Source: Flavobacteriaceae bacterium (GTDB lineage Bacteria; Bacteroidota; Bacteroidia; Flavobacteriales; Flavobacteriaceae). Taken from it: a stretch of DNA of 57,668 nucleotides. The first letter of the stretch is position 1, and each line of letters begins with the position of its first letter. The position numbers and the translations under genes were made by a program. The DNA is taken from positions 1 through 57,668 of the forward strand of contig JANTFW010000005.1 of the NCBI GenBank assembly GCA_024763245.1, written 5' to 3'. Of the stretch, positions 1 through 57,668 are shown one piece after another. Below the pieces are notes generated by a model that did no database searches, had not been told where the DNA came from, and saw only the letters and a list, made by a program, of their open reading frames with translations.

Positions 1-1
1 G

Positions 2-97
2 ACCACAGTCGATACCCATAGAAAAAATATGTGCAGAAAACTAGGTATAAACGGCAGTAATGCCTTGTTTCAATATGCATTAGAAAAAAAATATTAA
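2..97 (+). CDS. C-terminal end of a LuxR-type HTH transcriptional regulator (partial)
   Basis: The window opens inside a gene. The frame starting at base 2 reads 31 codons to a TAA at 95-97. The visible peptide starts TTVDTHRKNMCRKLGINGSN and ends in LEKKY. This is the recognition-helix end of a GerE/LuxR helix-turn-helix, where 'STVxxHxxNIxxKLxxxN' is the usual pattern. It would bind DNA as the output domain of a response regulator or of a larger sensor protein. The N-terminal part lies outside the window, so the sensing domain cannot be named. The next gene starts 21 bp later on the same strand, so it could be the regulator of the exported-protein run that follows. Confidence 0.75.
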   Translation, partial: TTVDTHRKNMCRKLGINGSNALFQYALEKKY

Positions 98-118
98 ACA
101 AAAATCAATTAGACTATT

Positions 119-1555
119 ATGAAAAATTTCATTTTAACAATTACTTTATTAAGTTCTTATTGTTTTAACGCTCAGGAGCTTGTTCGCTATGAAAAATATG
201 ACTCCTTTTCATTATTAACTTATGCCGATAAAGGTTACGATCATACACATAATTTTAAAGGCTATACGTTTTTAGAAAATAAAGATAGTATTCTTAGTGC
301 TGATTTTAACGGCTATTTTAATGCCAAAACAGATAAAATAACCAGAAATGGTAAAGCAATTTTTTACAGTAGTAAAGGAACTACAACTAAATATTATATC
401 CTTGATGAAGAACATGGTGATGATCCGGAAAACATTGGTGCCGGAAAATTTTATGGATGGAAGATTAAAAAAATTCCACTTTTTGAATATAAAACAATAG
501 ATAAAAAATCAAAAAATAATGAAATCTTTAGACTATCTGCCGAAGAAAGATTAGTAAAAAAACCTACAAAAGAGAATGGCTATACATACAATAGTTATAA
601 AAATGAGATATTGGCTTATGATATAGCACAATATAAATCGCCTTACATGAATTGGTGGTGGCCTAATTTGCTAGATACTAAAGACAAAAATCACAATCTT
701 GTAGACGGTATCGATTTTACCTTAGACTTCACCCCGAAAAAAAGTGATGATGCTATGCCTATTACTATTATGTTAGGGAATGGCCCCGATGGTTATTATT
801 ATCTAAAAATCGATAGTGCAGGAACAACTTACCTAGGAGAAAGTACAAAGTCAGGCAATAGGAATGTCTTGTATGTGTCAAAAGCTACAAAAATAACTTG
901 GGGACAAAAAAATCATTTAAGATTACAAGTATTGGAAAACGGTAACTATTACATAGAAATTAATGATTTTAAAGAAAGCCTAGAAAACATATCTTATGAA
1001 AATCAAATGGCAAAGGATACGATTTTCAAACCTGCTTTAAGTAGCATGTTTGGAGGTAGTAATCGTATACAAGCAGCAACCGAAATAAAAATTCATTATA
1101 TAGCATTACAACAAATAGAATTATTAAATACCAAGAAAAAAACGCACCCCTATAATGGAATGCATAAAGATCACTTGCACTATTTGACCAAAAAAATTAT
1201 TGAAACAATGTTTAAGCAAACTGATGATCAAAAATTAAAAGATGTTGATATTTATCTAACCGGGTTTAAAGGAGGGACTTATTCAGACAATGTACTAGGT
1301 GTAATGTGCGAGGTTTTATTCTACAATAAATTGGAAAACAAGGAAACATCACGACCTATGCTTATCGAATATATATTGGAGCCTAAGACAAATGCTATTA
1401 AAGAAATTAAGATGTACTTTGATACACAAAATCATTTTACGTTTACCCCGCAAAAACTATTTAGTGATGTATTTAATGAAGATAAGTCAAGTGGATATTG
1501 GTTGCAAGATGGCTTATTGCACCATCCTAATAGTAGAACTCTTGAAAACCAATAA
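119..1555 (+). CDS. Exported protein of unknown function with a concanavalin-like middle region
   Basis: I do not recognise a named family. The 478-residue protein begins with a short signal peptide (residues 1 to about 18, hydrophobic core then a small-residue cleavage region before QELVRY). It is therefore probably periplasmic or outer-membrane associated. Residues of about 195-330 alternate in a beta-sandwich-like way (DFTLDF, YYYLKID, LRLQVLENGNYYIEI, then IHYIALQQIEL). This resembles the LamG/DUF1080-type concanavalin fold seen in many Bacteroidota surface proteins, but that is only an inference. The C-terminal 130 residues (HDHLHY, YLTGFKGG, MLIEYILEPK) look like a separate alpha/beta domain. 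It lies just after the LuxR gene end and before another exported protein. Confidence 0.6.
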   Translation: MKNFILTITLLSSYCFNAQELVRYEKYDSFSLLTYADKGYDHTHNFKGYTFLENKDSILSADFNGYFNAKTDKITRNGKAIFYSSKGTTTKYYILDEEHGDDPENIGAGKFYGWKIKKIPLFEYKTIDKKSKNNEIFRLSAEERLVKKPTKENGYTYNSYKNEILAYDIAQYKSPYMNWWWPNLLDTKDKNHNLVDGIDFTLDFTPKKSDDAMPITIMLGNGPDGYYYLKIDSAGTTYLGESTKSGNRNVLYVSKATKITWGQKNHLRLQVLENGNYYIEINDFKESLENISYENQMAKDTIFKPALSSMFGGSNRIQAATEIKIHYIALQQIELLNTKKKTHPYNGMHKDHLHYLTKKIIETMFKQTDDQKLKDVDIYLTGFKGGTYSDNVLGVMCEVLFYNKLENKETSRPMLIEYILEPKTNAIKEIKMYFDTQNHFTFTPQKLFSDVFNEDKSSGYWLQDGLLHHPNSRTLENQ

Positions 1556-1677
1556 CAAATGAGTGGTTTAGTAACCTAATAGAAACACACGAATAAAATA
1601 AGGAATACTTATGAGCAATACCTTATGACAAAACGCTTTAGAAAAAAATAGTAATCATTAATTTAAACCTAAACAAT

Positions 1678-2241
1678 ATGAATTTTAAGAAAACACAAAA
1701 AGCATTTACTAAAATAATTCTTGTTTTAGTATTTTGTAATTTCACATTACAAACAATACAAGCTCAAACCGCGGATCTTTATTATCAAATAAAGGGTCAC
1801 GATTTCAACATACAAAACACCCGAAAAGCCTTGTCTAACCTTGAGCGATCTGTTGTGTATGGAAAGTCTAGTGTAAAGAAGAAAAAAGCCCGCGTTTTGC
1901 AGCAAAACGCGCAACAAATTGCTGATGAATCCTACAGTGCCTATTTAAAAGCCAAGCAAATTGTCAAAAAACTTGAAGCTGACAAGAACTATAAGTTAGC
2001 CGAAAAAGTGGGTACTTTAAGAAGCAACTTACACGGTATATACTATGCTGCCGATGCCCTAGCGAATAAATATTGTCAATGGATGATTAATAAACCTAAA
2101 GTACATAAAGGAAAAAGTTTTAAAAGTATGAGTAGGGCTTTTAATACGATAATAGAACATTATAATAAGGCACAAAAAAACAAAAAAGTTCTTAATGATG
2201 TCATTGCTTGGGAAAGCTATAAAAGCCTAAATAAAAATTAA
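1678..2241 (+). CDS. Small exported helical protein, function unknown
   Basis: 187 residues. An N-terminal signal peptide ends near residue 30 (hydrophobic stretch IILVLVFCNFTLQ, then IQAQ before TADLYY). The mature part is strongly basic and predicted all-helical, with repeated Lys/Gln/Asn-rich segments and no cysteine pairs or catalytic motif. A conserved-looking patch is the WESYKSL near the C-terminus. It sits between two other exported proteins on the same strand with gaps of about 100 bp, so it may belong to a loosely organised transcription unit. No function is proposed. Confidence 0.55.
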   Translation: MNFKKTQKAFTKIILVLVFCNFTLQTIQAQTADLYYQIKGHDFNIQNTRKALSNLERSVVYGKSSVKKKKARVLQQNAQQIADESYSAYLKAKQIVKKLEADKNYKLAEKVGTLRSNLHGIYYAADALANKYCQWMINKPKVHKGKSFKSMSRAFNTIIEHYNKAQKNKKVLNDVIAWESYKSLNKN

Positions 2242-2338
2242 ATTAACAAACACCAAATTCAAGAATTTTACCGCATTCAAACTACTATTTATTGTTGAAA
2301 TTTTCTATCTATAAAAAAACTAAATAGCGACAAACATT

Positions 2339-3583
2339 ATGAAAAAAATCCTAACAACCCTACTCTTAGCACTCATTTTACAAACAGCATTTTCTCAAGA
2401 AATTATCGTAAAAAACCTACAAGGTGAAGATGTAGATTTTAATAAAATTGTGCAACAATCCAAAAAAGACCAACCTACTTTAGTTATTACTTGGGCAGAT
2501 ACCTATTGTGGAGTTTGTAGAACCATTATTAATGAACTACAAAATCAATATATACCACTCAAAGAAAATTACAATTTACGAGTAATTACTCTAAATACAG
2601 ACAGCAACAAAGATGGATATTTTAAAAAATATTATAATCGTAAATTTGGTGATGATAAGGAACCTTTTACATCTATAACTAATTATGTAAAACAAGATAT
2701 TGGCGTTCAAAAGTGGAACTTTGAAAAATATGTAGATGAGTACTTTAATTTTTTTAACACTGCAAAACTAACTGGAGCTCCTGCTATCTATATTTTTTAT
2801 AACGGAAATGCAAAATTCATAAGAAAAGGGTTTTGGGTTCCTAAAGACGCTAAATCTAGTGATTCAGGAGAAAAGCTAAAACAAACAGTCAGCACGTTAA
2901 CAGTTGATAATTTAGCAAGAATATTAGCTAGTATGTATGCTAACACAGCTTACCTTAATAAAAACAAAGGGTTTACAATTAAAGAAGAAGCTACATATAA
3001 ACGTACTATTGTTAAAATTGGAGATCTATATGAAATCACAGATTCTTGGATTACAGGAGAAATTCAAATGAAAGGAACTTTTAAAGACATGATAGGAGAT
3101 ATTCATCACGGAAAAACAGTTTGGTACTATAAAAACGGAAAATTGAAAATATCAGGAAACTATTATGAGGGGAAAAAAGATTCCGTTTGGTACTATTATG
3201 ATGAAAAAGGTAATGAAACAAACTCCGAGCTATACGAAAGAGGTTTAAATGTGGCTCTAGAAGAGAAGCAACCTTCAAAAGCAGTAATAAGTAAACCAAG
3301 TTTTAAAGGTGGTCGAGAAGCATATGTTGCCTATCTAACTCAAAACATGAAGTATCCGGAAACGGCTAGAAGAGCAGGTGTTCAAGGTAAGGTGTTTGTA
3401 GAATTTGTAGTAGCCAAGGATGGAAGTATTCAAAAAGTAAAACTACTAAAAGGGGTACATCCTGATTTAGATGCTGAGGCTATTAGACTTGTACAAAACA
3501 TGCCCAAATGGAACCCAGGAGAACAAGCTGGAGAGAAAGTAAATGTTAAACAAACTATCCCAATTAATTTCAATTTACAATAA
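2339..3583 (+). CDS. Exported thioredoxin-like / MORN-like / TonB C-terminal fusion protein
   Basis: 414 residues with a clear signal peptide (residues 1-19, cleavage before QEIIVK). Three modules follow. Residues of about 25-190 are a thioredoxin fold with a CGVC redox pair (Cys57, Cys60) and a downstream GAPAIYIF loop that fits the cis-proline position. Residues of about 245-300 are MORN/YwqK-type repeats (GKTVWYYKNGKLKISGNYY, then DSVWYYYDEKGNE). Residues of about 318-414 match a TonB C-terminal domain (YPETARRAGVQGKVFVEFVV, then DLDAEAIRLVQNMPKWNPG). TonB-C domains normally contact outer-membrane receptors, but this protein has a cleavable signal instead of an inner-membrane anchor. A periplasmic redox or assembly role is an inference. 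Confidence 0.75.
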   Translation: MKKILTTLLLALILQTAFSQEIIVKNLQGEDVDFNKIVQQSKKDQPTLVITWADTYCGVCRTIINELQNQYIPLKENYNLRVITLNTDSNKDGYFKKYYNRKFGDDKEPFTSITNYVKQDIGVQKWNFEKYVDEYFNFFNTAKLTGAPAIYIFYNGNAKFIRKGFWVPKDAKSSDSGEKLKQTVSTLTVDNLARILASMYANTAYLNKNKGFTIKEEATYKRTIVKIGDLYEITDSWITGEIQMKGTFKDMIGDIHHGKTVWYYKNGKLKISGNYYEGKKDSVWYYYDEKGNETNSELYERGLNVALEEKQPSKAVISKPSFKGGREAYVAYLTQNMKYPETARRAGVQGKVFVEFVVAKDGSIQKVKLLKGVHPDLDAEAIRLVQNMPKWNPGEQAGEKVNVKQTIPINFNLQ

Positions 3584-3600
3584 ACCATTAACGGCCTAAC

Positions 3601-4014
3601 ATGAATATAAACCACGCGTTTTTCTTAGTTATTTATTTCAGCGTTCTTGTAATGCATGCACAAGTTGATACTAAGACTATCAAACATCAAATGAAAGTTG
3701 ATGCGCAGTGTGACAATCAAGAACAGATTTTTATGGACCTAGAAGCCCATCACAAAAATCAAGTTTACAACCTAACGAAAGACTATAAAAATGAAAAGCT
3801 GACGCTTCGATTCAACATCATTGAATCCTGTTGTTTACAGTTTTCGGGTGAATCAAAAATTACAAAAAAAGGACTTGAAATTACGTACTATACATCGCAA
3901 GATAAAGTTTGCGAATGCTTTTGTAAATACCAATTTACCTATACCATGGGCATAAGCATTCAAGATCCTGATAAACTTTATATTAACAACGAATATTTTG
4001 AAATAAAGAAATAG
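3601..4014 (+). CDS. Small cysteine-rich exported protein, function unknown
   Basis: 137 residues starting 17 bp after the upstream fusion gene, so probably co-transcribed with it. The N-terminus is a signal peptide (IYFSVLVMHAQ). The mature protein holds clustered cysteines: one at AQCDN, a CC pair at ESCCLQF and a CECFC cluster at KVCECFCKYQF. Proteins ending in this type of CxCxC-Y-F-T-Y pattern are common as hypothetical proteins in Flavobacteriaceae. The cysteines could be disulfides or metal ligands. The upstream thioredoxin-like CGVC protein makes an oxidative-folding partnership possible, but this is an inference from position only. Confidence 0.55.
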   Translation: MNINHAFFLVIYFSVLVMHAQVDTKTIKHQMKVDAQCDNQEQIFMDLEAHHKNQVYNLTKDYKNEKLTLRFNIIESCCLQFSGESKITKKGLEITYYTSQDKVCECFCKYQFTYTMGISIQDPDKLYINNEYFEIKK

Positions 4015-4030
4015 CTCAATACTAAATTAA

Positions 4031-5536
4031 ATGAAAACTACGATACTACTTTTCCTATTGCTATGCTCATTTTTACCATTACAGGCACAAGATTATAATT
4101 ATGTGACCAAGGAGATTTTTCAAAGAAAAACGGAGGCAGATGTTGAATTGCTTAAAAATACGATTGAAAATGAGGGAAGACAAGAACTTATATATTCACT
4201 CATTAAGAATTACAAAGACTACATTGTCTTAATAGATGAAAAAGACCGGAAAATACAAAACCTAAACAATAGCTTTGATAAAGAGTATATTCACCCTGAT
4301 AAGACATCGAACTGTAAAAACGCAAAATTATATAGTAGAAAAACAAATTCTGCTGTAAAAAGAGGTAATCAGCTTAAAATTGCGGTTAGTCTTGCCAAAA
4401 CGAGTTACAATCTATGTAAAAACAATGCCTATAGAACAACAAATTGTTCCAATGAATACAATAACTACAATAGGCAAGTTAATTTATACAATACTGCAGC
4501 ATCCAAATCACAAGAATATGCATCAAAAGCGAATCATTACCAAGATAAATGTAATAATTATATATATACGTACAATGATGAGCTAGAAATTTTAAAATCT
4601 AAAGAAAAATCTATAAAAAGAAAATATAAGGCATTAATAAACGAGGCTGAAAAGAAGTATAAAGATGAAGCTACAAAGATTAGCCAATTAATAAGCAATT
4701 CAAAAAAAATAGTTGAAATAAAATACCCTAATGGTGCGATTAATTTTAAAGGACAGGTATATACTTTATCTAATAAAAAAACGGGAAAATGGAAAGGCTA
4801 TTACCAAAATGGAGCATTACAATTAGAAACAACATATATTGATGACTTGGAACAAGGTACTAAAACCACATATTACGAAAATGGTAAGCCTTTATTTATA
4901 CTCTCTATGGTAAAAAACAAAAAAGAGGGTCATGCTAAGTATTATTATGAAAATGGTAAGTTGAAAAGCGAAGGCAATTATACCGATGATAAAGAAACGG
5001 GTAATTGGAAAATCTACTATGAAACGGGTGTACTTAAAGGTGAAGGCCTATATAAAAACGGAAAACTTGATGGGGATTGGCATATTTATAACGAGAAGGG
5101 GGATTTTTTTGGAATAGAAACGTATAAAAATGGTATATTACAGAAGAAGACTAATGTAACAAATACAAACAAGGGATTTCTTAACAAATGGGTACCTATA
5201 AAAACAGAATTCTACGTGAATGGCAAATTAGATGATACAGAAATACATGATCACAAAAGCGAATGTATAGGCTACATTGATTTTGCCCCTAATGGAATAT
5301 TAATTGTAAAAGATTATTATCATGACTGTAGCGAAAAATCCGATAGGAACGGTACTTATGAAAATATGACAGATTATGTCTTGATCTCTCAAAATGGTGA
5401 ATCACATAATGCTAAATTAATTGTAAATAATAATGAATTACAAATGATTATTAGTATGGATGATGAAGAAGGGAACACTCAAAAAGTGATAGTTTACTTA
5501 ATGCAATACGACTATTTTATGAGTCATCCAGAGTGA
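4031..5536 (+). CDS. Exported MORN/YwqK-repeat protein with long helical N-terminal half
   Basis: 501 residues, starting 16 bp after the previous stop codon. A signal peptide (LFLLLCSFLPLQAQ) is followed by about 190 residues of charged, probably coiled-coil sequence with several Cys and many Asn/Lys. From about residue 235 there is a tandem array of MORN_2/YwqK-type repeats of about 23 residues each (core WKGYYQNGALQLET, then YYENGKPLF, YYENGKLKSEGNY, WKIYYETGVLKGEGLY and WHIYNEKGDFF). These repeats form beta-hairpin strips and are usually annotated 'toxin-antitoxin system YwqK family antitoxin', which need not describe function here. The C-terminal 110 residues are unassigned. It is the last gene of the accessory run. 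Confidence 0.7.
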   Translation: MKTTILLFLLLCSFLPLQAQDYNYVTKEIFQRKTEADVELLKNTIENEGRQELIYSLIKNYKDYIVLIDEKDRKIQNLNNSFDKEYIHPDKTSNCKNAKLYSRKTNSAVKRGNQLKIAVSLAKTSYNLCKNNAYRTTNCSNEYNNYNRQVNLYNTAASKSQEYASKANHYQDKCNNYIYTYNDELEILKSKEKSIKRKYKALINEAEKKYKDEATKISQLISNSKKIVEIKYPNGAINFKGQVYTLSNKKTGKWKGYYQNGALQLETTYIDDLEQGTKTTYYENGKPLFILSMVKNKKEGHAKYYYENGKLKSEGNYTDDKETGNWKIYYETGVLKGEGLYKNGKLDGDWHIYNEKGDFFGIETYKNGILQKKTNVTNTNKGFLNKWVPIKTEFYVNGKLDDTEIHDHKSECIGYIDFAPNGILIVKDYYHDCSEKSDRNGTYENMTDYVLISQNGESHNAKLIVNNNELQMIISMDDEEGNTQKVIVYLMQYDYFMSHPE

Positions 5537-5557
5537 TTTTTCGAATAAAAAATGGAG

Positions 5558-5938
5558 TTACCCAAACATTTTAGGATAGAAAATAAGGAATTCAACAATC
5601 AAAGCGGCCATAGCACTAAACCAAACGGCTCCAGCAGCCACATCTTTAACAAAACCAATTTTTTCGTGGTGTTCATCATGCACAAAATCACAAAGCTTTT
5701 CTACGGCTGTATTAAGTGCTTCTACGCTCAACACCATGGCTAGTACAATAACGTGAAACATCCATTCTGTTTTTGAAATGTTATAGTGATAACCCGCATA
5801 GCTCAAAAGTAAAGCCAACGAAAATTGAACCATACCACTATGCTCTGTGGTTACAAATAGAAATGCGCCTTTTAAAGCGATAAAACCACCACGAACACGC
5901 CCCTTAATAAATCCTATTTTTTGGTTTTCTGATGCCAC
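5558..5938 (-). CDS. dgkA: Diacylglycerol kinase / undecaprenol kinase family protein
   Basis: 126 residues, the usual length of the small trimeric membrane kinase family (DgkA/DagK). It phosphorylates diacylglycerol or undecaprenol in the inner membrane, which recycles lipid carriers. The diagnostic segment is present: an SVEALNTAVEKLCDFV helix carrying the conserved Glu and Asn, followed by KDVAAGAVW with its Lys-Asp and Ala-Ala-Gly. Three membrane helices are visible (about 30-50, 58-78 and 100-122). The N-terminal amphipathic segment (GFIKGRVRGGFIALKGA) is also typical. The gene converges with the MORN gene, leaving 21 bp between stops. The substrate (lipid versus undecaprenol) cannot be decided from sequence. 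Confidence 0.88.
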   Translation of the reverse strand: MASENQKIGFIKGRVRGGFIALKGAFLFVTTEHSGMVQFSLALLLSYAGYHYNISKTEWMFHVIVLAMVLSVEALNTAVEKLCDFVHDEHHEKIGFVKDVAAGAVWFSAMAALIVEFLIFYPKMFG

Positions 5939-5991
5939 TAATTTAAATGTTTAGAGTGGGCAAAGCTACAGGATTTTAATGAAATAAAAAA

Positions 5992-6015
5992 CCCTGAGTA
6001 AAAGTTTACTCAGGG
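5992..6015 (-). terminator. Rho-independent terminator after tpx
   Basis: A perfect 11-bp inverted repeat (CCCTGAGTAAA, 2-base centre, TTTACTCAGGG) lies 24 bp past the tpx stop. On the minus strand it is followed by TTTTTTATTTC, so it ends tpx transcription before dgkA. Confidence 0.85.
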
Positions 6016-6039
6016 CTCTGGTTTTATAAGTTGATTTTA

Positions 6040-6540
6040 CTATTGTAAAGCACTCATTACGGCATCGTAATTAGGCTCATCAACAATTTCTGGAACTTGT
6101 TGTGTATAGGTAACTTTTCCGTCTTGATCAAGTACAATTACCACTCTCGAATGTAAGTAAGCCAAAGGCCCATCCACTATTTCAAGTCCGTAATCTTGAC
6201 CAAAAGTACCTCGTTGAAAATCAGAAAGTGTGATAACATTGTCTAACCCTTCTGCTCCACAAAAACGGGCTTGAGCAAAGGGTAAATCTCTGGATATACA
6301 CAATACTTTAGTATTTTCTAATTCTCCGGCGGCTTGGTTAAAGTGTCTTACTGAGGCAGCACAAGTGGGTGTATCTAAACTAGGGAAAATATTTAATACC
6401 ACTTTTGATCCTTTAAAATCGGCTAGTGTTTTGATGCTTAAATCGGCGGCAACTAATTTAAAATCTTTAGCTTGGCTACCTACTTCAGGTAAGTTGCCAT
6501 TGGTGTTAAATTCGGTTCCTTTTAATGTTATTTTTGACAT
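6040..6540 (-). CDS. tpx: Thiol peroxidase (atypical 2-Cys peroxiredoxin)
   Basis: 166 residues, the normal Tpx length. The enzyme reduces hydroperoxides using thioredoxin. The peroxidatic cysteine is in SLDTPTCAASVRHFNQ (the TPTC motif with the following Arg) and the resolving cysteine is in RDLPFAQARFC, about 34 residues later, as in Tpx. The N-terminal VGSQAKDF segment and the ISRDLPFA signature also fit. The gene is downstream of a second peroxidase gene on the same strand, but a terminator lies between them, so they are probably separate units. Regulation cannot be read from the sequence. Confidence 0.93.
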   Translation of the reverse strand: MSKITLKGTEFNTNGNLPEVGSQAKDFKLVAADLSIKTLADFKGSKVVLNIFPSLDTPTCAASVRHFNQAAGELENTKVLCISRDLPFAQARFCGAEGLDNVITLSDFQRGTFGQDYGLEIVDGPLAYLHSRVVIVLDQDGKVTYTQQVPEIVDEPNYDAVMSALQ

Positions 6541-6595
6541 AATAGTTGGTTTTTAATAATGTATTAATATTTGTTTGCAATGATACTGTAAATAA

Positions 6596-6628
6596 ACAAA
6601 AACTCACAAATTAATTGCGAGTTTTTGT
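6596..6628 (-). terminator. Rho-independent terminator after the 2-Cys peroxiredoxin gene
   Basis: A perfect 10-bp inverted repeat (ACAAAAACTC / GAGTTTTTGT) with a 13-base loop lies 22 bp past the peroxiredoxin stop. The A/T-rich stem ends give a T-run in either direction. Confidence 0.7.
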
Positions 6629-6650
6629 AACGAGTAGTTATTAGATTGGT

Positions 6651-7283
6651 TTAGTGTTTTTTAAGATAGTCAGCTACACCCTCATGTGTTGCTTCTAATC
6701 CTTCTTTATCCGCATTCCAGTTTGCCGGACAAGCTTCGCCGTGTATTTCATTAAATTGTAAGGCATCTACCATACGGATAGCTTCTTCAACATTACGACC
6801 CAAAGGCAAATCATTAACCAATTGATGACGTACAATACCTTCTTTATCAATTAAAAAGAGACCACGATAGGCAATTAATTCTCCATCTGCTTGAAGTTGA
6901 TCATTTTCATCATAAAAATAATCACCTGCCAAAACATCGTAATTTTTTGAAATGGTTTTATTGGTATCAGCCACTATGGGATAAGTAACCCCCTTAATAC
7001 CACCGGCTGCTTTATCCATTTGTAACCATCCCCAATGTGATTGCTCCGTATCCGTAGAACAGGCAACAACAGCTACACCTCTTTTTTCGAATTCAGCTAA
7101 ATTTTCTTGAAAAGCGTGTAATTCTGTAGGACACACAAAGGTGAAATCTTTTGGATAAAAGAAAAAGACAACATGTTTTTTTCCTAAATATTGATCTAAT
7201 GAGAATTTTTCTACAAATTCAACTCCATTGATAACTGCTTGTGCTTCAAAATGAGGCGCTTTTTTTCCGACTAGTACTGCCAT
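6651..7283 (-). CDS. Typical 2-Cys peroxiredoxin (AhpC/Prx1 type)
   Basis: 210 residues. It reduces hydrogen peroxide and alkyl hydroperoxides in the cytoplasm. The peroxidatic Cys51 is in DFTFVCPTELHAF and the resolving Cys is in GEACPANW near the C-terminus, which defines the typical two-cysteine dimeric class. The supporting Pro/Thr and the downstream Arg environment (LPLGRNVEEAIRMVDALQ) are conserved. The GVTYPIVADTNKTISKNYDV segment is also characteristic. A TATCTTTG promoter element lies upstream. No ahpF-like reductase gene is adjacent, so the electron donor is probably thioredoxin. Confidence 0.92.
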   Translation of the reverse strand: MAVLVGKKAPHFEAQAVINGVEFVEKFSLDQYLGKKHVVFFFYPKDFTFVCPTELHAFQENLAEFEKRGVAVVACSTDTEQSHWGWLQMDKAAGGIKGVTYPIVADTNKTISKNYDVLAGDYFYDENDQLQADGELIAYRGLFLIDKEGIVRHQLVNDLPLGRNVEEAIRMVDALQFNEIHGEACPANWNADKEGLEATHEGVADYLKKH

Positions 7284-7321
7284 ATATATTTGTTTTTTAA
7301 GTTTTTAATTAAATTATAAGG

Positions 7322-7329
7322 CAAAGATA
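7322..7329 (-). promoter_or_regulatory. Flavobacterial -7 element (TATCTTTG) of the peroxiredoxin gene
   Basis: TATCTTTG on the minus strand matches the Bacteroidota TAnnTTTG consensus. It lies 38 bp upstream of the ATG. A TTG at the expected spacing was not clear. Confidence 0.5.
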
Positions 7330-7480
7330 AAGGCAAATAGTGTATTTATGTTAAAATTTGATATTAATATTTTATCTAATAATAGATTTTATCAATAGCC
7401 GTTAATATATCTTTTAAGCTCAAAAAAAAATTAACTATCTTATTTTTATGCTTACTTTCGCGGCTTACTATTGTAATTAG

Positions 7481-8839
7481 ATGTTTTTATCAAAATACAC
7501 TTCAGAGTTTAAAACAAACATTGGTTTGGCAACCCCTGTTGTTATGGGTTCATTAGGACATGTATTAGTGGGTTTGTCGGATGATATTATGGTAGGGGTT
7601 TTAGGTCCGGTACAGTTAGCTGCAACCTCTTTGGGAAATAGTTTGGTGTTTATTGCCATTTCTATTGGTATTGGTTTTTCTTTTGCTATTACGCCATTAA
7701 TTGCAGAAGCCGATGGAGAAAATGATATCAATAAAGGGCGTAGTATTTTTCAACACGGTATGTTGTTAAATGCCAGCTTAGGACTGGTTATGTTTATACT
7801 TTTAATCTTTGCAGAGCCCTTATTATATCAATTAAAACAACCTCCGGAGGTAGTCGCTCTAGCCATTCCTTATTATAAAATTGTGTCTCTATCTATGATT
7901 CCGCTTATGTTATTTCAAGGACTCAAACAATTTGCCGATGGTGCTTCGCAAACCAAACACGCAATGAAAGCTACCATTATTGCCAATGTTATTAATGTGG
8001 TTATTAATTTTTTCTTAATATACGGGATGTGGATTTTTCCAAAGATGGAACTCATAGGTGCAGCAACAGGAACTTTAGTGTCTCGTATAGCGATGTTGTT
8101 TATTCTCTATTTTTTATTGCGGAAAGTACCTACTTTTGATCCCTTTTTTATACGGTTAAAAAAGGCTGAAACACAATGGAAAGTCTTTGTAAAAATAATT
8201 AATCTTGGATTTCCAACAGCACTACAAATACTCTTTGAGGTAGGTTTGTTTGTAGCTGCTGTAATGATTTCGGGTGTATTGGGGGCTTTTCCACAGGCGG
8301 CAAATCAAATCGCGATGAAATTGGCTTCAACAACTTTTATGATAGCAGTTGGAGTGGGGGTAGCAGCAACGGTTAGAATAGGTAATCAAAAAGGGCTAAA
8401 AGATTTTATAAATCTTCGAAGAATTGCCTTGTCAAATTTTTTATTAATTGCTTCGGTAATGTTTATTTTTTCAATATTATTTTTCGCTTTCCACAATATT
8501 TTACCCTATGCCTTTACCACAAATAAAGAAGTAATAGGGATTGCCTCTACCTTGTTAATTATTGCCGGTATTTTTCAATTATCCGATGGATTACAAGCGG
8601 TAATATTGGCTTCTTTAAGAGGTATTCAAGATGTATGGATGCCTTCTTTATTAACCTTTATTGCCTATTGGATAGTCGGCTTTCCGGTTTGTTATTATTT
8701 AGGTTTGTATACAGAATACAAAACACTTGGAATATGGATTGGATTGTTTTTAGGGCTTACTACGTCATCAATTTTACTATTTTTACGCTTTAATCATAAA
8801 ACCAAAAAATTAATACAGAATCATCATGAAGCTACCTAA
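7481..8839 (+). CDS. MATE family multidrug/organic cation efflux protein
   Basis: 452 residues with about 12 hydrophobic helices, the normal MATE layout of two six-helix halves. The N-terminal half carries the family pattern (LATPVVMGSLGHVLVGLSDDIMVGVLGPVQLAATSLGNS), including the Asp residues expected in the cation path. The second half repeats it (LGFPTALQILFEVGLFVAAVMISGVLGAFPQAANQIAMKLAS). It probably exports drugs or metabolites in exchange for Na+ or H+ across the inner membrane. The actual substrate is unknown. It overlaps the next small gene by 14 bp, suggesting translational coupling. Confidence 0.92.
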   Translation: MFLSKYTSEFKTNIGLATPVVMGSLGHVLVGLSDDIMVGVLGPVQLAATSLGNSLVFIAISIGIGFSFAITPLIAEADGENDINKGRSIFQHGMLLNASLGLVMFILLIFAEPLLYQLKQPPEVVALAIPYYKIVSLSMIPLMLFQGLKQFADGASQTKHAMKATIIANVINVVINFFLIYGMWIFPKMELIGAATGTLVSRIAMLFILYFLLRKVPTFDPFFIRLKKAETQWKVFVKIINLGFPTALQILFEVGLFVAAVMISGVLGAFPQAANQIAMKLASTTFMIAVGVGVAATVRIGNQKGLKDFINLRRIALSNFLLIASVMFIFSILFFAFHNILPYAFTTNKEVIGIASTLLIIAGIFQLSDGLQAVILASLRGIQDVWMPSLLTFIAYWIVGFPVCYYLGLYTEYKTLGIWIGLFLGLTTSSILLFLRFNHKTKKLIQNHHEAT

Positions 8840-9089
8840 ATTTATATTGGGAGATCATTCCGATTACCCCGATGATATATTTGTTGTACATACCGAATAT
8901 CCTCGTTTTATCATCAATTTAAAAGATGATGAGGTAACTTGGTTTGAAGATTTAGTAAGCGAAAACGAGGAAGAATTGGCTATTGAAATGGCTAATTTAG
9001 TGGAACAAGCCGGTAAGTTTTACGATAATCAGGTGCATTTGTACGAACAGAGTTCAACAAAGTTTAGTGCCCAAAGTGATGCTGAATGA
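8826..9089 (+). CDS. Small acidic conserved hypothetical protein
   Basis: 87 residues, overlapping the end of the MATE gene by 14 bp and therefore probably translated together with it. The protein is acidic and soluble, with an N-terminal beta-rich part (FILGDHSDYPDDIFVVHTEY, then PRFIINLKDDEVTWFED) and a helical part (ENEEELAIEMANLVEQAGKF). I recall similar short proteins as unnamed conserved genes in Flavobacteriaceae, but no function is known to me. There is no signal peptide or membrane segment. Confidence 0.65.
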   Translation: MKLPKFILGDHSDYPDDIFVVHTEYPRFIINLKDDEVTWFEDLVSENEEELAIEMANLVEQAGKFYDNQVHLYEQSSTKFSAQSDAE

Positions 9090-9187
9090 CAAGTGCTGTC
9101 TGTCTTAGTATAATAAATAGTAATTTTGACAGCTAAAATAACATATCTTTACAGAATATTAAGAAGTTTTAAGCGTTGTATAGTCGA

Positions 9188-10198
9188 ATGAAATATTGGC
9201 GTTTTTTAGTGTTTTTTATCTCTCTCACTAGCTTTTCGCAAGTAGGAGGAGAGCATGTGTACTCTTTTTTAAATTTCACTACTTCAGCGCGGCAAATGGC
9301 TTTGGGTGGCAGTGTATTAACCTTGTCGGACGATGTTAATCAAGCGTTTTGGAATCCGGCAGCTATAAATAATAGTATAGATAATCAATTTTCTTTTAAT
9401 TATGTAAATTATCTGTTAGAAATTAATTATTTATCAGCAGCTTATGCCTATACCTTTAACGATCATCTCAATACTTTTCATACCGGAATTACTTATTTAA
9501 ACTACGGTACTTTTATTGCTGCGGACGAAAATGGACAAGAAACCGGTACTTTTAAAGCCTACGATTTGGCTTTTTCCATAGGATATGCGTATCAGATTCC
9601 GCATTCAGATTTTTATATCGGTGCCAATGCCAAAATTATTAATTCGGTTATAGAACAATACTCTTCCTTTGGTATAGCCGGAGATTTTGGGATTTTATAT
9701 TTTAGCAAAAACAGACCCTATCAATTCGCCGCAGTTATTCGTAATTTAGGGATACAACTATCTGCCTATGATCAGGTTAAGGAACCTATTCCATATCAAA
9801 TTCAAGTTGGGGGTAGTTACCGTTTAGAACATGTACCTATCAAAATATATGGTACCTTAGATAATCTACAACAGTGGCAGTTAGCTTATCCCAATCCATC
9901 GGATAGTACTACAGATTTAGAAGGAAATTCTTTTGAGAATTCCCCCACATTTTTTGATAATGTAATGCGACATGTAGTAGTCGGAGCAGAACTTTTTCCT
10001 GATAAAGGCTTTTCATTGCGTATGGGTTTTAACATACAACGTGCCAAAGAATTAAAATTGAATAATGTGAGAACCTTTGCCGGATTATCCTTTGGCTTCG
10101 GGTTAAAAGTAAAGCGGATTAGATTAAATTATGCCTTTTCGAAGTTTCACCCGGTAGCCGATAGCCATTCCTTTAGTTTGGGAATTAATTTAAATTAG
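9188..10198 (+). CDS. porQ: Type IX secretion system protein PorQ
   Basis: About 336 residues. The start was placed at the ATG at 9188, which begins MKYWRFLVFFISLTSFSQ, a normal signal peptide; the TTG at 9176 would add four residues before it. The mature N-terminus GGEHVYSFLNFTTSARQMAL is the hallmark of the PorV/PorQ outer-membrane beta-barrel group, and the length and the following SDDVNQAFWNPAAI segment fit PorQ. The barrel is expected in the outer membrane, where it serves T9SS cargo processing. It is followed after 3 bp by cmk, a pairing common in this family. A TATCTTTA element at 9144-9151 may be the promoter. Confidence 0.88.
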   Translation: MKYWRFLVFFISLTSFSQVGGEHVYSFLNFTTSARQMALGGSVLTLSDDVNQAFWNPAAINNSIDNQFSFNYVNYLLEINYLSAAYAYTFNDHLNTFHTGITYLNYGTFIAADENGQETGTFKAYDLAFSIGYAYQIPHSDFYIGANAKIINSVIEQYSSFGIAGDFGILYFSKNRPYQFAAVIRNLGIQLSAYDQVKEPIPYQIQVGGSYRLEHVPIKIYGTLDNLQQWQLAYPNPSDSTTDLEGNSFENSPTFFDNVMRHVVVGAELFPDKGFSLRMGFNIQRAKELKLNNVRTFAGLSFGFGLKVKRIRLNYAFSKFHPVADSHSFSLGINLN

Positions 10199-10201
10199 AA
10201 A

Positions 10202-10915
10202 ATGAGTAAAAAGTCACTTAAAATAGCCATTGCCATTGATGGATTTTCTTCTACCGGAAAAAGCACAGTGGCTAAGCGATTAGCAAAGGAGTTAGGCTAT
10301 ATTTACATTGACACCGGAGCGATGTATAGAGCGGTAACGCTATATGCTATCCAACATAAGTTGATTACGGATTCCACACCGAACAAGGAACTTTTAATCA
10401 AGAAACTTAGAGAAATCAAACTCTCTTTTAAATGGAATGAAACTTTGGGCTTTGCCGAAATGTACCTCAACGGAAAAAATGTGGAAAAGGAGATTAGAGG
10501 TATGGAAGTATCAAATCTAGTAAGCCCTATTGCCGCTATTTCCGAAGTGCGTAGTTATTTAGTACGATTACAACGAGAAATGGGAGAAAAAAAAGGTGTG
10601 GTTATGGATGGTAGAGATATTGGAAGTGTGGTTTTACCGGATGCCGAACTAAAAATATTTTTGATTGCCGATCCTAAAATTAGAACAGAAAGGCGTTTGT
10701 TAGAAATGCGAGAAAAAGGAGAGAATATTGACTTTAACACCATTTATAACAACGTGTTAGAACGTGATTATATTGATAGTACTAGAGCAGACTCTCCATT
10801 GATTAAAACACCGGATGCCATAGAAATTGATGCCTCTAGAATTGACAAAGAGGAACAGTTTAATAGAGTAATGTATCTTGCCCAAAAAGCGATACAAAAA
10901 GCAAACAAAAAGTAA
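10202..10915 (+). CDS. cmk: Cytidylate kinase
   Basis: 237 residues. It phosphorylates CMP and dCMP with ATP. The P-loop is in IDGFSSTGKSTVAKRLA and is followed by YIYIDTGAMYRAVTLYA, both typical of Cmk. The central MDGRDIGSVVLPDAELKIFL segment is the most diagnostic, and the lid/Arg region (RTERRLLEMREKG, then RDYIDSTRADSPL) is intact. It starts 3 bp after porQ and is probably co-transcribed with it. Its stop is 19 bp from that of the convergent membrane-protein gene. Confidence 0.95.
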   Translation: MSKKSLKIAIAIDGFSSTGKSTVAKRLAKELGYIYIDTGAMYRAVTLYAIQHKLITDSTPNKELLIKKLREIKLSFKWNETLGFAEMYLNGKNVEKEIRGMEVSNLVSPIAAISEVRSYLVRLQREMGEKKGVVMDGRDIGSVVLPDAELKIFLIADPKIRTERRLLEMREKGENIDFNTIYNNVLERDYIDSTRADSPLIKTPDAIEIDASRIDKEEQFNRVMYLAQKAIQKANKK

Positions 10916-10934
10916 GGTGGTTACACCAAACGAG

Positions 10935-11513
10935 TTAATCTATATCTTTTCTAAAGAAACCTATAGCTACAATAAGTAAGGCTATAAGTGTAATAGGAGG
11001 TAACCCGCCTTTCCAGTTACTCGGCTCTACCCAGCCTTGAATGCCCATAAAAAATAAATGTAGGGCGGCGCCCGTAAGTATACTGTTGAGCAGTACAGTT
11101 GTAGTAAAGACTGCAAAAAGTGTATTTCCTTTTTTAATCTGGTGGTAAATCCACAAGCCTAAAAAGGAGAGGACACCAAAAAGAAGACTGAGGTTTATCA
11201 GTCCGGTAAATCCCGAATACGCATCAAAAAAGTTAGGAAAATAGTGAGGGTTTAGTAAAAGTAAACTCAAAGTGAGATGACCCAAAATAAACACATAGCT
11301 CAATCCACCAATATAATAATTCTTTTTTCGAAATAGATAAACGATAAAAAAGACCACTCCATTAATAGCCATTACTTTATTCCCTAAATATAAAGGTATA
11401 TTTTGGACTGTTGTAGTGCCGAAAAAATGGTATCGAATTAAAGCATACAAAAAAGCAACACTACTAGTAATGCCAACCAATAGCCAAGGAAATTTGAGTT
11501 TGTTTTTTTGCAT
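10935..11513 (-). CDS. Integral membrane protein, ferric-reductase-like in appearance, function unknown
   Basis: 192 residues with about five or six hydrophobic helices (approximate spans 10-28, 45-60, 66-88, 100-122, 130-152 and 170-188). Scattered His residues lie at helix ends (RYHFFGT, GHLTLSLL, YHQIKK, LHLFFMG), which recalls heme-binding four-to-six-helix membrane proteins such as the ferric reductase/MsrQ group. The order is not clear enough to assign heme ligation. The ATG is followed by a basic MQKNKLKFP segment. It lies downstream of the DUF2059 genes, beyond a terminator. Confidence 0.55.
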   Translation of the reverse strand: MQKNKLKFPWLLVGITSSVAFLYALIRYHFFGTTTVQNIPLYLGNKVMAINGVVFFIVYLFRKKNYYIGGLSYVFILGHLTLSLLLLNPHYFPNFFDAYSGFTGLINLSLLFGVLSFLGLWIYHQIKKGNTLFAVFTTTVLLNSILTGAALHLFFMGIQGWVEPSNWKGGLPPITLIALLIVAIGFFRKDID

Positions 11514-11529
11514 GATTTATGAATAAAAA

Positions 11530-11555
11530 AAGCCCAATCAGTTAAGAAAGGGCTT
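11530..11555 (-). terminator. Rho-independent terminator after the DUF2059 gene
   Basis: The inverted repeat AAGCCC / GGGCTT (14-base loop) is followed on the minus strand by TTTTTTATTC. It lies 20 bp past the stop at 11576. Confidence 0.75.
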
Positions 11556-11575
11556 AATATGTAATGAGTTCAGGA

Positions 11576-11977
11576 TTATATAGTTTGGTAAATTTCCTTA
11601 AATCTTTTTTGGAATTGACCTTTATAATTACGCCATTCTCTAATAAACGATAATGTTTTTTGCGAATAATCGATACGTCCTTCTGTGGTGAATTCGGTAT
11701 AAATAGCATCAATATCTTCTTGAGAATACTTTTTGGTAAAATAGGTAATGGCTTCTGCTCTTATTTTTGCGGCTTCTTCGGTTATTTTTTGTCTAAATTC
11801 TGCTTGTTTTTCAGGGGCAACATTGTCAATGTTACTTTCCAAAATACGACTAAAAATAGTAGAGCCGTTATGAGCATCCATCAATTTTTCTAATTTGCTG
11901 GTAAATGCATCTTTGTCTTGTGCAAAACTTCCAACAGCTACAAATAGGGCAATAAAGGTGTAAAATAGATTTTTCAT
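11576..11977 (-). CDS. DUF2059 family exported protein (second copy)
   Basis: 133 residues with a signal peptide (MKNLFYTFIALFVAVGSFAQ). The rest is helical and acidic to neutral. It carries the DUF2059 pattern of a helix pair around FTKKYSQEDIDAIYTEFTTEGR, in which a 'Y/F-x-K-x(y/f)-[ST]-x-x-E/D-[IL]-x-x-[IL]' turn is typical. It follows another DUF2059 gene by 21 bp and ends before a terminator. The proteins are probably periplasmic. The family has no established function that I can cite. Confidence 0.65.
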   Translation of the reverse strand: MKNLFYTFIALFVAVGSFAQDKDAFTSKLEKLMDAHNGSTIFSRILESNIDNVAPEKQAEFRQKITEEAAKIRAEAITYFTKKYSQEDIDAIYTEFTTEGRIDYSQKTLSFIREWRNYKGQFQKRFKEIYQTI

Positions 11978-11998
11978 ATAAAATAAATTAAAATTGGG

Positions 11999-12448
11999 TT
12001 ATGGTGTATATCCTTTTTGATGTAATAAATCGGTGATGTTATGGTATAAATTTTTACTCCAAACTATAGAGGCTTCTTGCGAAGCATCGGACAAATTTAC
12101 AACATTATTTATAAATTTCTGCGCCACTTCTTTTTCGTATAATTTATTTAGCGCAATGATTTCATTATGCGTAAAGTATTTTTTGTAAATAACCACTAAA
12201 TCATCAGACAAACCTTTTAATGATTTTTGTGCCATTACATCTATTTCAATCCACTCCGATTCCGGTACATTTGCATCCTTATATTGCTCCTTAAGCATAG
12301 GAATAAGTTGACCTATAGCACTTTGATATTGCCCCATAGTTCCATTAATCTCAATAAAATGCCTTACATCATTGTCGTAGGATACGTCATTTTGAGAAAA
12401 AAGAGTAAGACTAAAGACTAAAAAGAGTATTGCAAAGAGTTGCTTCAT
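11999..12448 (-). CDS. DUF2059 family exported protein (first copy)
   Basis: About 149 residues from the internal ATG. That start gives a clean signal peptide (MKQLFAILFLVFSLTLFSQ), whereas the longer reading to 12502 adds a non-signal stretch, so 12448 is preferred. The motif KYFTHNEIIALNKLYEKEVAQKF is the DUF2059 helix-turn-helix core, parallel to the KKYSQEDIDAIYTEF of the next gene. The two are divergent paralogues. QueE lies just upstream, with its stop at 12502, so one transcript is possible. Confidence 0.68.
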   Translation of the reverse strand: MKQLFAILFLVFSLTLFSQNDVSYDNDVRHFIEINGTMGQYQSAIGQLIPMLKEQYKDANVPESEWIEIDVMAQKSLKGLSDDLVVIYKKYFTHNEIIALNKLYEKEVAQKFINNVVNLSDASQEASIVWSKNLYHNITDLLHQKGYTP

Positions 12449-12501
12449 AAAATGATCTTGTTTTAGGCAAATATAATAACAAATAGTATACCAAAAAAAC
12501 A

Positions 12502-13125
12502 TTAAGGTATATTCAAGTATTTATGCATTTGGATAGATACTTTCCATTTAGGATTTTTCATTACATAGTCGGTCAGTAAGGGTATTATTTTTTCTCGAAC
12601 ACTCCACTCGGGTTGTAAGTATAGTTGGCAACTAGCCGAAACCTTTGTAGCTTGTTCTTCGGCAAAAGCAAAATCTTGTTTAGATCGTATTATGACTTTA
12701 AGCTCATTTGCTTTAGGATAGATTTGAGGTACCGGTAGTTTATTCCTTTTAGGAGAAAGACATATCCAATCCCACTCACCGGTAAGTGTATCTGAACCGG
12801 AGGTCTCAATATGTAAAATAAAATGCTGTTGGTGCAGTTTTTTTGTAAGATATTCCAAATTCCATTGTAAGGGTTCTCCGCCGGTTACCACTACTGTATT
12901 GGGATATTTTAGGCAATCATCAACAATGGTGTCTGTGGCAGTAGCCGGGTGTAAAGCCGCATTCCAACTCTCTTTTACATCACACCAGTGGCAGCCTACA
13001 TCACAACCACCAATTCGGATAAAATAGGCTGCCTTTCCACTATGATGCCCTTCTCCTTGTAGGGTATAAAACGATTCCATCAAGGGAAGTAGTAGTCCTT
13101 TATCCAGTTTTTCTTGTGTGGTCAT
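12502..13125 (-). CDS. queE: 7-carboxy-7-deazaguanine synthase (radical SAM)
   Basis: About 207 residues when started at the ATG at 13125 (MTTQEKLDKGLLLPLMESFY), which matches the usual N-terminus better than the upstream ATG at 13164. QueE rearranges carboxytetrahydropterin to CDG in the queuosine pathway. The radical SAM cluster motif is in IGGCDVGCHWCDVKESWN (Cys-x3-Cys-x2-Cys), preceded by the substrate loop YTLQGEGHHSGKAAYFIR. VVVTGGEPLQWN is the SAM-binding GGE motif. No queC, queD or queF is in the window. Confidence 0.93.
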   Translation of the reverse strand: MTTQEKLDKGLLLPLMESFYTLQGEGHHSGKAAYFIRIGGCDVGCHWCDVKESWNAALHPATATDTIVDDCLKYPNTVVVTGGEPLQWNLEYLTKKLHQQHFILHIETSGSDTLTGEWDWICLSPKRNKLPVPQIYPKANELKVIIRSKQDFAFAEEQATKVSASCQLYLQPEWSVREKIIPLLTDYVMKNPKWKVSIQMHKYLNIP

Positions 13126-13184
13126 ACGACGGTAAGAATTAAAATAGTTGGCAAAAGTAACCAATAATTAGCAAACACAAAGCT

Positions 13185-14411
13185 TTACTTTTTTTCGGAA
13201 AGTTTACGTAACATTTTAGGGTAGTCACAGCTGGCAAAAATATCGTCCATTACTTCTATTAATATAGAAGAGCCTTCTTGAATTTCTTTATCAGAAATAC
13301 TAAGAGGTGGAGTAATTCGTACCGCCTTTCCTTCAAATAGTAGCCAAAATAATAATAATCCTTTATCCAGTGCACTTAGAATTATTTTACTGGCTATTTC
13401 ATCCGATTCCACCAGTAACGCCAACATAAGTCCTTTACCTCGTATTTCTTTTACCAAAGGATGTTGTAAGGCTTCACGTAATAATTTTTCTTTACGTTCT
13501 ATATCTGACATCAAAGTTCCGGATAATACTTCTTGTAGCGTGGCCAAACCTGCTGCAGCAATTACAGGGTGTCCGCCAAAAGTTGTAATATGCCCTAGTT
13601 TAGGATGTGCTTGTAACAAATCCATATGTTTTTTTGAGGCAATAAAAGCGCCTATAGGCATACCACCACCCAATCCTTTTCCGGTAATTACAATATCAGG
13701 GGTAACATCTTGATGCATAAACTCAAAGAGTTTTCCGGTTCGTCCCATTCCGGATTGAATTTCATCTAAAATTAATAAAGCACCTACTTCTTCGCATCGT
13801 TTTTTCACCGATTTTAGATAACCTTCTCTGGGAACGATAAAGCCGGCACCTCCTTGTATCGTTTCTAAAATAACCGCCGCAGTTTTTGTCGTAATTGTTG
13901 ATAGTGCTTCAACATCATTAAATGCAATAAATGTAGAACCTGGTATTAAGGGTCTAAAAGCACTTTTTGTCGCTTCATTTCCGGCAATGCTCATAGCGCC
14001 TTGCGAGTTGCCGTGGTAAGCATTTTTTGCCGCAATAATCTCAAAGCGATTAGTCACTCTTTTAGCAAGTTTTAACGCCCCTTCGGTAGCTTCTGTTCCT
14101 GAATTTGTCAAATAGACGGAATCTAATCCGGAAGGGAGGTTTTCTACTAATAGTTTCGCTAGGGCTACTTGGGGTTGCTGAATAAATTCACCATAGACCA
14201 TTACGTGTGTATAGCGATCTAATTGTGCTTTTATGGCTGTAGTTACTTTTTTAGGATTATGCCCCAGTGTGTTTGCCGAAACACCGGCAATAAAATCAAG
14301 ATACGATTTTCCGGAGGTATCAAATAGGTAAGAACCCTTTGCCTTAGCCACTTCCAACGCAAGAGGATGCGGTGTGGTTTGCGCTTGATATCTAAAAAAA
14401 TCTTTTTTCAA
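13185..14411 (-). CDS. Class III PLP-dependent aminotransferase (acetylornithine/4-aminobutyrate type)
   Basis: 408 residues. The fold-type I aminotransferase core is complete: the NSGTEATEGALKLAKRVT glycine-rich PLP-phosphate segment, the ILDEIQSGMGRTGKLFEF Asp/Glu motif and the PLP lysine in DIVITGKGLGGGMPIGAF. The substrate cannot be fixed from sequence. Related Flavobacteriaceae genes are annotated only as aspartate aminotransferase family. The start is a TTG, since no ATG is available in the gap. It begins 6 bp after the OstA-like stop and reads directly into MKKDFFRYQAQTTPHPLALE, as homologues do. It is probably co-transcribed with the OstA-like gene. Confidence 0.88.
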   Translation of the reverse strand: MKKDFFRYQAQTTPHPLALEVAKAKGSYLFDTSGKSYLDFIAGVSANTLGHNPKKVTTAIKAQLDRYTHVMVYGEFIQQPQVALAKLLVENLPSGLDSVYLTNSGTEATEGALKLAKRVTNRFEIIAAKNAYHGNSQGAMSIAGNEATKSAFRPLIPGSTFIAFNDVEALSTITTKTAAVILETIQGGAGFIVPREGYLKSVKKRCEEVGALLILDEIQSGMGRTGKLFEFMHQDVTPDIVITGKGLGGGMPIGAFIASKKHMDLLQAHPKLGHITTFGGHPVIAAAGLATLQEVLSGTLMSDIERKEKLLREALQHPLVKEIRGKGLMLALLVESDEIASKIILSALDKGLLLFWLLFEGKAVRITPPLSISDKEIQEGSSILIEVMDDIFASCDYPKMLRKLSEKK

Positions 14412-14417
14412 AGTGAT

Positions 14418-16142
14418 TTATTTCTGTTTAATTTCCATTTTAGTCGCCGTATCAGGTTGGGGCGATTTTTGGGTTTCTTCGTTTGGCGATTCTTTATCAG
14501 AATTAAGAATTGCTTGGTTTTGGAGCGCTTTTGCTGCGTCTTTTTCGGCTTGTTTTTGTTTGGCAATAGCGGCTTTTTTAGCATCTTCTTTAGCCTGTTT
14601 TTCGGCCTGTTTAATCGCTTTTATTAGAGCTTCATCACCGGGATCTCGTTTAAAAATATCGGCTTTGTTTAAGGGTCTTTCATCAATACGCCAAATAAAA
14701 CCGGGGAGTAGTTCTTCTTCTTTGGGAAATTTTGAAGGAGGATATGTTTTTCCGTCCGGTTTGGTAATATATTTTATATTTTCTATAGCACCATCGGTAA
14801 ACTTAAATTTGATATTACTACACGTAAGTTTTGTTATACCTATTAATTGGTGTTTTTCATCTCGATTGTAGTTAATCATCTGTCCGTTACCCGACACATA
14901 AATACGGCTAATGGTATCTTTTACAAACTTGGCAAATAGATTTTTCCCTTTTATTTGACTAAATCCACCGGTACTATCTTGTTTTATGACAAAAGCCTTG
15001 TGATAGACTTTTAATGAATCTAATTTATGGGTAAGGGTATTTGAGGTAAAAAAGATGCTGTCGCCGGTAATCTGATTTACATCGCTCCACATTACGGGAT
15101 TGCGATACATTTTTGTAATTCCAAGCGACTCATTAGAGTAAAGCGAATCGCATTTTCCTTGTAAATTTTCTTTAAAAAATTTGACGTGATGATACGCCCG
15201 CATTATCCTGTTTTTTGGTTTTCCTGTTACCAAGAGTGTGTCTCCGTGCATATATAAAGAATCCTTTTTTACCAAAGAAATAGCGATAGGTTTTTGAATG
15301 ATAAATACGGAATCTTTATTCTCAAAATATTCGGCATAGCCTCCTTTAATAACCGACTTGTTAATGGTGTCTAAAACGGTAATATGACCACTGGCCGAGG
15401 CAAATTGTCTTATTTCATCGTAATATAAGCTATCTCCTTTAATAATTCTGTCGTTATAATCGATACGTGCGTCTTTTACAAAATACGAAATTTTGGTTTT
15501 ACTGTTATGGTAGCCTTTTTTACTAAAAATAGTATTGTTGTTTTTTCGGTCTAGAATGCTAGTAGCGCCATTGAAATTTGATATACCGGTATCGGTATAA
15601 TATTCCAAATTATCAGAGGTTATTTGGTGATCTTTGTTGGTAATAATTACTTGAGATTGTGCTAGAAACTTGTGTTGTTCTAAATAATAATAGCCTATTT
15701 CGCTTTCCAAAGTATTACTACTGTCTCTAATGGTGGCGTGATGTTGGTAGTAGAGCATTTGTTTTGTCCTATCAAAATCCAAGGTATCTGTAGTAAGGGT
15801 CATTTTAGGGTCTTTTAGAATAACTTTTCCCCAAGATTTGGCTATTTTGGTATTGCCGTTATAGGATACAAATTTACTGGTTTGATATATTGAATCTCCT
15901 TGATTAATCAAGACGTTACCAAAGGCTTTTACAAGGTTTGCTTCTTGATAAATAAGTGCCTGACGACATTGCAAGCTTGCCCCTTCATGCTCTACAAGTA
16001 CATTTCCTAATGCCACGATAGCACCCGGATATTTTTCCTCATTTTTAAAAGTATTATCCGAATGGATGATTTTTATTTTCTTTTGTTGAGAAAATAATAA
16101 GAAGGAACTTAAAAGAACTAGTAAATTTAATAAATACTTCAA
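14418..16142 (-). CDS. OstA-like (LptA/OstA domain) exported protein
   Basis: About 574 residues. It carries an OstA/LptA-type beta-jellyroll array at the N-terminus (IKIIHSDNTF, PGAIVALGNVLVEHEGASLQ, then repeated 'xGxVxLxD' strands), extending to about residue 480. The last 90 residues are Lys/Ala/Glu rich and low complexity (KQAEKQAKEDAKKAAIAKQK). LptA-type domains carry lipopolysaccharide across the periplasm, so a role in LPS or outer-membrane lipid transport is the family expectation. The start is a TTG at 16142 that gives a good signal peptide (LKYLLNLLVLLSSFLLFSQ). A second TTG at 16160 is possible, and no ATG is available. Confidence 0.8.
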   Translation of the reverse strand: MKYLLNLLVLLSSFLLFSQQKKIKIIHSDNTFKNEEKYPGAIVALGNVLVEHEGASLQCRQALIYQEANLVKAFGNVLINQGDSIYQTSKFVSYNGNTKIAKSWGKVILKDPKMTLTTDTLDFDRTKQMLYYQHHATIRDSSNTLESEIGYYYLEQHKFLAQSQVIITNKDHQITSDNLEYYTDTGISNFNGATSILDRKNNNTIFSKKGYHNSKTKISYFVKDARIDYNDRIIKGDSLYYDEIRQFASASGHITVLDTINKSVIKGGYAEYFENKDSVFIIQKPIAISLVKKDSLYMHGDTLLVTGKPKNRIMRAYHHVKFFKENLQGKCDSLYSNESLGITKMYRNPVMWSDVNQITGDSIFFTSNTLTHKLDSLKVYHKAFVIKQDSTGGFSQIKGKNLFAKFVKDTISRIYVSGNGQMINYNRDEKHQLIGITKLTCSNIKFKFTDGAIENIKYITKPDGKTYPPSKFPKEEELLPGFIWRIDERPLNKADIFKRDPGDEALIKAIKQAEKQAKEDAKKAAIAKQKQAEKDAAKALQNQAILNSDKESPNEETQKSPQPDTATKMEIKQK

Positions 16143-16224
16143 AATATGAATTTTGCACAAAAATAAATAAAAAAAGATGCTAAAAACTTCCCTGTGGTTT
16201 TTTGGATAATTTTTAACAAGTTAT

Positions 16225-17178
16225 TCAAGGTTTTGTTTGGGCCGTATGGATTTTAATAAAAGGGACCATTTCATCGATAAGTTGAGGGGCTACCGGTAAG
16301 TCAGGATTGGTATACGATGCATAATTTGCTACGATATCTCCCTTAATTTCTTTTAGAATGTGATTCATATTTTTAATAATTTTTAATGAAGCAGTAGGAT
16401 TGGCTTTTTGGAGTAACCGGGCTTCTTCAACAGCTACTTGTAAATCCTTGTCACCGTTAATGATTAATATAGGAATCTGTAATTTTTTTAGTTCTAATTG
16501 AGGATTATAGTGCATCCAATCTATTAAATACGGTTGGATAGATAACCGGAAAATACTGCTTAGCATAGGATTGAAATCCGGATCTTTTTCGCCTTTTTTA
16601 AGTTTGTCTAGAGTTTGTGTAATACTTGTTTCCAGTTGTGGTGCTTGTTGTAAAAGTTGTTTCTTAAGCACCTGATCAATAGAATTTCCGGCACCACTTA
16701 AGGAGATAAATCCATCGACATTATTTTGTGCGGCAATCATCCCAATTAGGCTTCCTTGACTATGTCCTGCTATATAAATCTTAGAAAATGCGCTTTTGTT
16801 TTTAAAAAAGTTGACAACAGTCTGCGCATCTGTTATTAATTGATTAAAATGGACCTCCTCTTCTTTAAGTGTCCCTTTTTTTAGTAGCCTTACAGTATTT
16901 TTATCATAACGATAGGTCGCAATACCTTGTTGGGCAAGTGCATCTGCTAAAAATCGCAAAGAATTATTTTGGCTCAGAGAGGAATTTCCATTCCTGTCAG
17001 TTGGACCGGAACCGGCTAGTAAAATAACTAGTGGGGGTTTGTTGATGGATGTAGGTTCTAGTAAGGTGCCAAAAATACTGTCTTTGTCTTGTTTTATGTC
17101 TAATTCAGATTCTTTATACTCTTGTGCATGTAGCGTTTGAATAAAAAGGAAAAGGTAGATTAAGTACGTTTTTTTCAT
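16225..17178 (-). CDS. Exported alpha/beta hydrolase
   Basis: About 317 residues from the ATG at 17178, giving the signal peptide MKKTYLIYLFLFIQTLHAQ. The upstream ATG at 17253 lies inside the preceding small gene and is rejected. The nucleophile elbow IAGHSQGSLIGM carries the catalytic Ser, the oxyanion region is LLAGSGPTDRNGN, the acid is probably in LIINGDKDLQV and the His is in KNMNHILKE. It acts in the periplasm as an esterase or lipase-like enzyme of unknown substrate. It follows the DUF4177-like gene by 13 bp, so it is probably in one transcript with that gene. Confidence 0.82.
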   Translation of the reverse strand: MKKTYLIYLFLFIQTLHAQEYKESELDIKQDKDSIFGTLLEPTSINKPPLVILLAGSGPTDRNGNSSLSQNNSLRFLADALAQQGIATYRYDKNTVRLLKKGTLKEEEVHFNQLITDAQTVVNFFKNKSAFSKIYIAGHSQGSLIGMIAAQNNVDGFISLSGAGNSIDQVLKKQLLQQAPQLETSITQTLDKLKKGEKDPDFNPMLSSIFRLSIQPYLIDWMHYNPQLELKKLQIPILIINGDKDLQVAVEEARLLQKANPTASLKIIKNMNHILKEIKGDIVANYASYTNPDLPVAPQLIDEMVPFIKIHTAQTKP

Positions 17179-17191
17179 CACTGGATATTTG

Positions 17192-17359
17192 TTAAGAATC
17201 TTTTTTATCTCGTTCAATAATGGCCTTGACAATACCACGGTGTACAAAGACATTTACAACCCGCCATCCCATTTTGGCATAAGAGTTTAGTAATTCTTCA
17301 AAATCACTGTCTCGTTTAATCGGAGTTAGTTTTTGATGGATATATTTATATTCTTTCAT
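17192..17359 (-). CDS. DUF4177-like 55-residue protein
   Basis: A short open frame of 55 codons with ATG at 17357-17359 and stop TAA at 17192-17194. It reads MKEYKYIHQKLTPIKRDSDF, continues ELLNSYAKMGWRVVNVF and ends in IERDKKDS. The 'YEYKxVxxK...DFExLLNxxxxxGWRvV...aIxER' pattern is that of the DUF4177 family, whose function is unknown to me. It begins 50 bp after the tex stop and is followed after 13 bp by the hydrolase. The good family match and coding-like composition make it likely real despite its size. Confidence 0.72.
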   Translation of the reverse strand: MKEYKYIHQKLTPIKRDSDFEELLNSYAKMGWRVVNVFVHRGIVKAIIERDKKDS

Positions 17360-17409
17360 AAGAGGAAAAATTTCTAAGGGGTAAAGATACAGATTAATTA
17401 ATAGCTGTC

Positions 17410-19533
17410 CTATTTTACTAATGAAAGCTGAATTCTTTTTCTTTTGATATCGATATCTAACACTTTGACTTGAATCTGTTGGTGTAAGTGTACTATTTCA
17501 TTGGGATCTTTAACAAAAGAATCAGATAGATTAGAGATATGAATCAAGCCACTTTCTTTAATTCCAAGCGCCACAAAACAACCAAAATTGGTAATATTGT
17601 TCACTATACCGGGTAAAATCATTCCTGTTCTTAAATCAGAAATATCTTTTACAGCAGCATCAAATTCAAACACTTTTGCTTTCTTCCTTGGATCTAAACC
17701 GGGTTTTAGTAATTCTTTTTTAATATCAGTAAGTGTGGGTAAACCCACCGTATCGCTTACAAAACTTGAAAGTACTATTTTTTCAATTTTTTCTTTATTT
17801 CCAATTAAATCGGCAATACCGCATTGTAGTTGTTTAGCCATTTGGGTTACAATGGAGTAACTTTCCGGATGAACCGCCGAGTCGTCAAGTGGATTTACAC
17901 CGCCTTTTATGCGTAAAAAACCGGCACTCTGTTCAAAAGATTTAGCACCTAAACGGGGTACTTTTTTTAAAGATTCACGTGATGGAAAGGTACCTTCTTG
18001 ATCTCGGTATGCTATAATACTATCGGCTAATTTTTCACCAATTCCTGAAACGGCTGTTAACAGGGGTTTACTGGCTGTATTGATATTGACACCTACCAAA
18101 TTAACACAGTTAGAAACTACCTGATCTAAAGCGTCTTTTAATTTTGTTTGATCAAGATCGTGTTGGTATTGTCCCACACCTATGGATTTGGGATCAATTT
18201 TAACCAATTCGGCAAGAGGATCTTGTAAACGTCTACCAATGGAGATAGCCCCTCTTACGGTTATATCATAATTAGGAAATTCTTCTCGGGCAATTTTAGA
18301 AGCAGAATAAATAGAAGCCCCCGCCTCACTGACTACAAATACTTGAATATCACGGTCAAATCGAATACGTTTAATCAGTTGTTCGGTTTCTCTAGAAGCG
18401 GTACCGTCACCTATGGCAATAGCTTCAATTTTATAGGCATTGACCAAAGACCGGATTTTTTTGATAGCCAGACCACTATCATTTTGGGGTGGATGTGGAT
18501 AAATGGTTTCATTATATTTAAAATTACCTTGACGGTCTAGGCAAACCACTTTGCAACCGGTTCTAAAACCGGGATCTATAGCCAAAACATTTTTTTCGCC
18601 AAGAGGCGCTCCCAAAAGTAATTGTTTTAAGTTTTTTGCAAAAACAGAAATGGCCGTATCAGAAGCTTTTTCTTTAGCATTTTGTAAGGCTTCATTAGAT
18701 AATGCCGGTTGTAATAATCTTTTGTAGGCATCTTCAATAAAAGTATGTAGGTAAGAAGCAGTAGTAGAATTAAGCTTTATAATCCGATGGCTGATAGTAC
18801 GCAAGGCGTCGTCTTTATCTATACTTACTTTAACGCGTACTACACCTTCTTTTTCGGCTCTTAATATAGCTAATAATCGATGAGAAGGACATCGGCTAAG
18901 AGGCTCTGACCAATCAAAATAATCTTTAAATTTTTGTGCTTTTTCTTCAGTAACTTTTGTTTTGATGACCTTTGAGGAAATAATAGCATTTCTCTTATAA
19001 AGAGTACGCAATTTATGGCGAACACCAATATTTTCATTAATCCATTCTGCACAGATAAAACCGGCTCCCTCAAGGGCTTCATCTTCATTTTGAATAGTGT
19101 TGTTTATATAATTAGAGGCAATATATTCAATGGTGTCGGTACGTTGTGCCATTAGCATTTTTGCAAGTGGCTCCAAACCGTTTTTACGTGCAATTTCTGC
19201 TTTGGTTTTTCTTTTTTTCTTGTAAGGTAGATACCGGTCTTCCAGTTCTTGTAAATTCTGGATATTTATTATTTGCTGTTTTAAATTTTCGTTCAAAACA
19301 CCCTGTTCTTCAAGTGCTTTTAGAATACTTTCTTTTCGTTTAGTAAAAGCCTTGTATTCTTTTTCAAATTGAACAATTTTACCGATTGCAACTTCATCTA
19401 AATTACCGGTTTTTTCCTTACGATATCGTGCAATAAACGGAATGGTACAATCTTCTGCCAGTAAAGCTAAGGTGTTTTTAACACTTTGCTTAGGCAATTG
19501 AGTTTGTTGGACAATATGGTGAAGTAACTGCAT
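17410..19533 (-). CDS. tex: Tex family RNA-binding transcription accessory protein
   Basis: 707 residues, slightly shorter than the usual 720-780. The N-terminal helical domain (IPFIARYRKEKTGNLDEVAI) is diagnostic. The YqgF-type RNase-H-like domain is in NVLAIDPGFRTGCKVV. A helix-hairpin-helix region follows (LLTAVSGIGEKLADSIIAYR, then LKKVPRLGAKSFEQSAGFLR), and a C-terminal S1 RNA-binding domain covers about residues 625-705 (GMILPGIVNNITNFGCFVAL, then GLIHISNLSDSF). Tex is a cytoplasmic nucleic-acid-binding protein implicated in transcription. It is first in its block and is followed by the 55-residue protein. Confidence 0.95.
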   Translation of the reverse strand: MQLLHHIVQQTQLPKQSVKNTLALLAEDCTIPFIARYRKEKTGNLDEVAIGKIVQFEKEYKAFTKRKESILKALEEQGVLNENLKQQIINIQNLQELEDRYLPYKKKRKTKAEIARKNGLEPLAKMLMAQRTDTIEYIASNYINNTIQNEDEALEGAGFICAEWINENIGVRHKLRTLYKRNAIISSKVIKTKVTEEKAQKFKDYFDWSEPLSRCPSHRLLAILRAEKEGVVRVKVSIDKDDALRTISHRIIKLNSTTASYLHTFIEDAYKRLLQPALSNEALQNAKEKASDTAISVFAKNLKQLLLGAPLGEKNVLAIDPGFRTGCKVVCLDRQGNFKYNETIYPHPPQNDSGLAIKKIRSLVNAYKIEAIAIGDGTASRETEQLIKRIRFDRDIQVFVVSEAGASIYSASKIAREEFPNYDITVRGAISIGRRLQDPLAELVKIDPKSIGVGQYQHDLDQTKLKDALDQVVSNCVNLVGVNINTASKPLLTAVSGIGEKLADSIIAYRDQEGTFPSRESLKKVPRLGAKSFEQSAGFLRIKGGVNPLDDSAVHPESYSIVTQMAKQLQCGIADLIGNKEKIEKIVLSSFVSDTVGLPTLTDIKKELLKPGLDPRKKAKVFEFDAAVKDISDLRTGMILPGIVNNITNFGCFVALGIKESGLIHISNLSDSFVKDPNEIVHLHQQIQVKVLDIDIKRKRIQLSLVK

Positions 19534-19881
19534 ATATTTTGTTTGATATTGGGATGTAAAAATACGGTATTTCTTGATTTATTTTTACCTTAGAAAAAAT
19601 TAATAATCCCTCGTATCAAGTGTTATTAGTAGTGAGATAATTCCCTCCCGCTTTCCCGTGCTGAGCTTGTCGAAGTATAGCTGGTGGTATTAATAAATTA
19701 TTACTTTTTTCATAAGGTACAATCTCGAGATAGTGTAGTAACCCATATGCGTTATTACCCTTATATATTTACCATAATGGTTTTAAACTTAGAGATTCAA
19801 ATGTCCAATTTTTCGTATTGCCATCGTTACCAGCGAGGGTAATGATAAAAATATGTATTTTTGTGGTCTAAATATTTAGAT
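19534..19881. other. Long divergent intergenic region between tex and the M13 peptidase gene
   Basis: About 350 bp without a supported gene. It contains a 20-base segment (19658-19677) with the TGAGCTTGTCGAAG core found in dispersed repeats of many bacteria. Near its 3' end is the -7 type element TATTTTTG at 19856-19863, which fits the M13 gene. I see no tRNA, structured RNA or coding stretch. Confidence 0.5.
19856..19863 (+). promoter_or_regulatory. Flavobacterial -7 element (TATTTTTG) of the M13 peptidase gene
   Basis: TATTTTTG matches the TAnnTTTG consensus and ends 18 bp before the ATG at 19882. No clear TTG was found at the expected spacing, so this is tentative. Confidence 0.4.
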
Positions 19882-21930
19882 ATGAAAATAGTAAGCATTT
19901 TAGCACTATTGGTACTTGTTGTTTTTTCGTGTACAACAAAACCATTGGAATCTAAACGAAACGCAATCGGATTAAATCTTATGTTAATGGATACAACTGT
20001 AAAACCCCAAGATGATTTTTATAATTATGTTAACGGACAATGGATGAAAGAGGCAATAATTCCTGCAGATAGATCACGCTGGGGTAGTTTTGATGAATTA
20101 CGAAAAAATACAGATTTAAACACGTTACAACTATTGGATAAAGCTATTAAATCAGAGGGCTATGCAAAAGGTACAGATCAACGAAAAGCTATTGATTATT
20201 ATGCCTCTATTTTAGATACCCTTGCTAGGACCGAAGCAGGCATACGTCCTGTTAAACCTTATTTAGATGAGATTAATACCTTGCAATCTAAACAAGAGGT
20301 GTTGGATTTTATGGCCAAATACGAACCACTTTTAAGCTCGCCCTTTTTTGGTGTTGCCGTTCATGCTGATATGAAAAATAGTAACAAAAACGTATTGTAT
20401 ATCTTTCCGGCAGGATCCGGTTTGCCCGACAGAGACTATTATGTCGCTACAGATCCTGATTCTGAAAAAATTAGAGAACAATATAAGGAACATATTTCCA
20501 GAATGTTTCATTTTATTACTGATGACGCACAAGTGATTACACGTATACAAAATAATGTTATTGCCATTGAAACCCAGTTAGCCCATGCCAAATTAACCAA
20601 AGAAGAAAGGCGTAAGCCCGAAAACACGTATAATCCGATGGGAGTTCTTGAATTACAAAAATCGCTCCCGAATATTACGCTTACCAAATACCTTAAAACC
20701 TTGCGTATTGATGTGGATACTTTAATCAATTCGCAACCAAAGTACTTGCAAACCGTAGATACTATTTTTAAGGAAAATAGTCTAGAACAAATTAAAGACT
20801 ATCTTACTTGGACGGTTTTTAGAGGAGCAGCCGGTAGGTTGAGTCCTGAAATTTCTGATGCCAATTGGGTGTTTTATGGAAAAACGCTAGACGGACAGAA
20901 AGAAAGACGTCCTTTAACAGAACGCGCTTTAGCTACTATAAATTGGTCTATTGGAGAAGCTGTCGGTAAACTTTATGTCGAAAAAATGTTTCCTCCTAAA
21001 GCCAAGGAAAAAGCCAAAGAAATGGTCAGCTATTTGCAAAAAGCCTATCAACAACGTATTGATCAATTACCTTGGATGAGTGACGAAACTAAGGCTAAGG
21101 CCAAAGAAAAAGTAGCAGGTTTACAGATTAAAATAGGGTATCCCGATACGTGGAAAGATTATAGTAAATTACAAATAAAAGACACAAAAGAGGGGGGAAG
21201 TTATTTTGAAAATGCTATAAATGTAAGTCGTTGGCACTTTAACGAGCAATTAGGAAAATTAAAGAAACCCGTTGATAAGACAGAGTGGGGTATGGCACCT
21301 CAAATAGTCAATGCCTATTATAACCCCTCTTATAATGAAATCGTATTTCCGGCTGCTATTTTACAGCCTCCATTTTATGATTATAGAGCAGATGAAGCCG
21401 TAAATTACGGAGGTATGGGCGCTGTTATTGGACATGAAATTTCCCATGGATTTGACGATCAGGGTGCTAAATTTAATGCAGAAGGTAATTTTGAAAATTG
21501 GTGGACCCAAGATGATTTTGCCGCATTTAATATTTTGGGTAAAAAATTAGCCGATCAGTTTTCTGCCCTAGAAGTCTTACCGAGTGTTTTTGTTAATGGC
21601 GAATATACGCTTGGTGAAAACATAGGAGATTTAGGAGGTGTTAACGCCGCTTTTACGGCTTTAGAACTCTATTATAAAGATCATGAAAAACCGGGTAAAA
21701 TTCAAGGTTTTACACCTGAGCAACGCTACTTTATGTCATGGGCAACCATCTGGAGAACTAAATCCAGAGATGAGGCTCTAAAAAAACAGATAAAGACCGA
21801 TCCACATGCACCGGGTCAAGTTCGTGCTACGCAACCTTTAAAAAATGTAGATGCTTTTTATGAGGCATTTACCATTAAAGAAGGCGATGGAATGTTTATG
21901 GATTCAAAGGAACGGGTTAAAATTTGGTAG
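19882..21930 (+). CDS. M13 family metallopeptidase (neprilysin/PepO type), lipoprotein
   Basis: About 682 residues from the ATG at 19882, which gives a lipoprotein signal (MKIVSILALLVLVVFSC, Cys17). The TTG at 19861 is too far upstream to give a usable signal. The zinc motif is in AVIGHEISHGFDDQGA (HExxH), with the third ligand Glu in LGENIGDLGGVNAAF. NAYYNPSYNEIVFPAAIL is the substrate-binding N-A-Y-Y motif. It degrades peptides in the periplasm or at the envelope. The HxPGQVR-type ending (DPHAPGQVRATQPL) is present. It converges with the thioredoxin gene. Confidence 0.94.
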   Translation: MKIVSILALLVLVVFSCTTKPLESKRNAIGLNLMLMDTTVKPQDDFYNYVNGQWMKEAIIPADRSRWGSFDELRKNTDLNTLQLLDKAIKSEGYAKGTDQRKAIDYYASILDTLARTEAGIRPVKPYLDEINTLQSKQEVLDFMAKYEPLLSSPFFGVAVHADMKNSNKNVLYIFPAGSGLPDRDYYVATDPDSEKIREQYKEHISRMFHFITDDAQVITRIQNNVIAIETQLAHAKLTKEERRKPENTYNPMGVLELQKSLPNITLTKYLKTLRIDVDTLINSQPKYLQTVDTIFKENSLEQIKDYLTWTVFRGAAGRLSPEISDANWVFYGKTLDGQKERRPLTERALATINWSIGEAVGKLYVEKMFPPKAKEKAKEMVSYLQKAYQQRIDQLPWMSDETKAKAKEKVAGLQIKIGYPDTWKDYSKLQIKDTKEGGSYFENAINVSRWHFNEQLGKLKKPVDKTEWGMAPQIVNAYYNPSYNEIVFPAAILQPPFYDYRADEAVNYGGMGAVIGHEISHGFDDQGAKFNAEGNFENWWTQDDFAAFNILGKKLADQFSALEVLPSVFVNGEYTLGENIGDLGGVNAAFTALELYYKDHEKPGKIQGFTPEQRYFMSWATIWRTKSRDEALKKQIKTDPHAPGQVRATQPLKNVDAFYEAFTIKEGDGMFMDSKERVKIW

Positions 21931-21945
21931 ATTTATTCGCTGCTT

Positions 21946-22320
21946 TTATTTCCAAGGCAGTTTAATATAGGTGGTTACCTCTTTAGTTGCTGCTGTTTCT
22001 TTGCTATACGTTAAAAGGGGTTCTAAACGCTTAAGAATCTTCTTTTGCGAGAGAACACCTGTCTTTTTGTTGACAAGTTTTCCATGAACAAAAAAGAAAA
22101 GGCTGGGGACACCCAATATTTTGTAGCGTTTCGCAATGTCTAAATTTTCAACGGCATTAAGCTGGTAAAAGTCAAATCGGTCATTATTCTCAAGTGCGGT
22201 TTTTATAAAAATAGGGTGTAGTTGCTTGCAATGTGGACAGCTGTCTGTATACACTTCAACCACAACAGGCTTTGTGCTTTTTAAGACCTTTTGCTCAAAA
22301 TTTTGACTTGTAATATTCAT
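21946..22320 (-). CDS. Thioredoxin family protein
   Basis: 124 residues in a thioredoxin fold. The redox pair is CPHC (VEVYTDSCPHCKQLHPIF) instead of WCGPC, and the cis-proline is in YKILGVPSLFFFVHG. There is no clear signal peptide, so it is cytoplasmic. The CPHC pair recalls glutaredoxin and DsbA-like active sites more than thioredoxin, so its redox potential could differ. Four bases separate it from the upstream hydrolase gene, indicating one transcript. Confidence 0.8.
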   Translation of the reverse strand: MNITSQNFEQKVLKSTKPVVVEVYTDSCPHCKQLHPIFIKTALENNDRFDFYQLNAVENLDIAKRYKILGVPSLFFFVHGKLVNKKTGVLSQKKILKRLEPLLTYSKETAATKEVTTYIKLPWK

Positions 22321-22324
22321 ATAC

Positions 22325-23083
22325 TTACTTCTTTAATTGGTTTAGAAATTGAATAACCGCTTGCCAGTACTCCGGATTAGAATCATTATCGGACCAAAGT
22401 GCTTTTGACCCGTGTTTACCTTTATCTTTGGGCAAAAAGAAATACTTTTTTGAAGGAATTGTATCATAAATCGCACGCCAATTACCGTGTTCATCTTTGG
22501 CTGATGTAATAAATACGGGACAGCTTATTCTATGGGCATAGTAGGCAATAGATTTATCCTTAATACTAAAGTATTCTCCCGGCGAAAAGCTCAAAGCACC
22601 AACAATATGCGTAGGATATTTCTGTGCCAGATAAAAAATAAGTGCCGAGGAGTAGGAACTACCCCAAATAATAATACGCTCCGATTGTAAAATATGTTCG
22701 GCATAGCTAATAGCCGCTTCTAAATCGGGTAAGGCATCCAGATAATTGGTAGGAAGCCCTTTAGAAACAGCTTCTTTGTGGGTTTGGTTTATTACATTAT
22801 GAATCCCTTTCCCTGAGCGTTGATCAATGGCCAGGCAGTTATACCCTAAATTGTTGAGTTTTGGTGCTATGCTTCTATATTCGCCTCTACTAAATCTAGC
22901 TTGATGAAAAAGTATAAGTAAGGGTGCATCTTTGAGCTGATTGAAATATAAATCTGCCGTAATAGTAATACTGTCTAAAGACTTAAACTGGATAACTTTA
23001 TACGCTTTCTTGCTGTCATTTTGTGAAAGAATGCTAAGGCTATTTACCGTTATAAACAAGAGAAGCAAAATATTTTTTTTCAT
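22325..23083 (-). CDS. Exported alpha/beta hydrolase (dienelactone-hydrolase-like)
   Basis: About 252 residues from the ATG at 23083, chosen because it starts the signal peptide MKKNILLLLFITVNSLSILSQ. The nucleophile is in IIWGSSYSSALIFYLAQ (GxSxS). A KDEHGNWRAIYD acid region and a GKHGSKALW His segment complete the triad. The FHQARFSRGEYRSIAPKL region is typical of dienelactone-hydrolase-like esterases. It acts outside the cytoplasm and its substrate is unknown. It is followed by thioredoxin after 4 bp. Confidence 0.78.
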   Translation of the reverse strand: MKKNILLLLFITVNSLSILSQNDSKKAYKVIQFKSLDSITITADLYFNQLKDAPLLILFHQARFSRGEYRSIAPKLNNLGYNCLAIDQRSGKGIHNVINQTHKEAVSKGLPTNYLDALPDLEAAISYAEHILQSERIIIWGSSYSSALIFYLAQKYPTHIVGALSFSPGEYFSIKDKSIAYYAHRISCPVFITSAKDEHGNWRAIYDTIPSKKYFFLPKDKGKHGSKALWSDNDSNPEYWQAVIQFLNQLKK

Positions 23084-23261
23084 CTGTACTAGTTTTATAG
23101 GGTCTAAGTCGTGCAAATATCGTAAAACTTACGCGCTTAAGCCGTATTATTTCTAGCTAGCCCAAGTTTGAACAGATAATATTTTAAAATAGCATAATAT
23201 ACAATTATAGATACTGTTGTAGAAAAAAGTAGCAAAAAGTGTGGGATATCTTTTGCAAATA

Positions 23262-23295
23262 AAAGCTTGCCCAATAAAAGTATCGGACAAGCTTT
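23262..23295 (-). terminator. Rho-independent terminator after htpG
   Basis: The inverted repeat AAAGCTTGCCC / GGACAAGCTTT (10 of 11 paired, 12-base loop) is followed on the minus strand by TTTTATTTG. It lies 29 bp past the htpG stop. Confidence 0.72.
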
Positions 23296-23324
23296 AAGTA
23301 TCTTGATTATAGAAGACTGTTGAT

Positions 23325-25199
23325 TTATTTCATCAAATCATAACTTCGCTTGATAAAATCGGTCATCTCTTTACCGGTCAAAAGGTTCTGAGATAATTTG
23401 GCTAAATCTAAGGCTTGATTGACGTACTTCTCTTTGTTTTTCTTGGCTTTTAGAATCTTATCCATCAAAGGATTGTTTGTATTGACAATTAAGTTATACG
23501 CATCCGGAAGATTGCCCATTCCCATCATACCCCCGCCGGTTTGGCTCATTTCTTTATAGCGACGCATAAATTCAGGCTGTGTAATGATAAACGGATTTTC
23601 GCTAGAATCTAACGCTTCCATTTGTACGGTATAGGTTTCTGAAGGTACAACATCTTTAATGATGGTTTCTAGCTTAGATTTCTCGTCATCGGATAACTTA
23701 GATATTTTAGTATCTTCTTTTTTGATTAAATTATCAATAAAATCAGCATCTACACGAGCAAATTTTAATTTTTCATTTTCCGATTCCAATTTTTGAATGA
23801 GATGTGAAACTATGGGTGAATCAAGTAGTAACACTTCATAACCCTTAGTCTTTGCCGTTTCAATATAACTGTGTTGCTTTTCTTTATCGGATGCATAGAG
23901 CACGATAAGATTACCCTCTTTATCTGTTTGAAGATCCTTAATTTTATCTTTTAGTTCATCCATTGTATAGAAAGTGTCATCTACCGTAGGGTAAAGGGCA
24001 AAATTCTGCGCTTTTTTAAAGAATTTTTCTTCGGATAACATACCATATTCGATAATAATCTTGATATCCTCCCATTTCTTCTCAAAGTCCTTACGATCCT
24101 TTTTAAAGATACTAATAAGTTTATCGGCTACTTTTTTAGTAATGTAGCCGGATATTTTTTTGACGGCAGCATCCGATTGCAGATAGCTTCTGGATACATT
24201 CAAGGGAATATCCGGAGAGTCTATGACACCACGCAACATCTGCAAGAAATCAGGGACAATACCTTCTACATTATCTGTGACAAATACCTGATTTTGATAC
24301 AGTTGGATTCGGTCTTTCTGAATATCGATGTTTCTAGTTATTTTAGGAAAATAAAGAATACCGGTTAAGTGGAACGGATAATCTACATTCAAATGAATGT
24401 GAAATAAAGGTTCCTCAAACTGCATAGGATATAATTCACGATAAAAAGATTGGTAATCTTCATCTTTTAACTTGGCAGGTTTTTTAGTCCAAGCCGGATT
24501 AGGATTATTGATAATATTATCAACAACAATCTTTTCTTCTTTAGCATCTTCACCTTCGCCTTCTGTTTTGGTTTCTTCACGTGTTCCAAATTTAATTGGA
24601 ATAGGCATAAACCTATTGTATTTGGTCAATAATTCTGTAATTCTTTGCTCTTCTAAAAACTCTTCCGAGTCTTTGTCTATATGTAAAATAATTTCGGTGC
24701 CACGATCTTTTTTATCACTTTTTTTGATAGTGTAATTCGGGCTACCGTCACATTGCCAGTGTACGGCTTGACTTCCTTTTTTAAAGGATTTTGTGATTAT
24801 TTCGACATTATCGGATACCATAAACGAAGAGTAGAATCCTAGACCAAAATGACCTATAATACCACTATCTTCAATCTTATCTTTGTATTTTTCAACAAAT
24901 TCTTCTGCACCGGAAAAAGCAATTTCATTAATGTATTTTTTTATTTCTTCTTCGGTCATCCCAATACCCTGATCAATAATATGTAGTGTTTTTTTCTTTT
25001 TATCGATTTTTACCTCAATAATTGGAGCGCCATATTCGCCTTTAGCTTCCCCAATACTAAATAAATGTTTTAATTTTAGGGTAGCGTCTGTTGCATTTGA
25101 TATTAATTCACGTAAGAAAATTTCGTGATCTGAGTATAAAAACCTCTTGATGATTGGGAAAATATTTTCCGTTGAAATATTGATAGTTCCTTTTGACAT
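23325..25199 (-). CDS. htpG: Molecular chaperone HtpG (Hsp90)
   Basis: 624 residues, the normal bacterial Hsp90 length. The N-terminal ATPase domain has HEIFLRELISNATDATLKL, IIDQGIGMTEEEI and IGHFGLGFYSSFMVS. The middle domain has FPKITRNIDIQKDRIQLY (the catalytic Arg loop region is near SRSYLQSDAAVKKI). A helical C-terminal dimer domain follows. A charged linker with acidic Lys/Glu repeats (REETKTEGEGEDAKEEKIV) is present, as in many Bacteroidota. It is single-gene and ends at a terminator. Confidence 0.97.
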   Translation of the reverse strand: MSKGTINISTENIFPIIKRFLYSDHEIFLRELISNATDATLKLKHLFSIGEAKGEYGAPIIEVKIDKKKKTLHIIDQGIGMTEEEIKKYINEIAFSGAEEFVEKYKDKIEDSGIIGHFGLGFYSSFMVSDNVEIITKSFKKGSQAVHWQCDGSPNYTIKKSDKKDRGTEIILHIDKDSEEFLEEQRITELLTKYNRFMPIPIKFGTREETKTEGEGEDAKEEKIVVDNIINNPNPAWTKKPAKLKDEDYQSFYRELYPMQFEEPLFHIHLNVDYPFHLTGILYFPKITRNIDIQKDRIQLYQNQVFVTDNVEGIVPDFLQMLRGVIDSPDIPLNVSRSYLQSDAAVKKISGYITKKVADKLISIFKKDRKDFEKKWEDIKIIIEYGMLSEEKFFKKAQNFALYPTVDDTFYTMDELKDKIKDLQTDKEGNLIVLYASDKEKQHSYIETAKTKGYEVLLLDSPIVSHLIQKLESENEKLKFARVDADFIDNLIKKEDTKISKLSDDEKSKLETIIKDVVPSETYTVQMEALDSSENPFIITQPEFMRRYKEMSQTGGGMMGMGNLPDAYNLIVNTNNPLMDKILKAKKNKEKYVNQALDLAKLSQNLLTGKEMTDFIKRSYDLMK

Positions 25200-25513
25200 G
25201 TTATATTATTTTAATTGTTTTGGTGTTAAATAAATTTACAAGCTTTGCTAGTCAAAAAAAATACCAAAGGAATAATAATGACAAGATGACAGTTTTAACC
25301 GTGTCAACATATTTAAATGTATGGTATAGTCTAGGGAAGCTATTTTTATAAGTGCAATTTGTCATTTCTACTGTAGTGCAGAACACAGTAGAGTAAAGTG
25401 GAGAGCTATAAAGTCCTTGTGATTTATTTTGTAGATTTCTCACTCCTGTTGCGTCAGTATTTGATTTATAAATCGAACTAATTAGCACAATTTTCTATCT
25501 TTACTTATTAAAG
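25200..25513. other. Divergent intergenic region containing a decayed repeat
   Basis: About 310 bp. Bases 25361-25455 run GTCATTTCTACTGTAGTGC, then a 'GTGGAGA' core, and end near AGATTTCTCACTCC. This looks like a degraded member of the 'GTCATTTCGACTGAAGTGGAGAAATCT' type intergenic repeat of Flavobacteriaceae. A weak TATCTTTA element lies at 25496-25503, close to the nitroreductase start. No gene is supported; a minus-strand open frame at 25252-25488 is a by-product of the repeat. Confidence 0.45.
25361..25455. repeat. Decayed dispersed repeat, 'GTCATTTCTACTG...AGATTTCTC' type
   Basis: The ends show the inverted logic of the common repeat: a GTCATTTC-like start and an AGATTTCTC end. Only fragments match, so the element is eroded. 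The assignment rests on recall of the repeat family, not on a search. Confidence 0.35.
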
Positions 25514-26209
25514 ATGATGAGTATGAATAAAAAAGTAAAAATAATAAACGGTTATAAGCACCTCCCGTATCAGGTAGCAGAATTATCTAATGAAGAGGCA
25601 TTTGCACAAGCACAATCATTTTTTCGAGTAATGAACAAAAGGCGTTCTGTTAGAAGTTTTTCTTCTAAAGGGGTTCCTTTAGACTTGATAAAAGAATGTA
25701 TACGAACGGCCGGTACTGCACCATCTGGTGCCCATAAACAACCTTGGACGTTTTGTCTGGTAGCCAATAAAACGATCAAACATCAGATAAGAGTTGCTGC
25801 AGAAACCGAAGAACGAAAATCCTATGAAGAACGTATGAGTGCCAGTTGGTTAAAAGATCTGGGGCCTATGGCAACCGATGCGTCAAAACCCTTTTTGGAA
25901 ACAGCGCCCTATTTAGTTGTCGTTTTTAAAAAGTTGTTTGATTATGATGAGCAAGGGAATAAACATCAAAATTACTATGTTAATGAGTCAGTAGGTATTG
26001 CCGTAGGGATGTTAATAGCGGCTATACAAAATGCAGGATTAGTTACATTAACCCATACACCAAGCCCGATGCGTTTTCTTGAAAAAATCTTAAAAAGACC
26101 TGATAATGAACGCGCTTTTCTACTTTTACCCATTGGATACCCAGCTTCGGATTGTTATGTACCGGATCTAAAAAGAAAAAGATGGGATGAAATGGCTGAG
26201 GTTTACTAA
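25514..26209 (+). CDS. Nitroreductase family protein
   Basis: 231 residues. The FMN-binding nitroreductase core is visible: NKRRSVRSFSSKGVPLDLIK with the conserved RRS-x-R, then AGTAPSGAHKQPWTFCLVAN, and later NESVGIAVGMLIAAIQNAGL and TPSPMRFLEKIL. The layout resembles the iodotyrosine deiodinase-like subgroup, in which a longer insert carries a substrate lid (EERKSYEERMSASWLKDLG). The true substrate is unknown. Two ATG codons lie at the start (25514 and 25517). Confidence 0.87.
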   Translation: MMSMNKKVKIINGYKHLPYQVAELSNEEAFAQAQSFFRVMNKRRSVRSFSSKGVPLDLIKECIRTAGTAPSGAHKQPWTFCLVANKTIKHQIRVAAETEERKSYEERMSASWLKDLGPMATDASKPFLETAPYLVVVFKKLFDYDEQGNKHQNYYVNESVGIAVGMLIAAIQNAGLVTLTHTPSPMRFLEKILKRPDNERAFLLLPIGYPASDCYVPDLKRKRWDEMAEVY

Positions 26210-26262
26210 ACGTGTTAGCCTATCAAAATTTATTATTCATAGCATAATTTTTTTTATTTTCT

Positions 26263-26270
26263 TATCTTTG
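26263..26270 (+). promoter_or_regulatory. Flavobacterial -7 element (TATCTTTG) upstream of fabH
   Basis: TATCTTTG matches the TAnnTTTG consensus 60 bp upstream of the fabH start. The TTG part was not clear. Confidence 0.45.
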
Positions 26271-26330
26271 GAAACTGAAAGATTTTTTTCAGTAGTTACA
26301 AGATTTTTATAACCAATAATTAAATACTAT

Positions 26331-27332
26331 ATGTATAGCTCTAAAATAACAGGAATGGGATTTTATGTCCCTGATAATGTGGTAACCAATGATGATTTGT
26401 CTAAAATGATGGATACCAACGATGAATGGATTCAAGAACGTACAGGAATAAAAGAACGTCGTTGGATAAAAGAGGGTAGTGGAGATACAGCTGCTGTTAT
26501 GGGAGCTAAAGCTGCTAAAATTGCTATAGAACGTGCCGGGTTGATCAAGGATGATATAGATTTTATTGTCTTTGCAAGTTTAAGTCCGGATTATTACTTT
26601 CCCGGAGGAGGTGTACAGATACAAGATTTATTAGAAATGCCCACCGTTGGTGCTCTAGATGTTCGTAATCAATGTACCGGTTTTGTTTATTCTATGTCGG
26701 TAGCCGATCAATTTATTAAAACAGGAATGTATAAAAATGTCTTGGTCATAGGAGCAGAATTTCATTCCAAAGGGCTTGATAAAACAACACGTGGAAGAAC
26801 CGTTGCTGTCTTATTTGGTGATGGTGCCGGTGCCGTTGTGCTTTCTAGAAATGAAGAAGCCGGAAAAGGGGTATTATCGACCCACTTACATTCGCAGGGT
26901 AAGTTTGCTAAAGAATTATCCGTATTAACACCCAGTATTCAAAAATGGGTACCCGCCTTAATGGAAGATCCTGATGATTTATCGTATTATCCGTATATGA
27001 ATGGTCAGTTGGTTTTTAAACATGCTGTAGTTCGTTTTTCCGAGGCTATTGAAGAAGGTTTAACGGCGAATAACCTAACCAAGGAAGATATCGATATGTT
27101 TATTCCACATCAAGCTAATTTACGGATATCACAATTTGTCCAACGACGGTTTAAACTATCGGATGACCAAGTTTACAATAACATTATGTATTATGGTAAT
27201 ACAACGGCAGCCTCAATCCCCATTGCCCTTTGTGAAGCTTGGGAAAAGGGAAAAATTAAAGAGGGCGATCTGGTAGTAATTGCTGCTTTTGGTAGTGGAT
27301 TTACTTGGGGTAGTATTGTAATGCGTTGGTAG
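26331..27332 (+). CDS. fabH: 3-oxoacyl-ACP synthase III family protein (FabH-like)
   Basis: 333 residues. It condenses acetyl-CoA (or a longer acyl-CoA) with malonyl-ACP to start fatty-acid synthesis. The catalytic triad is visible: Cys in DVRNQCTGFVYSM, His in DMFIPHQANLRIS and Asn in YYGNTTAASIPIAL. DEWIQERTGIKERRW and VLFGDGAGAVVLSR are also typical. There is no nearby plsX, rpmF or other fab gene, so this may be a specialised KASIII for branched or longer primers instead of the main copy. Confidence 0.9.
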   Translation: MYSSKITGMGFYVPDNVVTNDDLSKMMDTNDEWIQERTGIKERRWIKEGSGDTAAVMGAKAAKIAIERAGLIKDDIDFIVFASLSPDYYFPGGGVQIQDLLEMPTVGALDVRNQCTGFVYSMSVADQFIKTGMYKNVLVIGAEFHSKGLDKTTRGRTVAVLFGDGAGAVVLSRNEEAGKGVLSTHLHSQGKFAKELSVLTPSIQKWVPALMEDPDDLSYYPYMNGQLVFKHAVVRFSEAIEEGLTANNLTKEDIDMFIPHQANLRISQFVQRRFKLSDDQVYNNIMYYGNTTAASIPIALCEAWEKGKIKEGDLVVIAAFGSGFTWGSIVMRW

Positions 27333-27406
27333 AGTTTATCATAATTCAAACTAATTTATTAATCTAATATAAATGCTTTGGCTATATAAGTATAACGCTT
27401 GAATTG

Positions 27407-27682
27407 TTTATAACCTGAGTTTGACCTAAGCTTTGCTCACAGTTTCAGATAATTAGCCCATAGGCCATCCAAATTTATGAGAACTATCTGGATAATTTGA
27501 ATGAATTTGGGGCAGTATATGGGCTAATTATCGAAATCTACTATTAAGAAAAGCCAATAATACAGCATCTTTTCACTAAAAACTATTTGCAATAACTAGT
27601 AATAACTACTTGATTTTTAGCAAAAATCTACTGCATTATTGACTTTCTGTGAGATAAATCTTAGGTCGAACTCAGGTTTATA
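27407..27682. mobile_element. MITE-like non-coding element (TIRs 29/30 bp, TTTATA direct repeats)
   Basis: TTTATA at 27407-27412 and again at 27677-27682 flank the element. Inside these, 27414-27442 (CCTGAGTTTGACCTAAGC onward to CTCACAG) pairs with the reverse complement of 27647-27676 (CCTGAGTTCGACCTAAGA onward to CTCACAG) with a few mismatches and one gap. Two stem-loops lie inside. One has perfect 15-base arms (27448-27462 and 27518-27532). The other pairs CAATAATACAG at about 27555 with CTGCATTATTG at about 27631. No protein is encoded. It fits a miniature inverted-repeat element or a relic of an IS with its transposase deleted. Confidence 0.6.
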
Positions 27683-27751
27683 GAAAAAAAATCACGTAAA
27701 AACACGAATTATTATGAATTATGATAATGTGATAGATTTTTTTCGTTTTCT

Positions 27752-28111
27752 TTGCCTAATAAAGTCCATTACAAGGTGTTTTTATCATTACATTTTTATG
27801 CACTAATCCGACCTCTAATTCATTATGGGTTTCATTTTATACTACCTTTTTTTATAGCTTGGATTTTTTATAAAAAACGTTGGAAAAAAGTTGGCTTATT
27901 AATGATGGCGACTATTATTGTTGATGTAGATCATTTGATGGCATCGCCTGTTTTTGATCCGAATAGATGTAGTATTAATTTTCATCCGTTGCATACGTTT
28001 TATGCCATTGTTGTTTATTTTGTTTTTCTGTTTTTTCCGAAAACCAGAATAATTGGTATAGGTTTATTGCTCCATATGTTTACAGATGCCCTAGATTGTT
28101 TATGGTTATAA
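27752..28111 (+). CDS. DUF6122 family membrane protein
   Basis: About 119 residues from a TTG, or 111 from the GTG at 27776. No ATG is available upstream of the conserved part. The core HYGFHFILPFFIAWIFYKKR, then MATIIVDVDHLMASPVFDP, CSINFHPLHTFYA and LHMFTDALDCLWL, with three or four helices and conserved His and Asp residues, matches the DUF6122 family as I recall it. The His/Asp pattern (VDVDH, PLHTFYA, HMFTDALD) resembles membrane-bound metal-dependent hydrolases of the YdjM/DUF457 type, which is an inference. It follows the MITE-like element and precedes the flavoprotein gene by 16 bp. Confidence 0.68.
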   Translation: MPNKVHYKVFLSLHFYALIRPLIHYGFHFILPFFIAWIFYKKRWKKVGLLMMATIIVDVDHLMASPVFDPNRCSINFHPLHTFYAIVVYFVFLFFPKTRIIGIGLLLHMFTDALDCLWL

Positions 28112-28127
28112 ATTTGTGTAATAAGGT

Positions 28128-29333
28128 ATGAAAGTAGCCATAATAGGAGGGGGAGCTGCCGGTTTTTTTGCGGCAATAACAGCAAAAGAAAACTATCCCG
28201 AAGCTGAGCTTGTGATTTTTGAAAAATCTCAAAACGTTTTACGTAAAGTAAAAATTTCTGGAGGTGGACGTTGTAATCTTACTAATGCCATTACTCCTAT
28301 AAAAGCATTTGCAAAAGCCTATCCTCGTGGAGAGATGCAATTGCGCAAAGCCTTTGGCCGCTTTAGTAATACAGATGCATTAAACTGGTTCGAAAAAAGA
28401 GGGGTCATTTTATATACCCAAAATGATAATTGTGTTTTCCCTGCATCACAAAATTCACAAACAATTATTGATTGTTTTATGCGAGAAACATCACGTTTGG
28501 GTGTTTCTCTTAAGTTGGGCGCTTTTGTAAAAGAGATTGTCCCGATTGATAAAAAATTACGTGTTATATATGATCACAAGGATGAAATTTTTGATAAAGT
28601 AGTCGTTACAACAGGCGGTAGCCCCAAAAGAAAAGGTTTAGAATGGTTAGCACTGCTGGGACATTCTATTAGCCATCCGGTTCCGTCTCTTTTTACCTTT
28701 AATATGCCTTCGGAATCTATTGTAAAACTTATGGGTATTGTGGTAGAAAATGCCCGGGTTAAGATTATAGGGACAAACCTGCAAAGTAAAGGTGCCTTAC
28801 TGATTACACATTGGGGAATGAGTGGTCCGGCTGTACTAAAACTCTCGGCATTTGGAGCGAGAATATTAAGTGAAAAAGCCTATAATTTTGAGATTTCGGT
28901 CAATTGGATTGATGAAAAAAACAATGAGGAGGTAAAGGGCTATTTATCAAAAATAATGCAAGAGAACCCCAAGAAGAAATTAGGAAATATTCGTCCCTAT
29001 AATTTACAAACACGATTATGGTATTATCTCGTTGAAAAACTAGGTTTGTCTGTTGAAAAAAAATGGGGTGAATTGGGCAAAAAACAACACAATCAATTGG
29101 TTACTGTTATGACTAATGATTTATACACCATACAAGGAAAAACAACTTTTAAAGAAGAGTTTGTTACTTGTGGTGGTGTTGATTTAAATGAGATTGATTT
29201 TAAAACGATGCAAAGCAAACTAATCCCAAACCTCTATTTTGCAGGAGAAGTGCTGGATATTGACGGAATAACCGGTGGTTATAATTTTCAAGCGGCTTGG
29301 ACAACAGCTTATATTGCTGGACAACTGCAATAA
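28128..29333 (+). CDS. NAD(P)/FAD-dependent oxidoreductase, HI0933/YhiN family
   Basis: 401 residues. The N-terminal Rossmann motif is in VAIIGGGAAGFFAAITAK. The family signature KVKISGGGRCNLTNA follows, and the C-terminal part has NLYFAGEVLDIDGITGGYNFQAAWTTAY, the FAD-binding end. It is cytoplasmic. The substrate is not established; homologues are annotated as aminoacetone oxidase family or BaiN-like flavoproteins. It starts 16 bp after the DUF6122 gene and may be co-transcribed with it. Confidence 0.9.
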   Translation: MKVAIIGGGAAGFFAAITAKENYPEAELVIFEKSQNVLRKVKISGGGRCNLTNAITPIKAFAKAYPRGEMQLRKAFGRFSNTDALNWFEKRGVILYTQNDNCVFPASQNSQTIIDCFMRETSRLGVSLKLGAFVKEIVPIDKKLRVIYDHKDEIFDKVVVTTGGSPKRKGLEWLALLGHSISHPVPSLFTFNMPSESIVKLMGIVVENARVKIIGTNLQSKGALLITHWGMSGPAVLKLSAFGARILSEKAYNFEISVNWIDEKNNEEVKGYLSKIMQENPKKKLGNIRPYNLQTRLWYYLVEKLGLSVEKKWGELGKKQHNQLVTVMTNDLYTIQGKTTFKEEFVTCGGVDLNEIDFKTMQSKLIPNLYFAGEVLDIDGITGGYNFQAAWTTAYIAGQLQ

Positions 29334-29359
29334 ATTTTTTCTAACTAGTAACAATTGTA

Positions 29360-29896
29360 TTAAACCTTTGTCATTTGTAGTAATTTTAAGATGGTATTCC
29401 AATTTCGTGTTGTGGCTTGTACGTTTAGGTTTTTTTCGAAAAAATTAGTACTTAGTTTAGATTGATGATATTTCCCTTTGCACCACAGGAATACATTTTT
29501 ATGGTCAATTTTAAATTGATCGGGTTCAAAATTATAGCTAAGGATTTTGTCGATAGATTCTTGTTTTGGTTTCTCTTTTAGTAGTGTTAGGTGTAATTGC
29601 TTTGTGTCGTTTACTTCACTTAGAAAAGGATTTTTGGCAACGGCATTTTGTAAATCGGTAGCCTTAAGAATAATTATTGGAATCTGAAATCCGTAGTTTT
29701 CAGCTATTGTTTTCTCTAATTCCTTTTCCAATTCCGTGGGATGTTTTTCAGACTTAAAAATGAGATTTCCACTTTGGATGTAGGTGTGTACATCTTTTAA
29801 CCCCATTTTTTTGCACAATAATTTTAAGTCATTCATTAAAATTTTCCGTTTTCCACCAACATTTATTCCTCTTAAAATGGCTATTTTAGTATTCAT
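29360..29896 (-). CDS. DUF1697 family protein
   Basis: 178 residues, the usual length. The N-terminal AILRGINVGGKRKILMNDL and HTYIQSGNLIFKSEKHP motifs define the family, and the C-terminal ATTRNWNTILKLLQM is also conserved. It is a soluble cytoplasmic protein of unknown function. Its start lies 21 bp downstream of the feoB membrane-subunit stop on the same strand, so it may be read through from the Feo operon. Confidence 0.9.
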   Translation of the reverse strand: MNTKIAILRGINVGGKRKILMNDLKLLCKKMGLKDVHTYIQSGNLIFKSEKHPTELEKELEKTIAENYGFQIPIIILKATDLQNAVAKNPFLSEVNDTKQLHLTLLKEKPKQESIDKILSYNFEPDQFKIDHKNVFLWCKGKYHQSKLSTNFFEKNLNVQATTRNWNTILKLLQMTKV

Positions 29897-29917
29897 TTTA
29901 GTTTGTTTTATAGATTG

Positions 29918-31336
29918 TTATACTAGAATTCTCCAAATTTGAGCTATCAAAAAGGTAACAATAAAACCTGTAATGATTGGAAGTATTGTTGCGACAAGTG
30001 TCCATTTAAGACTGTTTGTTTCTTTATAAATGGTATAAATTGTTGTACTACAAGGATTGTGTAATAGGCTAAACAACATTACATTTACAGCGGTTAGTAA
30101 TGTCCAACCACCAGCCTTTAGAATATCTGCTGTAGCAGTTACAGAGTTTAATTCAAATAGTACGCCGTCACCTGCTCCAGCGTGAATACCTGTAACCATA
30201 ACGGTAAGCATGAGTATAGTAGGTATTACAATTTCATTCGCTGGAATGGCTACAATATAAGCTACTAAAATAACACCGTTTAAACCTAATAAAAAACCAA
30301 AACCATCTAATGCATGTATGCTCCAAGCGGCTATACTTTCGTTACCAATACTAATATTAGAAATAAGCCAGATAACGGCGCCAGCAGGTGCTGCAAACAC
30401 GATGGCTCTCCATAAAACGATAAGGGTTCTATCTATTAACGAGGTATATATAGTTTTCCAAAAAACTGGAGGTCTGTAGGGAGGCAATTCTAAATTAAAA
30501 GTAGAAATTTCTCCTTTTAACAGTGTTTTGGATAAGCCCCAAGAAAAGAAAAACATAAAAAATATACCCAATACAGCAATACCAATAACTGCTGTAAGTG
30601 ATGCAAAACTTGACAAGGATTGGGGAACTACTGCGCCAATAAATAGGGTAGCTAACAATATTTGTGTAGGCCAACGACCGTTGCAAAGCGAAAAATTATT
30701 GGTAATAATAGCGATTAATCGTTCTCTGGGGCTATCGATAATTCGTGTAGCAACAACACCTGCAGCATTGCAACCAAAACCCATACTCATAGTAAGGGCT
30801 TGTTTGCCGTGTGCTCCCGATTTTTTAAATAAACTATCCATATTAAAAGCAACTCTCGGTAAGTAACCAAAATCTTCTAACAAGGTAAATAATGGAAAAA
30901 AGATAGCCATTGGGGGCAACATCACTGCAATAACCCAAGCTACAGCCAAATACACACCATCAAACAAAAAGCCATTTAACCACCAAGGAAAACCAATGTT
31001 TGTTCCTAAATTCTTTAAGAACGGATGAACCGTGTCTAAAAGCAAAGCCGATAACATAGAGGACGGATAATTCGCACCGACAATGGTTAGCCACAACACC
31101 ACACTTAAAATTAAAAGCATAATGGGAAAGCCCCAAATTCTACTCGTTACAATTTTATCTATTTTAGCATCTAATCTAAATTTTGATTTTTGATTGTCTT
31201 TTGTAACCGAATCTTCTACAATTTTGGCTGCATCAGTATAAATGCTTTCTGCTAAATTATCGTGAAAATCATCACCAATTTGCCAGCGCAAATCTTCTGC
31301 TAAAGCTATGATATTTTCTATGTTCTTAGTATTCAT
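29918..31336 (-). CDS. feoB: Split FeoB, membrane gate subunit
   Basis: 472 residues with about 10 helices. It corresponds to the transmembrane part of FeoB, which moves divalent iron (or possibly manganese) into the cell. The conserved [40 protein letters not shown] and [18 protein letters not shown] blocks are clear. The second gate motif reads [17 protein letters not shown], where classical FeoB has a C-S/G-A-R-L-P motif. This 'CNGR(W/F)P' form belongs to a divergent FeoB branch. The first 60 residues are a soluble helical spacer. It overlaps the G-protein gene by 11 bp in another frame, so the two halves of FeoB are separate polypeptides. Confidence 0.88.
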
Positions 31337-32105
31337 TACTTACAAATTTGCCTGATTTTAATGCTTCTATTATTTGAGTGTCTCCCTCAAGTAATCTAAA
31401 CGCAATCCATCGGCTATTTGAGATATTTGGAAATTCTTTTTCAATGGTTTCGCTTAATTCGTTTACCGATTTTTCTATATTTTTAGGAATATTTTTTATT
31501 CTGTGCGGTTTGCATTGTATTTTTCCATTTGCCAATTCGCTAATGGTTTGAATGAGTTCTGGTATTCCTTTTTGAAATCGTGCACTAGTTGGTACGACTG
31601 GTATACCAAGGTCTTTAGCTAGAATTCGAGTATCAATTTTGATATTATTTCTGTCAGCTTCATCCATTAAATTAAGGCATAAAACAGCTTTGCCAGTAAT
31701 TTCTAAGATTTGTAAAACCAAGTTTAAGTTTCGTTCTAATCGACTGGCATCTACAACAATTATGGTTACCGTTGGTTTGCCAAAAAGAATAAAATCTCTT
31801 GCAACTTCTTCATCCTCGGAGGTAGATAAAAGCGAATAGGTACCGGGTAAATCTACCAATTTGTATTTTTGATTGTTGTACACATAAGCACCTTCTGCTC
31901 TTGTGACCGTTTTTCCCGGCCAATTTCCTGTGTGTTGTCGTAAGCCTGTCAATGCATTAAATACGGTACTCTTTCCGGTGTTAGGGTTTCCTGCAAGAGC
32001 AAGTATAAAATCAAAATCCTCTGTTTTTACACCCAGTTTTTTTAATCCGTCTGCATTAAAATGTGTACAGGTTTCGCAAGCTGTTTTTGTTTTATTTTCC
32101 ATCAT
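31326..32105 (-). CDS. feoB: Split FeoB, N-terminal G-protein subunit
   Basis: About 259 residues from the ATG at 32105; a GTG at 32108 and an ATG at 32102 are alternatives. All G motifs are present: G1 [15 protein letters not shown], switch I in [13 protein letters not shown]3 [12 protein letters not shown]4 NLMDEAD and G5 [10 protein letters not shown] helical GDI-like tail follows ([13 protein letters not shown]). The N-terminal 35 residues carry a CETC motif before the G1 box, which may be a redox or metal site. The stop lies 11 bp inside the membrane-subunit gene, and the start overlaps the upstream regulator gene by 14 bp. Confidence 0.88.
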
Positions 32106-33123
32106 CACATTTTTTAATTAAAATTTTAGCAGCTTGATCTTTTCTCAATGCTATTGCCGTTCCTTTTATTAAATAGGCTTTTGGATCGCCTAAAGGATTT
32201 AATAAATCAATTTCAATTTTTGCACCTTTTACAAAACCTAAATCCAATAAACGTCTTCGGTTTTCTCCTCTACATTCTTTAGATAGACCTACAATTATTG
32301 CCTTTTTATGGAGTTGTAAACTAGATAAACGGGCAATGTTTTCTTCATGAATTTCTTCTTTATGTAATACAGAAACGGTAATATTTCCTGCAACAATAGG
32401 AGCTAAAATAAATTGTTCGCCCTCAGCATGAAACACAATACGTGTAGTGTTGTTTTCAATAACTTTGATGGTAGAATAGAGATGTATATTTTCTGCTAGA
32501 ATCTGTTTGTAAATAATTTTCGGTTCATCTTCGATATGAATAATTCTACCCATGGTATTTTCTTTTAATGAAGATAATGGAATACCTTTTTTTAAGGCAA
32601 TTTTACCTTTGCTTGTAGGTATGGGATCCCCGTGTGGGTCATATATTGGATTTCCTAAAAGACTGGAGAGTTTATTAATTTCCGAAGTATTTAGCTCATG
32701 TTCTTTTTGCTCTGCACGTTCGTGCCATTCTGTTTTTTTTAAACCCGTTTTTTCGGATAAATATTTTTCCCATAACCGATGTGCTCTTATTATTTGTAAT
32801 GCATATTCGCTTCCTTTGGGTGTTAGTTTATAAGAATCTTTTTCTAAAAAAATTAAATCACGGTCTATCATTTTATTTAGACTTTCAATAATTAATGTAT
32901 TGGAAAAGTGTAAAGCATTTGTTAAAGCATTGGTAGTGATAGAATTGTTAGATTCTTGATTGTGATATAAGAATTTTAATATATCTTCAATTATGGTTTT
33001 ATCTTTTTGGCGGTAAAGATTTTTAAAAAAAAAGAATACTCCTTTTTTAGGTCTAAAAACAAAAAAAAGCAGAAGGCTAATTCCAAAAAATAGAACGAGT
33101 GCTGTTATTGGATTGTAGTTCAT
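32092..33123 (-). CDS. Membrane-anchored DtxR-like protein with two FeoA-like domains
   Basis: 343 residues. Residues of about 7-24 form one membrane helix ([17 protein letters not shown]), followed by a basic stretch. Residues of about 43-105 are a winged helix-turn-helix of the iron-dependent repressor type. Residues of about 108-165 are the DtxR dimerisation and metal domain with His115, Glu119, His134, Glu138, Glu141 and His142, then DPHGDPIP. Residues of about 190-252 look like a first SH3/FeoA-like domain, and 264-337 are a clear FeoA domain ([19 protein letters not shown], then [16 protein letters not shown]). It overlaps both neighbours. It probably supplies FeoA function to the split FeoB; whether it binds DNA is not known. 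Confidence 0.85.
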
Positions 33124-33773
33124 CTTTTTAAGTATAAATTCTTAGTTACATTTTCAGAAATACGGAATTGATCTTTGTTTGTTTCTATGACCATTGAATT
33201 ATCAAAATCTTCTTTCTCGATGACCTTTATTTTTGTCCCAATACTTAGGTTATTTTTGTTTAAAAATTTTAAGAAGGTATCCGAATCATTTTTTACTTCA
33301 ACAAAAACGCCTTTTTCGCCAATTTGGAATTGATTGAGGCAAATGGTTTTCGTCGTTTTAAAATTTCCATGTTTATTTGGAATGGGCTCTCCGTGTGGAT
33401 CAACCGTGGGAAAATCTAGAAAGGCATCTAAATGATTGGTTAATTTATCGGATTGAATATGTTCTAATTGTTCGGCTACTTCATGAACTTCATCCCAACT
33501 AAAATTAAGTTTTTTTACTAAAAAAGTTTCCCAAAGGCGATGTTTTCTTATTATAGAAAGCGCTACTTTAGTTCCTTTGGGGTTCAGTTTAACACCTTTA
33601 TATTTTTGATAGGTAAGAAGCTCCTTTTTTGCTAGTTTTTTGAGCATATCTGTTACAGAAGATGCTTTTGTTTCAATCTTTTTTGCAATCAGATTGGTGT
33701 TTACATCGGATTGGAACTTTTGCTCCAGGCTATAGATTTCTTTGATATAATTCTCCTCTGACTTAGATAACAT
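33120..33773 (-). CDS. DtxR/MntR-type metal-dependent transcriptional regulator
   Basis: 217 residues. The winged HTH (LIAKKIETKASSVTDMLKKL) is followed by the metal domain with His78, Glu82, His97, Glu101, Glu104 and His105 (IIRKHRLWETF, then WDEVHEVAEQLEHIQSDKL). It ends in an SH3/FeoA-like domain. Glu101 replaces the Cys102 of DtxR, as in MntR, but the N-terminal position of MntR Asp8 is Asn and that of Glu11 is Lys, so metal specificity is undecided. It is first in the Feo operon, overlaps the next gene by 4 bp (ATGA) and has a palindromic operator upstream. It probably represses its own operon when metal is plentiful. Confidence 0.9.
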   Translation of the reverse strand: MLSKSEENYIKEIYSLEQKFQSDVNTNLIAKKIETKASSVTDMLKKLAKKELLTYQKYKGVKLNPKGTKVALSIIRKHRLWETFLVKKLNFSWDEVHEVAEQLEHIQSDKLTNHLDAFLDFPTVDPHGEPIPNKHGNFKTTKTICLNQFQIGEKGVFVEVKNDSDTFLKFLNKNNLSIGTKIKVIEKEDFDNSMVIETNKDQFRISENVTKNLYLKR

Positions 33774-33780
33774 AAAAAAA

Positions 33781-33804
33781 TATTTTACGCAAAATAGTAA
33801 AATA
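33781..33804. promoter_or_regulatory. Second inverted repeat next to the DtxR-type operator
   Basis: TATTTTAC at 33781-33788 and GTAAAATA at 33797-33804 are perfect 8-base arms around 8 bases. It abuts the palindrome at 33805 and lies 7 bp upstream of the regulator start. It could be a second operator half or a 5'-UTR hairpin. Confidence 0.4.
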
Positions 33805-33824
33805 TTTTTAGGTATATCTAAAAA
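33805..33824. promoter_or_regulatory. DtxR/MntR-type operator palindrome upstream of the Feo operon
   Basis: TTTTTAGGTATATCTAAAAA is a 20-base inverted repeat with one mismatched pair. The TTAGG...CTAA core is the kind of site bound by DtxR/MntR/IdeR regulators. It lies 32 bp upstream of the ATG (33773) of the regulator gene, which fits autoregulation and control of the whole operon. No second copy of the full site was noticed in the window. Confidence 0.65.
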
Positions 33825-33931
33825 TAATGATATTTTTATTAGCTAAAAGGGTTTTGTTTAATAACTTGAGTAGGAGTAATCTTAATATCCCTATGGGCAA
33901 TCCCTTTTAAATTTAAAATTTAGGCTCTTTG

Positions 33932-35248
33932 TTATGCCCTTATTCTTTCATTTTTCTTTGCATAGATCCATGCGCCGATTCCTAAAGTAACATATAGGAT
34001 GATTATGGCAATCATCTGTTCCCATTTGGTAGTAAATTCGTAATATAAAATGAGTACACCACCAACACTTAACCCAAAAATAGACAAAGCAGTAAGAAAG
34101 GTTGAAGAATTGGTTTTTTCTCGTATTTTATAGTTAGCAACTGCCATTAATAACGATACCAAAAGAAAAGTAATACTCCCAAATTCGAGTATTAATTCAA
34201 GACCGCCAATTACAATTAGTAAGCTTGCCATTATTGCCATTCCAATGATGGCATTTTGTGGGATATTATTTTTTCTGATAGAGAGCCAACTGGGAAAATA
34301 GCCATCTTTAGCTACCACAGACATTTGTCTTGAAGAGCCAAATACTGTTCCACTAATGGCACTGCTTGTTGCTAAAATTGCTCCAAAAATTACAAGATTG
34401 GTTCCTAAACTTCCAAGGATATTTCCTGCTCCAGCGGCAAGTGCATATTCTTTGTTTTTTATTATTTCTTCTGTCGGAATGGCAAATAATGCACCTACTG
34501 AAATTATTACGTAAATCAATATAGCTAAACTAATTGCAGCATAGATTGCCCTTGGAATGTTTTTTTGGGGATTGGTCATTTCACTCACAGCATTTATGAC
34601 CAACTGAAATCCTTCGTAGGCCACAAATGTTAATGAGGCTACAATCAGTATCGAGAAAACACCTGAATTTTCAGCATCTAATGTCATATTCTTGATAAAT
34701 GTTCCAAAATCGGTAGTTCCATGTTGAATTAATACCACTGAAATCATGGTTAACACTATTAGTTTTGTATAAACCATTAAATCTTCAATTTTCCCCATCC
34801 CATTTACACTCCAAATATTTATCAAAGTAAAAATTCCAATTACTCCTATGGCAATTGCTTTTCTAATCCAAATATTATCAGCAAAATCAGTACTGCTAAT
34901 AGCATAAGATGAAAAGGTATAGGAATACAAAGCTAAAGTACTGATGTAACCGAAGATGATAAACCAACCAATTGCTGATGCAGAAAAATGTGAATTTGGA
35001 TATGTTCTTTTATAAAAGGAATACGTTGCCCCTTCATCTTGATAATACAATCCTAATTTCACATAAGAATAAGCCGCTAATGAAGCGATTAACCCACCAA
35101 TTATAATGGCAATCGGTGTTAAATTCCCAATCATTGAAACCGAGATACCCAGTATGGTAAAAATTCCACCACCTACCATTCCACCTAAAGCAATGGCTAT
35201 TAATTCTGCTAACCCTAAATTTTTATTCCTTTTTCTATGTAGTGTCAT
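33932..35248 (-). CDS. APC family amino acid/polyamine permease
   Basis: About 438 residues from the ATG at 35248 (MTLHRKRNKNLGLAELIA); the upstream ATG at 35290 adds a non-conserved stretch. It has 12 hydrophobic helices. The first helix carries the APC substrate motif GGMVGGGIFTILG, and helix 6 has FVAYEGFQLVINAVSEM. It is an inner-membrane importer of amino acids or related compounds; substrate unknown. The DtxR-type operator lies between this gene and the regulator, so it is probably not part of the Feo operon. Confidence 0.9.
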   Translation of the reverse strand: MTLHRKRNKNLGLAELIAIALGGMVGGGIFTILGISVSMIGNLTPIAIIIGGLIASLAAYSYVKLGLYYQDEGATYSFYKRTYPNSHFSASAIGWFIIFGYISTLALYSYTFSSYAISSTDFADNIWIRKAIAIGVIGIFTLINIWSVNGMGKIEDLMVYTKLIVLTMISVVLIQHGTTDFGTFIKNMTLDAENSGVFSILIVASLTFVAYEGFQLVINAVSEMTNPQKNIPRAIYAAISLAILIYVIISVGALFAIPTEEIIKNKEYALAAGAGNILGSLGTNLVIFGAILATSSAISGTVFGSSRQMSVVAKDGYFPSWLSIRKNNIPQNAIIGMAIMASLLIVIGGLELILEFGSITFLLVSLLMAVANYKIREKTNSSTFLTALSIFGLSVGGVLILYYEFTTKWEQMIAIIILYVTLGIGAWIYAKKNERIRA

Positions 35249-35403
35249 TCTTCTATCTTCGAGTTTATATAATAACCTACTTGTAAACAAGATATAATAC
35301 GAAAAGCTATCATAAAAAAATAGATTATTCAGAATTCTATAAGGTATATTACGTAATTAACTAGTAAAAACTCGGTTAAAAATACAGTTTTTTACAATAT
35401 TTA

Positions 35404-37833
35404 CTAACCCCGAAGAACTGCCCCAAACTGCTTTTCAAAAGTTAGCTGCAATTTGTTCATGACTTTGCCAATTACTTTGTCGTTTAAGGTCTTGTGTTCG
35501 TCTCTAAGGACAAAGGATAGGGCGTATGATTTTTTGCCTTCCGGGAGATTTTTACCTTCATAAACATCAAACAAGTCCACATCTGTTAATAATTTACGTT
35601 CTGTTTGAAAAGCGGCGGTAAACAAATCGGAAAACAGTACATTTTTATCCAACAACAAAGCCAAATCTCTTTTTACACTGGGATATTTAGGAAGGGATTT
35701 CACTTTCATCGTATAGTTAGCCGCTTTGTTAAATAGATTTTGGACGGCAATATCGGCATAAAGTACTTCTTGTTTAATGCCAAAACTCTTTAGAATTGCA
35801 CGTTTAACAACCCCTATATCTGCAATTTTTGTTTTACCATCGAATAGTGCTATACCTTCAGAAAAATGAGAGCTCTTTGTGGGTTTTGTGCGTAGTTTAG
35901 GGATACCTACTTTACTGACTAAAGCACTAAGAACACCTTTTAAATAGAAGAAATCAGCTTTTTGATCGGTGATTTTCCAATTGCTCTTATGCTGATTTCC
36001 GGTTACAAATAAGACGAGGTGCTTATCTTCTTGGTAGCCGCTTTCATATTTGTGATAGGTTTTACCAAATTCAAAAAATTTCAGGTTATTCTGTTGCCGG
36101 TTTATATTATAGACAATGCTCTCTAATCCACTAAATAACATAGATTGGCGCATCGCTTCTAAATCGGCACTTAGCGGATTAAGCATTACTACAGAATGTT
36201 CTTCACGTAAACTCTCCTCATTACGGGCGTAATCCGGTTTGGTCAAAGAGTTAGCCATAGTTTCGTAAAAACCTTGAGAAACCAATTGATTGGCTAACAA
36301 ATTTTCATACTTCTCTTTGTCAAATTCTGTAAATGAAATCGAGGTATTAAGTTTATGTGAATATTCTATGTTATTATATCCGTAAACACGTAGTATTTCT
36401 TCTATTATATCGGCCTCACGCTGTACATCTACACGATAGGAGGGAACAGTCAATCCTAGATTATGATCAGTTTCGCTGTTAATTTTAATATCTAAAGAAG
36501 CTAAAATATTTTTAATAACATCTTTTGGTAATTTTTCGCCAACAAGTCGATTGATATTATTATAACTTACCACTACTTCAAAATCTTGTATTTTACCGGG
36601 ATAATACTCTTGAATATCCGAAGAAATCTGTCCACCGGAAGTTTCAACAATCAATAAAGCTGCTCTTTTTAACGCATATTTTACAAAGTTAATATCAATA
36701 CCTCTCTCAAACCTAAAAGATGCATCGGTGTTTAAGCCATGTCGTTTGGCTGTTTTACGTATTGCAACCGGATTAAAATAGGCGCTTTCTAAAAAGATAC
36801 TGGTAGTTTCGTCTGTTACTCCCGAGTGTAATCCTCCGAAAACACCACCTATACATAACGGATTTTCGTCGGCATCACAAATCATAATATCCTCTGGATG
36901 TAGACTACGTTCTACTTCATCTAAAGTCGTGAATTTTGTCCCTGCTTTAAGGGTTTTAACTACAATTTTGTTCCCTTTAATTTTTGTGGCATCAAAGGCA
37001 TGTAGAGGTTGCCCTAACTCATGTAACACATAATTGGTAACATCTACAACGTTATTCTTAGGAGCTATCCCTATAGATTTAAGTCTGTTTTGTAACCATT
37101 TAGGAGATTCTTTAACGGTAATGTTAGAAATAGTAAGACCATCATATCTGGGGACCAGATTTTTATCTTCTATGTCTATGGCTATTTTGAGTGTGCGAGC
37201 ATCTACATGAAAATCACTAACTGAAGGTGAGATTAATTCTAAATTAATCCCTTTTTGCATCAATCCGGCTTTGAGATCACGCGCCACGCCATAATGGCTC
37301 ATTGCATCAGCTCTATTAGGAGTTAAACCAATTTCGAAAACTTGGTCGGTCTCAATTTCATAAATGTTGGCAACTTTTTCTCCGGCTTTTACTTGTTTGT
37401 CTAAAACTAAAATACCCTCGTGGCTGTTTCCCAGACCTAATTCATCTTCGGCACAAATCATTCCAAAACTGTCTTCGCCTCTAATTTTACCTTTTTTTAT
37501 GGGAAATTCTTTTCCATTAGAATCGTATAGTATCGTCCCAACCGTAGCAACGGGTACCTTTTGGCCTGCGGCTACATTAGGTGCGCCACAAACAATCTGA
37601 ACCGGATTTCCATCTCCTAAATCAACAGTTGTTAAACTTAATTTATCGGCATTAGGATGTTTGATACAGGTTAAAACCTCACCCACAATAACACCTTGTA
37701 AACTACCTTTTACAGATTCGATGGTTTCAATACCTTCGACCTCCAGTCCTAAATCAGTAAGTAATTCTCCTGTTTTTTCTGCTTCCCAATCTGTATTGAT
37801 AAATTGTTTTAACCAGTTGTATGCAATCTTCAT
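35404..37833 (-). CDS. pheT: Phenylalanine--tRNA ligase beta subunit
   Basis: 809 residues, the expected bacterial length. The N-terminal tRNA-binding OB fold is in GVIVGEVLTCIKHPNADKLS, then VQIVCGAPNVAAGQKVPVA. The B3/B4 editing region is in NNVVDVTNYVLHELGQPLHA. The B5 DNA-binding-like region and the catalytic-like core follow. The C-terminal anticodon/FDX-ACB domain (KYPSVKRDLALLLDKNVLF, then YALSFVLRDEHKTLND) is complete. pheS is not adjacent, as is usual in Bacteroidota. The 5' region has a -7 element shared with the divergent priA. Confidence 0.97.
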   Translation of the reverse strand: MKIAYNWLKQFINTDWEAEKTGELLTDLGLEVEGIETIESVKGSLQGVIVGEVLTCIKHPNADKLSLTTVDLGDGNPVQIVCGAPNVAAGQKVPVATVGTILYDSNGKEFPIKKGKIRGEDSFGMICAEDELGLGNSHEGILVLDKQVKAGEKVANIYEIETDQVFEIGLTPNRADAMSHYGVARDLKAGLMQKGINLELISPSVSDFHVDARTLKIAIDIEDKNLVPRYDGLTISNITVKESPKWLQNRLKSIGIAPKNNVVDVTNYVLHELGQPLHAFDATKIKGNKIVVKTLKAGTKFTTLDEVERSLHPEDIMICDADENPLCIGGVFGGLHSGVTDETTSIFLESAYFNPVAIRKTAKRHGLNTDASFRFERGIDINFVKYALKRAALLIVETSGGQISSDIQEYYPGKIQDFEVVVSYNNINRLVGEKLPKDVIKNILASLDIKINSETDHNLGLTVPSYRVDVQREADIIEEILRVYGYNNIEYSHKLNTSISFTEFDKEKYENLLANQLVSQGFYETMANSLTKPDYARNEESLREEHSVVMLNPLSADLEAMRQSMLFSGLESIVYNINRQQNNLKFFEFGKTYHKYESGYQEDKHLVLFVTGNQHKSNWKITDQKADFFYLKGVLSALVSKVGIPKLRTKPTKSSHFSEGIALFDGKTKIADIGVVKRAILKSFGIKQEVLYADIAVQNLFNKAANYTMKVKSLPKYPSVKRDLALLLDKNVLFSDLFTAAFQTERKLLTDVDLFDVYEGKNLPEGKKSYALSFVLRDEHKTLNDKVIGKVMNKLQLTFEKQFGAVLRG

Positions 37834-37857
37834 AAATTTGGATATTTTTTAGAAGCG

Positions 37858-37865
37858 CAAAGATA
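37858..37865 (-). promoter_or_regulatory. Flavobacterial -7 element (TATCTTTG) of pheT
   Basis: TATCTTTG on the minus strand lies 25 bp upstream of the pheT ATG and matches the TAnnTTTG consensus. Confidence 0.5.
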
Positions 37866-37891
37866 ATACTTTAATCGCAGTTAAAAAATCG

Positions 37892-37899
37892 TATTTTTG
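37892..37899 (+). promoter_or_regulatory. Flavobacterial -7 element (TATTTTTG) of priA
   Basis: TATTTTTG lies 39 bp upstream of the priA start. It and the pheT element are 26 bp apart, so the two divergent promoters are close. Confidence 0.5.
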
Positions 37900-37937
37900 A
37901 CCTAATTTTAAATTACTAAAAAAAGATTTGTATTTCT

Positions 37938-40382
37938 GTGTATTTTATTGATGTTATATTGCCCTTACCGCTTCAACGTCTTTTTACCTATAAAATAAAT
38001 AGGGCAGAGGCCGATTTCTTACAAATAGGAATGCGTGTTGCTGTACCATTTGGTAAAAGTAAAATCTACACGGGAATTGTATATCAAATACACCAGAATT
38101 CTCCAAAGGCGTATGACGCTAAGGATATTCATCAGATTTTAGATAAAGCACCATTGGTGAGCAAGGCACAATTAACCCATTGGGAGTGGATTGCCGATTA
38201 CTATATGTGTTCTTTAGGCGAAGTCCTGCGTGCGGGTTTGCCCTCTGCATTTTTGTTACAGAGTGAAACACGAGTTGTACTCAATCAAAAATTTGAAGAC
38301 GAAAGCCTTTTAGATGATAAAGAGTTTTTAATTTTTGAAGCGCTACAGTATCAATCTATCCTTACAATTGATAAGATTAGTGCTATTTTGTCGCGTAAAA
38401 CCGTTTTGCCAATCATTAAAGGATTGTTGAATAAAGGCGTGATACAGGTACACGAAGTTTTATATGAAAAATATATCCCAAAAGTTGTTAAATATATTCG
38501 TTTGTCTAAGCCTTGGGCATCAGAAGATCAATTACAAGAGCTGCTAGAAAAATTGCAAAGGGCTCCGAGACAAAAGGAGGTGGTTTTACAATATTTCCAA
38601 GCCAAAGCTATTACCGGTAAACCTGTTGCTTTTTCGGCTTTTGTAAAAGAATATCATTTGAGTAGTGCTGCTGTTAAATCTCTGGTCGAAAAGGGTATTT
38701 TCGAGTGGTATACTTTGCAGGAGGATCGTGTAAAAATGAATCAATCAAGCAAGGAAATTCCCAAACTTAGCGATTTACAAGAGGAAGCTTTAGGAAAAAT
38801 TGAATCCGAATTTAAACAAAAAGAGGTGTGTTTGCTCTATGGAGTTACGGGAAGTGGTAAAACGGAAATTTATACGCATCTAATCCAAAAAGTATTGCAA
38901 CAAGGTCGGCAAGTTTTATATCTCGTTCCAGAAATTGCCTTGACCACACAATTGATAAACCGTCTTGAATTTTTCTTTGGCGAGCAGATTGCTGTTTTTC
39001 ATTCGCGTTATTCTATGAATGAACGTATTGAAGCTTGGCAAAATATTTTACAAAATAAAAAAAAGGCACAGTTGATTGTTGGTGCAAGATCTGCCTTGTT
39101 TTTGCCCTTTGCTAATTTAGGATTAGTTATTATTGATGAGGAACACGAAACATCATATAAACAAATGAGTCCTGCACCACGGTATCATGCGCGTGATGCA
39201 GCTATCGTGTTGGCCAGACAAATGCAAGCTAAAGTAGTATTGGGAACAGCAACACCTAGTATTGAATCGTATCAAAATGTAATTGGACATAAATTTGCGA
39301 TGGTTGAGCTTCCCGAACGATATGGAAAAAGTCTTCTGCCGGAGGTAGCACTTATTAATCTGTCTGAAACCTATAAGCGAAAACAAATGAAAGGGCATTT
39401 CTCTGAAATGTTACTGGAAAGTATTCAAGAATCACTGGTAAATAAAGAACAAGTTATCCTTTTTCAAAACAGACGCGGTTTTTCTCCAATGGTAGAATGT
39501 ACGAGTTGTGGTATATCACCCCAATGTCCAAATTGTGATGTTAGTTTAACTTACCATAAGTTTACCGATGAACTACGATGTCATTATTGTGGATTTACTG
39601 CACCTATGCCTCAGTTATGTCCAGCTTGTAAAAACCCTACTTTAGATACCATAGGTTTTGGAACAGAGCAGTTGGAATTAGAAGTAAAAGAACTTTTCCC
39701 CAAAGCTAAGGTGGCTCGTATGGATTTTGATACGACAAGAGGAAAATACAGCTATCATCGTATTATCAGTGCTTTTCAAGCACAAGAAATTGATATTTTG
39801 GTAGGCACTCAAATGCTGTCTAAGGGCTTGGATTTTTCTAATGTTGCATTGGTTGGGGTTATGAATGCCGATACCATGCTTAATTACCCTGATTTTAGAG
39901 CCCATGAACGCAGTTTTCAAATGTTAGTGCAAGTGTCGGGTAGGGCAGGTAGATCCGATAAAAGAGGCAAGGTACTTATACAGACTTTTAATCCGTATCA
40001 TCAAATATTACAACAAGTTACCCTTAATGATTATCAGTCAATGTTCAACGAACAAATGCAAGAGCGTTGGCAATATAAATATCCACCCTATTACAGGTTG
40101 ATAAAAATACAATTGTCACATGCCGATTACCAGCGAGTTAATTCGGCAGCAGATTGGCTAGGTCAGTCCTTAAAAAATTATTTTAATGAATGGGTGTTAG
40201 GCCCTTCTTCTCCTGCAATAGGGCGTATTCGTAATAAATACATCAAAGATATTATGATTAAAATACCCCCGGAATTATCTATTCGAAAAGTTAAAAAACA
40301 AGTACAACAAGTTAAGAATCATTTTCAATCAATTGCCCCTTATCGTAGTATTCGTTTTAGTATTGATGTGGATACTTATTAA
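37938..40382 (+). CDS. priA: Primosomal replication protein N' (PriA helicase)
   Basis: 814 residues, a normal length. It restarts stalled replication forks. The N-terminal 3'-DNA-binding domain is in DVILPLPLQRLFTYKIN. Walker A is GVTGSGKTEIYTHL and the DEAH-like box is IIDEEHETSYKQ. A zinc-binding insert carries eight cysteines (CTSCGISPQCPNC, then RCHYCGFTAPMPQLCPAC). The motif VSGRAGRSDKRG is helicase motif VI. The start is a GTG, which reads directly into MYFIDVILPLPL as homologues do. It is divergent from pheT. Confidence 0.96.
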   Translation: MYFIDVILPLPLQRLFTYKINRAEADFLQIGMRVAVPFGKSKIYTGIVYQIHQNSPKAYDAKDIHQILDKAPLVSKAQLTHWEWIADYYMCSLGEVLRAGLPSAFLLQSETRVVLNQKFEDESLLDDKEFLIFEALQYQSILTIDKISAILSRKTVLPIIKGLLNKGVIQVHEVLYEKYIPKVVKYIRLSKPWASEDQLQELLEKLQRAPRQKEVVLQYFQAKAITGKPVAFSAFVKEYHLSSAAVKSLVEKGIFEWYTLQEDRVKMNQSSKEIPKLSDLQEEALGKIESEFKQKEVCLLYGVTGSGKTEIYTHLIQKVLQQGRQVLYLVPEIALTTQLINRLEFFFGEQIAVFHSRYSMNERIEAWQNILQNKKKAQLIVGARSALFLPFANLGLVIIDEEHETSYKQMSPAPRYHARDAAIVLARQMQAKVVLGTATPSIESYQNVIGHKFAMVELPERYGKSLLPEVALINLSETYKRKQMKGHFSEMLLESIQESLVNKEQVILFQNRRGFSPMVECTSCGISPQCPNCDVSLTYHKFTDELRCHYCGFTAPMPQLCPACKNPTLDTIGFGTEQLELEVKELFPKAKVARMDFDTTRGKYSYHRIISAFQAQEIDILVGTQMLSKGLDFSNVALVGVMNADTMLNYPDFRAHERSFQMLVQVSGRAGRSDKRGKVLIQTFNPYHQILQQVTLNDYQSMFNEQMQERWQYKYPPYYRLIKIQLSHADYQRVNSAADWLGQSLKNYFNEWVLGPSSPAIGRIRNKYIKDIMIKIPPELSIRKVKKQVQQVKNHFQSIAPYRSIRFSIDVDTY

Positions 40383-40539
40383 AAGAACATTATTTTTTAA
40401 TTTCAACGTTCGAGAAAAGTTGATTCTGCGGTATCTATTGTTTGTAAGGACTTAAATTTTTTGCAAAAAAAGAAGCATGGTAAAGTATAGCCTTTACTAT
40501 GTGTTTTTATATGGTTTTATAAAGGATTTAATATGCCAG

Positions 40540-40941
40540 TTAGGGTGCTAAATAACTAAAAGGAGGGTAGGGAATATTACGCAGAATAAAAAAAAGGACA
40601 ACTATGATAAAAATAACCCATGGAGCTTTAGATTTATCCAAGATGCTATGGTAAGTCGTTCCTAAAAAGTGATTACTGATAGCGATACTATAATGAAGGA
40701 AAACGACTAGCAGTGCCGGTAAAAACAGAATATTACTACTAAAAACACCGGGGATATCCAAGTGCAATAAGGCGTGAGTAGCTCTTTGACTGCCACAGCC
40801 GGGACAATAAATACCCGTTGTAGCATACAACGGGCATTTCGGAAATAATAAATTATTTATCGGGTCGTATTCAAAATAAACAGCACCCAAAATAAGTACT
40901 CCTATAAAAGCAAATATAAATTTTAAATAGCTTTTATTCAA
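40540..40941 (-). CDS. DUF2752 family membrane protein
   Basis: 133 residues with about three or four helices. The family signature is in LYATTGIYCPGCGSQRATHALLH, where the CPGCGxxRA motif is diagnostic, with the Cys pair near a membrane edge. The C-terminal tail holds RNIPYPPF. It is in the inner membrane, function unknown. It follows the CD225-like gene by 12 bp and is probably co-transcribed with it, an arrangement I recall from several Bacteroidota. Confidence 0.85.
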   Translation of the reverse strand: MNKSYLKFIFAFIGVLILGAVYFEYDPINNLLFPKCPLYATTGIYCPGCGSQRATHALLHLDIPGVFSSNILFLPALLVVFLHYSIAISNHFLGTTYHSILDKSKAPWVIFIIVVLFFILRNIPYPPFSYLAP

Positions 40942-40953
40942 TGTTGTACTTTT

Positions 40954-41253
40954 TTACTGATTGAAAGTGGCAAATAGAGTGGTACCCATTATTGCAAAGT
41001 AAGCAACCAGAACAACAAGACCAACGATAAGACCCCACATCATAAATTGTTTGGCTTGTTTAGAGGCTTGTTCTGCTCCGGCATAATCTCCCGCATCGTA
41101 TTTAGAATTTACTTGAGCAGCAAAAACAATTCCAACAACACCTAGCGGTAAACAACAAAAAATGGTTACTAAAATAGATTCTACTAAATAATTTTTTGGT
41201 TTAACACCTGGATTAGAAGGTTGTACGACTTCAGGATTAATTTGATCAGACAT
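40954..41253 (-). CDS. CD225/dispanin-like small membrane protein
   Basis: About 99 residues from the ATG at 41253 (MSDQINPEVV), preferred over the ATG at 41283 because the added ten residues are not conserved in type. After a Pro-rich N-terminus there are two helices. The first is in YLVESILVTIFCCLPLGVVG, the CCLP motif of the CD225/dispanin family. It is followed by the amphipathic FAAQVNSKYDAGDYAGAEQA segment typical of the family, then the second helix. Bacterial members are of unknown function. It is paired with DUF2752. Confidence 0.82.
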   Translation of the reverse strand: MSDQINPEVVQPSNPGVKPKNYLVESILVTIFCCLPLGVVGIVFAAQVNSKYDAGDYAGAEQASKQAKQFMMWGLIVGLVVLVAYFAIMGTTLFATFNQ

Positions 41254-41417
41254 AGTATAATAAAATTTGGTTAATAAGGTCAAAGGTACAAAAATGTACA
41301 GTTGAATTGACTTTATTTTTAAGTAACTTTATTAAAAAATTTTCAACGAAAACGTTATAGCTATATACATTCTTCATAAATATTATTCAAGGATGATTTT
41401 TTTTAATAAAAATACAA

Positions 41418-41446
41418 TTTTGTTTTAATAGAATATTGTAATTTTG
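41418..41446 (+). promoter_or_regulatory. Flavobacterial promoter of the PFOR gene (TTTTG and TAATTTTG)
   Basis: TTTTG at 41418-41422 and TAATTTTG at 41439-41446, 16 bp apart, fit the TTG/TAnnTTTG layout. The promoter lies 52 bp upstream of the ATG. Confidence 0.6.
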
Positions 41447-41498
41447 TAGGCTTTTAAAGATAAAAGCTAAGATTTGAATTATTATTAAATTATTAAAT

Positions 41499-44400
41499 AT
41501 GAAAAAATTTCCAAAATTGATTCTAGATGGTAATGAAGCGGTAGCACGTATTGCTCATAAAACCAATGAGGTTTGTGCGATTTATCCCATTACTCCTTCA
41601 TCGCCTATGGGGGAACATGCCGAAGCATACAGCGCGAAACATATGACCAATATATATGGTGATATTCCTAACGTAGTGGAGATGCAAAGTGAAGGTGGTG
41701 CTGCAGGTGCGGTTCATGGTGGTTTGCAAGGTGGTGCTTTAACCACAACCTTTACAGCTTCACAAGGTTTATTATTGATGATTCCTAATATGTACAAAAT
41801 AGCCGGTGAATTATTACCTACTGTTTTTCATATTGCAGCAAGAACAATTGCTACACATGCTTTATCCATATTCGGTGACCATTCCGATGTGATGGCAACC
41901 CGACAAACCGGATTTGCTATGCTGTTTGGTGGATCGGTACAGGAGGCTCACGATTTTGCCTTGATTTCGCAAGTAGCGACCTTAAAATCAAGAGTACCTT
42001 TTTTAAATGTTTTTGATGGGTTTAGAACGTCTCACGAGATTCAAAAAATTGACGGTATTACCGATGATATTATTAAGGAAATGATGCCTTTTGATAAGAT
42101 AATGGAGCATAAAGAACGTGCGTTAAATCCTAAAAATCCGGTCATTAGAGGTACTGCACAAAATCCCGATGTGTTTTTTCAAGCTCGCGAGGCGGCTAAT
42201 TTGTATTATCAAAAAGCGCCTGCTATTGTACAAGAAACGATGGATGAGTTTTATAAACATACCGGTCGTAAATACGAACTGTTTGATTACATAGGACATC
42301 CTGAGGCCGAACGAGTTATTGTTTTGATGGGTTCCGGAACTGGTCCGGTTAGAGAAACGATTGACACTATGGTGGAAGCAGGAGAAAAAGTAGGAGCCAT
42401 CATCATTCGTCTGTATCGTCCTTTCGATATGGAATACTTTATCAATAAATTACCTGATACTGTTAAAAGTATTGCCGTAATGGATCGTACAAAAGAATCA
42501 GGAAGTATAGGAGAGCCTGTATATCTAGATGTGGTAGCTGCCTTTGCAGAAAGTGACAAACCTATGCCTAAAATTGTAGGTGGTCGTTACGGTTTATCTT
42601 CTAAAGAGTTTACTCCGGCCATGGTCAAAGGAATTTATGATAATTTAGCCAAAGAAACCCCTAAAAATCACTTTACCGTAGGTATTATTGATGATGTTTC
42701 ACATACTCATATTGATGTAGCTGATACATTCATGACTAAAAAATCTACTTTTAATAGTTTATTTTATGGTTTAGGGTCTGATGGTACTGTAAGTGCTAAC
42801 AAAAACTCGATTAAAATAATAGGTGATACAACTGATGGTTATGCACAAGGTTATTTTGTATACGATTCTAATAAAGCAGGTTCGCAAACTATTTCGCACT
42901 TGCGTTTTGGCCCTGATCCAATTTATTCTACCTACCTAATTAACTCAGCTGATTTTGTCGCATGTCATAAATATACATTTATTGAAAAGTATGATATGAT
43001 TGCCAAAATTAAAAAAGGAGGAACTTTCTTATTAAACTCACCTTATTCTAAAGACGAAGTTTGGGATAATTTACCACGTAAAGCGCAAGAGCAAATTATT
43101 GCTAAAGAACTTGATTTTTATGTGATTGATGCTACAAAAGTTGCACAAGATGCCAAATTAGGACGTCGAACCAATACAATTCTTCAAACCTGTTTCTTTG
43201 CAATATCCGGTATTTTACCTAAAGATGATGCGATAAAACGTATTAAAGATGCGATTGTAAAATCCTACTCTCATAAAGGTGATGCCGTGGTACAAATGAA
43301 CTTTAACGGAGTGGATAAAGCTATCGAAAACCTCTTTAAAGTGGATTATCCAAAACAAATTACCAGTAACAAAGAATTAAAACCTTTTGTAACTAGTGAT
43401 GCAACAGACTTTACTAAAGAAGTCTTAGCCATGAGTATGGCGGGTAAAGGAGATTTACTTCCTGTAGGTGTTTTCTTGCCTGATGGAACATTCCCTACCG
43501 GTACTTCACAATATCAAAAACGTGATATCGCTGAATTCGTTCCTGTTTGGGATGATAATGAGTTGTGTACACAGTGTAACAAATGTAGTATGGTTTGTCC
43601 TCATGCTGCCATTCGTTCTAAAGTAGTAGATAACGGTTTGGTATCAGAATTTCCCGATACCTTGACAAGTGTGGCGGCTAAGGGACGTCCTTTTGATAAA
43701 GAAACCGAAAGTTATGTGCTTCAGGTATCGCCGTATGATTGTACAGGATGTAATCTTTGTGTAGCGGTTTGTCCTGCTATCAGTAAAGAAGATGAAAACT
43801 TTAAGGCAATTAATATGCATGCCATTGCCGAAGTTAAAAAAGATGAAGCTCAAAATTGGGATCATTTTATAAAATTACCGGATTATGATCGTACTAAATT
43901 GACAACTAATAATGTAAAAGGATCACAATTCTTAGAACCCTTATTTGAATTTTCAGGTGCTTGTCCCGGTTGTGGAGAAACCCCTTATTTAAAATTGTTA
44001 ACGCAGTTATGGGGTGATGATGTGGTGATTGCGAATGCTACAGGATGTTCATCAATTTATGGAGGAAACTTACCTACAACACCGTATACTAAAAATAATG
44101 ATGGTAGAGGACCTGCCTGGGCTAACTCTTTGTTCGAAGATAATGCCGAGTTTGGTTTGGGTATTAAATTAGCCTTAAATGCTAAACAAGATCGTGCTAG
44201 AAAGCTTCTTAAATCTTTGGAAGAAGAAATAGGAATCGATTTAGTAACCTCTATTTTGGATAATGACCAGAAAGATGAGACAGCTAAAGCCGCTCAATTT
44301 GAAAATATAGATAAATTAAATGCGATTCTTGAAAGATTAAACAACGAAGATGCTAAAGAATTATTGAGTCTATCGGATAATTTAAGTACCAAACAAATGT

Positions 44401-45026
44401 GGATTGTCGGTGGTGATGGTTGGGCTTATGATATTGGTTATGGTGGTTTAGATCATATTCTTTCGTCTGGTGAAAATGTGAATATCTTAGTAATGGATAC
44501 AGAGGTGTATTCAAACACCGGAGGACAACAATCTAAGGCAACCCCTATTGCTGCCAGTGCTAAATTTGCCTTAGGTGGTAAAAAAGTAGCTAAAAAAGAT
44601 TTGGCCTTACAAGCAGTTTCTTATGGAAGTGTTTATGTAGCTCAGGTTGCTTCAGGTGCCAAAGATGCACAAACCGTTAAAGCTTTTAAGGAAGCAGCAG
44701 CATATGATGGACCATCTATTATTATAGCTTATTCACATTGTATTGAACACGGTTATGATATGGGTGCAGGGGCCGAACACCAAAAAATAGCAGTTGAAAC
44801 CGGCTATTGGCCTTTATTCCGCTTTAATCCTGAAAACCCAAAAGGTAAGAAGTTTAAAGTTGATTCTAAAGCTCCGATTGGTTCTGTTGAAGATTTCATG
44901 TATAAAGAAGCTCGTTTTGCTCGAGTCAAAAAAATGGATGAAAAATTTGCATCACTTATATTGGAGAAAGCACAAGAGCAAGTAGATGATAAATGGGAAC
45001 GATTACAAATTTTTAGTAACTTATAA
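41499..45026 (+). CDS. nifJ: Pyruvate:ferredoxin (flavodoxin) oxidoreductase
   Basis: 1175 residues, the size of the single-chain enzyme. It converts pyruvate and CoA to acetyl-CoA and CO2 and reduces ferredoxin or flavodoxin. The gamma/alpha-like part begins ICAIYPITPSSPMGEHAEA-like near residue 27. Two 4Fe-4S motifs are in LCTQCNKCSMVCPHAAI and CTGCNLCVAVCPAI. The thiamine-binding beta part has SGACPGCGETPYLKLLTQ, IANATGCSSIYGGNLPTTP and the late MDTEVYSNTGGQQSKATP. All expected domains are present. It ends at a strong terminator. The enzyme is oxygen sensitive in many hosts, so its presence suggests micro-oxic or anaerobic capacity. Confidence 0.97.
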   Translation: MKKFPKLILDGNEAVARIAHKTNEVCAIYPITPSSPMGEHAEAYSAKHMTNIYGDIPNVVEMQSEGGAAGAVHGGLQGGALTTTFTASQGLLLMIPNMYKIAGELLPTVFHIAARTIATHALSIFGDHSDVMATRQTGFAMLFGGSVQEAHDFALISQVATLKSRVPFLNVFDGFRTSHEIQKIDGITDDIIKEMMPFDKIMEHKERALNPKNPVIRGTAQNPDVFFQAREAANLYYQKAPAIVQETMDEFYKHTGRKYELFDYIGHPEAERVIVLMGSGTGPVRETIDTMVEAGEKVGAIIIRLYRPFDMEYFINKLPDTVKSIAVMDRTKESGSIGEPVYLDVVAAFAESDKPMPKIVGGRYGLSSKEFTPAMVKGIYDNLAKETPKNHFTVGIIDDVSHTHIDVADTFMTKKSTFNSLFYGLGSDGTVSANKNSIKIIGDTTDGYAQGYFVYDSNKAGSQTISHLRFGPDPIYSTYLINSADFVACHKYTFIEKYDMIAKIKKGGTFLLNSPYSKDEVWDNLPRKAQEQIIAKELDFYVIDATKVAQDAKLGRRTNTILQTCFFAISGILPKDDAIKRIKDAIVKSYSHKGDAVVQMNFNGVDKAIENLFKVDYPKQITSNKELKPFVTSDATDFTKEVLAMSMAGKGDLLPVGVFLPDGTFPTGTSQYQKRDIAEFVPVWDDNELCTQCNKCSMVCPHAAIRSKVVDNGLVSEFPDTLTSVAAKGRPFDKETESYVLQVSPYDCTGCNLCVAVCPAISKEDENFKAINMHAIAEVKKDEAQNWDHFIKLPDYDRTKLTTNNVKGSQFLEPLFEFSGACPGCGETPYLKLLTQLWGDDVVIANATGCSSIYGGNLPTTPYTKNNDGRGPAWANSLFEDNAEFGLGIKLALNAKQDRARKLLKSLEEEIGIDLVTSILDNDQKDETAKAAQFENIDKLNAILERLNNEDAKELLSLSDNLSTKQMWIVGGDGWAYDIGYGGLDHILSSGENVNILVMDTEVYSNTGGQQSKATPIAASAKFALGGKKVAKKDLALQAVSYGSVYVAQVASGAKDAQTVKAFKEAAAYDGPSIIIAYSHCIEHGYDMGAGAEHQKIAVETGYWPLFRFNPENPKGKKFKVDSKAPIGSVEDFMYKEARFARVKKMDEKFASLILEKAQEQVDDKWERLQIFSNL

Positions 45027-45052
45027 TTTGTTCTCAAAATAGAATTAGAATT

Positions 45053-45079
45053 AAGAGCCCCGGTTTGGGGCTCTTTTTT
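45053..45079 (+). terminator. Rho-independent terminator after the PFOR gene
   Basis: Perfect 9-base arms AAGAGCCCC / GGGGCTCTT with a 5-base loop are followed by a T-run to 45079. It lies 27 bp past the stop. Confidence 0.9.
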
Positions 45080-45237
45080 GTGAGTTTTTTTTAGACGGCT
45101 AGAATAGTTAATTAAGATTTCAAATTCGATGCACAATAAAAATTTATCTCATACTAAACTGATGTTTATAAAGGTCTAAATTTTATGAGAAGAAAGGCTT
45201 GGCAAATAATTTCCATTGTTTTGTGTTTGTGAATAAC

Positions 45238-45267
45238 TTGCAAGGCATTCTTTTTTGTTTATATTTG
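45238..45267 (+). promoter_or_regulatory. Flavobacterial promoter (TTG, 19 bp, TATATTTG) of the T9SS cargo gene
   Basis: TTG at 45238-45240 and TATATTTG at 45260-45267 are separated by 19 bp, the textbook spacing in Bacteroidota. The start codon is at 45290. Confidence 0.7.
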
Positions 45268-45289
45268 CTTATAAATTAAGCAAAGTATT

Positions 45290-46078
45290 ATGAAAAAAAA
45301 CTACAAATTTTATTTATCGCTATTGGCTGTTCCCATTGTTTCCTTAACCTTATTGAGCTTATCAGGAGGTAGAGATGGCCAATACAGTGGATCTCCTGGA
45401 GATGGAGGAGCTAATTGTGTCGTATGTCATTCACCAGGGGGTAATTTTAATACCAATGCCAGTATTAGCAGTACGATACCTGCTTCTGGTTTTGTATCTG
45501 GAAATACGTATGATGTAACGGTTTCGGTTACTTCTACTTCTTCCAAACATGGCTTTCAATTAACCGCAGAAGATGCCGCAGATACCAAAGTAGGTACTTT
45601 TGTCGCTGGATCCGGCAGTCAAGTGGTTAATGCCGGAGGCACACACGTAACCCATACATTATCAGGAAATCAATTGACCAGCTGGACGTTTTCTTGGACG
45701 GCACCCGAGACCACAGAAGGAAATCAAGTAACTTTCTATGCCGCTGTTAATGCCACTAATTCAGATTCTTCTACAACGGGTGACGAAGTGGTAACCACTT
45801 CTGCCCAATATGCTATGAACACGGTAGGAATTAAGGATTATGAGCGTATTTCTTTCTCAATTTATCCTAATCCATCTGAATCGTATATTTCTTTTATGAT
45901 GGAGGAGCTCCCTGCTGAAAATACAGAATTGACCATTACCAACTATCAAGGTCAAATCGTAAAAAGAGTAACCGATAATTTTACTCAAATTGATATTTCT
46001 TCTTTATCCAAAGGGGTGTACTTTGTGCAAGTTATTGCCGGTAATAAATTAGGTTTTAGCAAGTTTGTTAAATCCTAA
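45290..46078 (+). CDS. T9SS-exported protein with a choice-of-anchor V-type domain and CxxCH motif
   Basis: 262 residues. The signal peptide ends near residue 25. Residues of about 40-180 contain SPGDGGANCVVCHSPGGNF, with Cys43, Cys46 and His47 forming a heme-c binding type motif, followed by a beta-sandwich (YDVTVSVTSTSSKHGFQLTA, then LTSWTFSWTAP). This is the choice-of-anchor V domain pattern, which usually carries this CxxCH. The C-terminal 80 residues (FSIYPNPSESYISF, then SLSKGVYFVQVIAGNKLGFS) are a type A T9SS sorting domain, so it is cell-surface or secreted. It is the first of a group of exported heme-motif proteins. Confidence 0.85.
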   Translation: MKKNYKFYLSLLAVPIVSLTLLSLSGGRDGQYSGSPGDGGANCVVCHSPGGNFNTNASISSTIPASGFVSGNTYDVTVSVTSTSSKHGFQLTAEDAADTKVGTFVAGSGSQVVNAGGTHVTHTLSGNQLTSWTFSWTAPETTEGNQVTFYAAVNATNSDSSTTGDEVVTTSAQYAMNTVGIKDYERISFSIYPNPSESYISFMMEELPAENTELTITNYQGQIVKRVTDNFTQIDISSLSKGVYFVQVIAGNKLGFSKFVKS

Positions 46079-46280
46079 AAAAAAGTATCACATTGTCTTT
46101 TCTTAGAAAACATGATTATAGTCCCACGTAAAGCGTATAGGTATAGTCATATCAACATTTTTTTGGCCTTCGTCAAGTACATAAATTGACCTCTGATACG
46201 CTACTAAATATATAGTGTCAGCGGTTTTTTTATATACGTACTATTTGTATCTTTGAGTTTTTGAATTCAAAGATTACTTA

Positions 46281-47516
46281 ATGATGCTTAGATTTAGTAA
46301 ATTTGTAACTCGTGCAAAAAATATCGTATTCTCCATAGTCTTTCTAATGCCCTTATGGAGTAATGCTCAGGATAATTGGGTAGCTCCCGAATCGACAAAT
46401 CAATTGGTATCACCGGTAACAGATACCGACCAAGGTATAGCAGAAGGTAGTAAATTATACCAATCACTATGTGTGGCTTGCCACGGTATTTACGGTAAAG
46501 GAGACGGTGTAGCTGCTGCAGGACTTGATCCCAAACCTGCAAATTTTTATAGCGAAGCATTTCGTAAACAATCGGATGGGGCTGTTTTTTGGAAATTATC
46601 GAAGGGAAGAGGCGTGATGGCCGGCTACGAAAATATGTTGAATGAAAAAGACCGATGGGCTTTAGTTGCCTATTTAAAAAGTCTTCATAAAACAGATAAA
46701 AAGGATAGTCCAAAAAAAATTGACAATAATTCTGTAAAAGGAACCTTTCTGTTTACACAACTCATTAATACTCAAACGGTTCAAGTGTTACCTCAAAAAA
46801 GTGCAGAGTTTACCATTCAACATAGGTTTGGACCCACAACTTTAAATAAGCGTTTTATCAATCAGTTTATGGGGATGGATTTAAGCTCTAATATTCGTAT
46901 TGCCTTTGCCATGGCGTTAAATGAAAATATGTATATGGAGTTGGGTAGAACAAAATTTGGGAAAGTGTACGATGTTGGTATTAAATACCTTTGGCTGAGA
47001 CAAACCCTTGATACCAAAACACCATTTAGCTTGGCGGTCTATTCTAATTTAGGGGTTATGACAGCTAAATTTCCAAGTCTTGTAGAAGGTAGTACTTTTG
47101 AGGATGGATCAAACTTTGACTATATATTTTCACACCGTCTTACCTATAATTTTCAACTAATTATGGCCAGAAAATTTTCAGATATATTTTCATTTCAACT
47201 TAGTCCGGTTTTTATTTGGAGAAACTTGGTACCGGTAGATGAGAATAATTTGGTGGTAGCAATACCCATTAGTGGCCGTTTTAAACTATCGACCAAGACA
47301 GCACTTCTGTTTGAAGTAGCACCGGTATTTAATACGGCTAATGAAAGATTACCGCTATCCTTATCTTATGAAATCGCCAGTAGTAGCGCCCACGCATTTC
47401 AAATTGTATTGAGTTCTACTGATCAAATATTGGAGTCTGCTGTATATACACAACCTACTTATGATTATACCAAAGGTCAATTTGTGCTAGGTTTTAACAT
47501 TAAACGATTATTCTAA
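46281..47516 (+). CDS. Cytochrome c domain fused to a DUF5777-like outer-membrane beta-barrel
   Basis: 411 residues. After a signal peptide (residues 1-30) there is a monoheme cytochrome c domain of about residues 50-135. It has Cys64, Cys67 and His68 in LCVACHGIYGKGDGVAA, the distal Met ligand probably Met113 in KGRGVMAGYENML, and the terminal helix DRWALVAYLKSL. The remaining 265 residues are alternating beta strands of the DUF5777-like barrel (FTIQHRFGPTTLNKRF, then RIAFAMALNENMYMELG) ending in a final aromatic strand (QFVLGFNIKRLF), as outer-membrane proteins do. It is probably an outer-membrane barrel with a periplasmic or surface heme. It overlaps the next gene by one base (TAATG). Confidence 0.82.
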   Translation: MMLRFSKFVTRAKNIVFSIVFLMPLWSNAQDNWVAPESTNQLVSPVTDTDQGIAEGSKLYQSLCVACHGIYGKGDGVAAAGLDPKPANFYSEAFRKQSDGAVFWKLSKGRGVMAGYENMLNEKDRWALVAYLKSLHKTDKKDSPKKIDNNSVKGTFLFTQLINTQTVQVLPQKSAEFTIQHRFGPTTLNKRFINQFMGMDLSSNIRIAFAMALNENMYMELGRTKFGKVYDVGIKYLWLRQTLDTKTPFSLAVYSNLGVMTAKFPSLVEGSTFEDGSNFDYIFSHRLTYNFQLIMARKFSDIFSFQLSPVFIWRNLVPVDENNLVVAIPISGRFKLSTKTALLFEVAPVFNTANERLPLSLSYEIASSSAHAFQIVLSSTDQILESAVYTQPTYDYTKGQFVLGFNIKRLF

Positions 47517-47938
47517 TGAGAATTACTAAAATATTTTTTGTTTCTTTGGTTTTGGTGATGATTTCTCTACAATCTTGCACCAAAGATAAAGGGCCTATCG
47601 AACCGGAGGTAATACTTACTACGGTTAGTTTTTCCATGGATGTTCAACCCATTTTTGATACGAATTGTATCTCTTGTCACAATACGGCAAATAGTCAATA
47701 TTATGGTTATTTAGATCTATCAACAGGTTATGCCTATTCTAGTTTAGTTGCTGTTGTTTCTAATGGATATAGTCCTAATCTTCGTGTTTCAAGTGGAGAT
47801 GCTGAAAACTCGGTTTTATGGCAAAAAGTCAATAATTCGCAACTTTTTGGAAGCAATATGCCACTGGGAGGAACTATAACAAATGCAGAAATAGAAACAA
47901 TTAAAGTCTGGATTAATGAAGGGGCAATAGAGAATTAG
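47516..47938 (+). CDS. Lipoprotein cytochrome c-like protein
   Basis: 140 residues. The lipobox is in VLVMISLQSC (Cys21), so the protein is lipidated. One heme motif (Cys51, Cys54, His55 in NCISCHNTANS) is followed by a Met in GSNMPLGG that fits the sixth ligand. The rest (YGYLDLSTGYAYSSLVAVV) is the 'planctomycete cytochrome C' type layout common in Bacteroidota. It is translationally coupled to the cytochrome/barrel gene by a one-base overlap and probably passes electrons to or from it, which is an inference. Confidence 0.8.
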   Translation: MRITKIFFVSLVLVMISLQSCTKDKGPIEPEVILTTVSFSMDVQPIFDTNCISCHNTANSQYYGYLDLSTGYAYSSLVAVVSNGYSPNLRVSSGDAENSVLWQKVNNSQLFGSNMPLGGTITNAEIETIKVWINEGAIEN

Positions 47939-48271
47939 GGGAATGTCAGGGAAGAGATAAAGTAACGTATCTTGAGTTTCATATTTTTTTTGTTTAAATG
48001 CTTTTTTGTATTCTCGTATGAACTTTTGTAGCCAAAGTTATTCGTAATTTCTTACCACTGCCATTTGGTTATTAATAATAATTCATACATTATAATTAAT
48101 TCGGATATATTTGATGTTTAATAAACTATTAATCTTAGTTTTTTCTTAGAAAGTTTTTTATCAAGTTATAGAATATGATTAGTTAGATATTTAAATAAGT
48201 TGTAACTTAGTACTTTATTATTCTTCTTTTGGAAACAAACAAGACTAACATCTATATAATTATTTTTACGA
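47939..48271 (+). other. AT-rich intergenic region upstream of the arylsulfotransferase-like gene
   Basis: 333 bp. A TATATTTG element (48106-48113) fits the -7 consensus but lies 158 bp before the start codon. No hairpin with a T-run, coding frame, tRNA or repeat was recognised. A long 5' leader is possible. Confidence 0.4.
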
Positions 48272-49897
48272 ATGAATAGAATTAAAAGAATTAAAAGAAT
48301 TAAATTAGGATTCTTTTTTGTAGGTATATTATTTATAGTGTTTAAAACAGAAGCTCAGGACCTTACACTTGGGTTGTTAAAATCGGATGTTTCTCTGGAA
48401 GAGACGTATACACTTTTTACTCCGGAAAAGAATACCGATGTTTACTTGGTAGATAATTGTGGGCAAAAAATAAATCAGTGGACCTTCTCCGAAAAACCAG
48501 GGGCAACTTGTTATATTTTACCCAATGGTGATTTGTTGCGAGCTGGTAAAGATTCCCTAGAAATAAGGGATTGGCAAAACGACCTACTTTGGTCATATGC
48601 TATGAATGAACACGGTTATCAACAGCATCATGATATCGAACCTCTTCCAAATGGAAATATTTTATGCATTTTAACAGACAATTACACACGGGATGAAATG
48701 ATTGAAGCGGGACGCAATCCAGCAATTACCGATGACACATTTAAATTAGATAGAATTATTGAACTGCAACCAGTAGGTGTAAATGATGCCAATTTAGTGT
48801 GGGAATGGAAATTTTTTGACCATTTAATTCAAGATTTTGATGCTTCAAAATTAAACTATGGTCAAGTGGAAAATCATCCTGAGCGCATTGATATTAATAT
48901 TCCTAATGATAACACATATGATTTTACACATCTAAATGCAGTAGATTACAACTCGAATCTAGATCAAATTTTACTTTCTTCGAGAAACTTAAATGAAATA
49001 ATAATTATAGATCATAGTACAACTACCCTTGAAGCTTCAGGACACACTGGAGGTAATTCTAATAAAGGGGGTGATCTTTTATGGCGTTGGGGGAATCCTC
49101 AATTTTATAGGCAAGGAACAGCAGATGATCAAAAACTATTTTTCCAACACGATTCTAAATGGGTAGAAACTGGATATCTTGACGAAGGAAAAATTTCAGT
49201 TTTTAATAATGGTGCTGATGGAACCCAAACTTATAGTTCAGTTCATCTAATACAACCGGAACTATCTAACGGAGAATACCTTATGGAAAATAATACATTT
49301 TTACCACAAGAATTTGATTGGTCTTGGAATGGTGCCTTTTTGGGAATTACTGTTTATGAACCTATTAAATCAAGTGCTCAAAGTTTGCCTAATGGAAATT
49401 TTGTGATTTGTGAGAGAAGTAAAGGTCAAATATCCGAAATAAATAAGAATGGACAACATTTGTGGTCCTATAAAAATCCTACAGGTACAGTAGTATACAA
49501 TCAATTTGATGAAATAATAAATCTTGATAACGCATTATTTAGAGGAGAAAAATACCCTTCCAATTATCCCGGTTTTTTAGGAAAAGATCTTACCCCAATA
49601 GGATTGATAGAAGATCAAAACAGCTTATCAGAAAGTTGTACTGACGCCTTAGGGAATGATTCATTTGTTTTGGATACATTTTATTTTCAAAATCCTGTAC
49701 AAGATCATGTGTTAAAACTAAATCACCTTGAAGGTATCCAAGCTATAACTATTTCTAATATTATGGGGCAACAGGTATTTGAGAGTACAATTCCCGGTAA
49801 ATCATCTATTGAAGTGTTCTTACCTACTGCTGCGGTTTATACTGTGCAAATAAGTACGAATCGGGGGATATTTACTAAGAAAATTATAGTTTTATAA
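48272..49897 (+). CDS. Arylsulfotransferase-like (ASST) protein exported by T9SS
   Basis: 541 residues. The first residues (NRIKRIKRIKLGFFFVGILF) form a basic n-region plus signal core. The body is a beta-propeller-like ASST fold: ATCYILPNGDLLRAGKDSLE, QQHHDIEPLPNGNILCI, DFTHLNAVDYNSNLDQIL, GGDLLWRWGNPQFYRQG and KLFFQHDSKWVETGYL. His residues in these motifs fit sulfate-transfer or ligand sites. The C-terminal 75 residues (FYFQNPVQDHVLKLNHLE, then TISNIMGQQVFESTI and TNRGIFTKKIIVL) are a type A T9SS sorting domain. It is secreted or surface-bound. Substrate unknown. Confidence 0.82.
   Translation: MNRIKRIKRIKLGFFFVGILFIVFKTEAQDLTLGLLKSDVSLEETYTLFTPEKNTDVYLVDNCGQKINQWTFSEKPGATCYILPNGDLLRAGKDSLEIRDWQNDLLWSYAMNEHGYQQHHDIEPLPNGNILCILTDNYTRDEMIEAGRNPAITDDTFKLDRIIELQPVGVNDANLVWEWKFFDHLIQDFDASKLNYGQVENHPERIDINIPNDNTYDFTHLNAVDYNSNLDQILLSSRNLNEIIIIDHSTTTLEASGHTGGNSNKGGDLLWRWGNPQFYRQGTADDQKLFFQHDSKWVETGYLDEGKISVFNNGADGTQTYSSVHLIQPELSNGEYLMENNTFLPQEFDWSWNGAFLGITVYEPIKSSAQSLPNGNFVICERSKGQISEINKNGQHLWSYKNPTGTVVYNQFDEIINLDNALFRGEKYPSNYPGFLGKDLTPIGLIEDQNSLSESCTDALGNDSFVLDTFYFQNPVQDHVLKLNHLEGIQAITISNIMGQQVFESTIPGKSSIEVFLPTAAVYTVQISTNRGIFTKKIIVL
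48278..48304 (+). repeat. Three in-frame copies of a 9-base repeat in the signal peptide
   Basis: AGAATTAAA occurs three times in tandem, each encoding Arg-Ile-Lys. The repeats keep frame and extend the basic n-region of the signal peptide. Confidence 0.85.
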
Positions 49898-49934
49898 AAT
49901 TATAATTTTTTTCTTTTAATTAGTCATACGTACA

Positions 49935-49971
49935 AAAGCGTTTGATGAATTTTAAATTCATCAAACGCTTT
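49935..49971. terminator. Bidirectional terminator between the arylsulfotransferase-like gene and pepT
   Basis: Perfect 18-base arms (AAAGCGTTTGATGAATTT and its reverse complement) around a single base make a 37-base hairpin. The flanking A-run (AAAAAAAGT) and upstream T-rich sequence serve both strands of the convergent genes. Confidence 0.88.
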
Positions 49972-49991
49972 AAAAAAAGTATATGTAGCGA

Positions 49992-51227
49992 TTAACTTTG
50001 CTTCTCTGCTGTTAATTCTACAATTCTAACAATTACATCAGTTGCTTTTTGGATGGCTTCGGCACTAACAAATTCATAACGCCCATGGAAATTATGTCCC
50101 CCAGCAAAAATATTGGGACAAGGCAAACCTTTATAAGATAGTTGAGAACCGTCTGTACCTCCTCTAATTGCGTGAATTAATGGTTTTATACCCAGGTCTT
50201 TCATCGCTTGTTCGGCAATATCAACAATATGCATTACCGGTTCTACTTTTTCACGCATATTATAATATTGGTCTTTGACTTCAATTTCGATGAAATTTTC
50301 ACCCAACTCACGATTCATATCGGCAGCAATTTTTTGAATTAAGGCTTTACGATTTTCAAATTTTTCCATGTCGTGATCTCGTATAATATAATAGAGTTCG
50401 GTTTTCTCTACATCGCCTTTCATCGTATGTAAATGAAAAAATCCTTCATAACCCTCAGTGTGTTCCGGAACTTCTTTTTCCGGTAAAGCTTTGATAAAAT
50501 CGGCGGCAATGGTCATGGAGTTAATCATCTTATTTTTGGCATAACCGGGGTGTACAATTTTTCCGGTGATAATCACTTTTGCACCAGCTGCATTAAAATT
50601 TTCATACTCTAATTCACCTACTTGACTTCCATCCATAGTGTATGCCCAGTCTGCGGCAAATTTTTCTACATCAAATTTTTGAGCACCTTTTCCTACTTCT
50701 TCGTCAGGTGTAAATCCTACGCGAATCTTTCCGTGTTTTATTTCAGGATGTTCCAATAAGTATTCCATGGCCGCCATTATTTCAGTAACTCCGGCTTTGT
50801 CATCAGCACCTAATAAAGTGGTTCCATCTGTGGTAATTAGTGTTTGTCCTTTATACAGTAATAAATCTTCAAAATAGTCCGGATCTAAAATAATATTCTC
50901 TTTCTCGTTGAGGACAATTGCTTTTCCGTCGTAATTTTTGTGGATTTGTGGTTTCACATCAGTTCCAGAAAAATCGGGACTGGTATCCATATGTGCTATA
51001 AAGCCAATAGTGGGTACTTCGTAATCCACATTAGAAGGGAGTGTAGCCATAATATAGGCATGTTCGTCTATACTCACATCTTCCATTCCCATGTCTTTTA
51101 ACTCTTTTACCAAGAGGTTTGCTAAATCCCATTGCTTCTCTGTACTGGGAAATACAGCTTCATTTTCCGGGTCAGATTGGGTGTCAATTTTTACATAGTT
51201 AAAAAATCGGTCTATTATAGGTTGCAT
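49992..51227 (-). CDS. pepT: Peptidase T (tripeptide aminopeptidase)
   Basis: 411 residues, the usual PepT length. It removes the N-terminal residue from tripeptides in the cytoplasm. The M20 zinc-binding motifs are present: [15 protein letters not shown] (His and Asp), [16 protein letters not shown] (bridging Asp), [15 protein letters not shown] (Glu-Glu) and a late [12 protein letters not shown] His. [17 protein letters not shown] is also typical. It follows the lipoprotein gene by 19 bp on the same strand and may share its transcript. Confidence 0.96.
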
Positions 51228-51246
51228 ATATATTTGTTTTAAATGA

Positions 51247-51831
51247 TTATTTATTTGTATTAATTATTTCGAGTGTATTCATTATACTAATGGCTTCGCA
51301 AAGACGCGTGTTGACATTGGTATCACCATAAAATTCAATTTTTGTATATAAATATTTAGAATCAGATACCTTGAGATAGGATTGAAATAAATATAAAGAG
51401 GGATCTTGTTTAACTTTTTTACTTAAAAAACTAATTCCTTTTTTGCCTTTATAGGTATAGAATTTATTTTTTACAACGTTTAAATGATTCTCTAAACCCT
51501 TTTTTTCTATTCTAGAACGTAATACGGTGTCAATCGTAATTGGAGCACTTACCATTGAAAAATCCATAATATAGCTATCCGATAAATCTTTTATAGTATC
51601 CGCACTTATTATTTCAGACTGAATGTCATTAAAATAAAATTGTGTTTTCCAATTTTTTGGAATCTCAACACTAAAATTATTTTGATAATCCGTTATTGTC
51701 TCTAGGGAAGATAGCGAAATAGTAGAAGATTGACACGAAAAAATAGAATCTAATTCAGAAGAAGGTTTACAAGCAGAAACCACTGCCAATAAGACCATAG
51801 CTACTAGTAAAAAAAATATATTTCGATTCAT
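51247..51831 (-). CDS. Lipoprotein of unknown function, PsbP/Mog1-like fold possible
   Basis: About 194 residues from the ATG at 51831, giving a lipoprotein signal ([16 protein letters not shown]). The longer reading to 51867 would place a non-signal stretch in front. The body has [17 protein letters not shown] near residue 52, the 'F-x-V-x-[IV]-P-x-x-W' start seen in PsbP/Mog1-like and PsbP-like lipoproteins, and ends with [14 protein letters not shown]. No catalytic motif. It is upstream of pepT. Confidence 0.6.
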
Positions 51832-51996
51832 TTCCCAATTATGGATTAGAAGTGTAAAAGTACACAATTTCTATAAGTATTAAAATGTATTTACATTATG
51901 TTTTATATAAAGTGCTAATAATTAATAAGTTCTTGGTTTTTTGTTTTTTTTTCTGTAATTTTATCAACTTAAAAATGTAATTAAAACCAATTCACT

Positions 51997-52881
51997 ATGA
52001 AAAAATTTTTTTCGGCTCTGCTTTGGTTCTTTGTGTTGTTTTTGTTGGCACATGTTTTTCAATATTTTTTTGGTAATACAGTTTGTTCCGTATGTCAAAG
52101 TGCTTCAAATAAACCTTTACAAGAATCATTTCTACCAGCTGATATGAACTCCAAATTAGCAGATTTTACCCTCTCAGATATGTCTGGAAATACGATTTTT
52201 ACTTTTCCGAGTAATTTTATTGTAAATTCATCTGATGCATCGGTAGCTATACCGGATGCGATGCAGCCTTTTAAGGATTCTATTTTAACCTATCTTAATA
52301 CACATCAAGATCAAGAATTAGTAATTAGTGCAAAATATCTAAAATCAGAAGGCAAACCAAAGGGGTTGAATCGTGCAAATTTTCTGAAGGGGATTTTAAC
52401 TCAGGTGGGTTTAAATGCCGATAGAATATTACCCAAAGCGGTACTCTCCGATTATAATTATAATCAAAAGGGACAATATGGTGATGGTATTGCTATGGTT
52501 TTTCAAAATATCCCGGAAGAACAGCAATCCATAATTGAAAAAGGTATTGCACACAAAACTTTATACGCTAAATTTGGGACCCAATCGTTTCAACCCGATG
52601 CAACGCTTAAAGCCTATACGTACGAATTAAAGCATTACTTAATCAAGTACCCGGATAAAAATGTATGGGTTACCGGACATACTGATAATGTGGGTAAGGC
52701 TGATGCTAATTTTCAATTGGGACTTGATAGAGCAACACATGTTGTCGAATATTTAATAGAGCAAGGCGTTGCAAAGGAGCATATCAAGGCAGATTCTAAA
52801 GGAGAGACCGAACCGGTTGCTACAAACGATACTGAGGAAGGTCGTGCCAAAAATAGACGTATTACCATAACTATCAACTAA
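51997..52881 (+). CDS. OmpA family protein with N-terminal membrane helix
   Basis: 294 residues. The N-terminus has one long hydrophobic helix (ALLWFFVLFLLAHVFQYFF) followed by CSVC, with no lipobox Cys at the usual place. The C-terminal domain of about residues 185-294 is a peptidoglycan-binding OmpA/MotB domain: VTGHTDNVGKADANFQLGL with the ligand Asp, and EEGRAKNRRITITI with the ligand Arg. Residues of about 75-185 may be a second, degraded OmpA-like fold (AIPDAMQPFKDSILTYLNTH, then LNRANFLKGILTQVGLNADR). It precedes the HhH protein by 19 bp, suggesting one operon. Confidence 0.85.
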   Translation: MKKFFSALLWFFVLFLLAHVFQYFFGNTVCSVCQSASNKPLQESFLPADMNSKLADFTLSDMSGNTIFTFPSNFIVNSSDASVAIPDAMQPFKDSILTYLNTHQDQELVISAKYLKSEGKPKGLNRANFLKGILTQVGLNADRILPKAVLSDYNYNQKGQYGDGIAMVFQNIPEEQQSIIEKGIAHKTLYAKFGTQSFQPDATLKAYTYELKHYLIKYPDKNVWVTGHTDNVGKADANFQLGLDRATHVVEYLIEQGVAKEHIKADSKGETEPVATNDTEEGRAKNRRITITIN

Positions 52882-52900
52882 CCATTTTAATATTATTATT

Positions 52901-53803
52901 ATGAAATTGTCAATTATAACCGATTTATTTACCGAGTGCAGATGGTGGCTTTTATTTTGGATGTTTTTAGCCTTCTTGTTGGGGTGGTTACTCAAATGGT
53001 TTTTTTCTAAAGATACCGATGATTGTTGTAACGAGTTAGAGGCATTAAAAAAGAAGTATAAGGATTTAGATACCAAATACAATCAATTACTTCATAAAAA
53101 AACGAGTAAGCGTATTCAGACAGTTCCCAATACGGGTAATGCATTAGGAAGCAAAAAACAAAAGGCTAAATCAAAAACCAAGCAACCATCTAAAAAGGCT
53201 GTTGTAACTAGTCCTTATACAAAATTAAAAAAAGATAATCTTCAAATAATTGAAGGTATTGGTCCAAAAATGGATGAAGTATTAAAAAAACATGGAATTA
53301 AGACTTGGTCTGATTTGGCAGGTCAAACACCCAGTGAATTACGTTTGCTTTTAGATAATGAAAATCCGAAACGCTATAGAATTATAGATCCTACTACCTG
53401 GTCAGATCAGGCCCAACTTGCTGTAGATGGCAAATGGAGAGAATTAATTGCCTTACAAAAAGATTTGGATACAGGAAAAACAAATACAGTAGGCGGAACA
53501 GACTCTAAATTAGAAAAGATGATGCAACGAATGGGACTTCTCAAAAAATGGCGCCAAGATGACTTAAAAGCTATTGAAGGTATAGGTCCTAAAATAGCCG
53601 GTTTACTTAAAGAACAGGGCATCACAAGCTGGAAAGCACTGTCCCAAGCTTCTGTTGATACACTTAAAGAGGTCTTACATAAAGCAGGCCCAAGGTTTAA
53701 ATTAGCAGATCCTAACACTTGGCCAAAGCAAGCACAACTAGCGGATGAAGGAAAATGGGAAGAACTCCAAGAGTATCAAGATTTTCTTAATGGCGGTAAA
53801 TAA
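52901..53803 (+). CDS. Membrane-tethered protein with two helix-hairpin-helix (H3TH-like) modules
   Basis: 300 residues. Residues of about 13-33 form one membrane helix (WWLLFWMFLAFLLGWLLKWF), followed by a short coiled coil (ELEALKKKYKDLDTKYNQL) and a Lys-rich linker. Two related modules of about 80 residues follow. Each starts with a helix-hairpin-helix motif (LQIIEGIGPKMDEVLKKHG and LKAIEGIGPKIAGLLKEQG). Each ends with a 'DP(T/N)TW-x-x-QAQLA-x-x-GKW-x-E-L' segment. This is the COG3743-like pattern, predicted to bind nucleic acid or protein. A membrane location for HhH modules is unusual. It ends before a terminator. Confidence 0.78.
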   Translation: MKLSIITDLFTECRWWLLFWMFLAFLLGWLLKWFFSKDTDDCCNELEALKKKYKDLDTKYNQLLHKKTSKRIQTVPNTGNALGSKKQKAKSKTKQPSKKAVVTSPYTKLKKDNLQIIEGIGPKMDEVLKKHGIKTWSDLAGQTPSELRLLLDNENPKRYRIIDPTTWSDQAQLAVDGKWRELIALQKDLDTGKTNTVGGTDSKLEKMMQRMGLLKKWRQDDLKAIEGIGPKIAGLLKEQGITSWKALSQASVDTLKEVLHKAGPRFKLADPNTWPKQAQLADEGKWEELQEYQDFLNGGK

Positions 53804-53832
53804 GTTGTTAAATTATCAATACGATTAATACT

Positions 53833-53872
53833 AAAGCCACCCTATCTATTTAGAATATTGGGGTGGCTTTTT
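53833..53872 (+). terminator. Rho-independent terminator after the OmpA/HhH pair
   Basis: Perfect 10-base arms AAAGCCACCC / GGGTGGCTTT with an 18-base loop end in TTTTT. It lies 30 bp past the HhH gene stop. Confidence 0.85.
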
Positions 53873-54030
53873 CCTTTAGATGATTACCGTTAATTTATTA
53901 AATAATTGCATCTTTGCAATGCTTTTTTGTAGCTTCTTTAAGGAATAACAAAACAAAAAAGTGTAAAGCTAAACCTTAGGGATTGATAGTGAATTAAGTG
54001 GATGACCCTACAAAATTTAAATAAGAACTC

Positions 54031-55365
54031 ATGAAAATCACAATTATTGGAACAGGTTATGTTGGTCTGGTAACCGGAACTTGTTTTGCAGAAATGGGAA
54101 ACACAGTAACTTGTATTGATATTGATGCTCTTAAAATAGAAAATTTAAAAAAGGGGATTATCCCAATTTATGAAAAGGGTTTACAGAAAATGGTTGCCCA
54201 AAACCTGGAGAAAAAAACTTTATTTTTTGATACCGTTCTTAGCACCTCTTTGAATACTGCAGATCTTGTTTTTATTGCGGTTGGAACCCCTATGGGAGAA
54301 GATGGAAGTGCAGATTTACAGTATGTTTTGGCTGTAGCCCGTCAAATAGGAACAGAAATGCAAAAAGATTTGATAGTGGTAAATAAATCTACGGTTCCGG
54401 TGGGTACTTCTAAATTAGTACAAAAGGAAATAGAAAGAGTTTTAGATGAACGAGCGGTTTCTTTTGCTGTAGAAGTAATCAGTAATCCAGAGTTTTTAAA
54501 AGAAGGTGTGGCTGTTGCTGATTTTATGAAACCGGATCGAGTTATCGTAGGAGCAAATTCTAACGAAGCCTTTGATTTGATGTATCGATTGTATAAGCCT
54601 TTTATGGAAAAGAATGATCGCTTTATCAAGATGGATACGGCTTCTTCTGAAATGACAAAATATGCTGCTAATGCGATGTTGGCAACTAAAATTAGTTTTA
54701 TCAACGAAATTGCAAATATATGCGAAGTGGTGGGTGCTGATGTCAATCAAGTGCGTAGAGGTATTGGTAGTGATACCAGAATAGGCTTTAGCTTTATTTA
54801 TCCCGGTGCGGGATATGGAGGAAGTTGTTTCCCGAAAGATGTTCAAGCCCTCATTAAAACAGCCCAAGATCATCATTATGCTCCTAGGATACTGCAAGCT
54901 GTAGAACAAGTAAATAAACATCAAAAAGAGATATTAGGCGAAAAAATAAATAAGTATTTCGATGCTAATTTATCGTCAAAAAATATTGCCGTTTGGGGAC
55001 TTTCTTTTAAACCGGATACCGATGATATGCGTGATGCACCCTCTATTCCTTTAATAAAATATTTATTGGATAAAGGGGCTAAAGTAACCGTTTACGATCC
55101 CGAAGCTATGGATATTGCCAAAGATTTTTATTTTAAAAACCTTACAGGTATTACCTATGCACAAGACAAATATACGGCCTTAGAAAGCGCCGATGCCTTA
55201 GTATTAGTAACAGAGTGGAAAGAATTTAGAAGCCCTGATTTTGACCGTATTAATCAAAGCTTGATAAATCCGGTTATTTTTGATGGTAGGAATCAATATG
55301 ATGCTATTGATTTAGCCAAAAAAGGTTTTACCTATTTCCAAATTGGGGTACGAAGTGCTAAATAA
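54031..55365 (+). CDS. ugd: UDP-glucose 6-dehydrogenase / nucleotide-sugar dehydrogenase
   Basis: 444 residues. It oxidises UDP-glucose to UDP-glucuronate with 2 NAD+ for surface polysaccharide. The NAD Rossmann motif is in ITIIGTGYVGLVTGTCFAEM, and the conserved Thr/Pro region is in KSTVPVGTSKLVQ. SNPEFLKEGVAVADFMKPDR is typical, and the catalytic Cys is in GAGYGGSCFPKDVQAL. VWGLSFKPDTDDMRDAPS completes the C-terminal domain. No neighbouring polysaccharide genes are present, so it may be a general supplier. The exact sugar is inferred from family preference. Confidence 0.92.
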   Translation: MKITIIGTGYVGLVTGTCFAEMGNTVTCIDIDALKIENLKKGIIPIYEKGLQKMVAQNLEKKTLFFDTVLSTSLNTADLVFIAVGTPMGEDGSADLQYVLAVARQIGTEMQKDLIVVNKSTVPVGTSKLVQKEIERVLDERAVSFAVEVISNPEFLKEGVAVADFMKPDRVIVGANSNEAFDLMYRLYKPFMEKNDRFIKMDTASSEMTKYAANAMLATKISFINEIANICEVVGADVNQVRRGIGSDTRIGFSFIYPGAGYGGSCFPKDVQALIKTAQDHHYAPRILQAVEQVNKHQKEILGEKINKYFDANLSSKNIAVWGLSFKPDTDDMRDAPSIPLIKYLLDKGAKVTVYDPEAMDIAKDFYFKNLTGITYAQDKYTALESADALVLVTEWKEFRSPDFDRINQSLINPVIFDGRNQYDAIDLAKKGFTYFQIGVRSAK

Positions 55366-55384
55366 CAGTTCGAGTATTTAAAAA

Positions 55385-56986
55385 TTAGGATTTATTGGGT
55401 ACTCTAGCCAAAGCTAATAGAAAAAATAATACAGCAACAAACATAGCTATCCGTGCTATATAATCTCCATATTTACTGTAAAATGTAAGCTCATTATTGG
55501 CGTAAATAGTAGCTTTTAAGGCCCCTTTTGTTTCATAAGCAAGACTTGAAATAATATCACCTCTTTGGTTGATAAAGGCCGAAATTCCTGAATTAGCGCT
55601 TCGGGCAATCCCTCTGCGATGTTCAATAGCACGTAAGCGAGCATAACTTAAAAGTTGTTTGTGCCCTTGGGTATTTCCCCACCAACTATCATTGGTGATA
55701 ATCCCCAAAAAATTAGCTCCTTTTTGGACATATTTTCCGGTATATTCTCCGTAAATAGACTCATAGCAAATAATTGGCGCCGCAATTAGTTTTGGATTTG
55801 CTAAACTTAAAACACTAGTTTCTTCTTGAGGAGTAAGGGTGGAGACACTTCCTCCCAAATCTATCATGATATCCCCTAACAAAGGTTGTAATACTTTTCG
55901 AAATGGAAAATGTTCAACCCCCACTACCAATTTTGATTTGTAGTAAAAATTTGGTTTTTGTCTCGAAGACATCATCATGGCAGCATTATAACTCTCATAC
56001 CATAAAGACTGGGTATTTGTAAATGCATTTGCTGTCGTAGAAGGTGGGGTAGAAGCCCTAGCATACACTTTGTAGAGATAGATTCCAGTTAAAAAAGAGC
56101 TTTGTGGATTTAGGCTTAGAAAATTACGTATTCTTTTATATGCTGTTGATTTATAAAAATCTTCTTTAGTGGTTAGTTTGGCAAAAACAGTTTCTGGAGC
56201 AAGAACTACCTGCACACTTGAATCTATCTTTGATTCTATAAGTTGTAATAAGTTATCGGCTATCTGATTGTTAGATTGGTTGTATTTTTCGGTATAAGGA
56301 TCTACATTGGGTTGTACTACTAGAGCAGTAAAAGAAGTTCCCTGCTCTTGATACGAATAATATCTATAAAGCGAACTAGATATACCGATAGTAATAATAC
56401 CGGATCCCAAGAGTATTTTTTTGATAAAATACGTTTTGTCTTTTGTTTTTTGATAGGCTATAATACCCGTAAAAAAAATAATATTTACAATCCATACCCA
56501 TAGTGAACCCCCAAAGATACCGGTTATTTCATACCATTGAATCCATTGTGGATGAGCAGAAAAAATGTTACCTAGATTTAACCACGGCCAGGAAAAATCC
56601 CAGTTTAGATGAAATTTTTCAAAACTAATCCAGATACTCACTAGAAAAATAAGACTATAACGTAGGGGTTTCCGTCGAGCAATAAAGTGGTAAAGTAAAA
56701 AAACCAAACTCATTAGTAATGAGTTAACAAGTAAAGCAAAAAGAGCTCCAACTGCTGTTGAATTCCAAATCCACCAAGTAGTTATGGTGTTCCATATTAT
56801 AAAACTGGTATAAGCAACTAGAAAAACAAGGACGGATTTTTTTTTGGAAGCCGATTCCCGAATATTTTTTTCGGCTAGCAACAAAGGAACAAATGCAAAA
56901 AAAATAAGAAGAGTAAAACCATAGGTTGGCCAAGATAAACCTAGCAATAACCCGCTTACTAATGCTAAAAGAAAGTTTTTATACAT
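55385..56986 (-). CDS. lnt: Apolipoprotein N-acyltransferase
   Basis: 533 residues. It transfers an acyl chain to the N-terminal Cys of lipoproteins in the inner membrane. The N-terminal half has about six helices. The C-terminal nitrilase domain has the catalytic triad: Glu in QVVLAPETVFAKLT, Lys in YYKSKLVVGVEHFPFR and Cys in APIICYESIYGEYTG. GIITNDSWWGNTQGHKQ and RAIEHRRGIARSANSG are also conserved. The gene converges with ugd, leaving 19 bp, and a single C-terminal helix follows the nitrilase domain as in the family. Confidence 0.93.
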   Translation of the reverse strand: MYKNFLLALVSGLLLGLSWPTYGFTLLIFFAFVPLLLAEKNIRESASKKKSVLVFLVAYTSFIIWNTITTWWIWNSTAVGALFALLVNSLLMSLVFLLYHFIARRKPLRYSLIFLVSIWISFEKFHLNWDFSWPWLNLGNIFSAHPQWIQWYEITGIFGGSLWVWIVNIIFFTGIIAYQKTKDKTYFIKKILLGSGIITIGISSSLYRYYSYQEQGTSFTALVVQPNVDPYTEKYNQSNNQIADNLLQLIESKIDSSVQVVLAPETVFAKLTTKEDFYKSTAYKRIRNFLSLNPQSSFLTGIYLYKVYARASTPPSTTANAFTNTQSLWYESYNAAMMMSSRQKPNFYYKSKLVVGVEHFPFRKVLQPLLGDIMIDLGGSVSTLTPQEETSVLSLANPKLIAAPIICYESIYGEYTGKYVQKGANFLGIITNDSWWGNTQGHKQLLSYARLRAIEHRRGIARSANSGISAFINQRGDIISSLAYETKGALKATIYANNELTFYSKYGDYIARIAMFVAVLFFLLALARVPNKS

Positions 56987-57176
56987 AAAGATAGTTCAGA
57001 TTGACGACGAAATTACTTGATTTTATTGAAATAACAAGAGAAATCATTTCAAAAAAACGGAACATAAAAGTACTTCATTATAAGATTTTTTGTTGCTTGG
57101 AAGGTCCACTTATGCAATTTGTTTATTTTAAATACTTTAAAGAAAAGGTAATTTCAAAGTTTTCAGTTGAACCTCT

Positions 57177-57668
57177 TTATCTAAAGGCTTCGAAATCAAT
57201 TTTTACAGAGAAAATATTGCTATATAAAGCGTTTCCTACACTAGCAATATTGGTTAAAGCATAATCTACTTGAATACCATTATACTTAAAACCTACTCCA
57301 AAATTGGGTTGCCAACTAATAGTAGTGGTTTCATCAAATTGTATTTCTTTTTGTAAATTATTTATCCCACCACGTAAAAAAACCATTTGTAGATAATCTA
57401 GTTGAAAACCAAAAGCCGGTTCTACACTGGCAAAATCTGTGGCAAGAATAGCATTGGTCTTTGTAAATCTAAGGTGTAAATCAAAGGCGGTTTGTAAATG
57501 CAGATCTCGATTGATTTCCCAATCTTTTGCAATACTTAATTGGGCTTTGGGTAGTGTTAATTCTGTTGTTTCAGGAAGTTCCTGGTTTTCTCCGGGTATG
57601 GCATCTTTAATACGATTAAAACCCTCTTCATCAATATGCCAAATATTAAAAGTTGTAGTTATATCTCT
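57177..57668 (-). CDS. C-terminal part of a PorV2-like T9SS barrel protein (partial)
   Basis: The frame is open from the window edge to a stop at 57177-57179, so about 163 C-terminal residues are visible and the start lies outside. The sequence is made of amphipathic beta strands: LQTAFDLHLRFTKTNAILAT, then FASVEPAFGFQLDYLQMV, FLRGGINNLQKEIQF, FGVGFKYNGIQVDYALTN and SNIFSVKIDFEAFR, ending in an aromatic last residue group as in outer-membrane barrels. The GVGFKYNGIQVDYALTN/FLRGG pattern matches the PorV2-like proteins of Flavobacteriaceae as I recall them. Confidence 0.62.
   Translation of the reverse strand, partial: RDITTTFNIWHIDEEGFNRIKDAIPGENQELPETTELTLPKAQLSIAKDWEINRDLHLQTAFDLHLRFTKTNAILATDFASVEPAFGFQLDYLQMVFLRGGINNLQKEIQFDETTTISWQPNFGVGFKYNGIQVDYALTNIASVGNALYSNIFSVKIDFEAFR

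Follow-up and report, generated by a model that had tools for sequence, protein, structure and literature searches.

The locus studied here raises the question of whether a Bacteroidota protein that joins a cytochrome c to a membrane barrel serves electron transfer at the outer membrane and, if so, whether it belongs to one of the known systems of this kind. The gene lies at positions 46,281 to 47,516 (forward strand) of the window, by which we mean the whole stretch of 57,668 nucleotides that was analyzed. It encodes a 411-residue protein composed of an N-terminal signal sequence (assigned by eye), a monoheme class I cytochrome c, and a DUF5777 beta-barrel. The cytochrome domain (residues 53 to 135; positions 46,437 to 46,685, forward strand) was recognized by the Pfam profile Cytochrom_C at 47.2 bits against a cutoff of 21.3 (E value of 5.7e-12). 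It carries the heme motif C64-V-A-C67-H68 and an axial-type methionine, Met113, and thus has the N-terminal CxxCH and distal Met within a Cytochrom_C domain that mark class I cytochromes c. The C-terminal part (residues 156 to 411; positions 46,746 to 47,513, forward strand) matched the DUF5777 profile (PF19089), labeled by Pfam a "membrane bound beta barrel domain," over its entire length (1 to 247 of 247) at 193.5 bits against a cutoff of 23.1 (E value of 4.7e-57). The original prediction had placed a cytochrome c and an outer-membrane barrel in one protein, and both domains indeed exceed their Pfam cutoffs; the residues that it named (Cys64, Cys67, His68, and distal Met113) are correctly positioned and show no variation in a five-row alignment.

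The barrel was also recovered by structure prediction. AlphaFold2, run on residues 31 to 411 with 77 alignment rows, returned a model with a pLDDT of 92.4 and a pTM of 0.80 in which the C-terminal part takes the form of a barrel; the sole stretch with a pLDDT below 50 (model residues 113 to 118) falls in the linker. Reading the model gave a count of 12 strands, with model residues 273 to 284 and 294 to 305 each taken as one strand broken by a bulge, and this count agrees with the match to KdgM (PDB entry 4pr7; Z score of 18.3, rmsd of 2.1 over 167 of 171 residues). Further matches were to NanC (2wjq; Z score of 17.5, rmsd of 2.9 over 184 residues) and FapF (5o65; Z score of 18.3, rmsd of 4.3 over 212 residues). 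KdgM and NanC are 12-stranded barrels. By the standard topology of outer-membrane barrels, both termini face the periplasm, and the heme of the fused protein is therefore expected to be periplasmic. The cytochrome domain itself resembles cytochrome c552 of Thioalkalivibrio paradoxus (9vr0, a VIA match; Z score of 17.5, rmsd of 3.2 over 114 residues, 30% identity); it also matched the alternative complex III cytochrome subunit (6lod chain E; Z score of 14.2, rmsd of 2.0 over 103 residues).

Immediately downstream, an open reading frame at positions 47,516 to 47,938 (forward strand) encodes a 140-residue lipoprotein monoheme cytochrome c with a lipobox cysteine (Cys21), the motif CISCH at residues 51 to 55, and Met115. 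The ATG of this gene has one base in common with the TAA stop of the fused gene (47,514 to 47,516), so that the one-base overlap with a lipoprotein cytochrome bearing Cys51, Cys54, and His55, as originally proposed, is borne out. These three residues, along with Cys21, P45, L68, W132, A137, and N140, are unchanged in all 29 aligned relatives, and Met115 is present in at least 90% of the 29. In searches of the lipoprotein against Pfam profiles, no score reached any cutoff, and the NCBIfam model for the hydrazine synthase alpha subunit gave a weak match under its cutoff (E value of 3.7e-5). The AlphaFold model (pLDDT of 89) returned two hydrazine synthase chains as its sole Foldseek matches below 0.001. 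We assign the lipoprotein as a cytochrome on the basis of its conserved motif, its conserved Met, the model, and the Foldseek match to hydrazine synthase.

Whether this fusion is a genuine gene was judged from its recurrence. Within the family, full-length fused matches were found in 5 of 397 genomes, the source genome of the window included. A scan of named genomes retrieved 166 relatives, of which 80 were kept; among these, at least 15 other contigs (L110 to L124) carry the uninterrupted fusion, with lengths of 391 to 431 residues. Together with the window gene, these make up the set of 16 fused genes used below; gene neighborhoods were examined for 35 of the 80 (L110 to L144). Every one of the 16 proteins contains exactly one CxxCH, so the motif is not lost across homologues, and in each the Met of a G[RK]G-x-M-A motif follows the first heme Cys at a distance of 49 residues, matching the predicted ligands throughout. 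The C-terminal residue is aromatic (Phe) in all 16. In the alignment of fused proteins, the length of the interdomain linker varies and the heme spacing is constant. The lipoprotein cytochrome stands directly 3' of the fused gene at 16 of 16 loci; at one (L116), it was found by tblastn and has the motif CTTQCH. That the fusion arose from faulty assembly or annotation, or represents a decaying gene, might be argued from the family and phylum scans, in which most DUF5777 genes lack the fusion. Against this stand the same uninterrupted fusion on 15 further contigs, the retention of the heme ligands in 16 of 16 proteins, and the grouping of the 16 in a single clade. In view of these genes, we regard this explanation as refuted, its remaining probability being negligible.

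The barrel tree (89 sequences, root not inferred) unites the 16 fused barrels in one clade with support of 99/95; in the cytochrome tree, the fused rows also group together, with weaker support (89/86). Sister to the fused clade is the split operon of L125, followed by those of L094 and L095. These three operons encode the cytochrome, the barrel, and the lipoprotein as separate genes, arranged in that order and either abutting or overlapping at their ends. Because the fused clade is nested among split operons, adjacent cytochrome and barrel genes apparently became one gene in a single joining event; the reverse history, with one or several fissions, is also conceivable on an unrooted tree of sequences but less likely. 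The next clade out comprises seven loci (L126, L127, L128, L132, L138, L085, and L087), all of which have a separate cytochrome c gene. NrfC plus NrfD genes, which resemble the DsrO/DsrP and QrcC/QrcD quinone modules, occur at six of the seven. A hexaheme lipoprotein occurs at two of the seven; against the Pfam MtrC/MtrF (II/IV) domain, the example from L275 scored 35.5 bits (cutoff of 30), and that from L274 scored 28.4 bits, under the cutoff. The L275 contig also encodes an ethylbenzene-dehydrogenase-type heme protein, and its region from 754 to 14,495 forms a redox island with this EB_dh gene, two pairs of lipoprotein cytochrome and DUF5777 genes, the hexaheme cytochrome, two NrfC-NrfD pairs, and two cytochrome c genes. 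No NrfC or NrfD gene was seen among the listed neighbors of the fused loci or in the window cluster, and the remaining neighbors of fused loci vary. The NrfC/NrfD genes and hexaheme lipoproteins of the sister clade lend contextual support to electron transfer at the outer membrane; this is the strongest evidence for such a role, and it belongs to relatives rather than to the fused genes themselves.

A wider view of DUF5777 gives the barrel a broader setting. The domain is present in 153 of 395 sampled Bacteroidota genomes and is lacking from G116, a genome assigned to the same genus as the window. Forty loci were fetched across the phylum, and three (L216, L226, and L228) were dropped because the barrel was not recognized; the remaining 37 include one short contig (L208). 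A member of the lipoprotein cytochrome family seen in the window lay within seven genes of DUF5777 at 29 of the 37 loci and a YceI gene nearby at 32, whereas a cytochrome c gene of the fused-domain family was near only 1, the other 36 having none. The usual Bacteroidota cluster runs lipoprotein cytochrome, OB-fold protein, YceI, and DUF5777; it has the barrel and lipoprotein cytochrome families in common with the window set, in which the cytochrome c is fused and no adjoining YceI gene was seen. As most DUF5777 genes come without the cytochrome c and mostly with YceI, the basic job of the barrel may not be electron transfer. It could be an anchor or a nutrient or solute channel, with the cytochrome serving a periplasmic dehydrogenase or oxidase and no redox partner crossing the outer membrane. 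The prevalence of DUF5777 barrels that lack this cytochrome is consistent with that reading, as is the closeness of the cytochrome fold to a soluble cytochrome c552 and to an alternative complex III subunit. We nevertheless consider it improbable, since it offers no account of why the clusters should also contain hexaheme lipoproteins and a conserved lipoprotein cytochrome.

Among known systems, the closest in plan are Cyc2 and Cyt572, which are Fe(II) oxidases; Cyc2 is a marker for microbial iron oxidation. According to PMC8406198, Cyc2 has a 16-strand OprO/OprP-like barrel and an AXPXFAR[Q/K][T/Y] signature before the CXXCH, and the criteria for membership include a single-CXXCH cytochrome N-terminal to the barrel and a length above 365 residues. 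The fused protein shares this architecture: a signal, one N-terminal CxxCH cytochrome joined to a barrel, about 400 residues in all, and a heme expected at the periplasmic mouth. It differs in the barrel, which has 12 strands and belongs to DUF5777 (the KdgM match spans 167 of 171 residues) rather than being a 16-strand OprO/OprP-like barrel, and in the coupled lipoprotein cytochrome. The signature core P.FAR[QK][TY] was found in none of the 16 fused proteins. Membership in Cyc2, assessed against the published description of that family, was rejected on signature and strand number. Given the absence of the signature from all 16 proteins and the 16 strands of Cyc2, the fused gene is probably a convergent construction on a Cyc2-like plan.

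The original prediction had likened the locus to porin-cytochrome systems that move electrons across the outer membrane. An outer-membrane barrel accompanied by c-type cytochromes, with a lipoprotein cytochrome in the set, is common to this locus and to MtrCAB, MtoAB, and PioAB, and hexaheme lipoproteins do occur in distant kin loci of the fused set. In the MtrB-type conduit, a decaheme cytochrome sits within a 26-strand barrel (PMC8406198), as opposed to one CxxCH and 12 strands here, and an MtrCAB-type assignment was rejected on these grounds. As modeled, a 12-strand KdgM-like barrel should have no room for a heme domain, compared with the 26-strand MtrB-type and 16-strand Cyc2 barrels, which makes an MtrCAB-like wire unlikely. 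The likeness therefore holds for the conserved fusion, the coupled lipoprotein cytochrome, and the respiratory history of the cluster; it is unsupported for the heme wire, given the single heme of the fused protein, its 12-strand KdgM-like barrel, and a heme that is periplasmic by standard topology.

In a true transmembrane conduit, electrons would leave the fused heme on the periplasmic side, hop through the barrel or along it, and arrive at the lipoprotein cytochrome on the surface, perhaps continuing to a CxxCH-bearing Reeler protein. The overlapping genes do encode two hemes, and MtrC-like hexaheme lipoproteins are found at sister loci. Export of the lipoprotein would be signaled in Bacteroidota by C-X-K-(D/E)2-X (as given in PMC5080379). 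The lipoprotein tail reads C-x-K-D at 15 of 16 fused loci, and the full C-X-K-(D/E)2 motif is present at 3 of 16; the window lipoprotein, with C-T-K-D-K, has a partial motif. One heme cannot span the membrane, and the barrel appears too narrow for the heme domain, so we hold such a conduit to be unlikely.

The Reeler, or choice-of-anchor V, protein that the conduit might include is encoded upstream of the fused gene at positions 45,290 to 46,078 (forward strand) and has both a type IX secretion system (T9SS) tail and a CVVCH motif, in accordance with the upstream T9SS cargo carrying its own CxxCH that had been foreseen. In the family, choice_anch_V occurs in 2 of 60 genomes (that of the window and G010), in both adjoining DUF5777, and it adjoins DUF5777 in a third genome (G287) as well. 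The N-terminal motif of the domain was CxCH at 28, CxxCH at 4, and otherwise at 1 of 33 loci (L237 to L268 and L272), a sample biased toward top-scoring matches. Three of the four CxxCH loci are those of the window, G010, and G287, all beside DUF5777, which counts in favor of the conduit. In a listing of phylum genomes that have both domains, inspected by eye, the two lie mostly on separate contigs. The link of the T9SS cargo to DUF5777 is better than expected, yet the cargo gene accompanies 1 of the 16 fused loci, that of the window only; it is a possible accessory of the module. A second T9SS gene, arylsulfotransferase-like (48,272 to 49,897), was considered as a cluster member and rejected, as it was not seen beside other listed fused loci.

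On the whole, we lean modestly toward the view that the fused protein and the lipoprotein constitute an outer-membrane-anchored electron-transfer module of Bacteroidota. For this module, an arrangement like that of Cyc2, in which a soluble partner gains access to the heme at the barrel or by passing through it, would by analogy fit better than a conducting chain. Embedded in the outer membrane, the barrel would have both ends on the periplasmic side, which would place the heme at that mouth of the pore. There, a small partner arriving from outside, for which Fe(II), sulfur species, or a small mediator are candidates, would exchange an electron with the heme, much as a donor has been proposed to reach the heme of Cyc2 via the pore (PMC8406198). 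The lipoprotein cytochrome, in the same membrane, could relay electrons to or from periplasmic carriers; alternatively, if exported to the surface, it could relay them to an outside partner.

The source genome does contain an alternative-complex-III-like gene run with a cytochrome subunit. A cytochrome c match at G000:C72 (30% identity), considered as a second copy of the fused domain, is rather a cytochrome in such a run. On contig C15 of the same genome, a further cluster (L193:4411-11969) appears to encode an oxidoreductase of the molybdopterin type together with Fe-S and NrfD subunits and sulfur-type neighbors; of these, NrfD was the one tested.

The 15 named records with fused genes are metagenome-assembled genomes labeled "Flavobacteriales," "Flavobacteriaceae," or "Chlorobiota," and four of them (L110, L116, L122, and L123) bear the sample names 4281-140 or 134-614, which appear in published work on deep-sea hydrothermal vent deposits (PMC9793634). 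Among viral contigs, four pattern matches yielded no relative. A bolder scenario, which we put forward tentatively and would sooner doubt than assert, is that Bacteroidota invented a fused cytochrome-barrel independently of Cyc2, on a 12-strand barrel of an unstudied family, for electron exchange in either direction with a dissolved partner. Its single origin would lie in a set of neighboring genes, relatives of which connect the quinone pool, by way of NrfCD, with multiheme lipoproteins at the surface, and Flavobacteriales at deep-sea vents would make use of the fused protein.

If so, the fused set would be a second, seemingly unrelated fused cytochrome-porin, meaning that the design evolved twice, and the DUF5777 barrel would gain a function. 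The literature searched contained no fused cytochrome-porin family besides Cyc2, no paper on a YceI/NrfD/beta-barrel cluster, nothing evidently relevant on monoheme cytochromes with barrels in Flavobacteria, and, within a largely open-access coverage, no mention of DUF5777. In the accessible parts of four papers on Cyc2 or iron oxidation (PMC8406198, PMC10654088, PMC12442345, and PMC7029218), no word starting with "Bacteroid" was found. The module would also provide a concrete candidate, open to testing, for electron exchange at the outer membrane of Bacteroidota, a phylum absent from those parts of the Cyc2 papers. The fused set, whose relatives adjoin known respiratory parts, looks like a route for electrons at the outer membrane that has gone unstudied.

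Several other features were observed in passing. A second trio of the same plan, consisting of a cytochrome c, a different barrel, and a lipoprotein, occurs at L096 to L099, L105 to L107, L129, and L273. Its cytochrome c is mostly 45 to 49% identical to the fused domain, its monoheme lipoprotein has about 100 residues, and its barrel, of about 395 residues, matches Porin_O_P weakly (barely above the cutoff in the one tested). In L107, this trio stands among RND-efflux and heavy-metal-associated genes. Shortly upstream of the cluster (41,499 to 45,026), the window further encodes a pyruvate:ferredoxin/flavodoxin oxidoreductase that consists of a single chain. An iron-uptake set at 29,918 to 33,773 includes two DtxR/FeoA-type proteins and a FeoB that is split into overlapping FeoB_N (31,326 to 32,108) and Gate/FeoB_C (29,918 to 31,336) parts.
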